64,000 bases of DNA from Sphingomicrobium sp. (GTDB taxonomy: Bacteria; Pseudomonadota; Alphaproteobacteria; Sphingomonadales; Sphingomonadaceae): positions 62,001-126,000 of the forward strand of contig DATCMI010000001.1 in the NCBI GenBank assembly GCA_036563485.1, given 5' to 3'. Position numbers and translations under genes: made by a program. The notes beneath the pieces were generated by a model. The model was given only the letters and a program-made list of their open reading frames with translations, made no database searches and was not told the origin of the DNA. Shown here one piece after another: positions 1 through 64,000 of this stretch (position 1 is its first letter; each line of letters starts with the position of its first letter).

Positions 1-91
1 AGGCGGACGGTGGAAGCTTCGACATTCGGCGCTCGAGCGCCCCAAGCAAGCGACTCGCGCGCCCGTGACCCGGACGAAGGAGGCTTGCAAC

Positions 92-2125
92 ATGGTCGAC
101 ACCAAGGCTGGAGAAGCAAAAGGCACCCGAGTTATCGCGCTGGTGGGACCCGCCGGCGCAGGAAAGACCAGCCTTGCCGAGGCCATGCTGTTCGCAGCCG
201 GCGCCGCCGACCGTCTAGGGTCGACGGCCAACGGCTCCAGCATCGGCGATTTCAGCCCCGAGAGCCGGCAGCGCGGCGGCTCGACCGAACTCAACCTCTA
301 CCACTTCGATTATCTCGGTGAGTCCTTCGCGATCCTGGACTGTCCGGGATCCGTCGGCTTTGCCGCCGACGGGGCGAGAGCGCTGGCGGTCGCGGATGTC
401 GCGATCGTCGTCGTCGATCCCGACCCTGCCCGAGCGCCGCTTGCCGCGCCGGCGCTCCGCGCCCTCGACGAACTCGGCATTCCGCACCTCGTCTTCGTCA
501 ACCGCATTGACCAGGCACATGGCCGCATTCACGACTTGCTGACGGCGCTGCAGCCGATGAGCGTGTCGCCTCTGATCGCGCGTCAGATTCCGATCTGGGA
601 CGGCGAGAAAGTCGGTGGGTTCATCGACCTCGCGCTCGAATATGCATTCAAATACCGGCCGGGACAGGAGTCCGAGCGGATCGACATTCCCGCGGACCTG
701 AAGGACGACGAGGTCCGCGAGCGTACCCACATGCTCGAGCAACTCGCCGATCATGACGACGAACTGCTCGAACAACTGCTGATGGACGAACAGCCGCTGC
801 GCGAAAAAGTGCTCCAGGATCTGGCGCGCGAGACCGGCGAAAGCCTCGGCGTCTCGGTGCTGTTCGGCTCGGCGAACAGCTCGTGGGGGGTGCGCCGCCT
901 GCTCAAGGCCATGCGCCACGAAGCGCCGTCGCCGGAACGCGCCGCCAGCCGCCTCTCGGTCGCCTCCCCGTCCATGTACGTGTTCAAGGTCGTTCACGGT
1001 TCGATCGGCCGCCTGGCGATGGCGCGAGTGCTGGGCGGAAGCATATCCGAAGGCACCGACCTCAAGACCGTCGAGGGCCACGCCCGCGCCGGATCGCTGT
1101 TCAAGGTGCAGGGCGAAAAGACCAGCAAAATGGCAGCAGCGCGCAGCGGCGACGTCGTCGCCGTCGCGAAAGTCGACAATGTAACCGCCGGCCAATGGCT
1201 CTCGACAGGCGAGCTGCCGCCCTTGGTGGAGGTCGAATATCCGGCGCGCAATTGCGCATTCGCGATCGAGCCGGCCGACCGCAAGGACGACGTGAAGCTG
1301 TCCGGCGCGCTACATCGACTAAGCGAAGAAGATGGCGCCCTGATCGTCGAACATGACGAGGCCAATCACGAAATCCGCCTCCGCGGAATCAACGACGAAC
1401 ATCTCAACACGGTGATTGCGCGGCTGAAGCGGCGCTTCGGGGTGGAGGTGAAGAGCCATCCGCCGGCGATCGGCTACCGCGAATCGATCCGCAGGTCGGT
1501 GACTCAGAAGGGGCGCCACAAGAAGCAGTCGGGCGGCCACGGCCAGTTCGGCGACGTCATCATCGAAGTGAAGCCGCTGCCGCGCGGCTCCGGCTTCATA
1601 TTCGAAGAGCGGATCCATGGCGGCTCGGTGCCGAAGCAGTGGATTCCGGCGGTCGAGGATGGTGTTCGCGAGGCGATGGCCAAGGGGCCGCTCGGCTTCG
1701 AAGTGGTCGATTGCCACGTGGCGCTCGTCGACGGCAGCTATCATAGCGTCGACAGCTCGGAACTGGCGTTTCGCCTGGCGGGACGGATCGCCATGCAGGA
1801 AGCGCTTGCCGCCGCGCAGCCGCACCTGCTCGAGCCGATGCACAAGCTGACGGTCGTCTGCCCGTCCAGCGCCACCAGCCGCATCACGTCGGCGGTTGCC
1901 GGCCGGCGCGGACAGATGCTCGGCATGGCGCCGCGCGACGGTTGGACCGGTTGGGACCGCGTCGAGGCGCTGATCCCGGAAGCCGAGCTGTCGGGCCTCG
2001 AGGCGGAGCTTCGCTCCCAGAGCCAGGGCCTGGCGACCTATGAAGCCGAGTTCGACCATCTGGCCGAGCTGAATGGCCCGCTCGCCGAGAAGGTGGTGCA
2101 GCAGCGGGTGCCGGAACCCGCTTAG
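92..2125 (+). CDS. EF-G-like translation GTPase paralogue
   Basis: Protein of 677 residues with the domain order of elongation factor G: G domain, domain II, then the domain IV/V part with the segment HKKQSGGHGQFG, which matches the conserved HKKQSGG of EF-G. The P-loop GPAGAGKTS lies at about residues 19-27 and the NRID (NKxD-like) box at 137-140. The G3 box reads DCPGS (about 83-87) where canonical EF-G has DTPGH, so the catalytic histidine position is Ser. The ATG at 92 is preferred over an in-frame GTG at 65 because AAGGAGG lies 8 bases before it. It is slightly shorter than ordinary EF-G (about 690-700). This is the family of EF-G-like paralogues in many alphaproteobacteria, and its role in translation is not established. 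The housekeeping fusA would be elsewhere. Its stop overlaps the stop of the convergent HAD gene. Confidence 0.85.
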   Translation: MVDTKAGEAKGTRVIALVGPAGAGKTSLAEAMLFAAGAADRLGSTANGSSIGDFSPESRQRGGSTELNLYHFDYLGESFAILDCPGSVGFAADGARALAVADVAIVVVDPDPARAPLAAPALRALDELGIPHLVFVNRIDQAHGRIHDLLTALQPMSVSPLIARQIPIWDGEKVGGFIDLALEYAFKYRPGQESERIDIPADLKDDEVRERTHMLEQLADHDDELLEQLLMDEQPLREKVLQDLARETGESLGVSVLFGSANSSWGVRRLLKAMRHEAPSPERAASRLSVASPSMYVFKVVHGSIGRLAMARVLGGSISEGTDLKTVEGHARAGSLFKVQGEKTSKMAAARSGDVVAVAKVDNVTAGQWLSTGELPPLVEVEYPARNCAFAIEPADRKDDVKLSGALHRLSEEDGALIVEHDEANHEIRLRGINDEHLNTVIARLKRRFGVEVKSHPPAIGYRESIRRSVTQKGRHKKQSGGHGQFGDVIIEVKPLPRGSGFIFEERIHGGSVPKQWIPAVEDGVREAMAKGPLGFEVVDCHVALVDGSYHSVDSSELAFRLAGRIAMQEALAAAQPHLLEPMHKLTVVCPSSATSRITSAVAGRRGQMLGMAPRDGWTGWDRVEALIPEAELSGLEAELRSQSQGLATYEAEFDHLAELNGPLAEKVVQQRVPEPA

Positions 2126-2925
2126 GCGAGCCCGTCGACGACCGCCACCGGGCGCCAGTCGCCAAGTTGGTGCTCGGCCGCGAAGTCGTCCGGAAACTTC
2201 TCGCCGGCATGAATGCCGCCGGCGACGAAGACCGCGGCGAGCCCTGCCTTGGCGGCGCCGAGTATGTCTGTCTGCAGGCTGTCGCCGACTGCCAGCACTT
2301 GCTCGCGCGGTGGATTGCCGGCGCGGCTCAGCGCATGGGCATAGATCGCCGGGAACGGCTTGCCGTACCAGGTCACCTCCCCGCCGAGCGCTTCGTAAAT
2401 GTCGGCCAGAGCGCCGGCGCAAGCCTCGCGCACCCCGCCGCGGACGACGACGCGATCGGGGTTCAGGCAATGCAGGCGCACGGACCGCGAGGCGAGCTGC
2501 CGCAGCTCGTCGCCGTAGCTTCGAGGGTCGAGCTGTCCTTCACGAAGGCCCGTGCAGCCGACGTCCGTGAACTGATCGTCTGCGGCGATGGCCACCCCCC
2601 TGCCCTCGAGCACCGCGCGGTCCGATGCCGTGCCGATAAAGCCGACCGGGCGCCCGAGTGCCTTTAGAGCGGTGATGCCGGCTTCGCCGCTGGTCGAGAT
2701 TGCGTCCCAGCAATCTTCGGGGAGCCCGATGCGCTGCAACTGCTCACGTACTGCCTCGGCCGTCCGCGGTGCATTCGTCAGCAGCACGACGCACCGCCCC
2801 TGCCCGCGCCACTCGCGCAAGCGCTCCGAAGCGTTCGGATAGAGCTGCACGCCGTCGTGCACGACGCCCCAGATATCGCAGAGGATGACGCTGTAGCGCG
2901 CGTCGAGATTGTCCCAGAAGCTCAT
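2122..2925 (-). CDS. HAD-superfamily class IIA hydrolase (TIGR01459 type)
   Basis: 267-residue NagD/phosphoglycolate-phosphatase-like HAD protein. The N-terminal motif is DIWGVVHDG (nucleophile Asp at residue 17). The usual second acid of DxD is replaced by Trp, as is typical of the TIGR01459 subfamily of class IIA HAD proteins. A later region with VGDSLQTDILGAAKAG gives the acidic motif for Mg2+ and phosphate binding. The expected activity is phosphatase on a small phosphorylated metabolite; the substrate is unknown. It is a single gene, with its stop overlapping the convergent EF-G-like gene and its start facing the symporter gene. Confidence 0.85.
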   Translation of the reverse strand: MSFWDNLDARYSVILCDIWGVVHDGVQLYPNASERLREWRGQGRCVVLLTNAPRTAEAVREQLQRIGLPEDCWDAISTSGEAGITALKALGRPVGFIGTASDRAVLEGRGVAIAADDQFTDVGCTGLREGQLDPRSYGDELRQLASRSVRLHCLNPDRVVVRGGVREACAGALADIYEALGGEVTWYGKPFPAIYAHALSRAGNPPREQVLAVGDSLQTDILGAAKAGLAAVFVAGGIHAGEKFPDDFAAEHQLGDWRPVAVVDGLA

Positions 2926-3018
2926 GGAGCCCGCCTAGGCGGAACCAGCCGCGAGGTGAAGGAATGGATTGCGCTCCCGCTGCTCACCCGCAATGAGTTG
3001 CCGCGGAGGAGAGCGGAT

Positions 3019-4335
3019 TTGGCGAAGAAACTGACCAGGTACATCCTGTTCGCTTTGGTGCTGGGCGTGATCGCCGGCTGGGCGATCAACTATGGCATCG
3101 ATGATGGGACGCCGGAGTCTGCGGAGCGGCTGAAGTCGATCGCGGGCTATCTCAGCATCGTCACCGCTTTGTTCCTGCGGCTGATCAAGATGATCATCGC
3201 GCCGCTGGTCTTTTCGACCCTGGTCGCCGGCATCGCCCATATGGGGGATGTCGCAGCGCTCGGGCGGGTCGGCATTCGGGCCATGGCCTGGTTCATCCTT
3301 GCCACGATCGTTTCGCTGACGCTCGGCCTGATCCTGGTGAACACGCTGCAGCCTGGCGTCGGGCTCAACCTTCCGCTTCCGCCAGTGAGCGCAGCGAGCG
3401 GCGTTGAAACCGCCGCGTTCAACCTCAAGGACTTCGTCACCCATTTGGTGCCGGCGTCGATCTTCGAGGCGATGAGTGGCAATGAGATCCTGCCGATCGT
3501 CGTCTTTTCGCTCTTCTTCGGTATCGCGCTGACCGCCATCGGCGAGCCCGGCCGGCCGATCGTTCGCGGCGTCGAGAGCCTGGTCAAGGTAATGCTCCAA
3601 GTCACCGACTATGTGATGCGCTTCGCCCCATTCGCGGTGTTCACCGCGGTCGCCAGCTCGATCGCCGAGCGGGGCCCGGAAATCATCCTCACCTTCGGCA
3701 AGTTCGTCGGCAGCTTCTACCTCGGCCTGGCGGTCCTCTGGTGCCTGCTGATCGGCGCCGCTTTCGTGCTGATCGGCGGCCGTACGCGGCACCTGGTCCG
3801 CTACATCCGCGATCCGATCGTTCTCGCCTTTTCGACGGCATCGAGCGAAGCGGCCTATCCGCGCACCCTCGAGGCGCTCGATCGCTTCGGAGTCCCGCCG
3901 CGGATCGCCAGCTTCGTCCTGCCGCTGGGCTATTCGTTCAACCTCGACGGCTCGATGATGTACATGACCTTCGCGACGATCTTCATCGCGCAGGCCTATG
4001 GCATCGACCTCACCATCGGCCAGGAAATCACCATGCTGCTGGTGATGATGGTGACGTCGAAGGGGATGGCTGGCGTTCCGCGCGCGAGCCTTGTCGTGAT
4101 CGCGGCGACGCTCGGCATGTTCAAGATCCCGGAAGCCGGGCTGCTGCTGATCCTCGCCGTCGACCACTTCCTCGACATGGGGCGTTCAGCCACGAACGTG
4201 GTCGGCAACGCTGTCGCTTCGACCGTCGTCGCCCGGTGGGAAGGCCAGCTCGACCCGCCGGAGACGGCGGAAATCGACCCGCTGCCCGCCCCTGCTCACC
4301 GACCGGCACCGCCGCCCGGCGCGGAGCGTTTTTAA
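3019..4335 (+). CDS. dicarboxylate/amino acid:cation symporter (DAACS family)
   Basis: Inner-membrane secondary transporter of about 438 residues in the GltP/DctA family, which takes up C4-dicarboxylates or glutamate/aspartate with Na+ or H+. Many hydrophobic segments are visible. The family signatures are present: the serine-rich hairpin TASSEAAYPR, the SFNLDGSMMY loop, and DHFLDMGRSATNVVGN near the C terminus. The frame is open upstream to 2857, overlapping the divergent HAD gene. The TTG at 3019 preceded by GGAGGAGAG is the more credible start, because it puts a short basic N terminus before the first membrane segment. The specific substrate cannot be told from sequence. The end overlaps the stop of the convergent methyltransferase. 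Confidence 0.88.
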   Translation: MAKKLTRYILFALVLGVIAGWAINYGIDDGTPESAERLKSIAGYLSIVTALFLRLIKMIIAPLVFSTLVAGIAHMGDVAALGRVGIRAMAWFILATIVSLTLGLILVNTLQPGVGLNLPLPPVSAASGVETAAFNLKDFVTHLVPASIFEAMSGNEILPIVVFSLFFGIALTAIGEPGRPIVRGVESLVKVMLQVTDYVMRFAPFAVFTAVASSIAERGPEIILTFGKFVGSFYLGLAVLWCLLIGAAFVLIGGRTRHLVRYIRDPIVLAFSTASSEAAYPRTLEALDRFGVPPRIASFVLPLGYSFNLDGSMMYMTFATIFIAQAYGIDLTIGQEITMLLVMMVTSKGMAGVPRASLVVIAATLGMFKIPEAGLLLILAVDHFLDMGRSATNVVGNAVASTVVARWEGQLDPPETAEIDPLPAPAHRPAPPPGAERF

Positions 4336-5174
4336 GGCGCGGTCGCCGTCCAGATCCAGGCTGCGGCGGGAAAGCTGACTGCTCCCGCCGCGCAATGCCG
4401 CTCCAGCACCGAGCGCATGCGCTCGGTCGCCCCGCGGCGGTCTTTCTCGTCCATCGCCGCCATAAGGCGCGCGGCCGGTCCGATTTCGCTGAAGAAGTCC
4501 AGCGCGTCCGCGACGGCGTTCCCGCCGTCCGCCGCAACATAAGTGAAGTCGATCGGCTGGGGCTCATGCGGCTCCCAGCCGGCCGCTTCGAGCAGCTCTC
4601 GAGCATAAGCCGGATCAGCGAAGGCGAAGCCGCTCGGCTCGCGACCAGGCGCCGGCACCTTTGTCCCCGCCACTGCGTCAGCGACCTCTACAGCCCAAGG
4701 GTTCAGCGACCAGTCGCGAAAACAGGAAAAAACAAGCGCTGCACCGCTGTTCGAGGCGGCGCGCAGCGCGGAGAACGCGCCGACCGGGTCGGCGAAGAAC
4801 ATGACGCCGTGGCGGGAGAAGACGAGGTCGAACGGCGCCTCGTCGGAAGCGCGCTCCGCGGCGTCGCCTATGACCACGCGGATGTTGCTTCTGCCGCCTG
4901 AGCGATCGCGGGCGATGGCGGCGAGGCTCGGCGAAATGTCGCAGGCGACGACGCTCGCTCGCGGACATGCGTCGGCGACATCGAGCGTGGTGGTGCCGGG
5001 GCCGCAGCCGACCTCGAATGCGTCGAAGTCCCTGTCCGGCGCGCACGCGACAATCGCGTCCACCAGTGGCTTCGAAAGGCCGCCGAGCCCGCGGTCCGTA
5101 TCCCGCCAACGCCGTCCCCAGATGTCGCCGTTCGCCCTTGCCCAGTCGGGCGCAGCAAGCTTGGCTTCACTCAT
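4332..5174 (-). CDS. class I SAM-dependent methyltransferase
   Basis: 280-residue protein with the SAM-binding glycine motif EVGCGPGTTTLDVA near residues 55-70, followed by an acidic strand (VACDIS) and a motif with DLVFSRHGVMFF, as in Methyltransf_11/25 domains. Its ATG overlaps the TGA of the upstream M24 peptidase gene (ATGA), so the two are probably translationally coupled. The frame extends further upstream, but that part lies inside the peptidase gene. The substrate is unknown; the general fold resembles trans-aconitate or small-molecule methyltransferases. Cytoplasmic. Confidence 0.85.
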   Translation of the reverse strand: MSEAKLAAPDWARANGDIWGRRWRDTDRGLGGLSKPLVDAIVACAPDRDFDAFEVGCGPGTTTLDVADACPRASVVACDISPSLAAIARDRSGGRSNIRVVIGDAAERASDEAPFDLVFSRHGVMFFADPVGAFSALRAASNSGAALVFSCFRDWSLNPWAVEVADAVAGTKVPAPGREPSGFAFADPAYARELLEAAGWEPHEPQPIDFTYVAADGGNAVADALDFFSEIGPAARLMAAMDEKDRRGATERMRSVLERHCAAGAVSFPAAAWIWTATAP

Positions 5175-6418
5175 CCGAACGGCTGTTCGATGCTGCTTGG
5201 CGGCTGGGAGAAGAACTTCGGCCCCGCCGCCGTCATGTAGAAGCAATCCTCGAGGCGCACGCCGAACTTGCCGGGAATGTAAATGCCCGGCTCGTTCGAG
5301 AAGCACATCCCCGCCGCCAGCGGCGTCTTCTCGCCGCGAACGAGGTTGACCGGCTCATGGCCCTCCATGCCGATGCCGTGGCCCGTGCGGTGCGACAGCC
5401 CGGGCAGCTTGTAGCCGGGCCCATAGCCCCAGCTTTCGTAAGCACGGCGCACGGCCTCGTCGACAGCGCCGGCGGGAACGCCGATCCGTGCCGCTGCGAA
5501 CGCGATCTGCTGGCCGCGGCGGACCTGGTCGAACACCTTGCGCTGTTCTGCGGTCGGCGCGCCGAAGGCAAAGGTGCGGGAAATGTCCGACTCATAGCCG
5601 TGGACGGAACAGCCGCAGTCCATCAGCACGACGTCGCCGCGCTTCAGCACCTGCGGCTTGCCGCTGCCGTGCGGGTAAGCGCTGGCTTCCCCGATCAGCA
5701 CCAGTGCGAACTCCGGGCTGCCACCGAGCGCAACGGTCGCCGTATCGACCAGCTTGCCGAAGTCGCGCGGCGTCATGCCCGCCCTGGCGCCGCGCCAGGC
5801 GTGCCGCATCGCCCGCTGAGTGATGTCGTTGGCGGCTTGCATCAGGGCGATCTCGTGCGGCGTCTTGATCATCCTCAGCGCGCGAACGACCGGATTGGCG
5901 CTGACGATGCGGACGCCCGGGAGCTGCTGCAGCAGGCGATCCGCGATGAAGAAGCGGTTGGTCTCCTCGAACCCGATCGGCGACCTTGCGGCCCCGCGCT
6001 CCCGCAGGAAATCGGCGACGAGCTTCAGCGGCTCTTCGTCCTCGTTCCAGGTGCGGATCTCTGCCGGGATGCCGAGGCTTTCGGCCACCGAAGGCCGCTC
6101 GAAGAACGGCGTGACGATGATCGGGTCGCCGCTAACCGGGATCACCGCGGCGGTGAGCCGTTCCGACCGCCACCATTGGACACCCGTGAGATATTCGAGG
6201 CTGGGACCGGCTTCGACCACCACGGCGCCGATTCCCGCCTGTTGCATCAGCGCGCGAGCACGGGCGATGCGCTCGAGGCGCTCGGCAGCGGAGATCGGCG
6301 GCGGGAGCTTGATGGGCTTGAGCGAATCTCGTACGGCGGCAAGCGCATGGCTTCCCGCCAATGCGGCGGCAGCGGCGAGCGCGCCTGTTCCCTGCAGAAA
6401 ATGTCGGCGTCGGATCAT
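5171..6418 (-). CDS. Tat-exported M24 metallopeptidase (Xaa-Pro aminopeptidase-like)
   Basis: Pita-bread-fold peptidase of about 415 residues. The metal-ligand regions are MDCGCSVHGYESDISR (two Asp), HRTGHGIGMEGHEP (His), CFSNEPGIYIPG (Glu) and VRLEDC (Glu), so the five-ligand dinuclear site looks complete. The N terminus, IRRRHFLQG followed by an Ala-rich stretch, is a twin-arginine signal, suggesting folded export to the periplasm. The ATG at 6418 has GAGG 5 bases upstream; an alternative GTG at 6448 would add 10 residues before the Tat motif. It likely removes N-terminal residues before proline from peptides. It is coupled by ATGA to the methyltransferase downstream. Confidence 0.85.
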   Translation of the reverse strand: MIRRRHFLQGTGALAAAAALAGSHALAAVRDSLKPIKLPPPISAAERLERIARARALMQQAGIGAVVVEAGPSLEYLTGVQWWRSERLTAAVIPVSGDPIIVTPFFERPSVAESLGIPAEIRTWNEDEEPLKLVADFLRERGAARSPIGFEETNRFFIADRLLQQLPGVRIVSANPVVRALRMIKTPHEIALMQAANDITQRAMRHAWRGARAGMTPRDFGKLVDTATVALGGSPEFALVLIGEASAYPHGSGKPQVLKRGDVVLMDCGCSVHGYESDISRTFAFGAPTAEQRKVFDQVRRGQQIAFAAARIGVPAGAVDEAVRRAYESWGYGPGYKLPGLSHRTGHGIGMEGHEPVNLVRGEKTPLAAGMCFSNEPGIYIPGKFGVRLEDCFYMTAAGPKFFSQPPSSIEQPFG

Positions 6419-6489
6419 TCCATCCTCGTGGATCAGCGGCTGAGACACTGTTGCACGGCTTGGCGCAATCGGCCAGCAGGCGCGCTCCC

Positions 6490-7752
6490 ATGTTCGAATC
6501 GGCTTTCAACGACGGCGTGAAGCGTCCCGGCACGCGCGAGATGACCGCGCTGCTCGCGGGGCTGATGGCGCTTAACGCCTTCGCAATCGACGCGATGATC
6601 CCGGCCTTGCCCGACATCGGCCGTTCGCTTCGCGTCCTTGACGCGAATGAGCGACAGCTGGTGGTCGTCGCCTACATGGCCGGCTTCGGCTCGACCCAGC
6701 TGATCTGGGGGCCGCTTGCCGACCGCTTCGGCCGCAAGCCGATCCTTGCCGCGGGCGTGACGCTCTATGCGATCTTCGCTCTGCTCTGCGGCTTCGCGTC
6801 GAGCTTTCCAATGCTGATCGCCGGACGCGTTGCGATGGGCGCCTCCGCCGCGGTGACCCGCGTCCTCGTGGTGGCGATGGTCCGCGACCTGTTCGAGGCC
6901 GAAGCGATGGCGCGGGTCATGAGCCTCGTCTTCATGGTCTTCATGCTGGTCCCGGTGCTTGCCCCCAATTTCGGCCAGGCGATCCTCCTCTTCGCGTCGT
7001 GGCGAGCGATCTTCTACGTCCTTGGCGCTTATGCGCTGATCATGTTCGTCTGGTCGTCGTGGCGGCTGCCGGAGACCCTGCATCCGGAATATCGCCGGTC
7101 CCTGAACTGGCGTGAGATCGGCGGTGCGGCGGTCGAGACGATGCGCGAGCCGCTTTCGCGCGGCTACACGCTGGCGCTGACCGTCACCTTCGCCTGCCTT
7201 GTCGCTTATATCTCGTCGATCCAGCAGATCGTCTTCGACGTGTTCAAGAAGCCGCAGCTGATCGGTGTCGTCTTCGCCGCGATCGCAGCGCCGATGGCGG
7301 TGGCGTCCTGGACCAATTCGCGGATCGTCGGCCGCTGCGGCCTGCGCCGGGTCGGGCATCTCGCGGCCGCTGCCCTGGTGGTCGTCACGGTCGTCCACGC
7401 CGTACTCGGGCTAAGCGGCTACGAAAGCCTCACTTTGTTCATCGTCATGCAGGCGCTGACCATGTGCTGCTTCGCGCTGACCTCGTCGAACCTCGGAACC
7501 CTGGCGATGGAGCATATGGCGCCAATCGCGGGCACCGCTTCGTCCGTCCAAGGCGTGGTCGGGACGCTCGGCGCCGCCTTCATCGGCTTCCTGATCGGCC
7601 AGCAGTTCGACGGCACCGTGGTGCCATTCCTGCTCGGCGTCGCCGCCTGCTCGATCGTCGCTTTCCTGATCATCGCCGCGACTGAGCCGAAGCAGCTGTT
7701 CGCGCGGATCCGTGTGGACAGCGAACAGCCGATCGCGACCGAAGCGGCCTAA
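6490..7752 (+). CDS. MFS drug efflux transporter, Bcr/CflA type
   Basis: 420-residue major facilitator protein with about 12 hydrophobic segments. The loop 2-3 signature ADRFGRKPIL is present, and the motif AFAIDAMIPALPDIG in helix 1 is characteristic of the DHA1 Bcr/CflA drug:H+ antiporters. An earlier in-frame start at 6361 would lie within the divergent peptidase gene, so the ATG at 6490 is chosen; it gives the usual N terminus. It probably exports drugs or metabolites from the cytoplasm; the substrate is not predictable. It converges with recA, with only 8 bases between the stops. Confidence 0.85.
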   Translation: MFESAFNDGVKRPGTREMTALLAGLMALNAFAIDAMIPALPDIGRSLRVLDANERQLVVVAYMAGFGSTQLIWGPLADRFGRKPILAAGVTLYAIFALLCGFASSFPMLIAGRVAMGASAAVTRVLVVAMVRDLFEAEAMARVMSLVFMVFMLVPVLAPNFGQAILLFASWRAIFYVLGAYALIMFVWSSWRLPETLHPEYRRSLNWREIGGAAVETMREPLSRGYTLALTVTFACLVAYISSIQQIVFDVFKKPQLIGVVFAAIAAPMAVASWTNSRIVGRCGLRRVGHLAAAALVVVTVVHAVLGLSGYESLTLFIVMQALTMCCFALTSSNLGTLAMEHMAPIAGTASSVQGVVGTLGAAFIGFLIGQQFDGTVVPFLLGVAACSIVAFLIIAATEPKQLFARIRVDSEQPIATEAA

Positions 7753-7760
7753 CCGCAACC

Positions 7761-8855
7761 CTATTCGGCGAGGTCGTCCTCGGCCCCGGGCCCGACCATC
7801 AGCGCCTCGCCGACTTCCTCGGTCTTGCCGCGAATGGCGTTCTCGATGCGCTGAGCCACGTCAGGGTTTTCCTTGAGATACTGCTTGGCATTCTCGCGGC
7901 CCTGGCCGATGCGGATGCTATCGTAGCTGAACCAGCTGCCCGACTTTTCGATCAGGCCGGCCTTGGCGCCCAGGTCGAGGATCTCGCCCATCTTGCTGAC
8001 GCCTTCGCCGTACATGATGTCGAATTCGACCTGCTTGAACGGCGGCGCCACCTTGTTCTTGACGACCTTCACGCGCGTCGCGTTGCCGACGATATCGTCG
8101 CGGTCCTTGATCTGGCCGGTCCGGCGGATGTCGAGGCGAACGGACGCGTAGAATTTCAGCGCATTGCCGCCGGTCGTCGTTTCCGGATTGCCGTACATGA
8201 CGCCGATCTTCATGCGCACCTGGTTGATGAAGATGACGGTGCAGCGTGAGCGGCTGATCGAGCCGGTCAATTTGCGCAGCGCCTGGCTCATTAGGCGCGC
8301 CTGGAGCCCGACGTGACTGTCGCCCATCTCGCCCTCGATCTCCGCGCGCGGGACCAAGGCAGCGACGGAGTCGATCACCAGCACGTCGATGGCGTTCGAG
8401 CGCACCAGCGTGTCGACGATCTCGAGCGCTTGTTCGCCCGTGTCCGGCTGCGACACGATCAGCTCGTCGATGTTCACGCCCAGCTTCTTGGCATAGACGG
8501 GATCGAGCGCATGCTCCGCATCGACAAAGGCAGCGGTGCCGCCGGTCTTCTGCGCTTCGGCGATCGCGTGCAGCGCAAGCGTGGTCTTGCCCGAGCTCTC
8601 GGGCCCGTAAATTTCGATGATGCGGCCGCGCGGCAAACCGCCGACGCCAAGCGCAATGTCGAGCCCGAGGCTTCCGGTCGAAACCGTCTCGATCTCGATC
8701 TTCTCACGGCTGCCGAGCTTCATCGCCGAGCCCTTGCCGAAAGCGCGGTCGATCTGCGCCAGCGCGGCTTCGAGCGCCTTTTGCCGGTCCGTGCCTGAAG
8801 TTGCCACTGTGCCCGATTCCAATCCGTTACCGATGACCTTGAGCTGCGCTGCCAT
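7761..8855 (-). CDS. recA: recombinase RecA
   Basis: 364-residue RecA. The Walker A motif is GPESSGKTT, the make-ATP-work helix and [19 protein letters not shown] Walker B region follow, and DNA-binding loop L2 contains [14 protein letters not shown]. The C terminus is acidic (PGAEDDLAE), which moderates DNA binding in the family. It promotes strand exchange in recombination and co-protease cleavage of LexA. The length is ordinary (E. coli 353). A GTTC-N7-GTTC box lies about 83-97 bases upstream of the start, so LexA control is expected. Confidence 0.99.
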
Positions 8856-8937
8856 GTCCCCTGCCTCCGTTCAAGCTGCAATCATCGACGGCCGAGCACC
8901 GCCTGTGGAGAAGTCATGTATCCTATTTGTTCTCGCG

Positions 8938-8952
8938 GAACAAGTAGGGAAC
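8938..8952 (-). promoter_or_regulatory. LexA (SOS) box of recA, alphaproteobacterial type
   Basis: On the recA strand the site reads GTTC-CCTACTT-GTTC, an exact fit to the direct-repeat GTTC-N7-GTTC operator known for alphaproteobacterial LexA. A partly overlapping inverted repeat, TTGTTC-TCGCG-GAACAA, lies at 8927-8943. The site sits between recA and the divergent small gene at 9011, so one operator could serve both. Confidence 0.85.
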
Positions 8953-9010
8953 GGAAACAGCCGTAGGAACTTGGCGGACGCCGCTGCGCTGTCGCTTCAG
9001 GAGGACCAAC

Positions 9011-9142
9011 ATGGCGCAGAAATCGGCAGGCGGTAATTCGGGCGGCATAGCGAAGAAGGGCGGCGACGAAGGCGCGCGCGGCGGCCGTGGCGGCGGCGGC
9101 AAGGGCGGGAGCGGCTCCGGCGGCGCGAAAAAAACCAAATAA
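9011..9142 (+). CDS. 43-residue Gly/Lys-rich small protein
   Basis: Short open frame ATG to TAA, preceded by a strong AGGAGG 6 bases before the start. The product is glycine-rich with scattered Lys and Arg, starts MAQKSAGGNS and ends GAKKTK. It has no hydrophobic stretch and is probably disordered. It resembles short basic Gly-rich hypothetical proteins often called in sphingomonads, but no domain can be assigned. It is divergent from recA and shares the intergenic region with the LexA box, so SOS induction is possible but only inferred. Confidence 0.6.
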   Translation: MAQKSAGGNSGGIAKKGGDEGARGGRGGGGKGGSGSGGAKKTK

Positions 9143-9179
9143 GCCGCTCAAGTCGACGCCTCGTAAGCGCGCGACGAAC

Positions 9180-10460
9180 TTATGGGGCGCGGGTGAACAC
9201 CTTGCCCGCTCTCATCACGAACGCGATATTCCGCAGTGATCGGATGTCCTGCATTGGATCGCCGTGCACCGCGATAATGTCCGCGCTCTTACCGGGCTCG
9301 ATCGAGCCAATCTCTTTCTCAAGCCCCAGCAGTTCAGCGGCCGTCGTGGTTCCGGCACGCAGCGCCTGTTCCGGCGTCATCCCGTACCGGACGAGCAGCT
9401 CCAGCTCCTCTGCATTCGTGCCGGGCAACTCGAACGTGTCGCTCCCAAAGACGATCTTCACGGGCGTGCGGAGGGCACGGCGAAACGTCGCGACATGCTC
9501 CCGAACGGTATTGCCGATCTGTTCACGGCGACTGGCCGGTACCGGCGCGAAGATCTTGTTGTCGCGCCAAAGCTCGTACACCAGCAGCGTTGGCACGTAG
9601 TAGATGCCGCGTTTCGCCATCAGCTGGAACGTCGGCTCGGTAAGATAGAGCCCGTGTTCAATGGAATCGACGCCGACATCGATCGCAAGTCGTGCCGCTT
9701 CATCGCTATAGGTGTGAGCTGCGACCTTCACATGCGCGCGGTGCGCCTCCTCGACGATGGCGGCGAGTTCCTCCCGTGAGTAGTTCATCGAGCCGGTCAG
9801 AATGTCTTTGCGAAGCTCGCGCTTCTCAAAGGATTCCATGTAGACCTTGATGACGTCAGCTCCCTGGAAAATCAGGGTGCGGATCGCCTTGCGCACTTCG
9901 GTCGGCCCATCCGCGCTTTGCGACAGCGGCGGCAACGTGACGTAGGGAGAATAGCCGACCAGCCCGTAGGCTCCGGTTGCTGTAACTGGCCTGATTGCTG
10001 CGACGATCCGCGGGCCGGGTACGATTCCCTTCTCGATCGCCTCACGCAATGCGATGTCGGCGAAACCGGAGCCCTCATTGCCGAGGTCGCGGATCGTCGT
10101 GACTCCTCCGGCAAGAGTCTTCGCCGCATTGGCGCTCGCATAGATGGCGCGGTACTCGGGCGTTTCACGCAATGTCTGGGCGTCGGAGTCCCCGGCGTGC
10201 AGCGCGATGTGGGTGTGCGCGTCGATCAGCCCCGGAAGCACCGTTTCACGGGAGAGATCGATGACCGTTGCCCCCGCCGGGATCGGCACGCTTGACCCAA
10301 CCTCCGCGATGTCAGCGCCGCGCACGCGGATGACGACATTGCTTCTTGGCGGGTTTCGCCCGTCTATGAGGCGGCCAGCCTTGATGTAGATGTCAGATGG
10401 TGGCGCAGTCTGCGCCATCAGGGTCACGGCAGCGATCAAAGCGAACAGGATGCGAGTCAT
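9180..10460 (-). CDS. secreted amidohydrolase (imidazolonepropionase-like/prolidase-like)
   Basis: 426-residue metal-dependent hydrolase of the amidohydrolase superfamily. Metal ligands can be seen in order: DAHTHI (HxH), the later VKVAAHTYS His, SIEHGLY His, and the Asp in VFGSDTFELPG. The carboxylated-lysine region may be DVIKVYME. An N-terminal hydrophobic signal of about 17 residues ends near Ala-Gln, so it is periplasmic. Relatives include the COG1228 enzymes and Xaa-Pro/Xaa-Arg dipeptidases, so dipeptide or lactam hydrolysis is likely but the substrate is unproved. It is divergent from the DPP-IV-like peptidase, which may share peptide catabolism. Confidence 0.87.
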   Translation of the reverse strand: MTRILFALIAAVTLMAQTAPPSDIYIKAGRLIDGRNPPRSNVVIRVRGADIAEVGSSVPIPAGATVIDLSRETVLPGLIDAHTHIALHAGDSDAQTLRETPEYRAIYASANAAKTLAGGVTTIRDLGNEGSGFADIALREAIEKGIVPGPRIVAAIRPVTATGAYGLVGYSPYVTLPPLSQSADGPTEVRKAIRTLIFQGADVIKVYMESFEKRELRKDILTGSMNYSREELAAIVEEAHRAHVKVAAHTYSDEAARLAIDVGVDSIEHGLYLTEPTFQLMAKRGIYYVPTLLVYELWRDNKIFAPVPASRREQIGNTVREHVATFRRALRTPVKIVFGSDTFELPGTNAEELELLVRYGMTPEQALRAGTTTAAELLGLEKEIGSIEPGKSADIIAVHGDPMQDIRSLRNIAFVMRAGKVFTRAP

Positions 10461-10543
10461 GTCGACAAGCTAATCGCTACTTCTCGGCTTGCCCATGCGC
10501 ATCAACACGGTTTTGCTGAGAAACAAAGAAAGGCGATTCGAAA

Positions 10544-12802
10544 GTGTTCTTGCGTACCGCATACCTCGTTGCAGCCCTCGCCATAGCCGCGCCTGCAACG
10601 GCCAAAGATCTCACTCTTGACCGGGTGTTCCAAAGTCCATCGCTCGACGGCCCGGCACCGCGCCTTCCCCGCCTATCCCCCGACGGAAGAATCCTGGCGC
10701 TGCTCAGAAACCGTCCAGACGAACGCGACCGGTTCGACCTGTGGGCGATCGACACGACGACAGGCGCTGAGCGAATGCTTGTGGACTCCACCAAGCTCGG
10801 CGCTCCGGCCGCCTTGTCCGAAGCGGAGAAAATGCGTCGTGAACGACTGCGCATCGGCAACGTGCAAGGCATTGCCGATTTCGATTGGGCGCCGGACAGC
10901 CAATCCATCTTAGTGCCACTGAGCGGGGACCTGTATTTCGCGTCGGTGACCGGTACGACACGTCGTCTAACGAACACCGCCGAAACCGAGATGGAAGCGA
11001 ACGTGTCGAGTCGCGGCCGCTATGTGTCGTTCGTCCGCGATCGCAATCTTCACGTGCTCGATCTGGCTAGCGGCAAGGAGCGTGCGGTCACGAGTGATGG
11101 CGGCGGCACCGTCACCTGGGGGACTGCGGAGTTCGTCGCTCAAGAGGAAATGGGTCGCTACCGCGGCACTTGGTGGGCACCCGACGACAGCCGGATTGCC
11201 GTCCAGCGCACCGACGACGCTCCGCTTCAGATTGTCACTCGGACGGCCATCGGCGCTGGCGGCGCGAGTTCGTTCGACCAGCGTTACCCGGTGGCCGGCA
11301 CAGCCAATGCCGAAGTGCAACTTTGGTTGGTGGGGCCAGACGGATCAAACCCGGTGAAGGCAGACATCGCCGTCGGCCCCGAATCCTACCTCTCCCGCGT
11401 CGACTGGGCGCCCGATGCGTCCGCTCTCTACGTGCAGCGGCAGGACCGTCTTCAGACCCGTCTGGACATGCTGCGCGTCGATCCGCGCACCGGCGCCAGC
11501 CAGCTTGTCTTCAGCGAGCAGGCCAAGCCCCGCAGTTGGGTCAACCTTTCCGACGCCTTTCGTCCGCTCAATGACGGGAGCCTGATCTGGTGGTCGGAGC
11601 GTGATGGTCACGGCCATCTCTACCGCTGGCGCGGCGGCACTTGGACGCAGCTGACAACAGGTCCGTGGGAGGTCGCCGAACTGCTCGCCGTCGATGAACG
11701 GCAGCACCGCCTCTATTTTTCGGGAAACCGCGAAACGCCGCTTGAGCGGCAAATCTATTCGCTCGACTATGACAATCCCACCCAAGTCACTCGCCTGACG
11801 GAACAAGGCTGGTGGAACGCCGCCGTGATGGACCGCACGGGCCAACGGATGATCGTTACCCGCTCCAATCCTGACCAGCCGCCGCAAACCTACCTTGCCG
11901 ATAATTCAGGAAAGCGCCTTCTGTGGGTCGAGCGGAATGAGTTGTCAGCGCGCCACCCCTATGCGTCTTATCTCAACAGCCATCGCCCAACCCGCTTCGG
12001 CACGATCAAGGCGGCAGACGGCAGTGAACTTTACTGGGAGATGATCACGCCTCCGCTGGTTCCCGGCAGAAAGTACCCGGTGTTCTTCCAGCATTACGGC
12101 GGGCCGACCGCCCAGCAGGTTCGTCGCGCCTGGATGGGCGCCCTTCCACAGTATCTCGTCGACCGCGGGTGGATATTCTTCCAGATCGACAATCGCGGCT
12201 CGGCAAATCGCGGAAAAGCTTTCGAGGATCAGATCTGGCGCCGCCTGGGCGGGGTCGAAGTCGAGGACCAGATCGCCGGGGCCAAGTGGCTGCAAAGCCA
12301 GAAGTTCGTCGATCCGCGTCGTATCGCGACGTACGGGTGGTCGTACGGCGGATTCATGACCCTGAAGATGCTGGAAGCTGCGCCGGGGCTTTTCGCCGCC
12401 GGCGTCTCCGGCGCGCCCGTAACAAGCTGGCGTCTCTACGACACCCACGCAACGGAACGTTATCTTGGCGATCCTCGGGCCGACACGGGTCCGTATCTTA
12501 AGACTGACCCGATCAACCACGTCAGCGCGATTTCAGACCCGCTGCTGCTGATCCACGGCATGTCCGACGACAATGTCGCGCTCGAACATTCGACCTCGTT
12601 GATGGCCAAGCTGCAGGAGTCCAAGATTCCGTTCGACGTGATGCTCTATCCCGGCATGACCCACCGGATCACCGGTGAAGGTCCGCAGGTCCATTTGTGG
12701 CGAACGATCGAAGAGTTCCTCGACGAAAACGTCAGGCAAAAGGACGCCGCCACTAAAGCTCGGCGGTGGCGGTCCCGAACGCAGGAATCGAGCCGTCGTT
12801 AG
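10544..12802 (+). CDS. S9 family prolyl oligopeptidase, dipeptidyl peptidase IV-like
   Basis: 752 residues: signal peptide (about 1-20), an N-terminal beta-propeller of the DPPIV_N type, and a C-terminal alpha/beta hydrolase domain. The catalytic triad is Ser600 in GWSYGG, Asp675 in MSDDN, and His707 in GMTHR. The propeller has AQEEMGR, matching the Glu-Glu motif that anchors the substrate amino terminus in DPP-IV, so removal of Xaa-Pro/Xaa-Ala dipeptides is expected. The start is GTG, preceded by GAAAGG. Probably periplasmic. Divergent from the amidohydrolase, with about 80 bases between for both promoters. Confidence 0.93.
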   Translation: MFLRTAYLVAALAIAAPATAKDLTLDRVFQSPSLDGPAPRLPRLSPDGRILALLRNRPDERDRFDLWAIDTTTGAERMLVDSTKLGAPAALSEAEKMRRERLRIGNVQGIADFDWAPDSQSILVPLSGDLYFASVTGTTRRLTNTAETEMEANVSSRGRYVSFVRDRNLHVLDLASGKERAVTSDGGGTVTWGTAEFVAQEEMGRYRGTWWAPDDSRIAVQRTDDAPLQIVTRTAIGAGGASSFDQRYPVAGTANAEVQLWLVGPDGSNPVKADIAVGPESYLSRVDWAPDASALYVQRQDRLQTRLDMLRVDPRTGASQLVFSEQAKPRSWVNLSDAFRPLNDGSLIWWSERDGHGHLYRWRGGTWTQLTTGPWEVAELLAVDERQHRLYFSGNRETPLERQIYSLDYDNPTQVTRLTEQGWWNAAVMDRTGQRMIVTRSNPDQPPQTYLADNSGKRLLWVERNELSARHPYASYLNSHRPTRFGTIKAADGSELYWEMITPPLVPGRKYPVFFQHYGGPTAQQVRRAWMGALPQYLVDRGWIFFQIDNRGSANRGKAFEDQIWRRLGGVEVEDQIAGAKWLQSQKFVDPRRIATYGWSYGGFMTLKMLEAAPGLFAAGVSGAPVTSWRLYDTHATERYLGDPRADTGPYLKTDPINHVSAISDPLLLIHGMSDDNVALEHSTSLMAKLQESKIPFDVMLYPGMTHRITGEGPQVHLWRTIEEFLDENVRQKDAATKARRWRSRTQESSRR

Positions 12803-12829
12803 TGACGCCACTGTGTAATGCGAGGAGGA

Positions 12830-13012
12830 TCAGAGCCAAGCGCGCTTGAGCGCGCAGACCGCGTGGCCGATCATCAGCAGCGAAGGCATCAGGGCCATCG
12901 TCAGCATGTTCGGCTGGGGAGCCGGCAGCGCGTCGGCGACGGCAGCGGCGCGGTCGATGAGGATGAGGACGAGGGCGGCGGCGAGCACCGGGTAAGCTAA
13001 GACGCGATACAT
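12830..13012 (-). CDS. small membrane protein, 60 residues
   Basis: Open frame starting ATG with AAGG about 9 bases upstream. The product has a hydrophobic segment near residues 6-20 (YPVLAAALVLILI) and another near 36-48 (MALMPSLLMIGHAV), so it would be a two-helix inner-membrane protein or a signal/anchor protein. The frame is open further upstream, but that region has no good start. No family is recognised. The small size and modest ribosome site leave some doubt. Confidence 0.5.
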   Translation of the reverse strand: MYRVLAYPVLAAALVLILIDRAAAVADALPAPQPNMLTMALMPSLLMIGHAVCALKRAWL

Positions 13013-13126
13013 GGGACGAAACCTTGGGTTGCGTTGGCAATGCTCGCCTATTGGGGCCCGATCGTTGCGCGGCGGTGCTCCGACTTCAGGAGAATTGTTG
13101 CGATTGTGACGGGGGCGCGGGGCGCC

Positions 13127-13158
13127 AAAAGAAAAGGGCCGCGCAAGGCGGCCCTTTT
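13127..13158 (-). terminator. rho-independent terminator after clpP
   Basis: Perfect 11-bp stem with arms at 13132-13142 and 13148-13158 around a GCAAG loop. Read on the clpP strand it is GC-rich and ends in TTTTCTTTT. It lies 44 bases beyond the clpP stop, and could also stop transcription from the other side. Confidence 0.85.
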
Positions 13159-13201
13159 GCAATGACAGGTAGGAGGCCCCGGTTATCGCCGGGAACCAGC
13201 C

Positions 13202-13858
13202 TTATGCCGGGGTCACGTCCCCGGCACCGGTGCCGCCATCCTCGCCGGCTGCCGGGCGGGTGTCGAAAACCTCGTCGATGAGGCCGAACGCCTTGGCCTC
13301 GTCCGCTTCGAGGAACTTGTCGCGGTCCATCGCCTTCTCGATCTCCTCGAGCGGCTGGCCGGTATATTTGGCGTAGAGGGAATTGAGGCGGCTGCGCATG
13401 CGCAGGATCTCGCGCGCCTGGATCTCGATATCCGCGGCCATGCCCTGGGCGCCGCCCGAGGGCTGATGGATCATGATGCGGCTGTTGGTCAGCGCGACGC
13501 GCATCCCAGGTTCACCGGCGGCGAGCAGGAAGCTGCCCATCGAGGCGGCCTGACCGATGCAGACGGTGCTGATCTTCGGCCGGATGTACTGCATGGTGTC
13601 GTGGATCGCGAGACCGGCCGTCACCACGCCGCCCGGCGAGTTGATGTACATGAAGATGTCCTTCTTCGGGTTCTCGGACTCGAGGAAGAGCAGCTGGGCA
13701 GTGATCAGCGAGGACATATGGTCCTCGATCGGACCCGTGATGAAGACGATCCGCTCGCGCAGCAGCCGCGAATAGATGTCGAAGCTGCGTTCGCCCCGGT
13801 TCGACTGTTCGATGACGATAGGGACGAGCTGCGAAACGATGTCTTGGTGATCAATCAC
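13202..13858 (-). CDS. clpP: ATP-dependent Clp protease proteolytic subunit
   Basis: 218-residue ClpP. The catalytic triad can be placed: Ser106 in GQAASMGSF, His131 in MIHQPSGG, Asp180 in MDRDKF. It forms the tetradecameric peptidase chamber that works with ClpX or ClpA. The start is GTG with GAGGA about 10 bases upstream. It has a short C-terminal extension rich in Gly/Ala ([12 protein letters not shown]) beyond the E. coli protein. clpX is not adjacent downstream here, because transcription ends at the terminator, so the usual clpP-clpX pairing is broken. Confidence 0.98.
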
Positions 13859-13914
13859 GGGAATGAAGTCCTCTTTTGCCTGTCACCACTACATCGGCGC
13901 GAACGCGCAAAGGT

Positions 13915-14856
13915 TCAAGCGGGCTCGCCGGGCGCGGGATGGGCGAGATAGGCCAGGCGTCGGACTTCGCGGCGCCCACGCGTGACGGTGTCGAGGATCA
14001 GGCCGGCGAAGAAGCATAGCACGGCGATGATGGTCATGCCGGTGACCAGGATGGCGGTCGGGAAGCGGGGAACGAGGCCCGTCCGCATGTAGGTGACGAC
14101 GAGCGGCGCTGCCAGGATCAGCGCGGCGACGATCAGAAGCGCGCCGATGCTGCCGTAGAAAAGGGTCGGCCGCTCGATGCGGTACAATGTGCCAATCGTC
14201 TTGAGAATGCGCCAGCCGTCGCCGTAGGTCGACAGCTTCGAGTGCGACCCTTCGGGGCGCGCGGCATAGACGGTTTCGACCTCGCCGACGGGCATCCTGA
14301 GCTCGAGCGCGTGGACGCTCATCTCCGTCTCGATCTCGAAACCCTGGCTGAGCACCGGAAAGCTCTTCACGAAGCGGCGCGAGAAGACGCGGTAGCCGGA
14401 AAAGATGTCGTTGAAGCTGCGCCCGAACAGGCCGGAAAGAAGGCCGGTGAACAGCTTGTTCCCGATCACATGGCCGCCGCGATAAGCATCCTTGCGCTCG
14501 TGCCGCCGAGTGCCGACGACCATGTCGAGCTGGTCGGTCACGAGCATGTCCACCATGGCCGGGGCGGCGGCGGAATCGTAGGTCAGGTCGCCGTCGGCCA
14601 TGATGTAGACGTCGGCGTCGATGTCGGCGAACATCCGGCGGACGACATGGCCCTTGCCCTGCTGCCGTTCCGTGCGGACCACGGCGCCCGCGGCGGCCGC
14701 GACCTCTCGGGTGCGATCGCGGCTGTTGTTGTCGTAAACGTAGACGGTGGCGCCTGGCAGCGCGGCGCGGAAGCCAGCTACCGTTTGGGCGATCGCCGCT
14801 TCCTCGTTGTAGCAGGGCAACAGGACGGCGACCCGCGTCTCTCCGGCGCTGGTCAT
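13915..14856 (-). CDS. GT2 family glycosyltransferase, membrane-anchored
   Basis: 313 residues. The N-terminal GT-A domain has LLPCYNEEAAI and the metal-binding acidic motif MADGDLTYD. Two hydrophobic segments follow at about residues 230-255 and 265-290, near the C terminus. This layout is that of dolichol-phosphate-mannose-synthase-like or bactoprenol glycosyltransferases that move a sugar from a nucleotide donor to polyprenyl phosphate at the inner membrane. It is isolated from the polysaccharide locus on the right. The acceptor is unknown. Confidence 0.85.
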   Translation of the reverse strand: MTSAGETRVAVLLPCYNEEAAIAQTVAGFRAALPGATVYVYDNNSRDRTREVAAAAGAVVRTERQQGKGHVVRRMFADIDADVYIMADGDLTYDSAAAPAMVDMLVTDQLDMVVGTRRHERKDAYRGGHVIGNKLFTGLLSGLFGRSFNDIFSGYRVFSRRFVKSFPVLSQGFEIETEMSVHALELRMPVGEVETVYAARPEGSHSKLSTYGDGWRILKTIGTLYRIERPTLFYGSIGALLIVAALILAAPLVVTYMRTGLVPRFPTAILVTGMTIIAVLCFFAGLILDTVTRGRREVRRLAYLAHPAPGEPA

Positions 14857-14879
14857 CCCCCTGCCCGGCCCTACCCGGC

Positions 14880-16523
14880 TTACTTGCTCTTCTTCGCCGG
14901 AGCCTTCTTGGCTGCCGGCTTGTCGGAAGCCGTGGCCGCCGCCTTGTTCGCCGGCTCGCTCTTCAGCGGCTTGGCGGGCTTGGGCGCTTCGGAAGCCTCT
15001 TCGGTGAGCTTGACCTTGTCAGCGGCCGGTTTGCCCTTTGGGGCCTTAGCCGGCTTCGTGCCAACCTTGTCGCCAGCGTTGGCTTCGGGAGCCGGAGCTT
15101 CGTCAGCCTTGGCCTTCTTGCCGCCCGCCTTCTTGGCTTTCGCCGGAGCTGCATGGTCATGGCCGCAACCAGGGCCGTGGACGTGGCCTTCTTCGCTCTC
15201 GAGGTCGGCTTCAAGCTGCTCGCGCGTCGCTTCGCGATCGCTGATCTCGGCCTTGCCGAACAGGAAATCGACGACCTTGTCCTCGTAGAGCGGCGCGCGC
15301 AGCTGGGCTGCGAACATCGGCTCCTGCTGGACGAGCTGGAGGAAGCGCTTCTGGTCCTCGCCCTGATATTGCTGGGCGGCCTGCATGATCAGCCCGCGCA
15401 TTTCCTGCTCGCTGACCTCGACACCATTGGCGGCGCCGATTTCGGAAAGCAGCAGTCCGAGCCGCACGCGGCGCTCGGCAATCTTGCGATAATCGCCCGA
15501 TTCCTGCTCGATCTCGGCGAGCGCAGCCTGCGGGTCGTCTTCGTGGCTCGCCTCGTGGCGGAGCTGGTTGAGGATGTTCTCATATTCCGCATCGACCATC
15601 GATTCCGGCACCGGGAAGTCATGGCGCGCCGCGAGCTGGTCGAGCAGCTGGCGCTTCATGTGGGTGCGGGTCAGGCCGTTGAGCTCCTGCTCGAGCTGGC
15701 CGCGGATCAGGCCCTTCAGCTGCTCCAGGTCGTTGAGGCCGAGGTTTTTCGCGAAGTCATCGTCGACCTTGGTCTCACCCGCGGTCTTCACTGCCTTGAC
15801 GGTGATCGCGAAGACCGCGTCCTTGCCCTTCAGGTTTTCGACGGGATAATCTTCGGGGAAGGTCACGTTCAGCTCGCGGCTTTCGCCGCCCTTGGCGCCG
15901 ACCAACTGGTCTTCGAAGCCGGGGATTAGGCGGCCCGAACCGAGCTCGAGCGACATGTCCTCGCCCTTGCCGCCTTCGAACGGCGTGCCGCCGACGCTGC
16001 CTTCGAAATCGATGACGACGAGGTCGCCCATCTTCGCCGCGTACTTGGCCGGAGCGTCTTCCCAATTCTTGTTCTGGCTCGCGAGCTGCTCGACCTGTTG
16101 GTCGACGGCGCTCTCGTCCGGAGCGACGGTCAGCCGCTCGAGCTTGATGTCCTCGATCTGGGCGGTCGGAACTTCGGGCAGTGCTTCGAGGCTGACGCTG
16201 ACTTCGGCGTCCTTGCCCGGCTCATAACCCTCTTCGAGCTTGACCTGCGGCTGCAGCGCCGGACGGACATTCTTCTCGGCGAGCAGCTGCTGGACGCTGT
16301 CCTGAACCGCGCCTTCGAGTGCCTGCTGCTGGAGTGCGTCGCCGTGCATCTTCTTGATCAGGTTCGGCGGCACCTTGCCGGGGCGGAAGCCGGGCATGCG
16401 GACCTGCGGCGCCAGCCGCTTCACTTCCTGTTCCACTCGCGCCTCGATGTCCTTGGCGGGAATGGTCAGCATGAAGCCGCGCTTCAGGCCCTCGTTCTGC
16501 GTCTCGACCGTCTTGATGCTCAC
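14880..16523 (-). CDS. tig: trigger factor with extended C-terminal tail
   Basis: 547 residues: ribosome-binding N-terminal domain (about 1-110), FKBP-type PPIase domain (about 150-235, with GSVGGTPFEGG), then the C-terminal chaperone domain to about residue 440. It assists folding of nascent chains at the ribosome exit tunnel and has peptidyl-prolyl isomerase activity. The last 100 or so residues are an extra low-complexity tail rich in Lys, Ala and Pro, beginning with a His-rich GHVHGPGCGHDH stretch. Typical trigger factors are about 430 residues, and such tails are common in sphingomonads. The GTG start has AGGA just upstream; the frame runs on through the tRNA-Leu, which cannot be coding. 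Confidence 0.96.
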   Translation of the reverse strand: MSIKTVETQNEGLKRGFMLTIPAKDIEARVEQEVKRLAPQVRMPGFRPGKVPPNLIKKMHGDALQQQALEGAVQDSVQQLLAEKNVRPALQPQVKLEEGYEPGKDAEVSVSLEALPEVPTAQIEDIKLERLTVAPDESAVDQQVEQLASQNKNWEDAPAKYAAKMGDLVVIDFEGSVGGTPFEGGKGEDMSLELGSGRLIPGFEDQLVGAKGGESRELNVTFPEDYPVENLKGKDAVFAITVKAVKTAGETKVDDDFAKNLGLNDLEQLKGLIRGQLEQELNGLTRTHMKRQLLDQLAARHDFPVPESMVDAEYENILNQLRHEASHEDDPQAALAEIEQESGDYRKIAERRVRLGLLLSEIGAANGVEVSEQEMRGLIMQAAQQYQGEDQKRFLQLVQQEPMFAAQLRAPLYEDKVVDFLFGKAEISDREATREQLEADLESEEGHVHGPGCGHDHAAPAKAKKAGGKKAKADEAPAPEANAGDKVGTKPAKAPKGKPAADKVKLTEEASEAPKPAKPLKSEPANKAAATASDKPAAKKAPAKKSK

Positions 16524-16570
16524 GTGTCCTAATCCTGAAAAAGTCTGCGGTTCGGGTAGCTGTGCGTGGA

Positions 16571-16612
16571 TTTCGTTCCTCGCCTGTCCCCCGGACAGGC
16601 TACGGAACGAAA
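16571..16612. repeat. long imperfect inverted repeat between tig and tRNA-Leu
   Basis: Outer arms TTTCGTTCC (16571-16579) and GGAACGAAA (16604-16612) pair exactly. An inner pair GCCTGTCC/GGACAGGC continues the hairpin with small mismatched bulges. It directly abuts the encoded CCA end of tRNA-Leu. It could be a processing or termination structure, or one copy of a dispersed palindrome. Confidence 0.7.
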
Positions 16613-16697
<85 letters not shown>

Positions 16698-16793
16698 GCG
16701 GCCACCCGAAGGTGCGGCGGCCTATAACAGGCATGGCCGCGTGGGCAACTCTTCGCTTGAGGGAACGTTCGTCGGCGAAAGGAGAAACCCACG

Positions 16794-16973
16794 ATGCAGC
16801 AGCTTCCCGAAGAGCCGACCACCAATCCCGCGCCCGACACGCCGGAGCCTTCGCAACCGGGCCAGCCGATCGAGCCGCCCGCCGAGGAGCCTGGGCAGAT
16901 GCCGAACATCGACGTCCCCTCCCCGGCCTCGCCCGGCACTGCCCCGTCCGGGCCGATCTCTCCCGTCGGTTAG
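16794..16973 (+). CDS. 59-residue proline-rich small protein
   Basis: ATG preceded by AAGGAGA at good spacing. The product starts MQQLPEEPTT and is rich in Pro, Glu and Ser to its end SPVG, with no hydrophobic segment, so it is probably disordered. No domain is recognised; short Pro-rich proteins of this kind are annotated as hypothetical in sphingomonads. It is convergent with the lipoprotein gene on the other strand, overlapping by a few bases at the stops. Confidence 0.6.
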   Translation: MQQLPEEPTTNPAPDTPEPSQPGQPIEPPAEEPGQMPNIDVPSPASPGTAPSGPISPVG

Positions 16974-17602
16974 CTGCCGCGGAGGGCAGCTGAGGCGACG
17001 ATCGCTTCGAAGTCGGGAAGCGCTGCTTCGTAATAATGCGAACGGGCGGCGTCGTAGAGGATCAGGTACAGACGGCCGTTGACCACGGCGCCGACCGCAC
17101 GGCCCTTACGCCACAGTTCGTCGCCGTCGAGATGCTCATAGTCGAACTGGAAGCCGTTGGTGCCGAGGAACGGCCGCGGCTTAATCCCGAGAGTGCGGAA
17201 CTCGAGGGCCCCGGCGCGGACCCGGAACAGGCTTTCGATCATCGCCGTGATTTCGGGCGGCGTCATGTCCGACCGGAAGACGGGCACCTGCTGGTCGTCG
17301 GAGCGGCGCTGGTAGACCACGGCCTGATTGTTCTTGAGTCCGCTGACGAACATGATGCCGTCGAGCACCGGCCCGTTGAGCGTCCAATCCTCGACCGCGC
17401 GGACGTCCCAGAAGCGGTTGGTGCGATAGCGGTTCCATGGCCGCGGCGCGACGACGGTCAGCGTATCGTCGCCCACGGACACGCGACGGACATTGACCGC
17501 GGAATATGAGCTGAAACCGTAGCCGCTGTCGCCACCGACGGTGGAGCAGGCGGAAAGGCTGACGGCGCTAAGCAGCAAGGCAGCCGAGAAAAGACGTTTC
17601 AC
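16970..17602 (-). CDS. lipoprotein of unknown function
   Basis: 210 residues, starting at a GTG with AGGAGG 7 bases upstream. The N terminus is a lipoprotein signal ending LSACS, with the lipidated Cys near residue 19. The mature part is an alpha/beta-looking globular protein without a recognisable catalytic motif. It is the last gene of a three-gene run: lipoprotein, M48 protease (11 bases upstream of this start), then this. The context suggests an envelope role tied to the protease. Its frame continues upstream to 17638, which is unlikely to be used. Confidence 0.8.
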   Translation of the reverse strand: MKRLFSAALLLSAVSLSACSTVGGDSGYGFSSYSAVNVRRVSVGDDTLTVVAPRPWNRYRTNRFWDVRAVEDWTLNGPVLDGIMFVSGLKNNQAVVYQRRSDDQQVPVFRSDMTPPEITAMIESLFRVRAGALEFRTLGIKPRPFLGTNGFQFDYEHLDGDELWRKGRAVGAVVNGRLYLILYDAARSHYYEAALPDFEAIVASAALRGS

Positions 17603-17613
17603 TCTGATCCTCC

Positions 17614-18846
17614 TCAACCGACCATCTGCCGCACCCACGCCGCGTCGGGTGCGTTCGGGCTCATGGTAAGATATTTGGTGAAGGCCGCCTTCGCTTCTGC
17701 AGTCCGGCCCTTCTTCATCAGGAAGATGCCGTGCCAGCGCCAGGCGTCGGCGGGCGCGTCCGGATAGACGACGGCGGCGGCATAGCTTTGCGCGGCGCGG
17801 ACGTCGTCGCCCTGGTGGACGCGGTTGCGCAGGCGCCAGACTTCGCCCTCGTAGAAGCGGAGCAGCCCGTTCCAGCCATCCTGGGCGAGCGTCTGGATCA
17901 GATATTGGCTGGCGCCCGGGTCGTTGAGCTTGACCTGGTCGTCAAGCAGGGTCTGCCGGATCGGCCCGATCGTCGAAAGATAGCGGGCGCGGCGATCGTC
18001 GTAGCGCTTGCCCGGCATCGTAACCTCGGCAGCGTCGGCGCGAAGGTCGGCCATCCGCGTTTCCGGCGCAGGGTGGGACGCGAACAGGTCGAAGCCGCGG
18101 TCGCGATACTTGCCGCGATAGCGCGCACTCGCCTGCTGCTCGCCGATCAGCTGCTGCCAGATGTTCGCCATCTCCACCGGCGGGTAACCGGCGTTTTCCA
18201 GAAGCTTGGCGCCCATCGCGTCCGCCTCCGCCTCCATGCCGCGGCTGTAGCGGAACAGCGACAGCAGGGTGCCGAGCTGCGCGAGCTGCACATAGTCGCC
18301 GAGATAGGCGCCGGCAGCGCCGCCGCCGATACCCGCGAGCATCGAGCCGACCGCGAAGATGTCGGTCTTGCGCTTCTGGTCGCGGTAGGAGCGGATGATG
18401 TGGCGGCGCAGGAAGTGGCCGGCTTCGTGGGCGATGACGCCCGCGAGCTGCGCTTCATTGCGCATGCGCAGAAGCAGGCCCGAAAAGACGATCGCGAAGC
18501 CCGTCGGGAACATCATCGCGTTGAATTCCGGCACGCGTGCCAGATAGATGCGGAAATCCTTCGCGGCTGGGCCGCCGACATCGCCGATCAGGTTCTGCAA
18601 ATAGCCGGTGATCGCCGGATCCTTGATCAGCAGGTTGGAGCCGGAAATCTCTTCCTCGACCCGCTCCATCTCCTGCCACAGGCCGATCTCGTCCCGTTCG
18701 GTCGGCTTATAGTTCGGGCCGACCAGCGGGACCATCTCGGACGGACGTACGCGCGCCTGAGCGACGCCGGTGTGGAGAGTGGCCGCCGCGATGCCGCCGC
18801 CGATCAGCAGCGAACGGCGGCTGATTTCAGCGCAACGCATGCACAT
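17614..18846 (-). CDS. M48 family metalloprotease with C-terminal TPR-like region (BepA-like)
   Basis: 410 residues. An N-terminal twin-arginine-type signal (ISRRSLLIGGG plus Ala-rich stretch) indicates export. The zinc site is HEAGH at residues 140-144, with the third ligand likely in EAEADAMG about 60 residues later. The C-terminal 120 residues look like TPR helices (mentioning SYAAAVVYPDAPAD and KAAFTKYLTMSP). BepA/YfgC-type proteases have this layout and check outer-membrane protein assembly. The start ATG overlaps the TGA of the upstream lipoprotein gene, so the pair is coupled. A start two codons later is also possible. Confidence 0.88.
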   Translation of the reverse strand: MCMRCAEISRRSLLIGGGIAAATLHTGVAQARVRPSEMVPLVGPNYKPTERDEIGLWQEMERVEEEISGSNLLIKDPAITGYLQNLIGDVGGPAAKDFRIYLARVPEFNAMMFPTGFAIVFSGLLLRMRNEAQLAGVIAHEAGHFLRRHIIRSYRDQKRKTDIFAVGSMLAGIGGGAAGAYLGDYVQLAQLGTLLSLFRYSRGMEAEADAMGAKLLENAGYPPVEMANIWQQLIGEQQASARYRGKYRDRGFDLFASHPAPETRMADLRADAAEVTMPGKRYDDRRARYLSTIGPIRQTLLDDQVKLNDPGASQYLIQTLAQDGWNGLLRFYEGEVWRLRNRVHQGDDVRAAQSYAAAVVYPDAPADAWRWHGIFLMKKGRTAEAKAAFTKYLTMSPNAPDAAWVRQMVG

Positions 18847-19622
18847 CAGCGGGCTCCCTGCGCGCGGCGCACCGCGTAGCCCGGCTTCATGCGGCCGAGC
18901 AGCCGGTCAACCATCTGGGCCGCGCCCTGCGGCGTCCGCAATTCGCCGAACTTGATCCCGGGGACCTGGCTGCCTGCCTGGACGACGTTGAACCACACGA
19001 CTTCGCCGGTCTTCAAGTCGACCAGCGAGGCATAGTCGAGCTGCTCCTGCCCACCGACGTTCGGCGCGCAGAAGCCGACGAAACAGCCGGCAAGGCCGAG
19101 GACGCCGAGTGCGATGCGGCCGCCGGACGCAACCTGGTCCTCGGCGTGGAGGAAGAGCGCATAGTCATAGCCAGTCTTCTGGCCGAGCCGGACGGCGTCC
19201 TGGCCGAGCGTCCAGTCGAGACCGCGCCGCGACTTGGTCGGCAGATATTCGCCGAGATATTTGTGCTCGACGATCGCCTGGCCGACCGCGTAGTTCAGCC
19301 GTTCGACTTCGGCGAGCTCGTCCGCGGTGACGCCGGGAAGCTCGTTGCGCCGCTCAATGATCGTGACGTTGCCGCCGCGGGTCGCCTGCTGCGCGCGGAT
19401 GGCGGCAATGATGTTCTTGCGGGCCTGCTCGGTCCAGTCGGCGCGCGGCTCGACCATGCCGCCCGTGGTCAGCGAACCGACGCTGACGTCCGGACGGAGG
19501 ACGAGAAGCTTGTAATTGCCTTGCGGCGGCGTGAACTGGACATCGGCGAACTGGCGCGTCTGCACGCAAGCGCTCAGCGTGACGCTTGCCGCCAGCGCGA
19601 GCGCTGCACCCCGTTTGAACAT
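18846..19622 (-). CDS. lipoprotein of unknown function, first gene of protease operon
   Basis: 258 residues starting ATG after GGAGGG. The signal ends LSACV, a lipobox, so the protein is probably anchored to a membrane facing the periplasm. The mature chain has an early LLVLRPDVSVG strand, a helical part with TEQARKNIIAAIRAQQ, and a glycine-rich hydrophobic part near the end (LGVLGLAGCFVGFC). No family is certain; the arrangement of strands is slightly like CsgG-type proteins but too weak to name. It is translationally coupled to the M48 protease. The frame extends upstream to 19670 without a good start. Confidence 0.8.
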   Translation of the reverse strand: MFKRGAALALAASVTLSACVQTRQFADVQFTPPQGNYKLLVLRPDVSVGSLTTGGMVEPRADWTEQARKNIIAAIRAQQATRGGNVTIIERRNELPGVTADELAEVERLNYAVGQAIVEHKYLGEYLPTKSRRGLDWTLGQDAVRLGQKTGYDYALFLHAEDQVASGGRIALGVLGLAGCFVGFCAPNVGGQEQLDYASLVDLKTGEVVWFNVVQAGSQVPGIKFGELRTPQGAAQMVDRLLGRMKPGYAVRRAQGAR

Positions 19623-19723
19623 CGGAACCCTCCATCGCGGGTGACGCGCACCCTTGCCCACGGCTGCCATTGCAGCTTCATGCCTGAACCGTGGATGAAA
19701 GAAAAGCCAGTCTTTTTAGATGC

Positions 19724-21343
19724 TTATGGGCGCGTGCAGAAGGCGGGCGTGGCTTCGAGACAGCGCCCGTCAGTGGCGCCCGCAGCAAGCGGCAGCTCGA
19801 TAAGGGCAGCGAGGGTCGGCATGATGTCCGCCGTTTCGACAGCAGTCGCAGCGGTGGCGCCGCGGAAACCGGGTCGCCAGAAGATGATCGGAACGCGGCG
19901 GTCGTAATCCCACGGGCTACCGTGCGTGCCGACGCTGCCCTTCGAGCGGTTCGCCGAGGTGATTTGTGGCTTCAACACGACGTAAAGGTCGCCCGAGCGC
20001 TCGGCATCGAACGAAGCGCGGACGCGCTGAAGCAGCGGCCAGCGATCGGGCGAACCCGACGGAAGCGCCGCCGCGGCGATTTCCTCGCTGGTGAACACCG
20101 CTTCGACCTGCGGGTGCGCGCGGTAAAAAGCGGCGGCGGCGTCACGGGCGCGCGTCCGTTCCGGCCCGTTAAGCGCTTGGTCGAGATAGATATCGCCGAA
20201 CGGCCCTTCCGCATGGACGATGCGCGCATGTGTGCCGAGACGCTTCCTTAGCGCCGAGTCAACCGCGTTCGGCTGGAGCGCCGGGTCAACCCAGTCGGCG
20301 GCAGCAACGCCGCGGTCGCGCAGCCGCTCGGGGAAGTCGAGCCCGCCGTGATCGGCGGTGAGCGCAACCGCATAATCGACGCCGCTCGCGTCGAGCACCT
20401 TCAGGAAGGCGCCGAGATCGCGGTCGAGGGAGGTGAGTTGCAGGCACATCTCCTGCCCGCCGGGGCCGTAGGTGTGGCCGACATAATCGGTGCCGGCGAG
20501 GCCGACCGACAGGAGGTCGGGGGAAGCGCCCGTGCCGAGCTTCATTTCCTGGACCAGCGCGGCCGCAAGCGCGAGCGTGGTGGCGTCGAACTGCGGGGTG
20601 GCACGGAACAACGGCGCCTCGCCGGGTGCGCGGCCCAGCGCGCCATTGCCGAACGGCGCAGCGCGGCCGGAGAGCGCATAGGGTTTCGCCTTGCCGGCGC
20701 AGAAGGGCGTGGCCGCGAGCGGCGAAGAGCCTGCTGCGATCAGCCTTGCTGCGGCGGCGTTGGCCCGGACGACGCTCTGTGGCGTGGCGGCAGTCTTCAG
20801 ATCCGTCACGAAGGCCTTGCCGCTCCAGTACCAGCGCTGGTCGGCGACATGACCGCCCATCATCACCGCTGAGCGGTCTTTGCCGGCAACGGCGACGTTG
20901 CGGCTCGCCGGCCAGGCGCGTTTCATCAGCTCGCCGAGGGTGGGTACGCGCAGGTGAAGCGGCGAAACGGCGTAATTGCTCGAGGTGGTGCCGGGTACGC
21001 TTTCGTCCTCGGCGCAATAGACGCCCTTGCTCTCGCGCGGGGACTTCGGGTTCTGCCACCCATTGGCGACAATGCCCGTGCTGGCCGGGCGCCGCCCGGT
21101 GAGGATCGTCGAATGGCCGGGGCAGGTCTCGGTGCTGGCATGGCTCTGAAAGCCGTTGCGGAAGACGGTGCCAGTCGCGAGCCGTGCCAGGCCGCCGGTG
21201 AAGTGCGGGCGATATTCATCGAACAGGTCTGCCGACAGCTGGTCGACCGAGATGACGACGAGGAGCTTCGGGGGTTCCGGCTGCTGGGCGGCGGCGGGAG
21301 TGGCGATCGCCGCCGCTAGCAGGCAAAATATGGACTTACGCAT
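19724..21343 (-). CDS. periplasmic alkaline phosphatase, PafA/NPP-like
   Basis: 539 residues with an N-terminal signal peptide ending near AAAQQ. It belongs to the alkaline phosphatase superfamily: the metal-binding VISVDQLSAD at the start of the mature chain, the nucleophile region TETCPGHSTILTGRRP (Thr nucleophile), and ADHGG for the second metal site. PafA-type enzymes of this family release phosphate from a wide range of monoesters. The ATG at 21343 has GGAG 6 bases upstream. Immediately upstream is a palindromic repeat and then gatB in the same direction. Confidence 0.9.
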   Translation of the reverse strand: MRKSIFCLLAAAIATPAAAQQPEPPKLLVVISVDQLSADLFDEYRPHFTGGLARLATGTVFRNGFQSHASTETCPGHSTILTGRRPASTGIVANGWQNPKSPRESKGVYCAEDESVPGTTSSNYAVSPLHLRVPTLGELMKRAWPASRNVAVAGKDRSAVMMGGHVADQRWYWSGKAFVTDLKTAATPQSVVRANAAAARLIAAGSSPLAATPFCAGKAKPYALSGRAAPFGNGALGRAPGEAPLFRATPQFDATTLALAAALVQEMKLGTGASPDLLSVGLAGTDYVGHTYGPGGQEMCLQLTSLDRDLGAFLKVLDASGVDYAVALTADHGGLDFPERLRDRGVAAADWVDPALQPNAVDSALRKRLGTHARIVHAEGPFGDIYLDQALNGPERTRARDAAAAFYRAHPQVEAVFTSEEIAAAALPSGSPDRWPLLQRVRASFDAERSGDLYVVLKPQITSANRSKGSVGTHGSPWDYDRRVPIIFWRPGFRGATAATAVETADIMPTLAALIELPLAAGATDGRCLEATPAFCTRP

Positions 21344-21353
21344 CAAAGGCTCC

Positions 21354-21430
21354 CGTCATTGCGAGCAAAGCGAAGCAATCCAGCGCTTTGCCAGTGGATT
21401 GCCGCGTCGCTTCGCTCCTTGCAATGACAG
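21354..21430. repeat. dispersed palindromic element (ATTGCGAG...GCAATCC type)
   Basis: Near-palindrome about 77 bases long. The left half begins CGTCATTGCGAGCAAAGC, and the right half ends with GCAATGACAG, its near complement. Inside, GAAGCAATCCAG and GGATTGCCGC mirror each other. This motif is a widespread intergenic palindrome in proteobacterial genomes, usually forming a long RNA hairpin. It sits between gatB and the phosphatase gene, where it may end or buffer gatCAB transcripts. Confidence 0.75.
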
Positions 21431-21432
21431 CG

Positions 21433-22899
21433 CTACGATAGCTTCGCCCGAAGCCGTTCGTTGACCAGCTTTGGGTTCGCCTTGCCCTGCATCGCCTTCA
21501 TGGTCTGTCCGACGAAGAAGCCGAACAACGCCTCCTTGCCAGCCTTATACTGCTCGACCTTATCGGCGTTCGCGGCGAGCACCTTGTCGATCTCGGCATC
21601 GATCGCGCCGGTGTCGCTGGTCTGCTTGAGCCCTTCGCGCTCGACGATGGCGTCTGCCGGGTCGCCGCTTTCCAGCATCTTCTCGAAGACGGTCTTGGCG
21701 ATAGTGCCGCTGATCGTGCCGTCGGCGACGAGCCTCAACAGGCCTGCCGCATGGGCGGGCGAGACCGGGCTTTCCGCCATGGTTTCGCCGCGGCGGTTGA
21801 GCGCGCCGAACAGCTCGGCAACGACCCAGTTCGAGGCCTGCTTGGGGTCGACCTGGTTCGACAGCAAGGCATCAAACCAGCCGGCAGTCTCGACTTCGGC
21901 CGTCAGCACGCCGGCATTGTAGGGTGAAATGCCCATCATCTCGTAGCGCTTGCGCTTGGCGTCAGGCAGTTCCGGGATCGACTTGCGGCAATCCTCAAGG
22001 AACGCGTCGTCGAGCTCGAGCGGCAGCAGGTCCGGATCGGGGAAGTAGCGATAATCGTGCGCGTCTTCCTTCGAACGCAGCGGCCGTGTGACGTTTTTGT
22101 CGGGATCGTAGAGGCGGGTTTCCTGGACGACCTGGCCGCCCTCTTCGATCAGCTCCACCTGGCGGCGGGCTTCATGTTCGACCACGGCCATCACGAAGCG
22201 CACCGAGTTTACGTTCTTGGTCTCGGTACGGGTGCCGAACTCTTCGCCCGGCTTGCGCACGCTGACGTTGACGTCGGCGCGCATCGAGCCCTGGTCCATG
22301 TTGCCGTCGCATGAGCCGACATAGCGAAGGATCGACCGCAGTTTCGACAGATAAGCGCCGGCCTCCTGCGGAGAGCGCATGTCCGGCTTCGACACGATCT
22401 CCATCAGCGCGACGCCGCAGCGGTTGAGATCGACGTAGCTCATGGTCGGATGCTGGTCGTGCATCAACTTGCCGGCGTCCTGCTCGACGTGGATCCGCTC
22501 GATGCCGATGCGCTTGGTCGCGCCGTCGTCGAGGTGGACCTCGATCTCACCCTCGCCGACCACCGGGTGGTAGAGCTGGCTGATCTGATAGCCCTGCGGA
22601 AGGTCGGCGTAGAAATAGTTCTTGCGGTCGAAGCGCGACCATTTGTTGATCGTGGCATCGAGCGCCATGCCGGTGCGCACCGCCTGGCGGATGCACTCGC
22701 GGTTCGGCACCGGGAGCATGCCCGGCATCGCCGCGTCGACGAGGCTGACCTGCGTGTTCGGCTCCGCGCCGAACGCGGTTGCTGCGCCCGAGAAGAGTTT
22801 TGCGTGCGAGACGACCTGGGCATGGACCTCGAGGCCGATCACGACCTCCCACTCGCCAGTTTCGCCCTTGATGCGGAAAGGTGCGCCTGCGTCCGCCAT
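21433..22899 (-). CDS. gatB: Asp-tRNA(Asn)/Glu-tRNA(Gln) amidotransferase subunit B
   Basis: 488 residues. The family signature [12 protein letters not shown] at the N terminus, [14 protein letters not shown], and the C-terminal YqeY-like tail domain ([16 protein letters not shown]) are all present. GatB phosphorylates the misacylated tRNA and channels ammonia from GatA to make Gln-tRNA or Asn-tRNA. The ATG overlaps the gatA TAA by one base, so the three genes form the operon gatC-gatA-gatB. This indicates that Gln-tRNA (or Asn-tRNA) is made by the indirect route. Confidence 0.97.
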
Positions 22900-24374
22900 T
22901 ACCACCACTTCCCCGGGCGGGCGGTAAAGCCCGCGCGTTTTTCAATTGCGAGACCGGCGTTGAGCACGGTCTGCTCGTCGAGCTCATTGCCGATGATGTG
23001 AAGGCCGAGCGGGAGGCCCTGCGCGTCGAGGCCGCCGGGCACGCTCATCGCCGGAAGGCCTGCGAGGCTCGCCGGGACCGCGAACACGTCGTTCAGGTAC
23101 ATGGCGAGCGGGTCGGTCGTCTCGCCGATGCCGAAAGCCGCGCTTGGGGCCGTCGGCGTCAGGATCAGGTCGCACTGCTCGAACGCATTCCGGAAGTCCT
23201 GCTTGATCAGTGCGCGGACCTTCTGCGCCTTGGTGAAATAGGCGTCGTAGAAGCCGGCCGAGAGCACATAGGTACCGATCATGATGCGGCGCTTGACCTC
23301 GGCGCCGAACCCCTCGGCGCGGGTCGCGGCGTACATGTCGTCGAGCGACTTCACGCCTTCGACGCGCAGGCCGTAGCGGACGCCATCATAGCGGGCGAGG
23401 TTGGACGAGGCCTCCGCCGGCGCGATGATGTAATAAGTCGGCAGCGCATATTTGGTGTGCGGAAGGCTGATCTCGACCGGCGTGGCGCCCGCGTCCTTCA
23501 GCCATTCGATGCCGCGGTCCCAAAGCGCGTTGATCTCTTCTGGAACGCCGTCGATGCGATACTCGCGGGGAACGCCGACGCGCTTGCCCTTGAGGTCGCT
23601 CGACAAGTTCGCTTCCCACTGCGGGACCGGAACATCGAGCGACGTCGAGTCCTTGGGGTCGAAGCCGGCCATGGCTTCGAGCAGGATGGCGCAGTCCCGC
23701 ACCGTCTTGGCCATCGGGCCCGCCTGGTCGAGCGAGCTGGCGAAGGAGACGATGCCCCAGCGCGAGCAGCGGCCGTAGGTGGGCTTAATGCCGCAGATGC
23801 CGACGAAAGCAGCGGGCTGGCGGATCGAGCCGCCGGTGTCGGTGCCGGTGACACCCGGCGCGATGTCCGCAGCGACGGCCGCGGCGGACCCGCCCGAGCT
23901 TCCGCCCGGAGTCAGCGACGCATTGCTTCCGTTGTTGCGCCGCCAGGGCGAGATCACGGGCCCGTAGGCGCTCGTCTCGTTGGACGAGCCCATGGCGAAT
24001 TCGTCCATGTTGAGCTTGCCGAGCATGCCGGCGCCGGCGCGGCGCAGGTTGCCGCTGACCGTGCTCTCGTACGGCGGCTTGAAGCCCTTGAGGATCTTGC
24101 TGCCTGACGTGGTGTCGACGCCCTGCGTCGCGAACAAATCCTTGATGCCGAGCGGGATGCCGGCCAGCGGGCCAGTCTCGCCCCCTGCCCGCGCTTGGTC
24201 GGCAGCGTCCGCGGCGGCGAGTGCGTCCTCGGGCGTTTCGACAGTGTAGGCGTTGAGCGCACGCGCGGCGGCGACGGCGGCGTTGAACTGCTCGGCAATC
24301 TCGCGGGCCGTGAAATCGCCTGACCGGAAGCCGTCGCGCAGCTCGGCAATCGTCTTTGAGGTGAGCTCGCCCAC
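22899..24374 (-). CDS. gatA: Asp-tRNA(Asn)/Glu-tRNA(Gln) amidotransferase subunit A
   Basis: 491-residue amidase-signature enzyme. The Ser-cisSer-Lys triad can be seen: Lys in [10 protein letters not shown], the cis-Ser in the [14 protein letters not shown] stretch, and the nucleophile Ser in [13 protein letters not shown]. It hydrolyses glutamine to supply ammonia to GatB. The start codon is GTG, whose G is shared with the TAG stop of gatC. The length is that of the family. Confidence 0.97.
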
Positions 24375-24661
24375 TATTCGATTACCTTCGGCACGGCGAA
24401 GAAGCCGTGCTGGGCTTCGGGCGCATTGGCGAGGACGTTGTCGCGGATATCGCCGTCGTTGATGACATCGTCCCGGAGTCGCAGCTTCTGATCGATCACG
24501 GTTGCCAGCGGCTCGACGCCGTCGGTGTTGACCTCGCCGAGCTGCTCGACCCAGCCGAGGATGTTGTTGAGCTCGGGCGCCAGGCGCTCGACCTCTTCAT
24601 CGGTCATGGCGATGCGCGCCAGCTTGGCGATGTGGCGCACCTGTTCAGTTGAAACGGACAT
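24374..24661 (-). CDS. gatC: Asp-tRNA(Asn)/Glu-tRNA(Gln) amidotransferase subunit C
   Basis: 95 residues beginning [18 protein letters not shown], the usual start of GatC, with an [12 protein letters not shown] helix and a C-terminal part that contains FFAVPKVIE, the conserved end. It clasps GatA and GatB together. First gene of gatCAB; the start at 24661 gives the canonical N terminus, and the longer frame is not needed. No strong Shine-Dalgarno is visible. Confidence 0.95.
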
Positions 24662-24959
24662 GGTGGGGCCGATAGCGACGCCCCTTGGGAGCGGCAAGCG
24701 ACAAGCCGATTCGCACGTGCTTGGCGCGCCGTTAAGCACCGCCGTTTGCCAGGCTCGGCAACGCTTCGCACGAAAAATGGCAAAGAGGCGCGGTTAGGGT
24801 CCGGGTAACCACGACAGGCTGCAGGAGCGGAGCGACGCCCTTGTCGCCCACCGCATGGCTGAAGATCGAGGTTAACTTTGGCGATACCTGGTCTCTTGAA
24901 GTTGTTTTGAAACCAGAACCGCATCCTGACCGCCTCAAATCACCAAGTGGGGAATTAAG
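24662..24959. other. intergenic region between gatC and the DUF4402 gene
   Basis: About 300 bases carrying divergent promoters. A short inverted repeat TTTGCCA (24745-24751) and TGGCAAA (24778-24784) is visible. No RNA gene or further reading frame is supported. Confidence 0.5.
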
Positions 24960-25505
24960 ATGCGCTTCAAACTTTGCCTCGCGGCGCTCGCCGCCACGGT
25001 TGCTGTCGCGACGCCGGCCGCTGCCCAGCAAGCTAGTGCTACGGCCAACGCGACCGCGAAGGGCGTCGTGCTGCTGCCGCTGACGCTGACCAAGAGCAGC
25101 GACCTCGACTTCGGCACGGTCGTCGCCAGCAGCACGGCCGGCACGGTCGCGATCAACGCTGACAGCGGTACCCGTAGCGTCACCGGCGGCGTCACTGGCG
25201 TCCCGAGCTTTCCGGGCGGCCGTGCGCTGTTCCAGGGCGCGGGTTCCGCTTCCCAGCAGGTCGTGCTGACGCTGAACGCGGCGAGCATCCTGACCAGCGG
25301 CGGCAACACCATCACGGTCAGCAGCATGACGTTCGACACGGGCGCTGCCAGCTCGACCAACCTTGCCGGCAACCTGACCACCACGCGGACGATCAACGGC
25401 ACCGGCGCGTTTGCCGTCGGCGTCGGCGGCACCTTCGCCATCGCGGCCAACCAGCCGAACGGCGTCTATTCGGGGACCTTCTCGGTTACCGCTGATTATC
25501 AATAA
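24960..25505 (+). CDS. secreted DUF4402 domain protein
   Basis: 181 residues: signal peptide (about 1-23, ending PAAAQ), then a beta-rich, Ala/Thr/Ser/Gly-rich domain with the pattern LPLTLTKSSDLDFGTVV typical of DUF4402. The end is YSGTFSVTADYQ, also typical of the family. Such proteins are small secreted or surface beta-sandwich proteins of uncertain role, sometimes compared with pilin-like subunits. GGGGA precedes the ATG, and a strong terminator follows directly, so it is a single-gene unit. Confidence 0.82.
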   Translation: MRFKLCLAALAATVAVATPAAAQQASATANATAKGVVLLPLTLTKSSDLDFGTVVASSTAGTVAINADSGTRSVTGGVTGVPSFPGGRALFQGAGSASQQVVLTLNAASILTSGGNTITVSSMTFDTGAASSTNLAGNLTTTRTINGTGAFAVGVGGTFAIAANQPNGVYSGTFSVTADYQ

Positions 25506-25524
25506 CCCACTGGTTCTCAGCGGT

Positions 25525-25561
25525 GAGGGCGGCTGTCCACGGACGGCCGCCCTCTCTTTTT
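25525..25561 (+). terminator. rho-independent terminator after DUF4402 gene
   Basis: Stem GAGGGCGGC (25525-25533) with GCCGCCCTC (25546-25554), extended inside by GTCC/GGAC, followed by TCTTTTT. Confidence 0.9.
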
Positions 25562-25617
25562 GCGCGGACCAGGCGCGGCTTGCCGCTTGGCCCGCCCTCC
25601 CCTAACCGGCGCGGCCA

Positions 25618-26739
25618 ATGTGCGCCCGCCGTTTCCTCTACGTCGTCTTCTTCCTGACCCTGCTCGCGGTCGCGGGAGCCTTCGCGATCTTCAAATATGG
25701 CGACCGCGTGCTGATCAAGCAGGCGGTGCCGCAAGGGCATTTCGAGAGGCCCGCGCCGGAGACCGGCCCTGACTATCGGAACAATGCCGCCTGGCTGACA
25801 CGCCCTGGGGTCGACTGGCCTGACAATCCGACGCAATGGACCCCCGCCGGCATCACCGAGCCGGACACCGACGGCCCGCGCGCAGCGGTCTTCTACGTCC
25901 ATCCGACCACATATCTGGAACGGGACCGCTGGAATGCGCCGCTGCAGCCCGCCGGTGCTTATTCCGATTTCCGCACCACCTTGTTCCTGCAGAGCCAGGC
26001 AAGCGCCTTCAACGGCGTCGGCGAGATCTGGGCGCCGCGCTACCGCCAGGCCGCATTCGGCGCCTTCCTGCTGCGGAGCGAGGATGCGCAAAAGGCACTC
26101 GACCTTGCCTATAGCGACGTCGCCGCAGCGTTCGACCGGTTCCTGGCCGAGAATGAGAGCGGTCCGATCATCCTTGCCGGTCACAGCCAGGGCGCGCTTC
26201 ATCTCGAGCGGCTGCTTGCCGAGAAGGTCGCAGGCAAGCCGGTCGCGATGCGGATCGTCGCCGCTTACGTCGTCGGTTGGCCGATCAGCACCAGTGCCGA
26301 CCTTCCGCGGCTCGGCCTCCCGGCGTGCGGCGCGCCCGACCAGCCCGGATGCATCCTGTCGTGGATGAGCTTCGGCGAGCCGGCCAATCCCGACCTGATC
26401 CTCGGCCAGTGGGAAGAAACAAAGGGCCTGACCGGCGGTGATCGGCGACGCAGCGACCTGCTGTGCGTCAATCCAATCAGCGGGACGGTAAACGGCAGTG
26501 CCGCCGCTCAGGACAATGCCGGTACGCTGGTGCCGACGGCGGATCTCAAGTCCGCCACCCTCCAGCGGGGCGTCGTCGGCGCGCGTTGCGAGGATGGGCT
26601 GCTGCTGATCGGCGGCATGGTGCCGTCGCTTGGCCCTTACGTCCTGCCCGGCAACAATTACCACGTCTATGATTATGCCCTGTTCTGGGGTGCGATCCGC
26701 GGCGACGCGTACCGCAGGCTCCAGGCATGGCGGCAATGA
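25618..26739 (+). CDS. DUF3089 protein, alpha/beta-hydrolase-like, membrane-anchored
   Basis: 373 residues. One N-terminal hydrophobic segment (about residues 5-23) is a signal or anchor. The body has [16 protein letters not shown] with a nucleophile-elbow GHSQG (Ser near residue 190), FYVHPTTY near the start of the domain, and a late [14 protein letters not shown]. These are features of DUF3089, a lipase/esterase-like family of unknown substrate. Its TGA overlaps the ATG of ruvX (ATGA), so the two are co-translated. Confidence 0.85.
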
Positions 26740-27209
26740 TCAGCGCGCGCGCGGCGGAGTTCGCGGCGGCGCTGCCGCACGGCGGCAAGCTGCTTGGGCT
26801 AGACGTCGGCACCAAGACGGTGGGCGTCGCCGTCTGTGACGCGGGATGGCATTTCGCCGGTCCGTCAGAGACCATCCGACGCACCAAGTTCACGGCGGAC
26901 CTTGCCGAGCTGCGGCGCATCTCCGACCGCGAGGCGGCGGTCGGGCTGGTGGTTGGGCTGCCGCTCAACATGGACGGCAGCGACAGTCCCCGCACGCAAT
27001 CAGTGCGTGCGTTTGCGCGCAACCTCGCCCCGCTCGATCTTCCGATCCTGCTATGGGACGAGCGCTGGTCGACGCAGGCGGTCGAGCGGGCGATGATCGA
27101 GGCGGACGTCAGCCGTGCGCGGCGGGCGGAGAAGGTGGATGCGCTCGCCGCCGCGCACATCCTGCAGGGCGCCATCGACGCGCTGGCGAATCTTCCGCCT
27201 CGGCAATAA
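26736..27209 (+). CDS. ruvX: RuvX/YqgF family pre-16S rRNA nuclease (putative Holliday junction resolvase)
   Basis: 157 residues with RNase-H-like motifs: [16 protein letters not shown] (first catalytic Asp), [20 protein letters not shown] (Glu), and [15 protein letters not shown] (last Asp). This family trims the 5' end of 16S rRNA, and was earlier proposed as a Holliday junction resolvase. The start at 26736 overlaps the stop of the preceding gene; an ATG at 26727 is an alternative that adds three residues. Confidence 0.92.
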
Positions 27210-27220
27210 GCGCTGGGGCC

Positions 27221-28117
27221 GTGGACCTGCTTTCCATCGATTCGCTGAGCGACGCCCAGATCGAGCACGTCCTCGGCCAGGGCGAGCGGCTGTTCGAGGA
27301 GAACCGCTCGACGGCTTCCCGCCGGCACACGCTCGCCGGTCGCATCGTCTTCAACCTGTTCTACGAAAATTCAACGCGGACCTTGATGAGCTTCGCGACC
27401 GCCGCGCACCGGCTCGGCGCGTCGGTGATCACCCTGCCCGTCGAGCAATCGTCAGTGAAGAAGGGCGAGACTCTCGACGACACGGCCGCAACGCTGAACG
27501 CCATGCGTCCGGACGCGCTGGTGATCCGCCACGGCGAAAATGGCGCGCCGGCCGCTGTGGCCTCGATCATGGAAGCGCCGGTTCTGAACGCAGGCGACGG
27601 GACCAACGAGCATCCGACCCAGGCGCTGCTTGATGCAGCGACGATCCGGCACCGTCTTGGCCGCATCGAAGGCATGAAGGTCGCGATATGCGGCGATATC
27701 AAGCACAGCCGGGTCGCGCGGTCGAACGCGAAGCTGCTGTCGCGGCTTGGCGCCGAGGTGCGGCTCGCCGGGCCGCCAGAGCTGATGCCGCCCGAACTGC
27801 CCTCGCGGTCGGTGGACGAAGCAATCGACGGTGCTGACGTGGTGATGATGCTGCGGGTGCAGCGCGAGCGGCTGGACACCGAGTTCGGCGACGCACCCGG
27901 CGAGTTCTTGCAGCTTTACGGGCTTACGCCCGATCGCCTGCGCCGCGCCTCACCTGAAGCCGTCGTGATGCACCCGGGCCCGATGAACCGCGGAGTCGAG
28001 ATCGACGGCGCGATCGCCGACGATCCTCAGCGGTCGCTGATCAATGTGCAGGTCGAAATGGGCGTGGCAGTGCGAATGGCCTGCCTTGAACTCGCGATCG
28101 GCGAGAGCCTCGCTTAG
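27221..28117 (+). CDS. pyrB: aspartate carbamoyltransferase catalytic subunit
   Basis: 298 residues. The carbamoyl-phosphate loop is ENSTRTLMSF, the aspartate/carbamoyl-phosphate site has NAGDGTNEHPTQALLDA, and the C-terminal motif is MHPGPMNRGVEID. It catalyses the first committed step of pyrimidine synthesis in the cytoplasm. The GTG at 27221 follows ruvX by 11 bases and gives a canonical N terminus; the frame extends far upstream but inside ruvX. No pyrI is adjacent, and pyrC, often next to it, is also not here. Confidence 0.95.
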   Translation: MDLLSIDSLSDAQIEHVLGQGERLFEENRSTASRRHTLAGRIVFNLFYENSTRTLMSFATAAHRLGASVITLPVEQSSVKKGETLDDTAATLNAMRPDALVIRHGENGAPAAVASIMEAPVLNAGDGTNEHPTQALLDAATIRHRLGRIEGMKVAICGDIKHSRVARSNAKLLSRLGAEVRLAGPPELMPPELPSRSVDEAIDGADVVMMLRVQRERLDTEFGDAPGEFLQLYGLTPDRLRRASPEAVVMHPGPMNRGVEIDGAIADDPQRSLINVQVEMGVAVRMACLELAIGESLA

Positions 28118-29487
28118 CGCGACGCCAGCCTGACCGGCGCGTCGCCGGCGAACGGACGGACGAAGCAATTGCCGCCGCGGCTCTTGAGCAGCTGGCAACG
28201 GGCAACCGCTTCCTGCTGGTTCGAGAAGCCCTGGATCGACAGGCGCCAGAAGGTGCCCTTCGGCGAGTTGAAGCGAGCGCGCAGCGGGAGGTAAGCGCGA
28301 AGCGCCGGGTAGCGCTGCGTCAGCTTGGCCCAGGCGGCATCGAGATATTCGGGCGAGCGATAGGCGCCGAGCTGGACGACGGTATCGCCGCGCTTGGGCG
28401 CGCGCTGCGCGACGGCAGCTTTGCGCGGCTTCGGCGCAACCGCGACGTGGCGGGCCTGCGGCTTCTTCTTCGGCATGAAGGCGAGGAAAGCCGAGGCGGC
28501 TTCGGGAGCGGCAGCAGCCATCATCGCCACCGACACGGGCGCCGGCGCAGGCGCCGCGGCCTGTTCGACGACAGGCGCGGGCTGCGGCTGAGGCGCATGG
28601 ACGACCGCCTGCTCGAAGCGCGGCTCCGGCACTGCGGGCGCAACCGGCGGGGGCGCAGGGACATAGGTCAGTTCGGGTTGCGGTACCGGGGTAGCTTGCT
28701 GGACCTGGACCGGAGCCGGATTCGGCGCAGCCTGGGCGAGCATGGTGTCGCCTTTGACAAGCGCGAGACGAACCGGCTGGCCGGCGTCCGACGCGGCCGG
28801 CTTCACCCCGACAAGAGCGGCGACCTGGTCGCCGGGTGACTTGGGGCTGGCGAGCTGCATCCATTGCTGGATGCGCGCGTCGAGCTGGTCGGCCGGCACG
28901 TCCTGCGACGCGACCGTGCGCGCCTGCGTCCAATCGCCGGACAAAGCGTGGGCGAGCGCGAGATTCTGCCGGATAGTGGCATCGGCGCCGCGCTGCCGGG
29001 CAGCCGCGTCGAGCACCTGGACGGCGTCTCCCGGCCGGCCGGCAAGCGCCAGCGCAAGGCCATAATCGGAAGGATCGAGGACCGAGCGGCCCGCCTCAAG
29101 GAAGGCGATCGCCTGGCCGTTCTTCCCAAGCGCCGTTTCAATGAGCGCGAGCTTCAGGATGACCTTCGGCTGGTTCGAATAGAGGCTGAGCGAATCCTTG
29201 TAGGCGCCTTCGGCCGAGCGGAAGCGGCCTGCCCCAAAATAAGCATTGCCGAGCAGCGCGCGGTAACCGGCGTCGTTCGGGCTCTTTTCAACCGCGCGCT
29301 CGGCGAACTCGATCGCCGTGGCGAAGTTGTTGGCGTTCAGCGCCGCCGCGGCGCGGGTCGCAAGACCGACATTCTCGTCCAGCGACCCGCCGAAGTTGGT
29401 CGCCACTTTCGGCGTTGCGCATCCGGCGAGCGCGGAGGCGACGGCAATGGCCGAAATGGCGGACGCGATGCGGTTCGGCCTGGACAT
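28114..29487 (-). CDS. TPR and SPOR domain lipoprotein
   Basis: 457 residues. The lipoprotein signal ends LAGCAT (Cys near residue 22). TPR repeats follow (about 35-240, for example KSPNDAGYRALLGNAYFGAG), then a Pro/Ala/Gln-rich linker, and a C-terminal SPOR domain (about 380-457, with VVQLGAYRSPEYLDAAW and FWRLSIQGF). SPOR domains bind denuded septal peptidoglycan, so the protein likely works at the envelope of the division site. The ATG at 29487 is chosen because AAGGGG lies 8 bases upstream. It is the third gene after a ParA-like ATPase and an RHH protein. Confidence 0.88.
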   Translation of the reverse strand: MSRPNRIASAISAIAVASALAGCATPKVATNFGGSLDENVGLATRAAAALNANNFATAIEFAERAVEKSPNDAGYRALLGNAYFGAGRFRSAEGAYKDSLSLYSNQPKVILKLALIETALGKNGQAIAFLEAGRSVLDPSDYGLALALAGRPGDAVQVLDAAARQRGADATIRQNLALAHALSGDWTQARTVASQDVPADQLDARIQQWMQLASPKSPGDQVAALVGVKPAASDAGQPVRLALVKGDTMLAQAAPNPAPVQVQQATPVPQPELTYVPAPPPVAPAVPEPRFEQAVVHAPQPQPAPVVEQAAAPAPAPVSVAMMAAAAPEAASAFLAFMPKKKPQARHVAVAPKPRKAAVAQRAPKRGDTVVQLGAYRSPEYLDAAWAKLTQRYPALRAYLPLRARFNSPKGTFWRLSIQGFSNQQEAVARCQLLKSRGGNCFVRPFAGDAPVRLASR

Positions 29488-29492
29488 GAACA

Positions 29493-30146
29493 TTACCCCT
29501 TGGGTTTGGCCTTTGCGGCCATGGCTTCGAGTTCCGGCATGCGCTCGAGCAGCTGGTCCAGCGCGTCGGTGACGAGCTGCTGGGCCGAGCGGCCGTCGAC
29601 GGCGCACGCGAGGCGCAGCTTCAGGTGGCGGTCGGGATCGAGGCGGAGCGTAAACGCCGCCTTGGCCTTGCTGCCCGGAGCCGAACGAGTGCGCGGTGCA
29701 CGGCGCGGACGCGGTGCAGCAGCCACCGGAGCCGCGACGAACGCCGGCGCTTCGACCGGTTCAGGCTGGGCAGCCACGACAGGAGCAGGCGCTTCCGGTT
29801 CGACTTCGGGCACGAACACTTCGGCAGTCTCGTCGCTGTCATCCTCTTCCGATTCGGTGAGGCGGTCGGCGAGTTCGGCCTGCTGATTGTGAACCGGCGA
29901 TTGGACCGGCGTCAGGCCGGTCGGATGAGCGCGCGGGTGCTCGACGACTTCGCCGAATGCATCGTGCGAATCGTCGCGCGGAGCGATCGCCGGCTTGGGC
30001 GCTTCGAAGCCCATATCGTTCCAGCCGAGATCCTCGAGACCGGCACCGGCCTGGCCGAAGCCTTGCGGACGCATGGCCGGACGAGCCGCGCCCTTGCGGG
30101 CGAGGAGGCCGGAAGAGAGAGAGGCGAAAGGCTTGGCTTCAGCCAC
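29493..30146 (-). CDS. ribbon-helix-helix protein with long disordered N terminus
   Basis: 217 residues. The N-terminal 150 or so are low-complexity (acidic ESEEDDSDE, then Ala/Pro/Glu-rich, then a basic PRPRRAPRTRSAPGSKAK stretch). The C-terminal 50 have AAFTLRLDPDRHLKLRLAC followed by SAQQLVTDALDQLLERMPE, a beta strand plus two helices like a ribbon-helix-helix DNA-binding domain. It is preceded by a ParA-like ATPase 12 bases away and followed by a SPOR protein, so it may be the DNA-binding partner of the ATPase. The exact role is inferred. Confidence 0.75.
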   Translation of the reverse strand: MAEAKPFASLSSGLLARKGAARPAMRPQGFGQAGAGLEDLGWNDMGFEAPKPAIAPRDDSHDAFGEVVEHPRAHPTGLTPVQSPVHNQQAELADRLTESEEDDSDETAEVFVPEVEPEAPAPVVAAQPEPVEAPAFVAAPVAAAPRPRRAPRTRSAPGSKAKAAFTLRLDPDRHLKLRLACAVDGRSAQQLVTDALDQLLERMPELEAMAAKAKPKG

Positions 30147-30158
30147 GGATCCGCCCTC

Positions 30159-30881
30159 CTACTGACCGACGACGCGGCGGCCGAAGCCACCGACCGGACG
30201 CGGACTGGCCGGGGCGATTCCGGGCGCCGCTCCGGGCGCCGCGAATACGGTCCGGCGGAAATTCTTCTCGAGGCGATCCGAAATATAGTCCCAAAGCTCG
30301 GTCACTTCCTTTGCGGAGCGGCCGTTCGGATCGATCTCCATCACCGTGCGGCCGTCGATCATCGAGGCCGCAAAGTCGGTGCGGTGGTGAAGGGTCACGG
30401 GAGCGACGGTGCCGTGCTGCGACAGCGCGACTGCGGCTTCGTAGGTGATCTTCGCCTTGGGCGTCGCCGCATTCACGACGAAGATCAACGGCTTGCCGGC
30501 ACGATCGCAAAGATCGACGGTGGCGCCGACGGCGCGAAGGTCGTGCGGGCTCGGCCGGGTCGGGATGACGATCAGCTCGGCGACGGCGATGACGCTCTGG
30601 ATCGCCATGGTGATCGCCGGCGGCGTATCGATGACGGCAAGGCGGAAGCCCTGCTGCCGAAGAACCTCAAGATCGGACGCAAGCCGGGCCACGGTGGTCT
30701 GGGCGAAGGCCGGCATGTCGGCTTCGCGCTCGTTCCACCAATCGGCAAGGCTGCCCTGCGGGTCGATATCGATCAGGCAGACCGGGCCTGCCCCCGCCAG
30801 TTGCGCCTGCACCGCCAAATGGCCGGACAGGGTCGTCTTGCCCGATCCGCCCTTCTGCGATGCCATAGCCAGGACGCGCAT
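30159..30881 (-). CDS. ParA-family ATPase
   Basis: 240 residues with the deviant Walker A motif KGGSGKTT at about residues 10-17, ICLIDIDPQG-like Walker A' (here VCLIDIDPQGSL), and VIDTPPAITMA for Walker B. ParA-type ATPases bind DNA or membranes as ATP dimers and position cargo. The partner is not a ParB next door but an RHH protein, as in some plasmid and cargo systems. It is the first gene of a three-gene operon, and a divergent SPOR-domain gene follows on the other side, so a role in positioning at division is plausible. Confidence 0.88.
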   Translation of the reverse strand: MRVLAMASQKGGSGKTTLSGHLAVQAQLAGAGPVCLIDIDPQGSLADWWNEREADMPAFAQTTVARLASDLEVLRQQGFRLAVIDTPPAITMAIQSVIAVAELIVIPTRPSPHDLRAVGATVDLCDRAGKPLIFVVNAATPKAKITYEAAVALSQHGTVAPVTLHHRTDFAASMIDGRTVMEIDPNGRSAKEVTELWDYISDRLEKNFRRTVFAAPGAAPGIAPASPRPVGGFGRRVVGQ

Positions 30882-31017
30882 GCTTTTCCCCTCGCGTGAA
30901 TGACGTCAATTCGAGGCTGGAGTGACACCAGAGGCTCTAAAATCTGGTTAACGGCCCTAAGACCCTGTTTGCTCTACCGCCGAGCTGGGCTAAGAGGGTG
31001 TGGGGGTGGTTTTGGCC

Positions 31018-31950
31018 ATGACTTTCAAATACTTGCTTGCAGCCGCAGCAATCATCGGAATGGCAGTTCCGGTTTCGGCGCAATCGGTAAAAGCCGGCGT
31101 CGAAGCCTGGCAGCACGCCGATTATGCCGGCGCCGTCGCGGCATGGAGGCCGCTTGCCGAAGCCGGCGACGCCGACGCGCAGTTCAACCTCGCCCAGGCG
31201 TACCGCCTCGGCCGCGGCGTGCAGACCAACCTGTCAGCTGCCAAGACCTGGTTCGAACGCGCGGCGCGCCAGGGCCATGTCGATGCGCAGACCACACTTG
31301 GCCTGCTCCTGTTCCAGAACGGCGACCAGGCGAATGGCCTAACCTGGCTCAAGCAAGCGGCGGAAAAGGGCGAAGCGCGCGCGCTTCTGGTCTTCGGAAC
31401 AGCGCTGGTGAACGGGGACGGTGTCACGCAAGACCCGGTGCGCGGCTATGCTTATGTCAGCCGCGCCGCGGCCCAGGGGCTCGCGCCCGCAAAGGAGACG
31501 CTGGCGCAGCTCGACACGTTGATCCCGCTTGCTGACCGCAAGCGCGGGGTGGCACTTGCCCGCCAACTTGCGAGGGCCACGCCTGCCCCGGCGGCGAAGG
31601 CAAAGGCGAAGCCGGCACAAGCTGCCGCGGCTGCAAAGTCCAAGGCCAAGCCGGCGGAGACGGTCCTGTCAGCCAAGCCGGCTCCCACCCCGCCGGCGGC
31701 AAAGGCAGCGCCGCTCAAAGCGATCAGCGGCAACTGGCGCGTCCAGCTCGGCGCCTTTTCGCAGCGCGGCTCGGCCGAAGCGCTGTACCAGAAGCTCTCG
31801 GGCAAGAGCGCGCTCTCGGGCCGGCGGCCCTTCTATATCGCTGCCGGCGCGGTGACCCGGCTCCAGGCAGGGCCGTTCGAAAGCAAGAGCGCGGCGGATG
31901 CCGCGTGCAGGTCGCTGGGTGTCCCCTGCTTCTCCGTTCCAGCGAAATAG
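31018..31950 (+). CDS. Sel1-repeat and SPOR domain periplasmic protein
   Basis: 310 residues. A signal peptide (about 1-21, ending PVSAQ) is followed by Sel1/TPR-like repeats (for example DADAQFNLAQAYRLGRGV and HVDAQTTLGLLLFQNG), a Lys/Ala/Pro-rich linker, and a C-terminal SPOR domain (about 238-310, with WRVQLGAFSQRGSAEALYQ). The Sel1/SPOR combination is seen in envelope and division proteins. It stands divergent from the ParA operon, whose last gene also has a SPOR domain. An alternative GTG at 31000 would add six residues before the signal. Confidence 0.87.
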   Translation: MTFKYLLAAAAIIGMAVPVSAQSVKAGVEAWQHADYAGAVAAWRPLAEAGDADAQFNLAQAYRLGRGVQTNLSAAKTWFERAARQGHVDAQTTLGLLLFQNGDQANGLTWLKQAAEKGEARALLVFGTALVNGDGVTQDPVRGYAYVSRAAAQGLAPAKETLAQLDTLIPLADRKRGVALARQLARATPAPAAKAKAKPAQAAAAAKSKAKPAETVLSAKPAPTPPAAKAAPLKAISGNWRVQLGAFSQRGSAEALYQKLSGKSALSGRRPFYIAAGAVTRLQAGPFESKSAADAACRSLGVPCFSVPAK

Positions 31951-31951
31951 C

Positions 31952-32827
31952 CTAGCGGCGGAACCAGTCTCGGCGGCGCACTCCTTGCACCCATAGTAGC
32001 GCGTCGAGGCCGTGGTGCTTGAGCTCCGCATCCGCGACTTCGACCAGCGCCGGCTTGGCGCGAAAGGCGATGCCGAGCCCAGCTTCCTCGATCATCAGCT
32101 TGTCGTTCGCCCCATCGCCGATCGCCAGCACGTCCGCACGGCCGATGCCGAGCTGCTCGCGCACCTCGATCAATGCTTCGCACTTGGCGATCGCGTCGAC
32201 GATCGGATCGCCGACCTCGCCGCTCAGCTTGCCGCCGGCGAACACCAGGCGGTTGGCCTTGACGCGATCGAAGCCGACGGCGCGCGCCACGGGCTCGGCA
32301 AAGGACAGGAACCCGCCGGAGACCAGCATGCAGCTGGCGCCTCCGGCGCGCATCGTCTGGACCAATGTCTCGGCCCCCGAGGTCAGGTGCACGCGCTCGT
32401 CGAGGCAGCGGCGAAGCTCGCGCTCGTCGAGACCGGCGAGCAGCCTCACGCGCTCGCGAAGCGCGCCAGGGAAGTCGAGCTCGCCCTGCATCGCACGCTC
32501 TGTAATCCGCGCGACTTTGTCCTTCAGACCGGCATAATCGGCGAGCTCGTCGATGCACTCCTGGCCGATGATCGTCGAGTCCATGTCGGCGACGAGCAGC
32601 CGTTTCCAGCGCGGCTCGTCCGGCTGGACGACAATATCCAGTTCGAGCGCGTCGAGCGCCCAGCGCGCGGCCTTGCCATCGCCACTGAAGCGCAGGTCGG
32701 CAGCATCGCCTTCGTCGATCCAGCGCAGGAAGGCGGCCATCGGGTCGAGTTCGCGCAGGAGCCCGAGGGCCCGATCGACCAGCCTGTCACTCAACCGTCC
32801 TGCTGCTATCAATGTCGCCGTCGTCAT
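31952..32827 (-). CDS. serB: phosphoserine phosphatase
   Basis: 291 residues. HAD motifs: [16 protein letters not shown] (the DxDST nucleophile), SGGF, and the [10 protein letters not shown] Mg2+ motif. It makes serine from phosphoserine in the last step of the pathway. The N-terminal 80 residues are a regulatory-like extension. The ATG is at 32827; AGGAGG lies 16 bases upstream, which is far, so an earlier in-frame ATG (32860 or 32884) is possible. The start codon shares bases with the divergent miaA start. Confidence 0.94.
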
Positions 32828-33758
32828 GGTCGTTACGAACAAACCTCCTGTCGCCGTCATTGCCGGGCCGACCGCGAGCGGCAAGTCGGCGCTGGCGCTT
32901 GCTTATGCTCAGCAAATCGGCGGCGTCGTCGTCAACGCCGACAGCGCACAAATCTACCGCGACCTAAGGGTCGTCAGCGCCGCGCCGACCGAAGAGGAAT
33001 GCGCCCTCGCCGAGCACCGGCTCTACGGCGTTCGCGATGGCGCCCTCCCCTGCTCGGCCGCCGATTGGGCGGCAATGGCGCAGCACGAGATCGCCGACGT
33101 GCATGCAAGTGGGCGAACGCCGATCCTGGTCGGCGGGACTGGGCTCTACTTAAGAACCCTGCTTCAGGGCATCGCCCCGGTGCCGACCATCGACCCCGCG
33201 ATACGCGCAGAAGTGCGTGCTGCTGGCGTCGAGGAAAACCGATTGCGGCTGCGGAAACTGGATCCTGAAGCGGCGGCGCGGCTCAATGCCGGCGACACGG
33301 CGCGGATCGCGCGCGCGCTCGAAGTGGTGCTTTCGACCCGGCGAACGCTCGCCGAATGGCAAAGCGAGCGCGAGGGCGGGATAGGTGACACGGTCATGCT
33401 TCGGCCGCTCGTGCTGCTGCCGCCACGCGACTGGCTGTACGCGCGATGCGACGAGCGCTTTCGCCGCATGGTCGATGAAGGCGCAGTTGCCGAAGTCGAG
33501 CGGCTGCTTGCGCGCGGGCTCGACCCCGATTTGCCGGTGATGCGGGCCATCGGCGTGCCAGAGATCGTCGCCTATCTCCGCCGCGAATGGACGCTCGACG
33601 AAGCCATCGCCGCCGGCCAGCAGGCGACGCGGCGCTATGCCAAGCGGCAATATACCTGGTTCGCGCACCAGCCGCCGGCGGAGTGGCCCCGCTTTTGCGA
33701 GCCGCTCGACCTTGACGCGCTTCCGCGTGCGCTGGCACTGCTCGAGCCCAGCGGCTAG
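32826..33758 (+). CDS. miaA: tRNA dimethylallyltransferase
   Basis: 310 residues, with P-loop [19 protein letters not shown] and a C-terminal region [14 protein letters not shown]. It adds dimethylallyl to A37 of tRNAs that read UNN codons. The ATG begins at 32826, one base inside the start codon of the divergent serB gene. Followed after 9 bases by the reductoisomerase-like gene in the same direction. Confidence 0.95.
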
Positions 33759-33767
33759 GCGGCGCTG

Positions 33768-34745
33768 ATGGATTTGCTGCGCGACGCCGACATCGATCCT
33801 TCGCCGCTCGAGGGGAAGCGCCTCGGCATCGTCGGCTACGGCAATCAGGGGCGCGCCCAGGCCCTGAATCTGAAGGACAGCGGCGTCGATGTGGTCGTCG
33901 GCCTTCGCGGCGCCAGCGGCAGCGCCAGCGAGGCAGAGGCTGCGGGGCTTGAGGTCGCTTTGATCGAAGAGGCAGTCGCGTCCGCCGATGTGGTGATGCT
34001 GCTGGCGCCGGACGAGATCCATGAAGCGCTCTACGCCGAGATCGAGCCGCACCTGCGGCAAGGCGTCGCACTAGGCTTCAGTCACGGCCTGTCGGTGCGG
34101 TTCGGGTTCGTGAAGCCCCGCGCTGACCTGGACGTGTTCCTGCTTGCACCCAAAGGTCCAGGCACGGCGCTTCGGTCGCTCTACACGCAGGGCAAGGGGA
34201 TGATCGGCCTGTGGGCCATCGAGCAGGATGCTAGCGGAAAAGCGCGCGGCATCGCCCTCGCCTATGGACGAGCGGTCGGTTGCGGGCGCGCGGGGCTGAT
34301 CGCCTCGAGCTTCGCGGAAGAATCAGAAGCCGATTTGTTCAATGAGCAGGCCGTCGTCTGGGGCGGCGTGCCGGAGCTGCTGGTCGCGGGCTTCGACACA
34401 TTGGTGGCCGGCGGCGTGTCGCCGGAAGTCGCCTATCTCGAATGTGTCAGCGAATTGCACCTGCTCGCCGAGCTGATCGAGGCGCGAGGGATTGCCGGCA
34501 TGCGCGAGGCGATCTCCAACACGGCGGAGCTCGGCGCACTGGTGGGCGGACCCCGCATTGTCGACGATGCTATCCGCGCAAAGATGGCCGAGATCCTGAC
34601 CGAGGTCCGCGCCGGCCGCTTCGCCGACGAACTCAGGCGGGAAGAAGCGAGCGGCTATGCGCGGCTCGAGGCCGCGCGCGAGCAATCCCGCAAACAGAAT
34701 GTCGAGGCCGCCCGCCGTTCCGTAAAGGCGGCGGACGCCGGCTAA
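33768..34745 (+). CDS. divergent ketol-acid reductoisomerase-like protein
   Basis: 325 residues of the IlvC family: Rossmann-like GIVGYGNQGRAQALNL, then LLAPDEIHEAL, and the C-terminal knotted domain. The four metal ligands are conserved: Asp189 and Glu193 in EADLFNEQA, Glu225 and Glu229 in YLECVSEL. The usual class I motif KGPGHTVR is changed to KGPGTALR (about 129-136), and GHAHA to GRAQA. The family converts acetolactate to dihydroxyvalerate, but this copy may be a specialised paralogue, perhaps the only one. It sits after miaA, not with ilvB or ilvH. Confidence 0.8.
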   Translation: MDLLRDADIDPSPLEGKRLGIVGYGNQGRAQALNLKDSGVDVVVGLRGASGSASEAEAAGLEVALIEEAVASADVVMLLAPDEIHEALYAEIEPHLRQGVALGFSHGLSVRFGFVKPRADLDVFLLAPKGPGTALRSLYTQGKGMIGLWAIEQDASGKARGIALAYGRAVGCGRAGLIASSFAEESEADLFNEQAVVWGGVPELLVAGFDTLVAGGVSPEVAYLECVSELHLLAELIEARGIAGMREAISNTAELGALVGGPRIVDDAIRAKMAEILTEVRAGRFADELRREEASGYARLEAAREQSRKQNVEAARRSVKAADAG

Positions 34746-35275
34746 GCCGCCTCTTTCGCCCTTTCGATCGCCTCGATGACGATCCGGCGCGCATCGTCGG
34801 CATTGCCCCATTTGCCGACCCGCACCCACTTCTCCTTTTCGAGATCCTTATAGTGGGTGAAAAAATGCTCGATCTGCTGGAGCACGATCGACGGCAGGTC
34901 CTGCCGCTCCCCGACATCCGCATAATAAGGAAAGGTCGAATCAACCGGCACGCAGATCAATTTCTCGTCGCCGCCATGTTCGTCCTCCAGGTTGAGGACG
35001 CCGATCGGCCGGGCGCGGACCACACAGCCGGGCACGAAGGGCGAGCGGGCGATGACCAGCGCATCGAGCGGATCGCCGTCGGGCGACAAAGTATGCGGGA
35101 TGAAGCCGTAATTGGCCGGATAGCGCATCGGCGTGTGGAGGATGCGGTCGACGAACAAGGCGCCGGACACCTTGTCGAACTCGTACTTCACGGGTTCGCC
35201 GCCGACCGGCACTTCGATGATGACGTTGACGTTTTCCGGCGGGTTGTCGCCGGTCGGGATGAGGTCGATGTTCAT
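34742..35275 (-). CDS. ppa: inorganic pyrophosphatase, family I
   Basis: 177 residues with the soluble family I signature SPDGDPLDALV and VKYEFDKVSGAL. It hydrolyses pyrophosphate from biosynthesis and is strongly inhibited by fluoride, as the family is known to be. Its ATG overlaps the stop of crcB (ATGA), so it is the last gene of mutL-crcB-ppa. The stop overlaps that of the convergent reductoisomerase-like gene. Confidence 0.97.
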   Translation of the reverse strand: MNIDLIPTGDNPPENVNVIIEVPVGGEPVKYEFDKVSGALFVDRILHTPMRYPANYGFIPHTLSPDGDPLDALVIARSPFVPGCVVRARPIGVLNLEDEHGGDEKLICVPVDSTFPYYADVGERQDLPSIVLQQIEHFFTHYKDLEKEKWVRVGKWGNADDARRIVIEAIERAKEAA

Positions 35276-35649
35276 TGTGGCGCCGCCCTAGACAGGGCGA
35301 GGCCGATGAACAATGCCGCGATGCTCGCCACGACCGATCCCAAAACATAAGCGGCGGCAAGAGCATAAGCGTGGCGCTCGACGAGCAGCGCTGTGTCGAG
35401 CGAGAATGCCGAGAAAGTCGTGAAGCCGCCGAGGATGCCGGTGGTGAGGAACAGCCGCACAGGCTGCGCGATGCCGGGGCGGGCGAGGAAATAGCCGGCA
35501 GCCAGCCCCATCAGGAACGAGCCGACGATGTTCACGATCAGGGTTCCGGTGGGAAAACCGGTGCCGAACAGCCGCGCCGACGCTGCGTTGACGCCGTGCC
35601 GAAACGCACCGCCGATCCCTGCGCCGAGGAAGACGATCAGGTACGGCAC
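35272..35649 (-). CDS. crcB: fluoride ion channel CrcB/Fluc
   Basis: 125-residue four-helix membrane protein with GAGIGGAFRHGVN, GTLIVNIVGSFLMG and the TTFSAFS motif of Fluc channels. These form a dual-topology dimer that releases F- from the cytoplasm. It starts GTG 3 bases after the mutL stop and overlaps ppa downstream by ATGA. No fluoride riboswitch was found upstream of mutL. Confidence 0.93.
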   Translation of the reverse strand: MPYLIVFLGAGIGGAFRHGVNAASARLFGTGFPTGTLIVNIVGSFLMGLAAGYFLARPGIAQPVRLFLTTGILGGFTTFSAFSLDTALLVERHAYALAAAYVLGSVVASIAALFIGLALSRAAPQ

Positions 35650-35652
35650 CGG

Positions 35653-37443
35653 CTATTTCCGCCCGAACAGTTTCTCGATCTCGCCATGGCCGAGCTTCAC
35701 CCAGGTGGGGCGGCCGTGATTGCACTGGCCGGATCGGGGCGTGACCTCCATCTCCCGCAGCAGCGCGTTCATTTCGGCGACGGACAGCACGCGCCCTGCC
35801 CTCACGGAACCATGACAGGCGATCGTGGCGGCGACCAAGTCGAGCTTGTCGCGCAAACTTAAAGGTCCGCCTAGTTCGGCGATTTCGGAAGCAAGGTCAG
35901 CGAGCAGCGCCGGGACGTCCGTCTTGCCGAGCGCCGCCGGAACCGCGCGGACGAGCATCGACGTCGCGCCGAAGCGCTCGATCTCCAGCCCCATGCCGGC
36001 GAGTTCCTCGGCGGCGCCTTCGAGGCGGTCGCAATCGGGTTCGTCGAGCTCGACAACTTCGGGGAGCAGAAGCGCCTGGCGGGCAATGGAGCCGCCCTCG
36101 CGTGCAGCCCGCATCCGCTCGAGCACGAGGCGCTCGTGGGCGGCGTGCTGGTCGACGATGACGAGACCGTCCTCGGCTTCGGCGACGATGTAGGTGGCGG
36201 CAACCTGCCCGCGGGCGACTCCGAGCGGAAAGCTCGGCACCGGCTCGACGGCGGGTTCGGCGCGGGCAGCGGGTGCGGGTTCGAAGAGCCGCTGCGTTTC
36301 CCTCAGGACGGTCACCCCGGCAAAAGCGGGCGTCTGCCTTTCTTCGTCGCTCCAAGACGGCAGATCCCCGCCTTCGCGCGGATGAGGAGTGAGGGCGGCG
36401 TCGTAGGTCGCGCTGCTGGTCCACATCACCGGCGCGGCGGCCTGTTCGCGCGCGGCGCTGCGCTGGCTATCCGCGTCGAGTGCGGCGCGCAGGCCGCCGA
36501 CGATCAAGCCGCGCACGGCCGACGGATCGCGGAAGCGGACTTCAGTCTTGGCCGGGTGGACGTTGACGTCGACCTCCTCGAGCGGAACCTCGACGAACAA
36601 AGCGGCGATGGGGTGGCGGTCGCGCGGGATCATGTCGCGGTAGGCGGCGCGCAGCGCGCCGACGAGCAGGCGGTCCTTCACGGGGCGGCTGTTGACGAAC
36701 AGGAATTGCTGGTCGGCCATGCCGCGGTTGAAGGTCGGAAGACTGACGACTCCTGTCAGCCGCAGCCCGTCACGGCCGCAGTCGATGCCGACCCCGTGGC
36801 GGTCGAGTTCGTGGGACAGGAGTTCGGCGACGCGGACGGGCGGCTCGGCGGGCGCGAGGGTCAGGATGCGGCGGCCGTCATGCTCTAGTGTGAAGCCGAT
36901 GTCGCTGCGCGCCATGGCGAGCCGCTTCACCGCATCGAGGCAGGCGGCATATTCGGCGCGGGGCGAGCGCAGGAACTTGCGGCGCGCCGGCACCTTGTCG
37001 AACAGCCGTTCGACCTTGATCCGGGTGCCGGGCGGAAGCGCGGCTGGCCCCTCGCCCGCCGGGCTGCCATGGTCGATCTCGATCCGCCAGCCGTCCGTGC
37101 CTCGCGTCCGGCTTTCGAGCGTCAGCCGGGAGACGCTGGCGATTGACGGCAGCGCCTCGCCGCGAAAGCCGAAGCTGGTGACCTGATCGATCGCGTCGCT
37201 CGGCAGCTTCGACGTCGCATGGCGTTCGAGCGCTAGGCGCATCTCGTCCGGTGCCATGCCGCAGCCGTCGTCGGCGACCTCGATCAGCTCCAGCCCGCCG
37301 GCGTAGAGCCGAACGTCGACCCGGCTCGCCCCCGCGTCCAGCGCATTTTCCACCAGCTCTTTCAACGCGCTGGCGGGCCTTTCGACCACCTCACCCGCCG
37401 CGATGCGGTTGATCAGTTCCGGGGGCAGCCTTCTTATTGACAT
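35653..37443 (-). CDS. mutL: DNA mismatch repair protein MutL
   Basis: 596 residues. The N-terminal GHKL ATPase has ELVENALDAGA, DDGCGMAPDEM and TSFGFRGEALPS. The C-terminal domain (about 400-596) has DQHAAHERLVLE, which fits the endonuclease motif DQHA-x2-E-x4-E, plus ACHGSVRAG and QCNHGRPTW for the metal site. Endonuclease MutL is found in bacteria without MutH. The linker at about 353-378 is encoded by a palindromic repeat. First gene of the mutL-crcB-ppa run, divergent from mreB. Confidence 0.97.
   Translation of the reverse strand: MSIRRLPPELINRIAAGEVVERPASALKELVENALDAGASRVDVRLYAGGLELIEVADDGCGMAPDEMRLALERHATSKLPSDAIDQVTSFGFRGEALPSIASVSRLTLESRTRGTDGWRIEIDHGSPAGEGPAALPPGTRIKVERLFDKVPARRKFLRSPRAEYAACLDAVKRLAMARSDIGFTLEHDGRRILTLAPAEPPVRVAELLSHELDRHGVGIDCGRDGLRLTGVVSLPTFNRGMADQQFLFVNSRPVKDRLLVGALRAAYRDMIPRDRHPIAALFVEVPLEEVDVNVHPAKTEVRFRDPSAVRGLIVGGLRAALDADSQRSAAREQAAAPVMWTSSATYDAALTPHPREGGDLPSWSDEERQTPAFAGVTVLRETQRLFEPAPAARAEPAVEPVPSFPLGVARGQVAATYIVAEAEDGLVIVDQHAAHERLVLERMRAAREGGSIARQALLLPEVVELDEPDCDRLEGAAEELAGMGLEIERFGATSMLVRAVPAALGKTDVPALLADLASEIAELGGPLSLRDKLDLVAATIACHGSVRAGRVLSVAEMNALLREMEVTPRSGQCNHGRPTWVKLGHGEIEKLFGRK
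36309..36386. repeat. palindromic element inside mutL linker
   Basis: Two 28-base arms, at about 36310-36337 and 36358-36385, match as inverted repeats at roughly 20 positions. The left begins GTCACCCCGGCAAAAGC, and the right contains GATCCCCGCCTTCGCGCGG. In protein it reads as HPREGGDLP and TPAFAGVT, the known signature of a dispersed palindrome inserted into genes of many alphaproteobacteria. It is in frame and lies in the unstructured linker. Confidence 0.75.
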
Positions 37444-37445
37444 GA

Positions 37446-38624
<1,179 letters not shown>

Positions 38625-38636
38625 GGACATTTAAAG

Positions 38637-39509
38637 GTGGCGACCGCACGCCCCGGCTGGTCGCGTCGGGCCCAATATGGGCTCTTCTTCAGCCTGCTCG
38701 GCGTCATCGCCGGCGTGGTGATCGGCCTTGCGCTGCTGATCACGTCAATCGTTGCGCCGCGCGCCTTCGCGACCATCCGGGGCGCCGCGCTCGACATTAC
38801 CGGGCCGATCTCCGCGGGCCTGAACGAGGTCACGACCACCGCGGGCGGGCTGGTCGGCGGGGCCGACGATTATTGGGACGCGGCGCGCCAGAACGGCGAG
38901 CTCAAGCGCCGCCAGCGGGCGATGCAGCAGCGGATGCTCGAAGCCAAGGCGATCGCGCTCGAGAACCGCGAATTGAAGGCGCTGCTTCGGCTGCGCGAGC
39001 AGTCCGCGAATATGATCGCGACCGGCCGGATCGTCGGCTCCTCCTTCAACAGCCCGCGGCGCTTCGCCATCATCTCCGCAGGCGGACGGGACGGCGTTGC
39101 CGAGGGCATGCCGGTCCGCTCGGCCGAGGGGCTGGTCGGCCGTATCGTCGATGCCGGCGCCTTGTCTTCGCGGGTGCTTCTGATCACCGACCGAACCAGC
39201 GTCGTCCCGGCCAGGCTCCTGCGCACAGGCGTCCCGGTGATTACCCAAGGGCGCGGTGACGGCACCGTCGATGTCCGCCCCCTCGAAGTGGGACGCAATC
39301 CGTTCAAGCCCGGCGACCTGATCATCAGTTCCGGGACCGGCGGACTTTATCCGCCCCTGGTGCCGGTCGCTCGGGTCGTGAAACTGAAGGACGACGGCGC
39401 AATCGGCATCCCCTTCGCAGATCCGTCCAAAAGCGCCTTCGCATTCGTCCAGGCGCCGTACGAGCCTGCCGCGGCGGCTCCGCCGCCCGAGCCCGACACC
39501 GCGCCCTGA
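38637..39509 (+). CDS. mreC: rod shape-determining protein MreC
   Basis: 290 residues: one N-terminal membrane segment (about residues 15-40), a coiled coil (about 80-120, with LKRRQRAMQQRMLEAKAIAL), then a beta-rich periplasmic domain to about 270 and a Pro/Ala tail. MreC links MreB to PBP2. GTG start with AAGGA upstream. The stop overlaps the start of mreD. Confidence 0.95.
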   Translation: MATARPGWSRRAQYGLFFSLLGVIAGVVIGLALLITSIVAPRAFATIRGAALDITGPISAGLNEVTTTAGGLVGGADDYWDAARQNGELKRRQRAMQQRMLEAKAIALENRELKALLRLREQSANMIATGRIVGSSFNSPRRFAIISAGGRDGVAEGMPVRSAEGLVGRIVDAGALSSRVLLITDRTSVVPARLLRTGVPVITQGRGDGTVDVRPLEVGRNPFKPGDLIISSGTGGLYPPLVPVARVVKLKDDGAIGIPFADPSKSAFAFVQAPYEPAAAAPPPEPDTAP

Positions 39510-40033
39510 TGGTCCGCGCGGCACTTACCGGCCGGCACCGCTTCGGACGCGGCCCGAGCGCTTATGCGACGGTCGTCCCGGCGGTGACGGTGGTCGTTGC
39601 TTCCTTGCTGGCGGCGCTGCCGATCGTCTCCACCAGCGGCTGGTTTCCGGATTTCGGCTATCTCGCCTTCATCAGCTGGCGGCTGCTCCGCGCCGATCCC
39701 TGGCCCGCCTGGTGGGCCGCGCCGCTCGGCCTCGTCAACGACCTGTTCACCGGATATCCGATAGGCTTTTCAATAGCTTTGTGGAGCGCCACGATGCTGG
39801 CGCTCGACCTGATCGACCGCCGCACGATGTGGCGCGATTACTGGATCGAGTGGATTCTCGCAGCGGTGCTGATCACGATCGATGAATGGCTGCAGTGGCG
39901 GGTCGCGCGAGCGGCGGGCGCCGACCTGCCGTTCACCCGGATGCTGCCGCCGCTGCTGATTTCCGTCTGCGTCTTCCCGCTCAGCGCCTGGCTGATTTCG
40001 CGCATCGACCGCTGGAGGCTCGGCCGGCAGTGA
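39509..40033 (+). CDS. mreD: rod shape-determining protein MreD
   Basis: 174 residues, with five or so hydrophobic segments and the motif GLVNDLFTGYPIGF in the middle, typical of MreD. The ATG overlaps the mreC stop (TGATG). The last gene base pairs overlap the GTG start of mrdA. It is a membrane part of the elongasome. Confidence 0.93.
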   Translation: MVRAALTGRHRFGRGPSAYATVVPAVTVVVASLLAALPIVSTSGWFPDFGYLAFISWRLLRADPWPAWWAAPLGLVNDLFTGYPIGFSIALWSATMLALDLIDRRTMWRDYWIEWILAAVLITIDEWLQWRVARAAGADLPFTRMLPPLLISVCVFPLSAWLISRIDRWRLGRQ

Positions 40034-41916
40034 AGCCGATCCGCCTCACCAACACGCACCAGTCGCTGACCTTTTCGCGACGCATGCTGCTGCTCGGCGG
40101 CGCCCAGGCCGCGGTCGGCGGCCTGCTGATCGGCCGCGTCGGCTGGCTCGCGGTCGCGCAGAACGAAAAATACCAGCTGCTCAGCGAGAATAACCGCGTC
40201 CAGCTGATCCCCGTCCCTCCACGGCGTGGCTGGATCATCGACCGCAACGGAAAGCCGATTGCGATCAACCGCGCGAGCTTCCGCGTCGACATCATTCCGC
40301 AGCAGCTCGAAAAGACCCGCGACGTGGTGCCGGAGCTGGCGCAGCTTTTGGCTCTCAACGAGGACGACGTCGAGCGGGTCCGCCGCGAGCTGGCGGAATC
40401 TCGAGGCTTCAAGCCGGTTCAGGTCGCCGAGAACGTCACTTACGACCAATATGCGGCCGTCACCGTGCGGCTGCCGGAACTGCCCGGCGTCCAAGCGACG
40501 CGCGGCTTTTCGCGTTTCTATCCGGACGGCCCGGCGGTGGCCCACCTGGTCGGCTATGTCGGCAGCGCCAATGCCAAGGAATATGACGCCGAGGACAAGA
40601 ACCCGCTGCTGCTGATCCCCGGGTTCAAGATCGGCAAGCAAGGCCTCGAGAAGTCGCTCGAACCTTATCTTCGCGGAACGCCTGGCGGCCAGCGGGTCGA
40701 AGTCACGGCTCGCGGCAAGCTGGTGAAGGAACTGGATCCGAAGCCCGACCGCAGCGGCCAGACGGTCCAGCTGACGATCGACGAGGGGCTGCAGCAATAT
40801 GCGGCCAGGCGCATGGGCGACCAGTCCGGCGCACTGGTCGCGATGGACGTGACGAGCGGCGACATGCTCGCCTTCGTCTCAATGCCCGCGTTCGACCCGA
40901 ACAGCTTCAGCGAAGGGATCGGCCGCACCGAATGGAAGATGTTGTCGCAAGACGACCACATCCCCCTGCTCAACAAGGTCGCCCAGGGGCTCTACCCGTC
41001 AGGCTCCACGATCAAGCCGGCGATGGCGCTCGCCTTCCTGAAGCAAGGAGTGGATCCGAAGCGGCGCGTCCACTGCCCCGGCGGCCTGCGCATCGGCAAT
41101 CGCTTCTTCAGCTGCGACGCGGTCCACGGCTCGGTCGACATGCACCAGGCGATCGAGAAGAGCTGCAACACTTATTTCTGGGCGACGGGCCTCATCACCG
41201 ACCCGGAACAGACGACCGAGATGGTCAATTACCTCGGCTACGGGCAGGAGTTCGACCTGCCGATCCCGAGCCAGCGGTTCGGGACCATGCCGAGCCCCAA
41301 GTGGCTGATGAAGAAGTACAAGCGTGAGTGGCAGGGCTATGACTCGGCCAATACGTCGATCGGCCAGGGCTATGTGCTGGTCAATCCGCTGCAGCTGGCG
41401 GTGATGCCTGCTCGTTTGGCCTCGGGTAAGTTGCTTCAGCCGAGGCTGCTGATGGGCGGGCGGCGCAAGCCTATTGCCCCCGTCGATGCCGACCCCGAAC
41501 ATCTGGAAATCATCCGCAAGGCCATGGCGGCGGTCGTCAATGGAAGCGGCACCGCCGTCGCCTCCAAATTGCCGCTCGATGGCGTGCAGATGGCCGGCAA
41601 GACGGGCACCGCACAGGTGTACAGGCTCATCTCGCGCGGCCACCAGGGTAATTGGAACCTGCGCGACCACGCGCTCTTCATCGCCTTCGCGCCCGCCGAC
41701 AAGCCGCGCTACGCGATCGGCTGCATCATCGAGCATGGCGGGTTCGGCGCCTCGGCGGCCGCGCCGATCGTCCGCGACTCCATGACTTACTTGTTCGACA
41801 AGCAGAAGGCGTGGGCAGCGCTCGAGCCGCTCGAGAAACAATGGGGCGGCAGCCTGGCCGAGCGCAATGCGCGGCAGCTTGCGGCGTTCAAGGCGGCGGC
41901 TCGGCCCACCGCATGA
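40030..41916 (+). CDS. mrdA: penicillin-binding protein 2 (transpeptidase)
   Basis: 628 residues. One N-terminal membrane segment, a pedestal (PBP dimer) domain, then the transpeptidase domain with Ser326 in STIK, Ser378-Cys-Asn380 (SxN), and Lys524-Thr-Gly in KTGTAQV. It cross-links peptidoglycan during cell elongation, together with RodA. Start GTG overlaps the mreD stop (GTGA), which is why the longer frame is not used. Confidence 0.96.
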   Translation: MKPIRLTNTHQSLTFSRRMLLLGGAQAAVGGLLIGRVGWLAVAQNEKYQLLSENNRVQLIPVPPRRGWIIDRNGKPIAINRASFRVDIIPQQLEKTRDVVPELAQLLALNEDDVERVRRELAESRGFKPVQVAENVTYDQYAAVTVRLPELPGVQATRGFSRFYPDGPAVAHLVGYVGSANAKEYDAEDKNPLLLIPGFKIGKQGLEKSLEPYLRGTPGGQRVEVTARGKLVKELDPKPDRSGQTVQLTIDEGLQQYAARRMGDQSGALVAMDVTSGDMLAFVSMPAFDPNSFSEGIGRTEWKMLSQDDHIPLLNKVAQGLYPSGSTIKPAMALAFLKQGVDPKRRVHCPGGLRIGNRFFSCDAVHGSVDMHQAIEKSCNTYFWATGLITDPEQTTEMVNYLGYGQEFDLPIPSQRFGTMPSPKWLMKKYKREWQGYDSANTSIGQGYVLVNPLQLAVMPARLASGKLLQPRLLMGGRRKPIAPVDADPEHLEIIRKAMAAVVNGSGTAVASKLPLDGVQMAGKTGTAQVYRLISRGHQGNWNLRDHALFIAFAPADKPRYAIGCIIEHGGFGASAAAPIVRDSMTYLFDKQKAWAALEPLEKQWGGSLAERNARQLAAFKAAARPTA

Positions 41917-43025
41917 TCACGTCGGCGATCATCCCGCGGCCGCTGGCGCGGCTGCCCTGGCGCTTGATCTTGCTGGTCGCGGCGATCGGCCTTGCCGGTC
42001 TGATCGTCCTCTATTCCGCTGCCGGCGGGTCGATGCGACCGTGGGCGCTGAAGCAAGGCATGATCTTCTTCGTCTTTCTCAGCATCGCCATCAGCATGTC
42101 GTGGATGAAGGAATCGACGATCAAGGCGCTGACGTTTCCGGTCTATGGCGCAACCTTGGTGATGCTGATCGGGGTGGAAATGCTGGGCTTCGTCGGCAAG
42201 GGCGCGCAGCGCTGGCTCGACCTCGGCCCGATCCGCCTGCAGCCGTCGGAGTTCATGAAACCGGCGATCGTCCTCACCCTCGCCCGCTTCTACGAACTGG
42301 TGCCCGCGGGCGAGATCCGCCGCTGGCGCGCGATGTGGCCGGCCTTCGCACTGCTCGGCGTGCCCGCCATCCTGATCCTCGTCCAGCCGGACCTCGGCAC
42401 CTGCATCATGGTCGTGCTGTGCGGCGTGACGGTGATGTTCCTGGCCGGCCTGCCCTGGTGGATCTTCGCCGCGCCGGTTGCCGCTGTCGGGGTCGCGGCG
42501 CCGATCGTCTACCAGTTCCTCCACGGTTATCAGCGCAAGCGGATCGACACCTTCCTCGACCCGGAAAGCGATCCGCTCGGGTCCGGCTATCACATCGCCC
42601 AGTCGAAGATCGCGATCGGTTCGGGCGGCATCTGGGGCAAGGGCTATCTCCACGGGTCGCAGAGCCACTTGGACTATCTGCCCGAGGGTCACACCGACTT
42701 CGTCTTCGCGACCATGGCCGAGGAATGGGGCCTGGTCGGCGCTGTCCTCCTGATCTTCGCCTTCGCGATGGTGATCCGCTGGGGGATGAAGGTCAGCATG
42801 AATGCCAAGACCCGCTTCGCCCAGCTGGCCGCTGCGGGCCTCTCGGCCGCAATCTTCTTCTACGTGTCGATTAACCTGATGATGGTCACCGGCATGGCGC
42901 CAGTCGTCGGCGTTCCCCTGCCCCTGGTCAGCTATGGCGGGTCGGCCGTGATGACGGTGATGCTGTGCCTCGGACTGCTCATGGCGCTGGAGCGGCAGCA
43001 ACGCTCGGGATCCAGCCTGCAATAG
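41913..43025 (+). CDS. rodA: peptidoglycan glycosyltransferase RodA
   Basis: 370-residue SEDS protein with about 10 membrane segments. It has LDLGPIRLQPSEFMK, LIQPDLGT-like LVQPDLGTC, and LPEGHTDFVFATMAEEWG of the family, with the catalytic Asp likely in the last. It polymerises lipid II together with PBP2. The ATG overlaps the stop of mrdA (ATGA). Last gene before tRNA-Lys. Confidence 0.97.
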   Translation: MITSAIIPRPLARLPWRLILLVAAIGLAGLIVLYSAAGGSMRPWALKQGMIFFVFLSIAISMSWMKESTIKALTFPVYGATLVMLIGVEMLGFVGKGAQRWLDLGPIRLQPSEFMKPAIVLTLARFYELVPAGEIRRWRAMWPAFALLGVPAILILVQPDLGTCIMVVLCGVTVMFLAGLPWWIFAAPVAAVGVAAPIVYQFLHGYQRKRIDTFLDPESDPLGSGYHIAQSKIAIGSGGIWGKGYLHGSQSHLDYLPEGHTDFVFATMAEEWGLVGAVLLIFAFAMVIRWGMKVSMNAKTRFAQLAAAGLSAAIFFYVSINLMMVTGMAPVVGVPLPLVSYGGSAVMTVMLCLGLLMALERQQRSGSSLQ

Positions 43026-43125
43026 TTTGCGGAAGTGCGGGCATGGGCTGTTGCGCACCCCTTGAGCCCGTGCTACCGGCGCGCCGCTCAGCGCGGCAAA
43101 CCAAGCCGGCGCATCCGAGAAAAGT

Positions 43126-43201
<76 letters not shown>

Positions 43202-43951
43202 CTTTCCTGGTCTAGTTGCGCACGATCCTGCCACGCAGCTTCGAGACGCCGAAAGCGTGCGGGACACCACCCAGAAATAGATGCCGCGCGAGTTTTCTTA
43301 AAGTCCGTGAACGCGCCTCAGCGACGCCTATTTCGTTTGATCCCCAATGGCACGCGACGAACCGGGCGATACTCCAGCCCAGGATTTCTGATGCAATTGT
43401 TGAAACCGACCCAATCAACGCGAGAATACCTTCGCGAGGCGTTGCGGTTGCACTGCTGAATGCGCCAGGTGTCTGGCCGAATCTTCGAAACATACTTGAG
43501 GGCATTCCGCATAGCCCGACTTTGTCGTTGCATGCACTGCGCCTCCCAACGACAGCTCAATCCTATGTTGAGCCGTGTCGGATCGTACAGCGGCGACGGA
43601 CCGGCCACGTCCCCGGCAGCGATAAGGATGCTCGCAGCATGCAGGAACACTTCACAAGTTTCCTTTCAATGCCACTTGCATAGGCTTTCCAAACACGCGG
43701 GGAAACTGCGCTTCTGTCTTCATCTCTGGCCATCGCCATGGCCACTGATCAATGGTGCGCCAAAAGGCTCTTGTTCGGATTCAGACACCGCCACGACGCA
43801 CTATCGGCATATTCCAATCCAGAGTTGTTTTGGGGGTCCGTAGCGCTACGGAACCGTCAATAGGTGGAAAACGGATGCACCGACCCACGCGGTCGCCACT
43901 GTTTTGGAGTGCACCCGCAGCACAGGCGGAGCGACAATGGTCATTCTGCCG
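43202..43951. other. gene-free stretch after tRNA-Lys
   Basis: About 750 bases with only short, poorly biased open frames (the longest about 155 codons, 43216-43683) and no Shine-Dalgarno that fits. The base composition is more mixed than in the rodA gene. A palindrome CCGTAGC-GCTACGG lies at about 43845-43860. No integrase, transposase or repeat of the tRNA 3' end is recognised. Confidence 0.5.
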
Positions 43952-44155
43952 TTAGGCTGCTTCTCCACCGGCGCCAGCTGCTGCTCGACCAAGCGCCATT
44001 AGAACAACAATCGCGATCAGAGTGGCAACAACTGCGTACGTGTAGAGGCCGGTCAAGCTGTCGCCCATGTTGAGCTTAGCAAGAGTTGCCTTGATCGCCT
44101 CATTCCAGGCTAAAGCAGCAACTAGCCATCGGCTGACAAATCGCCGAGCACAGCC
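43952..44155 (-). pseudogene. fragment of a DUF5654-like membrane protein
   Basis: An open frame of 67 residues, ended by TAA, contains VAALAWNEAIKATLAKL and then GLYTYAVVATLIAIVV, closely like the single-helix small proteins of DUF5654. No start codon lies upstream of the conserved part; a stop directly precedes it, and the only ATG is internal. It therefore looks like the 3' end of a broken gene. The family assignment is from memory and is moderate. Confidence 0.5.
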
Positions 44156-44256
44156 TTACATGTCGAACCAGACGGCAACTCCACCAGCATGGGCATGTTT
44201 ACCTTGACCCTCGGGCTCCGATTGCCGCGTTCCCGTGCGGCGATCGACTCAGCCAT
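44122..44256 (-). pseudogene. truncated PilZ-domain gene
   Basis: The frame starts MAESIAARERGNRSP with RVKVNMPMLVELPSG, then ends AVLGDLSADG and a TAG stop. This is the N-terminal half of a PilZ domain: basic R-rich loop, then a strand, then the [D/N]xSxxG box. PilZ proteins bind cyclic di-GMP and usually need about 100 residues, so this copy is cut short. It overlaps the DUF5654-like fragment in another frame. An earlier ATG at 44328 exists. Confidence 0.45.
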
Positions 44257-45018
44257 ACCGGTAGGTGAACGCATTCGATTTCGCATGCTCCACATCTGCT
44301 GACAGGACACCAACGCCTGGTGAATCAATTTGGTTAACCGGGAGCGACAGCTTAACCGTCCCGATCGACATAGGGTGGTCTCCGAAGTTGCACGCGTAGG
44401 CTCGCGCGCGAGCGCCTCCTGTCCGTCGCCACCCGCTGCGGCAGGTTGTATCCTGCACTTTGGTCCGCCCCGCGCAGTCGGCTATCTCTTTAAGAGCATC
44501 CTTGAAGTTGCCGAACCGCATCTGTTGGCGTGATGCACTTCTCCGCAACACGAAGAACGTGCAGCGGGAGCTCGAAATTTCTGTGACGGTTTTTCTCTTT
44601 GGTGCAGCAATTCCGAAAGCGAGGTACCCGAACGCTTGATACGCGCGATGCTTCCCCTGCGGCGCCGGCGGAGGTTGCCTTCGGATTCGAGTCGTTTTTC
44701 TAATCCAACTCGGAGATTTATCCTACGCTCTTCGCTGCAACTTCAACGGGCGAGCACAGCAAAACAGCTGCCGTATTCTCGGCAGCTAATTATCTCGTCT
44801 GCCGTTATTCTCCCGCGCGGCGATTTCATGGAACGGCCTTTAACTGTGCGCTAACAGGAAATCGCACAACTAATCCGTTCAAGTGGGGAAGATTCCCGAC
44901 CTCCCGATCGAAGCAGCGCGTGGGCGGCAAAATGCGATATTACCGGCGTCGATGAAGGCTTGGGGTCAGCCCCAAACGGCGGGGATCTGACGAGCCGATA
45001 TCGTCAAGCGGGGGCAAG
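44257..45018. other. gene-free stretch before the exopolysaccharide locus
   Basis: About 760 bases with no convincing gene. Short frames such as 44249-44551 on the minus strand have no known motif. The region probably carries the promoter of the 45019 gene, but no clear -35/-10 pair can be named. Confidence 0.4.
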
Positions 45019-47535
45019 ATGGCGAGAAGTAAAGAGTTCAAGCTGGTTGCCGTGATGCTCGGCCTTACACTCGCGTTGGGCGGAGCAGGCGCTTCGTTCC
45101 CGCTGCTCGCGATGTTGCTTCAGCTTTGCGGGCTGGGGCTGATTTTTTATCTCGTCCTGACACGGGGGGTGCACGCGGTTCAACCCGAAAGTAGGGTCGC
45201 AATCTTTCTTCTCTGTGCGACTCTAGCGTTGCCCCTGCTCCAGCTTGCTCCCCTGCCGCCAACCATCTGGCGGCTGCTCCCCGGGCGCCAGGTTCCGGCA
45301 GAACTCGACGCTCTCCTCGGTTGGTACCGTTGGCGCCCGCTGACCTTAGATGTCGAAGGTACGCTCCGTTCATTTCTGAACCTTCTTCCGGCGGCCGCTA
45401 TCTTCTTAGGGTGCCTGCGTCTGCGCGCATCGGAGCGCGTTCAGCTTTTTTGGGTAGTCGTTACCTTCGCATTGGTGGGGGCGCTGCTGGGCACGATCCA
45501 GTCGGTAACCCGCGGATCCTTCACGCCCTACCCCTCGGCGCACCGCGGGTACGCGGTCGGCTTGTTCGTCAATCGCAATCACAATGCGACTTTGATCCTC
45601 TCTACGATGCCTTTAGTCAGTCTACTCGCAGCCCTGTACCTCTCCCGCGGCAAGGGGCTGCTCGTGACCACTCTTGGGGCGATCGCCGCCTTCGTGGTCT
45701 TTTCCGTCGCAATCCTCGGGACGACATCTCGCATGGCGTTGCTGTTGTTGCCGATCGGCCTCGCGCTGGCATCGCTGTTGCTGATCCAGCGTCAGCACGC
45801 GATAAAAGTCGCAGTGCCCGCCGGTCTGGCGCTTTCGGCAGTCGCCCTGATCCTCCTACTGAGTGGCGGCTTCGCGAAAACGCTGATGCGTTTTTCGTCA
45901 CTTCCGGACGAGCGCCTCAACTACTGGTCGGATGTAGATTGGGCGTTCCATCGATACGGTCTATCGGGTACCGGATATGGAACATTCGTGCCGGTGTATC
46001 AGTCGGCGGAGAGCCTCGAATCGGTGTCTCCGCAAATCATTAATCACGCGCACAACGACTATTTTGAAATTCTGCTCGAAGGCGGCATCCCGGCAGCATT
46101 GCTGTTCGTGGCCGTCCTAGCTGTGCTCGGCCTCGCCCTCGTTCGGGCCCGAAAGCGGGGCGGGAGCACGGATCGATCTCTGGTGAATATCGCAGCGGCA
46201 TCGTCGATCCTGTTGATCTTGTTGTTCAGCCTCGTCGACTACCCGTTGAGGATGCCGGCAATCTCCGGGACCTTTGCATTGCTCTGCGCCGCGATTCTGC
46301 CGACACAAACGGTGCGTTCGAGCGGAACTGAGGTCGCGCTCGCCCTTAGGCCGCGCTTTCCTCTAATGACTGTCACAGCGGTTCTGATGATCGCTTCGCC
46401 GGCGCTGCTCTCGATGCAGGCTGGACTCTCGGCACGCGCGCTTTGGCAGGGCTCTTACGCTTCTGCGAGCAAGCTCGCTCCTTGGTCCACGGCTGCACAT
46501 CAAAAGGAAGCAAACAGGGCTTTTTTTCTGCAAAAGCCGAGGGTGGCCTCCGCGGAGGCGGCGCGGGCGGTTGCGCTGTCGCCGATAAACGCGCCCGCGA
46601 TCCGCACCTTAGGGCTGGTCAGGTTGAGCAACGGTGAGACCGTGAGCGGCAATCGTCTGATGAGATTGGCCGCGGCCCTCGGGTGGCGCGACCTGCCTAC
46701 GCAACTGTGGGCGATCGACGCGGCAAAAAAAACGGGCGAGCTCGAGAAAGCGGTTGATCGCGCCGAGGGTCTCTTGCGCCAACAAACGCTCGCGCCAGCT
46801 GCGGTGTTGCAGCTGCTCGACGCGCCTGATTGGACGACCATGCGCGCGCTGCTGGTGGAGCGGGTCGCTGAGCGCCCGGCATGGCGATCAACGTTCTTAG
46901 ACGCTGGCAAGGATCTTCCCGCCGCTGAGCTCGATCGCTGGGCGGAGGTGATTCAAAGCGTAAGTGGAAACCGAGCCCCGCTGACGATTTCTGATTCCAG
47001 GACCGCCGTACAGACGCTGGTCGAGCGCGGACGACTGCGATCCGCTCAGTTGCTGTGGCAGCAAACCCACGGACGAAGCTTCGTCACGAATGGTAGCTTC
47101 GATGAAGTCGATGACAGTTCAGGCGCACCCAAGTACTGGAAGCTTGCTTCAGAGAACCTGGCCAACGTTGTCGTTGAGCAGCCGGAGTTTAGCCCCGGCG
47201 ATCACGCGCTGCGCATCACGGCGAACGGAGAGTATCCCGGCGTGTGGCAGGACTTGATGCTCAAGCCAGGGAGTTATGACCTGAGCTTGCGCGCAGCTGC
47301 CGGAACGCCATCGGCCGCAACTGTTCAGTGGCAGTTGGTTTGCGATCGGTCATGGGTGGGCGATCGAAAGCCCTTGACGATCAGGCCCGGCAAAAACTGG
47401 GAGAAGGCGCGATTGTCCTTCACTGTCCCGGATCAGGACTGTCCTATCCAGAGACTAGAGATCGTGCGCGCACAAGCTATGCCCAGGGGCCCGATCTGGC
47501 TCGATGACATAGCACTCACGAAAGGGTTTCGTTAA
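45019..47535 (+). CDS. O-antigen ligase/polymerase-like membrane protein with large C-terminal extension
   Basis: 838 residues. The first 430 or so have about 11 hydrophobic segments and the large-loop motif NHAHNDYFEILLEGG of Wzy/WaaL-like proteins, with an upstream Arg-rich loop. The rest (about 470-838) is soluble: helical TPR-like repeats (for example SAEAARAVALSPINAPAIRT), then a beta-rich part from about 690 (NGSFDEVDDSSGAPKYW and a PGVWQDL strand) resembling a carbohydrate-binding module. It would polymerise or ligate the polysaccharide on the periplasmic face. The ATG follows GGGGGCAAG. First gene of the right-hand locus. Confidence 0.82.
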   Translation: MARSKEFKLVAVMLGLTLALGGAGASFPLLAMLLQLCGLGLIFYLVLTRGVHAVQPESRVAIFLLCATLALPLLQLAPLPPTIWRLLPGRQVPAELDALLGWYRWRPLTLDVEGTLRSFLNLLPAAAIFLGCLRLRASERVQLFWVVVTFALVGALLGTIQSVTRGSFTPYPSAHRGYAVGLFVNRNHNATLILSTMPLVSLLAALYLSRGKGLLVTTLGAIAAFVVFSVAILGTTSRMALLLLPIGLALASLLLIQRQHAIKVAVPAGLALSAVALILLLSGGFAKTLMRFSSLPDERLNYWSDVDWAFHRYGLSGTGYGTFVPVYQSAESLESVSPQIINHAHNDYFEILLEGGIPAALLFVAVLAVLGLALVRARKRGGSTDRSLVNIAAASSILLILLFSLVDYPLRMPAISGTFALLCAAILPTQTVRSSGTEVALALRPRFPLMTVTAVLMIASPALLSMQAGLSARALWQGSYASASKLAPWSTAAHQKEANRAFFLQKPRVASAEAARAVALSPINAPAIRTLGLVRLSNGETVSGNRLMRLAAALGWRDLPTQLWAIDAAKKTGELEKAVDRAEGLLRQQTLAPAAVLQLLDAPDWTTMRALLVERVAERPAWRSTFLDAGKDLPAAELDRWAEVIQSVSGNRAPLTISDSRTAVQTLVERGRLRSAQLLWQQTHGRSFVTNGSFDEVDDSSGAPKYWKLASENLANVVVEQPEFSPGDHALRITANGEYPGVWQDLMLKPGSYDLSLRAAAGTPSAATVQWQLVCDRSWVGDRKPLTIRPGKNWEKARLSFTVPDQDCPIQRLEIVRAQAMPRGPIWLDDIALTKGFR

Positions 47536-47611
47536 CAATTCTGAGTTTAATGATTGGAAAACAAGAACTTTGCGTTATTACAGCGCGAGTTCGTGTGAAG
47601 GGGCCCGATCT

Positions 47612-48319
47612 ATGAAACACCTGCTGGTGGCTGCCATCGCCTGCCCATTGACAGCTTGCGCGTCTACGCCACCGCTTAGCCCGACGATCACCGGCGGGTC
47701 GGAGGCCTACTCGCTGATCCCGCCTGCAACAGCCTTCGGCGCTGGAGTGGCCGACTACCGAATCGGCCCGCTCGACAAAATTGACGTGACGGTTTTTCAA
47801 GAACCTGAAATCTCCTCCAAAGCCATCGAAGTGGATGCATCCGGCCGCATCGCTCTACCTCTAATCGGGACCGTCGAAGCGAAAGGTCGGACCGCATCGC
47901 AGTTGTCGAGTGAGCTCGAGAGGCTGTTCGGCGCCAAATATCTCCGCAATCCGCAAGTTACAGTCACTGTCGCGAGCTCGGTCTCGCAAAAGGTGTCAGT
48001 TCAGGGTGAGGTCGTAGAGCCTGGTGTTTACCCAATCACTGGACCAACGACGTTATTAGACGTCCTTGCCCTCGCGAAAGGTGAAACTGAGGTCGCCAAG
48101 CTCAACCAGGTGGTAGTCTTCAGAAACGTAAATGGCGCGCGCATGGGCGCAGTGTTCGACGTCGCGAGCATTCGCCGCGGCCTCGCTGCCGACCCGGTAA
48201 TTCAAGGCAATGACACAGTCGTCGTCGGATATTCGGCAGCAAGCAGGGTTTGGCAGAACGTCGTTCGTGCGGCGCCCTTGCTGAACGTGTTCACCCGCAT
48301 CGGGCCAATTGCCCCTTAA
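47612..48319 (+). CDS. polysaccharide export lipoprotein (Wza/OPX-like)
   Basis: 235 residues. The signal ends LTACAS, a lipobox (Cys about residue 14). The Poly_export domain follows with YRIGPLDKIDVTVFQEPE, and then an SLBB domain with VSVQGEVVEPGVYPIT. The family forms the outer-membrane channel or its periplasmic part for polysaccharides. The ATG is after GAAGGGG. Directly upstream of the Wzc-type kinase, as is usual. Confidence 0.92.
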   Translation: MKHLLVAAIACPLTACASTPPLSPTITGGSEAYSLIPPATAFGAGVADYRIGPLDKIDVTVFQEPEISSKAIEVDASGRIALPLIGTVEAKGRTASQLSSELERLFGAKYLRNPQVTVTVASSVSQKVSVQGEVVEPGVYPITGPTTLLDVLALAKGETEVAKLNQVVVFRNVNGARMGAVFDVASIRRGLAADPVIQGNDTVVVGYSAASRVWQNVVRAAPLLNVFTRIGPIAP

Positions 48320-48343
48320 GCCGCCACACGGAGGCACTTCCCC

Positions 48344-50596
48344 ATGAATCTCAGCCGCAACAACCTCGTGCAATCGGCGCACGCGCAACTGCCGATGCGC
48401 TCCGTCGAAGCAGCCATGCTCCACCCTGAGTTTGTTTTTGCAAACGAAGCACCGGAAAGCGGTTTCGACCTCGTCAAGCTGTGGTCGGTCATGTGGCGTA
48501 ATCGCCTGTTGATCCTCGCAGTCCTGGCAGTCAGCCTCGCACTAGGCGTTGTAAGCCTGTTTATCTCGAGTCCCGTTTATCAGGCGACAGCAAGCATCGA
48601 GATCGAAAACCAACCCACGAAGGTTTTGGGAACGGAAGACTTCCAGCAATCCGCGAACCCGACGGACACTGATCGGCTGCTGCAGACGCAGATCGACATT
48701 TTGCGGAGCCGCGCCCTTGCGGAGCGGGTCGCCAGTGACCTCAATCTGTCGAGTAATGATCGATTTTTAGCCAGCCAAGGTGTCAAACCGCGGCCCGGTC
48801 TACGCCATGAGCAGGTGATCGAGACCCTCAGGGACTCCCTCCGCGTGTGGCTGCCCCGAAATACCCGCGTCGTTCCCGTGAGCTTTGATAGCAGTGATCC
48901 CGCTCTCGCTGCGCGGATTGCTAACCGTTACGTGGATGCACTGATTGAGGGCAACCTTCAGCGTCATTTCGATACGTCCCGCTATTCTAAAGAATTTCTT
49001 CAAGAGCAACTTGAACTTACCAAGGCGCGCCTTGAGCATTCCGAGGAAGCGCTTCTCGCCTATGCCCGCTCGGTTGGTATTGTGGACCCAAGCGCAGGCG
49101 CCGGCGACCCGAACAGCTCGACCAATAATGCGCCGCGATCGCTGACGAGTGCGAACCTCATCGATCTCAATCAGTCCCTTGCAGGCGTTAAAACCGCGCG
49201 CATTCAGGCCGAGGGCCGCTGGCGGCAAGCACTGGCGACGCCGGTGATGAGCCTCCCGGAGGTGCTCACAAATCCTGCTATTCAAGAAATGACACAGAGG
49301 CGTGCAGAACTAGAGGCGAGCTATCAACAAGATCTGCAGCATCGAAAAGCCGACCACCCGATGGTTCAGCAGCAAGCGGCGGCCATCCGCGAGCTCGATC
49401 GTCAGATTGGCACGTTGGCAAATAGCATACGTTCGTCGATCAAGAATCAATATCAAGCCGCGGTCAAGCAGGAGGCACAGCTCTCCGCGACGGTCGGACA
49501 CCTCAAAGGCGCCACAATGGCGGAACAGCAGCTTGGGATCCGCTACAACATCCTCAAGCGGGAGGTTACCACCAACCGCGAGCTGTACGACGGACTTCTC
49601 CAGCGCTATAAAGAGGTGAGCGCCGAGGCCGGCGTCACGTCAAACAATATCTCTGTTGTAGATCGCGCCAGTTCTCCCTTGCTGCCGATTTCCCCACGGC
49701 CGTTGGTGAACATTGGACTCGCTCTTCTGTTCGGACTCGCGCTCTCATTCGGCGTCGTCGTGGCTCTCGAAACCTTCCGAGATGGCGTCCGCAGCCCCGA
49801 CGAGGTGGAACAAAGGTTCGGCATACCGCTCCTTGGCCACACGCCACTGCTAGCCGCGGGCAGCGGAGCGACGGAACAGCTGATGGACCCGGGCTCGAAC
49901 GTCTCGGAAGCTTACCAGGCTGTGCGCACGTCGGTGGAGTTATCAAGCGAATTGGGTACTCCCAAGACATTGCTCATAACCAGCAGCCGCGCGGGCGAAG
50001 GCAAATCCACGACCTCGCTCGCAATGGCGCGGGACGCTGCACGGAGCGGCCGTAAGGTCCTCTTGATTGACGCCGACATGCGGCGGCCGTCGCTCCACAC
50101 CTTGTTGCGAACGGCGAAAGAACCCGGGCTCAGCAGCTTCCTAACTCAGCAGTTGCCGGCAGAACATGTCATTCAAGAAACGGATACGCCCGGTCTTTCT
50201 TTCATGCCGGCAGGACCCAAGCCGCCGAGCCCGGCTGAGCTCGTCTCGGGTATGGGAATGGGGGCGCTGCTGACTTACCTGAGCGACAAATACGATCAAA
50301 TCATCATCGACAGCCCGCCGGTACTTGGCTTGGCCGACGTTCCGCGCCTGGCCTCGATCGTTCACGCGACCATCTTGGTGATCGAGGCGAACCGCTCTCA
50401 TCGCCGAGGTATCGACAACGCCATTCGCCGTTTGAATGCTGCGCGGGCGCACATCATCGGCGCAGTGCTCGTCAAGTTCGATCCGGCGAAAGCCGATTTT
50501 GGGTACGACTATGCTGCCGACTATTATTCCTACGGGGAAGCCAGTGATGGAAAGGCGACTTTGATCCCGGCGGTCGGGGCGGCTGGGGGAGCATAA
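48344..50596 (+). CDS. Wzc-type chain-length regulator and tyrosine autokinase
   Basis: 750 residues: N-terminal Wzz domain with two membrane segments (about residues 52-72 and 440-460), a long periplasmic coiled part between, then a BY-kinase domain with Walker A SSRAGEGKST (about 547), Walker A' LLIDADMRRP and IIIDSPP. The C terminus has a Tyr cluster GYDYAADYYSYG with five Tyr for autophosphorylation. In sphingan-type clusters the two parts are often split into separate genes; here they are fused. It controls chain length and export with the Wza-like partner upstream. Confidence 0.93.
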   Translation: MNLSRNNLVQSAHAQLPMRSVEAAMLHPEFVFANEAPESGFDLVKLWSVMWRNRLLILAVLAVSLALGVVSLFISSPVYQATASIEIENQPTKVLGTEDFQQSANPTDTDRLLQTQIDILRSRALAERVASDLNLSSNDRFLASQGVKPRPGLRHEQVIETLRDSLRVWLPRNTRVVPVSFDSSDPALAARIANRYVDALIEGNLQRHFDTSRYSKEFLQEQLELTKARLEHSEEALLAYARSVGIVDPSAGAGDPNSSTNNAPRSLTSANLIDLNQSLAGVKTARIQAEGRWRQALATPVMSLPEVLTNPAIQEMTQRRAELEASYQQDLQHRKADHPMVQQQAAAIRELDRQIGTLANSIRSSIKNQYQAAVKQEAQLSATVGHLKGATMAEQQLGIRYNILKREVTTNRELYDGLLQRYKEVSAEAGVTSNNISVVDRASSPLLPISPRPLVNIGLALLFGLALSFGVVVALETFRDGVRSPDEVEQRFGIPLLGHTPLLAAGSGATEQLMDPGSNVSEAYQAVRTSVELSSELGTPKTLLITSSRAGEGKSTTSLAMARDAARSGRKVLLIDADMRRPSLHTLLRTAKEPGLSSFLTQQLPAEHVIQETDTPGLSFMPAGPKPPSPAELVSGMGMGALLTYLSDKYDQIIIDSPPVLGLADVPRLASIVHATILVIEANRSHRRGIDNAIRRLNAARAHIIGAVLVKFDPAKADFGYDYAADYYSYGEASDGKATLIPAVGAAGGA

Positions 50597-50685
50597 CCCT
50601 GGCCATCGGCACCAGCCTTCCTGCCACGACGGCGAAACACGAGGACGACTTCGACGTCCCTTCCTGTTCCTCCGGCGCGCGCTCG

Positions 50686-51477
50686 GTGCTCCCGTTTACG
50701 GAGCGGGCCTCGGGCGGCGAAGTCGTTCGCACGTTCGTCGCTGGTGTTCCTGTCGACACAATCGGCCTCCGTGAGCTGATCGACCTGATGGTCGAGCGGG
50801 CTCCGATGGACCGCAGAGACGGGATCGCCACGCTCGTCTTCGACTGCAACGGTCATGCGCTGTCCTTGGCTGCGCGGGACGTTAGATATCGTTTGGATCT
50901 GCTGTCGGCCGACATCATCCACGCCGACGGCCAAGTGATCGTGGCGGCGTCCAGGCTCTACGGATCGTTCCTTATACCCGACCGGTCAGCAACTACTGAC
51001 ATGTTCATCGACAGCCTCGATGCGGCGAAGTCAGCTGGCGTTCGATATTTCCTGCTCGGGGGCACAGAGGAGGTCAATCACGCCTGTGCTGCTGAGTTGG
51101 ACCGACGGGCGCCTGGGCTCGTCGTCGGTCGACACCACGGCTTTTGGTCGGAGGCCGCCGAGGCGGATCTGATCGACCAAATAAATGCAGCCCAGCCCGA
51201 CGTCATCTGGGTTGGTCTTGGAAAGCCGCGCGAGCAGGCATTTTGCGTTCGACACCGCATGGACATCGCGGGCGGCTGGCTAGTGACCTGCGGCGGTCTC
51301 TTCAACTTCGTAACCGGCCATTATCCTCGTGCACCCAAATGGATGCAGACGGCCGGATTGGAGTGGCTGCACCGGGCAATCACCAATCCGCGGCTCCTCT
51401 GGCGTTATTTGGTAACCAACCCGCATGCGATGTGGCTGATTTGGAGGCACCGGAGAGGAAGCGATGCATCCCGCTGA
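50686..51477 (+). CDS. WecG/TagA/CpsF family glycosyltransferase
   Basis: 263 residues with the family pattern: VDTIGLRELIDLM, then HADGQVIVAAS, YFLLGGTEEV and PDVIWVGLGKPREQAF. These enzymes transfer a sugar (often ManNAc or a uronic acid) to a lipid-linked precursor. The start is uncertain: a GTG at 50686 has no clear ribosome site, and an in-frame CTG at 50599 right after wzc has GGGGGAG before it. Its end overlaps the next gene by 14 bases. Confidence 0.88.
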   Translation: MLPFTERASGGEVVRTFVAGVPVDTIGLRELIDLMVERAPMDRRDGIATLVFDCNGHALSLAARDVRYRLDLLSADIIHADGQVIVAASRLYGSFLIPDRSATTDMFIDSLDAAKSAGVRYFLLGGTEEVNHACAAELDRRAPGLVVGRHHGFWSEAAEADLIDQINAAQPDVIWVGLGKPREQAFCVRHRMDIAGGWLVTCGGLFNFVTGHYPRAPKWMQTAGLEWLHRAITNPRLLWRYLVTNPHAMWLIWRHRRGSDASR

Positions 51478-52885
51478 AGCCCCACGGCAGGTCGGTGCGG
51501 CTCCTGTTCGAGTGTCCGTTCGGCTTCCTTTGAAGGCAACGAGGCTAGCGCGGCGATTTATGCTGTCCCTTCCGCTCGTCTGGTTGCTGGGAATCGGCCC
51601 TGCTGCGGGGGCGCTATTTGCAGTCACTTTCGCCCGCAACGGACGCCGACTTGCCGCACCCGAGTTCGCGCTGCTCGGCTTGGTGGCCGCGCTGGCGCTG
51701 TCGCTTGGTGTTGCTGGGTTCAGCGGAGAGCCCGTGCAGCGCCTCATCGCTGGCGCTTACAACATCGTCGTGCTGCTCTGTGGCTGCGCTGCATTCTCGT
51801 TCGGCCGGCGCTTCGACCTCGGCTTCTCGATGAGCCGAAAAGAGGCGCGTCGCATAGTTGCATTCTTCTTCGGTTATGCCGCTTTCGCCCTTGGTGCTTA
51901 TCTGTTTGCAGGCAGGTCAGCGCCGGAGATCTCCTTCCGGTCGCTACTCACCGGACATGTCGCCCACGGCTTGCCCGGAATTCTTGGCTTGTACGAATTC
52001 TCGACGATCACCGGTGTCGATTGGGCTTCTGGGGATGCAGTGCCGCGTCCGCTTGCCTTCGGCATATACTCCAATGAGGGAGCATTAATGTTCACGCTCT
52101 GCGGCATCGCGGCGTTCGCCGCCAGCCGCCAAGCTTGGATGAAGCTAATGATTGTCGGCCTGATGGCGTTTGGGTTACTTGCGCTCGGCAGCCGGATCCT
52201 CATCTTCAGCTTTCTTGCGGCTGTCTTGATAGGGCTGGTTGCGCGAGCACGCCTGCCCAAGAACCTACGACCCATGGTGCTTGCGCTCAGCTTGGCATCC
52301 GCAATGGTACTTGTAGCCGTCCACCCCGGTGCCGTTCTCGGCGCTTGGGACAAGGTGCTCGCCGCACGCCAATCCTCGTCCGATGCGAGGTTCCTGTCCT
52401 ACTCCACCGCACTGGCCGAAACTTGGCGTGAAAGTCCAATTATCGGCCAAGGGATCAAGCGCCGTGACGAGGCGGTGTTGGCGATACCTATCGGATCGCA
52501 CTCAACGCCCGTCTCGATCTTCACGAAGGGCGGCATGGCAGCGCTTGCGGCACTGCTCCTGTTCATGGCCTTGGCTGTTCGAACTTCGCTTACGCTCTTG
52601 GCATCGCGGGAGCTGCGCGGACGTCATCGGGACACCCAGATTGCGCTTGGACTGTGCGGCGTCATTGTCCCCGCCTGGATGCTGTTCGAGGATATCGATG
52701 CGCCGATCTATGGAGCGATGATGGCGTTCATGTTCCTCGGCGCTGCAGAGGGTTTCCGGGTTCGGCTTTACCGGTACGTCAATCACAGACACGCGATCCT
52801 TCGTGCTGCTGCGCGCGGGAGCTCATTGGCGGTGGGTCAGGACCCGGCCAGGCGCTTTGCAGGCACTCGATCAGCGGGCCATTGA
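51464..52885 (+). CDS. polysaccharide polymerase-like membrane protein (Wzy)
   Basis: 473 residues, about 11 membrane segments with a long periplasmic loop containing RETWRESPIIGQG-like text (here LAETWRESPIIGQGI) of Wzy/O-antigen-ligase proteins. A basic N terminus of about 30 residues precedes. The ATG lies 14 bases before the stop of the glycosyltransferase and has GAGGAA upstream, so the two are co-translated. The 3' end overlaps the tail of the convergent flippase gene by 49 bases. Confidence 0.82.
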   Translation: MHPAEAPRQVGAAPVRVSVRLPLKATRLARRFMLSLPLVWLLGIGPAAGALFAVTFARNGRRLAAPEFALLGLVAALALSLGVAGFSGEPVQRLIAGAYNIVVLLCGCAAFSFGRRFDLGFSMSRKEARRIVAFFFGYAAFALGAYLFAGRSAPEISFRSLLTGHVAHGLPGILGLYEFSTITGVDWASGDAVPRPLAFGIYSNEGALMFTLCGIAAFAASRQAWMKLMIVGLMAFGLLALGSRILIFSFLAAVLIGLVARARLPKNLRPMVLALSLASAMVLVAVHPGAVLGAWDKVLAARQSSSDARFLSYSTALAETWRESPIIGQGIKRRDEAVLAIPIGSHSTPVSIFTKGGMAALAALLLFMALAVRTSLTLLASRELRGRHRDTQIALGLCGVIVPAWMLFEDIDAPIYGAMMAFMFLGAAEGFRVRLYRYVNHRHAILRAAARGSSLAVGQDPARRFAGTRSAGH

Positions 52886-54165
52886 CTGCGGCAGTTTCTT
52901 GAAAGCCGAGCGACCGAGTAGGTGTTGACCAGCTGGCCGGCAATCAGCCCAGCAACAGACCAGACAGGCGCGGCAAAGAGCAGTACTGTGCCGGTCACGA
53001 AAACAGATATCGCGGCGGCTTGCGCCTTGACGACCGCAGTTTCACGGAACAGACCGAGCGCTTGGAGCAGGCTCCAGTCGGGGCCTTGCAGCGCGCTCAA
53101 TCCACTGACGCCCATCCACAATACGGCGCCGGCGAGTAGCGTGTTGAACCCATAGCTCCGCGGAAACAAAAGGTACGGATTGAGAGCGAACAGCACTGCG
53201 ACGGCGAGAGCCGTAGCGAGCCACGCAAGCACGAGCGTTGCCCGCGCCCACGCCAGGCTCGTTTGCGCCTCTTTGAAGGACCTTTCTCGGATCAGTCCGG
53301 CGAGACGGGGCCGCTCCACATCCTGGACGGCAACGCTGGCGAAAAAGATTGGACGGATCAGAAGCCCGGTTGCCGCAATCGGAGCGTAAGCTGTGCCTCC
53401 AGCGACGATCGTAACCATGTACGCAGTCGCGTTGACGGCAAGCTCACCACATGTGACGGAGGCAAGCGACCAAGACGAGCGTGCGCCGGTAAGGCGGATC
53501 CACCGCCGGACCGGTCGTCGGCCAAGCTCTGCTGTGGAGACTTCCAGGAACTCGCGGCCAAAAGGGAAAAGCGCGACGAGTGCCGCCGCGCCCATCGAGC
53601 CATAAACGTAAGCGAGCGTAACCTCTCCCGAAGAAGCAAGGGCGAGGATGGACGCTGTTAGTGCTGACGCATAGACGATGTCAGATAAAAAGCTTCTGAG
53701 CTGCCGAGCATGAAGGTACGCATGTGCCCTCCCGAACCAGCGCAGCAGGGAAATGCAGGCAAAGGCGGCAAAGAAAGCCGCCGACGAATAATCGAGCCCT
53801 ACCAGCAACGGGACTGCGGCAAACAACGGCAGCCCAAGGAGGGAGGCCGTGAGATTCCCAGACCCTGCAATACGCTCGACGAAACGCTGTCGGTGAGGTT
53901 TGACTGCATGCGTGCTGTGGGGGAGTGGCGCACAGAAAGTTGCCTGCCACGCCGTCCAGCAGAAAGCGACAAAGCTCAGCAAGAATGCATAGCCGCCAAA
54001 CGCCGCATGCGACACGTGGTGAAGCAGCACCATGGACTGAATGAAATGTGCGCCGGCGACGCTCGCCGGGCCGACCATTGCAAGCGTTGAAATCGTCGCC
54101 CGAGCACGCCAAGTCATCCCGGAATTGACGGCAATGCGCTTGCGGGTGGTGGAGGCCCTATTCAT
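52837..54165 (-). CDS. Wzx-like polysaccharide flippase
   Basis: 442 residues, with about 12 hydrophobic segments in the MOP/MATE-like pattern; no strict motif is available for this family. It should move lipid-linked repeat units across the inner membrane. The ATG at 54165 has GAGG about 11 bases upstream. The longer frame (to 54384) has a non-membrane N terminus that looks untranslated. It runs against the neighbours, so the locus has at least two transcripts. Confidence 0.75.
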   Translation of the reverse strand: MNRASTTRKRIAVNSGMTWRARATISTLAMVGPASVAGAHFIQSMVLLHHVSHAAFGGYAFLLSFVAFCWTAWQATFCAPLPHSTHAVKPHRQRFVERIAGSGNLTASLLGLPLFAAVPLLVGLDYSSAAFFAAFACISLLRWFGRAHAYLHARQLRSFLSDIVYASALTASILALASSGEVTLAYVYGSMGAAALVALFPFGREFLEVSTAELGRRPVRRWIRLTGARSSWSLASVTCGELAVNATAYMVTIVAGGTAYAPIAATGLLIRPIFFASVAVQDVERPRLAGLIRERSFKEAQTSLAWARATLVLAWLATALAVAVLFALNPYLLFPRSYGFNTLLAGAVLWMGVSGLSALQGPDWSLLQALGLFRETAVVKAQAAAISVFVTGTVLLFAAPVWSVAGLIAGQLVNTYSVARLSRNCRSQWPADRVPAKRLAGS

Positions 54166-54500
54166 CTGGCCGTGAATCCTCGGCACTGACTCACCTTGCA
54201 CCGGACCAAGAACCCACGCTACCAATATTGGCGATAGCGTCCAATCCAAGATCGCTTCACCGCACAGCGGAGAGCCTGACGCGTGTTTCCAAAACCGAAC
54301 ACTGGCGTCACAATTGGCGAGAGGCTTGCGAGCATATCGGCCGATCGCAAGAATAGGTCGGCACCTCGCGGGGCTCAGACCCACTACGCTGGGTCCGCCA
54401 CTGGAGTTGCGGCAACGAAACTTTATGGGCGCTCGTCTCGCTTAGCTGTGCCAGGCGCAACCCCATCGGTGAGCAGGTCTCGGGTGAGGAACCAGCGAGC
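54166..54500. other. intergenic region between flippase and ParB-like gene
   Basis: About 335 bases between divergent starts. No gene is supported; the open frame at 54283-54504 has no good start or composition. Promoters for both neighbours are expected here, but none can be named. Confidence 0.4.
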
Positions 54501-55385
54501 GTGACCGTTGCCCGAGCGTACATCAAGCTGCTCCTGAACAAGATCGGGTACGAAGTGAGGCCGCTCGCGTCACCCGCTTCGCTGGAGATCGTTCCGGAGG
54601 GAGCAGATCCGGTCACTTACGAATACCACGCGAAAAGGCGTGGCCTTGCGCTTTTCGACGTTTGGCTGCGCGACGTCCGCAGCTTCAATACTCTCGCTCT
54701 CCCATTGACGGTGCAATGCAATCCTTTCGTCAGAGCGCTCGCGGCGGCACTGCATGCGCAGGACGAAAAAGGCGCCCGCACTCAGTTGGAAGCTGTCCTT
54801 TCTGAGTTTTACGAAAAGGTGCAGCCAAGCTGCGCCTTGGACTTGCTCGGAGTTCGCATCGACCAGGCGCCGGGTCTGCGAAGCGTTCCGCCCCGCGGCA
54901 GCGTGCCCCCTTGGTACTCCGACACGACTGCCGAATATGAGGACGGCTGGCGGCACGGCGGAGCGCTGGAAGCGCTACAAAATGGTTTGATATGGGCTCC
55001 CGATATCGGCACTACTCACTTTGGCCCGGCTCGACCGGAAAAGATTAGCCTTGAGGCCAAACGCCTCATGAGCCTACTCCGTTCGGTAAGGCGCCGAGGT
55101 TTCATTCACCATCAACCGCGCGCGCCGCTCCAGGTGAATGCTCACCGGCGCGACGGCGAATACCGGTGGGTTATTACTGGTGGCGAGCACCGGCTTGCGC
55201 TTGCCAAGGTTCTCGGCGTGGAGCACGTGCTTGCCATGGTAACTCGCGTCATTCGCCGGGAGGACTCGGCGTATTGGCCAAACGTCGCGAACGGGCTGTA
55301 CACGCACGAAGGTGCTCTACGCGTGTTTGACCGCATATTTGACGGTGAGCCGGCGCCGATCTGCCAGCGATGGCTAAGCGGCTAG
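54501..55385 (+). CDS. unknown protein with ParB/Srx-like C-terminal domain
   Basis: 294 residues, no signal or membrane segment. The last 110 residues hold YRWVITGGEHRLALAKVLGVEHV, which is like the ParB/sulfiredoxin fold pattern (a strand, then GE[RH]R-x-A, then a short helix and another strand). The N-terminal 190 residues are unfamiliar, with YEYHAKRRGLALFDVWL early on. The GTG start has GAGGAA 9 bases upstream. It lies alone between two minus-strand polysaccharide genes. The function is unknown; it may be an enzyme acting on small molecules, or a nucleotide binder, not a partition protein. Confidence 0.6.
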   Translation: MTVARAYIKLLLNKIGYEVRPLASPASLEIVPEGADPVTYEYHAKRRGLALFDVWLRDVRSFNTLALPLTVQCNPFVRALAAALHAQDEKGARTQLEAVLSEFYEKVQPSCALDLLGVRIDQAPGLRSVPPRGSVPPWYSDTTAEYEDGWRHGGALEALQNGLIWAPDIGTTHFGPARPEKISLEAKRLMSLLRSVRRRGFIHHQPRAPLQVNAHRRDGEYRWVITGGEHRLALAKVLGVEHVLAMVTRVIRREDSAYWPNVANGLYTHEGALRVFDRIFDGEPAPICQRWLSG

Positions 55386-55425
55386 CAGGGAGTTGCAGCG
55401 CGTGCCGCTCCCCCGGACTATCGGA

Positions 55426-56400
55426 CTACACGTTTCGTCCAAAACGCTTCGCGAAACGCACCACCGAATCATTGCGCACGAGCCCGGTACTGCATGCAAG
55501 CGCGAGGTAGGCGCGCTTCTCTTTGATATTGTGTCTAAGCGCTTTCCTGGCCCAGGACCGCGCCCGCGGATACTCACCAAGTCCGGCGTACGCGAAGGCG
55601 ATCTGCCCCTGAATGCGTGCGAGCCCCCGAGGATGCTGGGAAAATCCGGGATGGCGATTCAGCACATAAAGCAGGCCGTCGATGATAACGCGCCACTGCT
55701 CAGTGTAGAATGAGTGAGAATGCCAGTAGATGCGCACGAGTGGCTCTGGCACACAACGAATGGGTGCAACGGCTGATGCGCGAAGCAGCCATTCGTAGTC
55801 TTCGGCGTAGCCGCCGGGGATCTCCTCATCAACCAACCCAATGCGATCCAAGATCAATTCGCGTCGCGACAGAACAGTGCACGGATTGACCTCCATGATC
55901 CGATCCTCGAGAAAATCGCCGTGATTCAGGGGCCGTCGGGGAGCGGGCCGCGTGCGATCGCGACCATTGAAGTGCACCAAAATTCCCGTGGCGACCACTG
56001 ACGCGCCCGGGTGCTGATCCATCAGACTCAGCTGTGCAGCCAACTTGCCGGGGAGCCACTCGTCGTCGTCATCGCAGAAGCCCATGATGGGATTGGACGC
56101 GGCTAGGATCCCGCTGTTGCGTGCACCGGCAAGCCCCGGCTTTCGCGTATTTTTGACGGCCTTCACGGTACGGCCGGCAGGCAGGTCTGACCGAAGCGGA
56201 ATTTCGTGCGGCTCCGACTGGTCGAATACGACCACGCATTCGATCGGCCCGTCATGATCTTGCGTCAGGATCGCCTCGACCGCACGCGCGAGCAGTTGTG
56301 GTCGGTCGCGGGTCGGAATCGTGACCGACACAGCATTGCTGGATTGCCGCTTTCGAGGAACGGTTCTCGCCAAAAGATCTTCTCGCATCAAGGTGATCAC
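55426..56400 (-). CDS. GT2 family glycosyltransferase
   Basis: 324 residues. GT-A motifs: VSVTIPTRDRPQLL at the start, GLAGARNSGILAA, then GFCDDDDEWLPGKL with the metal-binding DxD. A GGYAEDYEWLLRAS region marks the acceptor side. No membrane segment is seen, so it probably acts at the cytoplasmic face on the lipid-linked repeat unit. The start is GTG, or an ATG 4 codons later; neither has a clear ribosome site. Confidence 0.87.
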   Translation of the reverse strand: MITLMREDLLARTVPRKRQSSNAVSVTIPTRDRPQLLARAVEAILTQDHDGPIECVVVFDQSEPHEIPLRSDLPAGRTVKAVKNTRKPGLAGARNSGILAASNPIMGFCDDDDEWLPGKLAAQLSLMDQHPGASVVATGILVHFNGRDRTRPAPRRPLNHGDFLEDRIMEVNPCTVLSRRELILDRIGLVDEEIPGGYAEDYEWLLRASAVAPIRCVPEPLVRIYWHSHSFYTEQWRVIIDGLLYVLNRHPGFSQHPRGLARIQGQIAFAYAGLGEYPRARSWARKALRHNIKEKRAYLALACSTGLVRNDSVVRFAKRFGRNV

Positions 56401-56530
56401 GCGGCGAACACAACCGCATTAGCGGTATAGCAGCGCGGTGCGGGATCCTTCCAGCAGTAAGTGCTGAGGCAACCACCATCCCGGGAAGCTAACCTGATGG
56501 TAACGATTAGGGAGCGACAAGTGGGCTTCA

Positions 56531-57634
56531 ATGCGGAGCACACTGATGCGCCTTCAACTCGCACGTCCTCTCATTGCGGCTGCAAGTCTGCTTGCTGCAG
56601 TTGCGGTGTCAGCGTCGGCAACCGCCGCTCCCGTTTCACTGCGAGCCTTCGCCGCCGAGCAGATGCGCCTTGAAGCGATCGGCTATCGCATAGGGGTCGG
56701 AAGCGCGGCCATGTGCTCCGAACGTGAGATGTACACGGGTATGGTGGTGCACGACCTCAGCCAATATGATCTTTCGGTCAGGCCAGCGGTTGCGCACGCC
56801 TTTTCCCTTGGCGCTGGCGTGGGTGTCATCCAGATTGTCCCCGGAAGTGCCGCAAGCCGGTCCGGCCTGCGCATCGACGACGAGATATTGGCCGTCGATA
56901 GCCGGAGCGTTCTCAATGAAGCAGCGACGGTTCAACGGCAGAAGTCGTACGCACGGATCCAGCAGTTCAAGGCTCTCCTCAAGACCGCGCTGCTAGGTGG
57001 CCCGGCGGACCTTCTAGTGCGTCGCAGCGGCACCTTGCTCCGCGTGCAGCTGGCAGGGGAGCCCGGTTGCGGCGGCCAGCTCTCGCTGATTGATTCGCGG
57101 GAAGCCAACGGCTGGTCCGACGGAAGTAATGTGATCGTCACGACGGGCATGTCGCAGCTTGCCAAAAGTGATGATGAAATCGCGTTCGTGGTCGCGCATG
57201 AAATGGCCCACAATATCCTGGCCCATGCACGCTCCTCCTCGCCTCAGCTGTTCGGGCTGAGCCTCGGCGTTGGCAAAGTGCGAAAATCGGAATTAGACGC
57301 CGATCGTCTGGCCGTCACGCTGATGCGCCATGGCGGCTACAGGGCGGAGGCGGGTGTCAGCGTCCTGCAAGTTGCAAGTCGTCGATACTGGTGGGCGGTT
57401 TCGCTGGACCACCCCGGGTTTGGCAGGCGCATCCGGGAGGTGAATGCCGCGATCGCCGATATGCCGAGCTATGGCAGAGACCCGGTTAACGTCGCGCAGA
57501 GCGGGCGGCCGGTCACACCAGTCCTCGCCCTAAGCGCAGCTGCGGTGCAGGTTGCGGCAAGCGGCCTCGATGCCTCCCGCAACATTCAGATACTGGAAAG
57601 TCCGCCCGCGCGATTGCGCCGGCCTACATCATGA
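56531..57634 (+). CDS. secreted M48 metalloprotease with PDZ domain
   Basis: 367 residues. A signal peptide (about 6-33) precedes a PDZ-like domain (about 95-175, with IQIVPGSAASRSGLRIDDEIL) and then the M48 catalytic part with HEMAH at 223-227, and ELDADRLAV for the third ligand. It probably acts in the periplasm, with the PDZ domain binding the substrate or regulating. Two starts are possible: ATG 56531, or ATG 56546 with GGAG 9 bases upstream. It sits inside the polysaccharide locus. Confidence 0.85.
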   Translation: MRSTLMRLQLARPLIAAASLLAAVAVSASATAAPVSLRAFAAEQMRLEAIGYRIGVGSAAMCSEREMYTGMVVHDLSQYDLSVRPAVAHAFSLGAGVGVIQIVPGSAASRSGLRIDDEILAVDSRSVLNEAATVQRQKSYARIQQFKALLKTALLGGPADLLVRRSGTLLRVQLAGEPGCGGQLSLIDSREANGWSDGSNVIVTTGMSQLAKSDDEIAFVVAHEMAHNILAHARSSSPQLFGLSLGVGKVRKSELDADRLAVTLMRHGGYRAEAGVSVLQVASRRYWWAVSLDHPGFGRRIREVNAAIADMPSYGRDPVNVAQSGRPVTPVLALSAAAVQVAASGLDASRNIQILESPPARLRRPTS

Positions 57635-57656
57635 CGGGGACGATGAACTGCGGCTT

Positions 57657-57938
57657 TTAGGCCGGGCTGACATTCGATGGGCCGTCGTTGCCACCGCCGG
57701 CGAGGGCTGCGACGCCTCCCGCCGCAAGAAGCGCCGGCAGCAGGAATGGCAGGCCCAAAAAGCGCCTCTTCGCTGCAACGGTGGGAGAGGCGGGTTCAGT
57801 AACGACATCCTGCGGCACTGCGGCGGCCACTCGGTCGACTACGGGGAGCACCGGTCGGCAATCCTGAGGACGCACCTGCGCGAAAGCCGGGGTGGCGAGG
57901 AGCGCTAAACCAACGGCGAGCGAAATCGGCTTTCTCAT
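57657..57938 (-). CDS. small exported protein with C-terminal hydrophobic segment
   Basis: 93 residues, starting ATG after GGAGGA. A signal peptide (about 1-20, ending PAFAQ) and a second hydrophobic stretch near the end (LPFLLPALLAAGGVAALAG) make a secreted protein with a C-terminal anchor. It has two Cys/Pro-rich parts in between. No family is known. It is convergent with the protease gene, and lies downstream of the J-domain gene. Confidence 0.65.
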   Translation of the reverse strand: MRKPISLAVGLALLATPAFAQVRPQDCRPVLPVVDRVAAAVPQDVVTEPASPTVAAKRRFLGLPFLLPALLAAGGVAALAGGGNDGPSNVSPA

Positions 57939-58010
57939 AGTTCCTCCACTCGAATCAGCGTGTCGTAGTTCATTTTGTGTTAAATGCAAATCTGTCAGAT
58001 CGTTCCGTCA

Positions 58011-58874
58011 TTAGTCATTGTCCAGCTTTGGCACGGTGGTGAGCTCTTGGCCTTTCCACGCCGGCAGCGGAACCCCGGGCTGGACTGTGTCCGTCGCGGT
58101 CACGTCTGAAAGCAATGCCTGAAACGCTCGATTCCGAAGATATCGAAGCCCCTCGTCGCTTCTGTCTCCAGGCTGCGAGAGGGCGGCCGCATGTCGTGCG
58201 TGGGCTAGCTCGTCGTTGAAGTAGATTGGCATGGAATGAACGTCGCCCGGTCCCTTGCGCCAAAAAAGGAACGCGTAATCAAATATGATGCATAGCTTCG
58301 CTGCTTCGAGACTAGCTTTGGCGCGAGCGGCCTGGAAACAGTGCTGGCTCCGCGTGACGGCAGATTGGGTCGAAAGCACTCTCGCGGCCCGCGCCTCGCT
58401 TTGTATCAGCGCTTCCGCCGGCGCGACAAACACGGGACCGTCGCCCGGCGCATGAACTGCTGACCAGAGCGGTCCGGCCAAGGTTTCTGAGGGCGCATCC
58501 GGGCTTTCGACCCAGAAATGACCTGCAAGCGCGATCGCGATTAGCCCCGTCGCCGCGGTCATTGCGACGGCAAGCGCCGAACGGCCACGCCGACGCGGCG
58601 GGAGCGCTCGTCCCGGCGACGGTGAACTAACCAAGCGGAGCACCGCGGCACGCGGAAGCCGCGCATCGTAGGCAGCCCGCTTCTGCGGGTCCCGCAGCAC
58701 TGCGTAGCCGCGGTTGAGCAGTGGCACGAGGTCGGGTTTCGAAGCCGCACCTCCGGCACGGGCGAGGTCCGGATGATGCTTCTTCACGAGGCGCAGGTAG
58801 GCTTCTCGGATCTGGTGCGCCGACGCCTTTTCCGCGACACCCAACAACTCATAGTAGGTCGGCTCGCCGGTCAT
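58011..58874 (-). CDS. membrane-anchored J-domain protein
   Basis: 287 residues. An N-terminal J domain (about 5-72) has the HPD motif at 34-36 and YYELLGVAEKASAHQIREAY. A membrane segment follows at about 99-120, and the rest (about 120-287) is an unknown, likely periplasmic, domain with three Cys. J domains recruit DnaK, and here in the cytoplasm next to the membrane. It lies upstream of the small exported gene and downstream of the sugar transferase, all on the minus strand. Confidence 0.8.
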   Translation of the reverse strand: MTGEPTYYELLGVAEKASAHQIREAYLRLVKKHHPDLARAGGAASKPDLVPLLNRGYAVLRDPQKRAAYDARLPRAAVLRLVSSPSPGRALPPRRRGRSALAVAMTAATGLIAIALAGHFWVESPDAPSETLAGPLWSAVHAPGDGPVFVAPAEALIQSEARAARVLSTQSAVTRSQHCFQAARAKASLEAAKLCIIFDYAFLFWRKGPGDVHSMPIYFNDELAHARHAAALSQPGDRSDEGLRYLRNRAFQALLSDVTATDTVQPGVPLPAWKGQELTTVPKLDND

Positions 58875-58981
58875 CAAATTACGGCTCGCGCGGACGGAAA
58901 CGCCCCGCGACTGCAGCTGCCGCGCTTGGATCGAATCCCTGCAGGCCGAGTTGCCTCATCTAACTTGGCTCATTGGCACCG

Positions 58982-60367
58982 TCAGAATGCGTTCGGGTGA
59001 ATAAGAACCCTGAACGTCACGAAAATGATCTTCAAGTCGCGCCAAATGCTCCAGCCGACGACATATTCAAGGTCCGATTTCAGCCTCGACGTGACATCGG
59101 TTCGGCGGGCGGTCGCTCCGCGGAAGCCGCGAACCTGGGCAAGGCCGGTGATCCCCGGCTTTATCGCATGTCGGTCAAAATAACCCGGGTCGATCTGCCA
59201 GAACAGCAGGTTCTCGGCGGTCGAGCCAAGAGCGTGCGGCCGCGGACCGACAATGCTCATGTGGCCCATGAGAACGTTGAACAGCTGCGGCAATTCGTCG
59301 ATGCTCGTCTTGCGGATGAATCGGCCAACTCGGGTCACCCGATCATCGTCGACGCTCGCCGACCGATCGCCTTGCGAGTCAGTGCACTCGACCTTCATGC
59401 TCCTGAATTTCAGGACGTAAAAAATCCGATTGTTCTGACCGAGCCTTCGCTGCCGGAAGAAAATCGATCCAGGCGACTCCACAGCAATCGCTACTGCAAC
59501 CGCAAGCATCAGCGGTCCAACAAGGATGAGCGCCGCAAGCGCACCAACGAGATCGAGCGCTCGTTTGAGCACGCGGTCGCGGAGGCTCAGTCGTCCTGAG
59601 TTAACCAGGAGTGTCAGGTCGCCCTGAAATCGGCCAACCGCCATGCCGCCCATCGCGCCGAGCTCCGGCATCGCAATCTCGACGTTCAGGTTTGTACCCC
59701 TGAGCGTGCTTATCCACGCTGCCCGCCGCTGCGGCGGGCAGAGGATGATCAGCCGGTCGCAGTTTGTGAGGAGACGCGCCAGCCTGTCCAGCATCATAGG
59801 ATTGTTGGACAGCGGCTGAATTCCGAGGTCGAGCGGATTGAGTACCAGTTCCCCGCGGTTCGCGTTGACGTGAATGCCGTCGGCGAGGACCAACTCGTTT
59901 GAAAAACGCCACTTGTACGCCTTGCATAGCGCCCGGCCCAGCGCGATGCGCCCGGTGACGGTGAGCGCCAGGGCGGTGATGGTACCGATGGCGAATAGGA
60001 GGCGGGAGAATTGCACACCAATTTTCAAGAAGAACAGCAATGCTAGAGCGACACCTGTGGCGCAGAGGAGCGCTTCGAGCGCTCTGCGCGCGCCTAAGGT
60101 CGGGCGCTTCAATGCTTCGATAGAATAGGCTCGGTTGTTCAGCGCGATGGGGATAAATGTCGGCAAGACAATCGCGAGTGTTCGCCACCCGTCGAGCCCG
60201 AAGATCGACCCAAGGCGGACGCGCTCGGCGAACTGAAAAGCGACGACGATGCAGAGGACGTCCAGCAGGAGCAGTGCGGAAAAGAGTGCAAGCCTCAGCT
60301 GGCCTTTTCCATGTGGGAACAGAGGCGCGGCTAAGCTTGACCGTTCCGCTTCCGTCTTCATGATCAT
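58982..60367 (-). CDS. polyprenyl-phosphate sugar-1-phosphate transferase
   Basis: 461 residues. An N-terminal membrane part (four or five hydrophobic segments, to about 170), a middle CoA-binding-like domain, and the C-terminal bacterial sugar transferase domain with a membrane helix (about 270-295), [21 protein letters not shown] and [25 protein letters not shown]. It starts the repeat unit by moving a sugar-1-phosphate, often glucose or galactose, to undecaprenyl phosphate. The ATG at 60367 has GAAGG upstream; one at 60361 or 60415 is possible. Confidence 0.92.
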   Translation of the reverse strand: [461 protein letters not shown]

Positions 60368-60528
60368 GAAGCCTTCGGCAGGTGAAGCACAGCCTTCAGC
60401 TTGAACCAGACTCATACCAGCCGTTAACTCATTGTTTCCACAAGCAGCTATACGCGCGTAGTTAACAAGGCAAGCACGGGCCTCATCAAGGTTGGCCGCA
60501 TGTCGCATTCTGGGACAGGAAACCGGTA

Positions 60529-60556
60529 CAAGCGCCACCCGCTGAGGTGGCGCTTG
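60529..60556. repeat. perfect 11-bp inverted repeat
   Basis: CAAGCGCCACC (60529-60539) and GGTGGCGCTTG (60546-60556) with a 6-base loop CGCTGA. It lies in the divergent space between the sugar transferase and the small secreted gene, without a T-tract, so it is more likely an operator or an RNA leader hairpin than a terminator. Confidence 0.7.
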
Positions 60557-60628
60557 ACTCTCGAGAGTTCCGGAACAACAGCTGCACAATCCAGTTTGTT
60601 TACCCGCAAATTAACCGGGAGAATGCTT

Positions 60629-60997
60629 ATGCTCGCCAGATGTGCAGCGGCGGTGGCGGCCTTGTCGATTGCCTCGGCAGCGGCAGCTCAGTGGAAACCC
60701 GGGATGGAGATCGTCGGGCAGCAGGTGCAGGTGCAGACCAACGGCATCCTGAACACAATAACCTTCGACGCGGGAGGTACGGCTCACATCAGCTCCCCGT
60801 CGGGAGCGACGGTGGTTGACGCGACTTGGACGGCGAACGCCGGCAAGCTTTGCCTGCAGACAGCCAGCACATTCGACTGCTATCCTTATCGCGCGCCGTT
60901 CACAGCCCGCGCGCCTGTGGACCTCATCAGCGATTGCGGAGTGAGGTCCACCTGGACTGTCATGACGACTGCGGTGGCGCCATTCGAGCGCGGCTAA
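60629..60997 (+). CDS. small secreted protein of unknown function
   Basis: 122 residues. The signal peptide (about 1-20) ends AAAAQW. The mature part is beta-rich with three Cys near the end and a Thr/Ala/Ser-rich start. No family is recognised. The ATG at 60629 has GGGAGA 8 bases upstream; the longer frame to 60500 covers a hairpin and is unlikely. Confidence 0.6.
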   Translation: MLARCAAAVAALSIASAAAAQWKPGMEIVGQQVQVQTNGILNTITFDAGGTAHISSPSGATVVDATWTANAGKLCLQTASTFDCYPYRAPFTARAPVDLISDCGVRSTWTVMTTAVAPFERG

Positions 60998-61285
60998 GCC
61001 GCATTTTGTCCTGAACAGGCCGGCGCATTTGTCGCAATAGACAACGAGTGGGCTCTTGTTTCTTTAACGCCGCAATCACTGCCGACTTGCGCTCGCAATT
61101 GGTGTAGGCGGGCTGATCCGCCTGCCTCTGGGTGGCCGCTGGCGCTCGCACCAGGCGCGGAACGAAGCCCTGAAGCCTCGGATGACGGTCCGCTCCCGTT
61201 CGACGTCGAGCAGTCGCTCTAGGAATTAACGTGCTGCTACACGATCAAGCGTCTAGTCTGGTCCATTCCGGGACCCTGAATTGCG
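60998..61285. other. intergenic stretch between convergent small secreted genes
   Basis: About 290 bases; no gene or clear terminator is seen. Confidence 0.4.
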
Positions 61286-61675
61286 CTACCGGCAGATGCT
61301 GTCGAAAAGCTTTTCCGCGACGCTTCCGGGATTGATCACCATTGGCCCAGTCTCTTTGTACCGGGCAAGGACACGACCGGTCGCGGCCATCTCCACCCTG
61401 AACTTTTCAACAAACGTTCGATCGTCGCAATTGATGGTCCAAAGCAGGCGCGCGTGCTTGGGCCCGCTGCCTGGCACGCGCGAATAATCGGCGCGAATCA
61501 GGGCACTGGTGCCGCCGTGCGAGCGGCGGGCGGATGCCGCGTTGTAGGAATATAGCCGTTCCTGCCCAGGGTCGCCGCAGCTCGCGAAATGCGTCCAGCT
61601 CGCAGCCACAGCTTCCGGGGAACCCGCGAGCAGCAGCCCTGCGAGCGCAAGCCGCGCCGCAAGAGCGGGGTTCAA
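61286..61675 (-). CDS. small secreted protein, surface-adhesin E-like
   Basis: 129 residues from a TTG start with GGAGG 6 bases upstream. The signal (about 1-22) ends EAVAAS, then a beta-rich mature part with YSYNAASARRS, RLLWTINCDDRTF and a final SICR. This pattern is like the small surface-adhesin E family of unknown job, but only loosely. The frame extends to 61978 without support. It stands alone, in the polysaccharide locus. Confidence 0.6.
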   Translation of the reverse strand: MNPALAARLALAGLLLAGSPEAVAASWTHFASCGDPGQERLYSYNAASARRSHGGTSALIRADYSRVPGSGPKHARLLWTINCDDRTFVEKFRVEMAATGRVLARYKETGPMVINPGSVAEKLFDSICR

Positions 61676-62131
61676 AACGGACCTCCGCCGGCTGGCCAGC
61701 CCGTGTTCCGAAGCATCATGTTGCTCCCACCCTGTTCGAGATGCCATCTTGCGTAAAGCGCCGCTTGGCACCAATCGGTCGCTCCGTCTACAGACGTCGG
61801 ACGGCAACGCGGCCGGTTCAACCAACGAGGACCTGCCGTCGCAGCTGATAGCGGCCAGTCGGACGCTAAGGGTTGCTCCGCGAACCGCGGCGCCAATTAC
61901 GATCCACGGGGCGCTTGGCTCCCATACTGAATTGCGCAGATCTTTGTTATTTGCGTGCAGACGCCACTCAACGCACATTCGCGGGAGCGTCCGCCATGAA
62001 CCACGGGGTTGCGCCCTTTGCCGGCCGGTAAGCTGTTCACCGTCGCTCCGCGGTGCTGCCGTTGACGATCTTGTACTGCGCAGCTGGCCCCCGACGAGGC
62101 CGCGCCGTTGAAAGCTTTTCTGACGCGGAGA
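61676..62131. other. gene-free stretch before galE end
   Basis: About 455 bases. Open frames here have poor composition and no good starts. No terminator is evident after galE. Confidence 0.4.
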
Positions 62132-63139
62132 CTAGCTTGCGGATCTTGATTCCCAGCGCAACGCGTCGCGCAAGATCGTGTCTAGGTCATCATATTGAGG
62201 GCGCCAATTCAGTTCGGACTGCGCGAGCGAGGGATCAGCAATCACTGCCGGCGGATCTCCAGCCCGAGCCGGGCATAAACGGACGTTCAATCGCGTCCCC
62301 CCTACTCTCTCCGCCGCCTCAATCACCTGCTTGACAGAGAATCCTCGCCCGTATCCGCAGTTTGCGACGATGCAATGCCCGCCAGCGAGTAACCGTTTCA
62401 GTGCGAGCACGTGAACGTCGGCAAGGTCCGATACGTGGATGTAGTCGCGTACCCCTGTGCCATCTGGCGTTGGAAACTCAGTGCCAAATATCTCCACGAC
62501 ATTCCTGCGGCCAACCACTTGTTCGACCACGGCTTTTATCAAATGAGTGGCACCTGCGGTGCGTTGCCCTGCGCGTCCCTGAGGGTCAGCGCCTGCCACA
62601 TTGAAGTATCGCAGAGCTGCAAACCGGAATGGAAATGCAGCGGCGACGTCACGAAGCATCCATTCGATAACGAGCTTGGAGGCACCATAGGGATTGATCG
62701 GATTGGGTATCGCCGCTTCGGTGATCGGCAATTCTTCCGGTATCCCGTAGATGGCTGCCGTCGACGAGAAGACGAAGTTGCACACTCCGGTGATGATCAT
62801 TGCTTCAAGAAGTGCGCGGGTGCTGCAAGAGTTGTTGCTGTAGTATTTGAGCGGGTTCGCCACCGATTCGGGTACGGTTAGAGACGCAGCAAAGTGCATG
62901 ACCGCGTCGAACGAACCGTCGCGGAGGAGCTTCACTACGAAGTCGAGGTCACCAACCTCTCCGAGGACAAATGCAGCTTTAACCGGAACTGCCGAGCGAA
63001 AGCCCGTAGAAAGATTATCCACTACCGTTACGCGATATCCGGCATCGCAGAGCGCAAGAACAACGTGGCTTCCAATGTAACCGGCACCACCGGTCACTAG
63101 GATATGCTCTTTCCCGTTCTTTCGCGAGATGTTCGCCAT
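62132..63139 (-). CDS. galE: UDP-glucose 4-epimerase
   Basis: 335 residues. The Rossmann NAD motif is GGAGYIGSH at about residues 17-25, the catalytic Ser/Thr is in FSSTAAIYG, and the YxxxK pair is in NPYGASKLVIE. It interconverts UDP-glucose and UDP-galactose to feed the polysaccharide. The ATG has GGGAG 10 bases upstream. Confidence 0.96.
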   Translation of the reverse strand: MANISRKNGKEHILVTGGAGYIGSHVVLALCDAGYRVTVVDNLSTGFRSAVPVKAAFVLGEVGDLDFVVKLLRDGSFDAVMHFAASLTVPESVANPLKYYSNNSCSTRALLEAMIITGVCNFVFSSTAAIYGIPEELPITEAAIPNPINPYGASKLVIEWMLRDVAAAFPFRFAALRYFNVAGADPQGRAGQRTAGATHLIKAVVEQVVGRRNVVEIFGTEFPTPDGTGVRDYIHVSDLADVHVLALKRLLAGGHCIVANCGYGRGFSVKQVIEAAERVGGTRLNVRLCPARAGDPPAVIADPSLAQSELNWRPQYDDLDTILRDALRWESRSAS

Positions 63140-63639
63140 GAATTCGCTACTCCCAGGTACGTGGCGGAGTCAATCTCGCGGTAAGCCGGCAAAAGCTAAT
63201 AAATGAGACTATCATATGGTCTTACCTACCCGCGTCGTAGGTATGGTTCTCTTGCGTTGCGGTCCGCAGCGATCTGGCGATCGCTTTGCAGGTTTTTATA
63301 GGGTCAATGAGGAGTTCGCTGCTTCACCATTTTCCGGCGCACGAATTCCCTCTTCTGCAGCGGACAATTCCCTGTTCGACAAAGCCCGCGTTCGCTGTTC
63401 TGCACTGTAACGAATTCAGCTAAAAACACTGAATTAGTTCGACTAATCAGCAGCTTGCGCGATAATTATAGTTGTCGGTCGGGCGCCACGCGCAGCCCCA
63501 AACGGCGCACTTGTCACCTTGCCGTCCCGTGAATCCGAAAGTTGTCACTTGCGAGCAGATCAGAGACGAACGCCTCGGCTGCCGACAATTGCCTCGTTGG
63601 TTCACACTGAACGAACGGCTGGTAGTCCCTTCGTTCAGC
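63140..63639. other. AT-richer intergenic region upstream of galE
   Basis: About 500 bases with no gene; AT-rich runs (for example near 63190-63220 and 63410-63475) suggest the promoter of galE. No RNA gene was recognised. Confidence 0.4.
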
Positions 63640-64000
63640 TCATCGGATTACGGCGTGCCGCATAGCCCTCAGGTCCCCGCTTGAAGCGCGAGAGGGGGCG
63701 GATCGTTCGTCTGAACGCTGCAACACGAGCACGAGACAGTAGCAGAAGATCACGGAAAGCGCGGTCGTTCGCAACGGGTAGTCTACGAGGCTGTGAATCA
63801 GCATGGCGGCTGTCGCGATGCTCCCCGCTCGAGCCACGATCGGGCCGCTTGTCCATGCGCGCCAGGTATGAAAGCCCCACCAGGCGATAAATCCCGCAAC
63901 TAACACAAGGGCGAGAAGACCACCCTCCACGAACATTTCAATGAAATCGTTATGAGCGTGGTTCACGTAAGTGCTTGAAACGAACTGAGGTTGCTCCTCA
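63640..64000 (-). CDS. O-antigen ligase/polymerase-like protein, 3' part (cut by window end)
   Basis: The last 120 or so residues of a membrane protein. The frame is open to the window edge, so the 5' part lies outside. It has NHAHNDFIEMFVEGG, like the 45019 product, then two hydrophobic segments with HSLVDYPLRTTALSV. This is the same family signature of Wzy/WaaL-like proteins. The third such protein in the locus. Confidence 0.85.
   Translation of the reverse strand, partial: EEQPQFVSSTYVNHAHNDFIEMFVEGGLLALVLVAGFIAWWGFHTWRAWTSGPIVARAGSIATAAMLIHSLVDYPLRTTALSVIFCYCLVLVLQRSDERSAPSRASSGDLRAMRHAVIR

Follow-up and report, generated by a model that had tools for sequence, protein, structure and literature searches.

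The gene at 54501–55385 and its polysaccharide locus

The DNA analyzed is a stretch of 64 kb from Sphingomicrobium sp., referred to here as the window; the source genome is a single contig. An open reading frame at 54501–55385, called in an earlier sequence-only reading of this DNA, was confirmed (Table 1). The encoded protein is devoid of hydrophobic stretches and is probably cytoplasmic.

Table 1. Coordinates of the gene, the regions of its product and the surrounding genes in the window
Feature	Position	Strand	Basis or remark
Left locus part: Wzy_C, Poly_export/SLBB (Wza-type), Wzz/AAA_31 (Wzc-type), WecG/TagA/CpsF transferase, second Wzy_C-like gene	45019..52885	+	Pfam
Membrane protein, tentatively a Wzx-type flippase, divergent neighbour	52837..54384	-	6 hydrophobic stretches (simple hydropathy), no Pfam match
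Likely ribosome-binding site GAGGAA, 9 nt 5' of the start	54486..54491	+	Read from sequence
Orphan gene of a putative ParB-fold protein	54501..55385	+	294 aa, GTG start; open reading frame and homologues
N-terminal region, residues 1–166, no known family	54501..54998	+	Partly conserved with the Sphingomonadales homologue
ParB/Srx-like domain, residues 168–250: Box I helix region, then P motif	55002..55250	+	Pfam and PHROGs matches, hhalign
P motif G228-E-H-R231 (GxxR)	55182..55193	+	G, H and R invariant in 3/3 members
C-terminal tail, residues 251–294	55251..55382	+	W-P-x-V in 3/3 members; F-D-x-x-F-D-G in 2/3
Family 2 glycosyltransferase (GT2), convergent neighbour	55426..56400	-	PF00535, E 2.1e-19
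Right locus part: initiating sugar transferase (Bac_transf), GalE-like epimerase, other genes between	58982..63139	-	Pfam

The surroundings are represented by genes for a Wzc-type chain-length kinase, for Wza-type export and for Wzy_C proteins and by transferase and glycosyltransferase genes, which bears out the polysaccharide locus proposed in that reading. The second Wzy_C-like gene scores 30.9 bits, just below the cut-off of 31.7. Altogether, three genes for O-antigen ligase/polymerase-like (Wzy_C) proteins are present within approximately 20 kb, at 45019–47535, 51464–52885 and 63640–63966, the last of which runs on into the stretch L037 (640–2001, minus strand).

The gene at 54501–55385 stands alone on the plus strand between two genes of the minus strand and is therefore not in an operon with them. 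It was found in none of 36 congeners. The adjacent GT2 gene is likewise missing from all 60 congeners searched at E ≤ 1e-20, so that the part of the locus around 54501–55385 is strain-variable. The third-position GC content (GC3) of the gene is 0.67, like that of the locus genes (0.60–0.70) and unlike that of recA (0.86) and mreB (0.84) in the same window; thus, the gene is compositionally part of the locus. For the locus genes measured (45019–63139), third-position GC is below that of recA and mreB, as expected for exchanged loci.

In the closest homologue, which belongs to the same order, the N-terminal region is partly conserved from the first residues onward, the conserved stretches being the protein start, Y..QP..A.D.LG and PP..W. 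For the N-terminal residues (approximately 165), nothing reached E 1 in Pfam, NCBIfam, PHROGs or PADLOC, and a phmmer search of PDB sequences returned chance-level matches only (best E 0.3); the long N terminus had been called new, and in these libraries it is. Further downstream, G-G-E-H-R occupies residues 227–231 (bases 55179–55193) and includes the GxxR P motif as defined in a survey of the ParB-CTPase fold (PMC12704722). Drawn up after the gene and its relatives had been seen, the pattern [VILM][VILM]x(1,2)G[LVGFCEQ]HR has a single match across all six reading frames of the window, at this gene. The tail that follows the domain comprises approximately 44 residues and is too short for the HTH and dimer domains of ParB.

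Distribution of the family and context of its other members

The protein is a member of a small, rare, previously undescribed family with three known cases. A genome from a different family of the Sphingomonadales carries a full-length homologue (29% identity over residues 14–287, E 3e-25) and is the sole other genome with a match at E 0.001 among 60 relatives and the own genome; this homologue is also present in record CANMND010000006.1, with 28–29% identity to the window protein. Used as a tblastn query, it detected the third member in Acetoanaerobium noterae (Clostridia), with 24.5% identity at 98% coverage and E 7e-15. With the window protein as a direct query, the Acetoanaerobium record was not found at E 0.01, and the link between the two therefore passes through the Sphingomonadales sequence in the middle. 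In the three-way alignment, the two homologues are 27% and 21% identical to the window protein, and 34 positions are invariant.

Searches for further full-length members came back empty in two genome sets of the order (296 and 157), one of the class (385) and one of the phylum (398); the single genome in the phylum sample that carries the gene (1/398) is the own genome. Two scans of genome contigs gave no match in the first case and, among the matches listed, only the already known homologue in the second. Seven weak matches of the order search (L003–L009) look like noise, since a ParB-type gene was found in none of them and a chance match to the motif pattern in L004 only.

The gene was also considered as phage or plasmid cargo, and this was rejected, as the phage, viral-contig and plasmid searches yield no confirmed relative except one Acetoanaerobium record, a molecule of 2.63 Mb labelled a plasmid. 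By tblastn, the phage collection gave chance-level matches only (E 3–5), and the plasmid records gave the Acetoanaerobium record and three Streptomyces matches at E 1–2. Four scans of viral contigs gave no confirmed relative.

The locus of the Sphingomonadales homologue (L011) contains, in order, genes for a Wzz-type protein, a Wzx-type protein, a SAM-dependent methyltransferase, the ParB-like protein and a family 4 glycosyltransferase (GT4); a Wzy_C-like gene below the cut-off and more glycosyltransferase genes are present on the other strand. With the TTG start listed for the GT4 gene, the end of the ParB-like gene overlaps it by up to 19 bases, an arrangement that suggests a single operon. 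The four best PDB matches of the methyltransferase are all WbdD (E 1.5e-9 to 7.5e-9), followed by methyltransferases of the phosphoethanolamine type (approximately 1e-6); the protein comprises 263 aa, and the kinase domain is absent. No WbdD-like methyltransferase was found in the window locus, and the own genome gave matches to the SAM-binding core only (best E 6.6e-8). Accordingly, pairing with the methyltransferase is a trait of one locus and not of the family. In L011, at 19350–20184, there is a CRISPR-array-like run of 13 copies of a repeat of approximately 36 bases, spaced by 65–68 bases and with unlike spacers, approximately 8.5 kb from the ParB-like gene.

To judge from the open reading frames, the Acetoanaerobium gene has unrelated metabolic genes around it. 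Linkage to polysaccharide genes thus holds for two of the three members, with Acetoanaerobium as the exception; a conserved place in other polysaccharide loci, which the sequence-only reading had raised for checking, is found in L011 and not in Acetoanaerobium. The Acetoanaerobium protein is longer (457 aa). Its approximately 190 additional N-terminal residues (L013:11455–12024) have weak matches only: PHROGs phrog_10265 of unknown function (E 0.0063, residues 166–207), Pfam DUF5347 (E 0.93) and a best PDB match at E 0.27.

Relation to the ParB domain, partition proteins and sulfiredoxin

In the window protein, Pfam ParB_N (PF02195) matches residues 177–250 with E 0.2 and 12.2 bits, missing the curated cut-off of 26.3, and NCBIfam has no ParB-type match. 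PHROGs gives ParB-like matches at E 0.0068 and 0.012 and, at the same place, a ‘DNA binding protein’ match at E 0.043. The ParB_N match of Pfam is absent from the two homologues; PHROGs gives a ParB-like match for the GQHR core of the Acetoanaerobium protein (E 0.019) and none for the Sphingomonadales homologue. No library model exceeds its curated cut-off on any member of the family.

Comparisons of profiles were more informative. In 385 genomes of the class and at E ≤ 0.01, profile A2, built from the three family proteins only and without any ParB, gave 19 partial, core-only matches in addition to the own gene. At 17 of these 19 loci (L015–L033), a gene with Pfam ParB_N lies at the match and on the matched strand (E 2.7e-8 to 3.4e-4), 11 of the 17 scoring above the Pfam cut-off; these ParB-type genes were located by the motif pattern and scanned with Pfam afterwards. 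At the other two loci, L029 and L030, the matched stretch is interrupted by stops and the pattern is missing; both are noise-like. L043, from a later search, agrees with the pattern when judged by eye, but Pfam finds nothing in it at E 0.01. Short stand-alone ParB_N proteins are encoded at 15 of the 19 loci (L015–L024, L027, L028, L031–L033); where the frame is short they comprise approximately 82 aa, with the sequence ‘IYVP...RYVLVEGLHRLEACKALGE...’ and a P motif, and have no room for an HTH.

In hhalign, the canonical ParB of the own genome, which was not picked through the A2 profile, scored 29.9 with A2 and 28.7 with A3, the maxima for shuffled columns being 16.9 and 15.6 (60 shuffles each). 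The Box I helix ‘RLMSLLRSVRRRGF’ is paired with ‘ALDELADSIRQRGV’ of this ParB, and the GxxR P motifs are paired likewise. A profile with two rows, the own ParB and Escherichia coli YbdM, cut from alignment A4, scored 14.96, 19.43 and 18.23 with A1, A2 and A3. These scores are near the shuffle range and count against the ParB reading; the low values may be due to misalignment of YbdM. The result with A4 itself is partly circular, because seven of its nine rows came from the A2 profile; the single own ParB did not.

AlphaFold2 models of two sequences are of low confidence (pLDDT 37.1 and 41.2), and a Foldseek search with the model of pLDDT 41.2 gave nothing significant (best E 0.27). From the profile comparisons we infer that the protein probably has a fold of the ParB/Srx type. 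The ParB/Srx-like core proposed from the sequence is thereby borne out at the level of the family (17 of 19 A2 loci and an hhalign score of 29.9 against the shuffles), with the library cut-offs missed. With the ParB N-terminal domain PF02195, the family shares the GxxR P motif after a Box I helix and profile similarity to the own ParB; it differs in scoring below the cut-off and in a stretch from Box I helix to P motif that is longer by approximately 9 residues than in the own ParB, according to hhalign. The family probably represents a known fold in a new and rare form.

Several identities suggested by this fold were rejected. Neither HTH_ParB, ParB_C nor TIGR00180 matches the window protein at E 1 (Pfam, NCBIfam), and no parS site within 3 mismatches of the consensus was detected in the window. 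The genome has a canonical ParB with HTH_ParB and ParB_C; its gene, at C1:1032848, is next to those for GidB and a ParA-type ATPase. A Pfam scan of 14 window proteins gave a single ParA-like match, in the kinase domain of the Wzc-type protein (48344–50596), in agreement with the earlier statement that neither ParA nor parS is nearby. A partition protein is therefore ruled out by the lack of an HTH or dimer domain match, the absence of parS from the window and the canonical gidB-parA-parB cluster elsewhere; a plasmid origin or partition locus is ruled out by the single-contig genome, the canonical ParB elsewhere and the absence of parS from the window. Unlike canonical ParB, the protein also has a new N-terminal region.

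With sulfiredoxin, the family shares the phosphate-gripping motif GxHR. Where sulfiredoxin has the catalytic Cys of its motif FGGCHR, the three members have E, Q and Q. Hence, of the Srx side of the sequence-only reading, the shared GxHR core stands and sulfiredoxin proper is ruled out. PADLOC, used to look for defence genes, gave nothing at E 1 for any of the three members.

Possible role of the protein

The survey of the ParB-CTPase fold reports binders of CTP, ATP and GTP, so that the fold has recently been shown to bind several nucleotides, and describes its occurrence in many orphan proteins (PMC12704722). It presents SerK, SbnI and Srx as members devoid of HTH, in which the fold is an ATP-binding module of enzymes; the SerK-like protein studied there bound CTP in place of ATP, and nucleotide specificity is stated not to be readable from sequence (PMC12704722). 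The domain-centred part of the survey started from PF02195, and the word polysaccharide is absent from its main text (PMC12704722); the family described here, being below the PF02195 cut-off, may have been missed by it. In the open-licence literature, as far as it was covered, no ParB-fold protein was found described in polysaccharide synthesis.

Our best guess, held tentatively and by analogy, is that the protein may be a nucleotide-dependent phosphotransferase acting on a sugar or a small decoration of the repeat unit. The diverged ParB/Srx-type domain would bind NTP (ATP or CTP) by the Box I helix and loop together with GxHR, nucleotide binding through GxHR being probable. The bound nucleotide would then serve for phosphotransfer to a component of the repeat unit before export, similar to SerK and SbnI, rather than for a DNA clamp. 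The free serine kinases SerK and SbnI are themselves ParB-fold proteins without HTH that use ATP or ADP on a small molecule (PMC12704722, PMC5120207); a sequence search found no match to either among PDB structures. In favour of an enzyme are the lack of any match to a DNA-binding module in the window protein, whereas the own ParB matches HTH_ParB and ParB_C, and the run of Wzx, methyltransferase, ParB-like and GT4 genes in L011. Against a phosphotransferase are the low score with the profile of ParB and YbdM, the two homologues in which Pfam gives no ParB_N, the unlinked Acetoanaerobium gene with its additional N-terminal part, the lack of a WbdD-like partner in the window locus and the position of the window gene outside any operon with its neighbours. 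The broader wording of the sequence-only reading, a nucleotide-using enzyme or regulator, seems plausible.

WbdD is reported to phosphorylate and then methylate the end of the O9a chain, and the methylphosphate end group of Klebsiella O7 is attributed to a methyltransferase and a kinase domain unrecognisable by sequence (PMC3482155, PMC11231755, respectively). The ParB-like gene of L011 resembles this system in adjoining the gene of a methyltransferase with WbdD as its best PDB matches; WbdD, a kinase-methyltransferase, differs in that its kinase is of the eukaryotic type and caps ABC-exported chains (PMC3482155). Since WbdD serves such chains and both loci here look like the Wzx/Wzy type, we infer that the repeat unit is more likely to be changed than the chain to be capped. 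A more specific version, in which a ParB/Srx-fold glycan kinase family phosphorylates a repeat-unit sugar and in some loci passes the phosphate to a kinase-less methyltransferase of the WbdD type, would be distinctly unlikely. If the protein is enzymatic, a fold of chromosome partition would enter glycan synthesis, and for those phosphate decorations of bacterial polymers that are unassigned the family would be a candidate.

A nucleotide-switched regulator of the locus, which when loaded with CTP or ATP would bind DNA or a protein partner and set transcription or the activity of assembly, is somewhat unlikely, and would by analogy be a serious rival to the phosphotransferase, because EdeB, of the ParB family, is reported to activate the edeine biosynthetic cluster and to bind its promoter (PMC9641203); VirB is reported to work by a CTP switch (PMC10770331). 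The weak ‘DNA binding protein’ match in PHROGs and the position of the window gene, a separate transcription unit next to a divergently oriented gene, are consistent with regulation, whereas the window protein has no HTH family match in Pfam or NCBIfam and only a short tail after the ParB domain, the L011 gene lies within a run of enzyme genes, and one member is outside polysaccharide loci. If regulatory, the protein would link nucleotide pools to polymer synthesis. Glycosyltransferase genes adjoin the ParB-like gene in both polysaccharide loci, and the longer stretch between Box I helix and P motif may make the base pocket different from that of the own ParB. Both points agree with a structural or scaffold protein, the pocket of which would hold a nucleotide-sugar (CMP-, CDP- or UDP-linked) and present it to a glycosyltransferase; such a role is conjectural throughout, we know of no ParB fold that binds nucleotide-sugars, and we regard it as improbable.

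A passenger without any role in the polymer, that is, a mobile orphan ParB-like gene landed by chance in variable loci, is unlikely as well. Its patchy distribution (0/36 congeners, and the own genome alone among 398 of the phylum) and the unlinked third member fit such a gene, and orphan ParB proteins are described as often located on mobile elements (PMC12704722). The phage collection and the four viral-contig scans speak against it, having provided no relative and no confirmed relative, respectively, as do the plasmid records, with the Acetoanaerobium molecule and the three marginal Streptomyces matches as their only yield. Further arguments against chance are the GC3 of the gene, which fits the locus genes and not recA or mreB, and the occurrence of two members, 28% identical, in polysaccharide loci with different neighbours.
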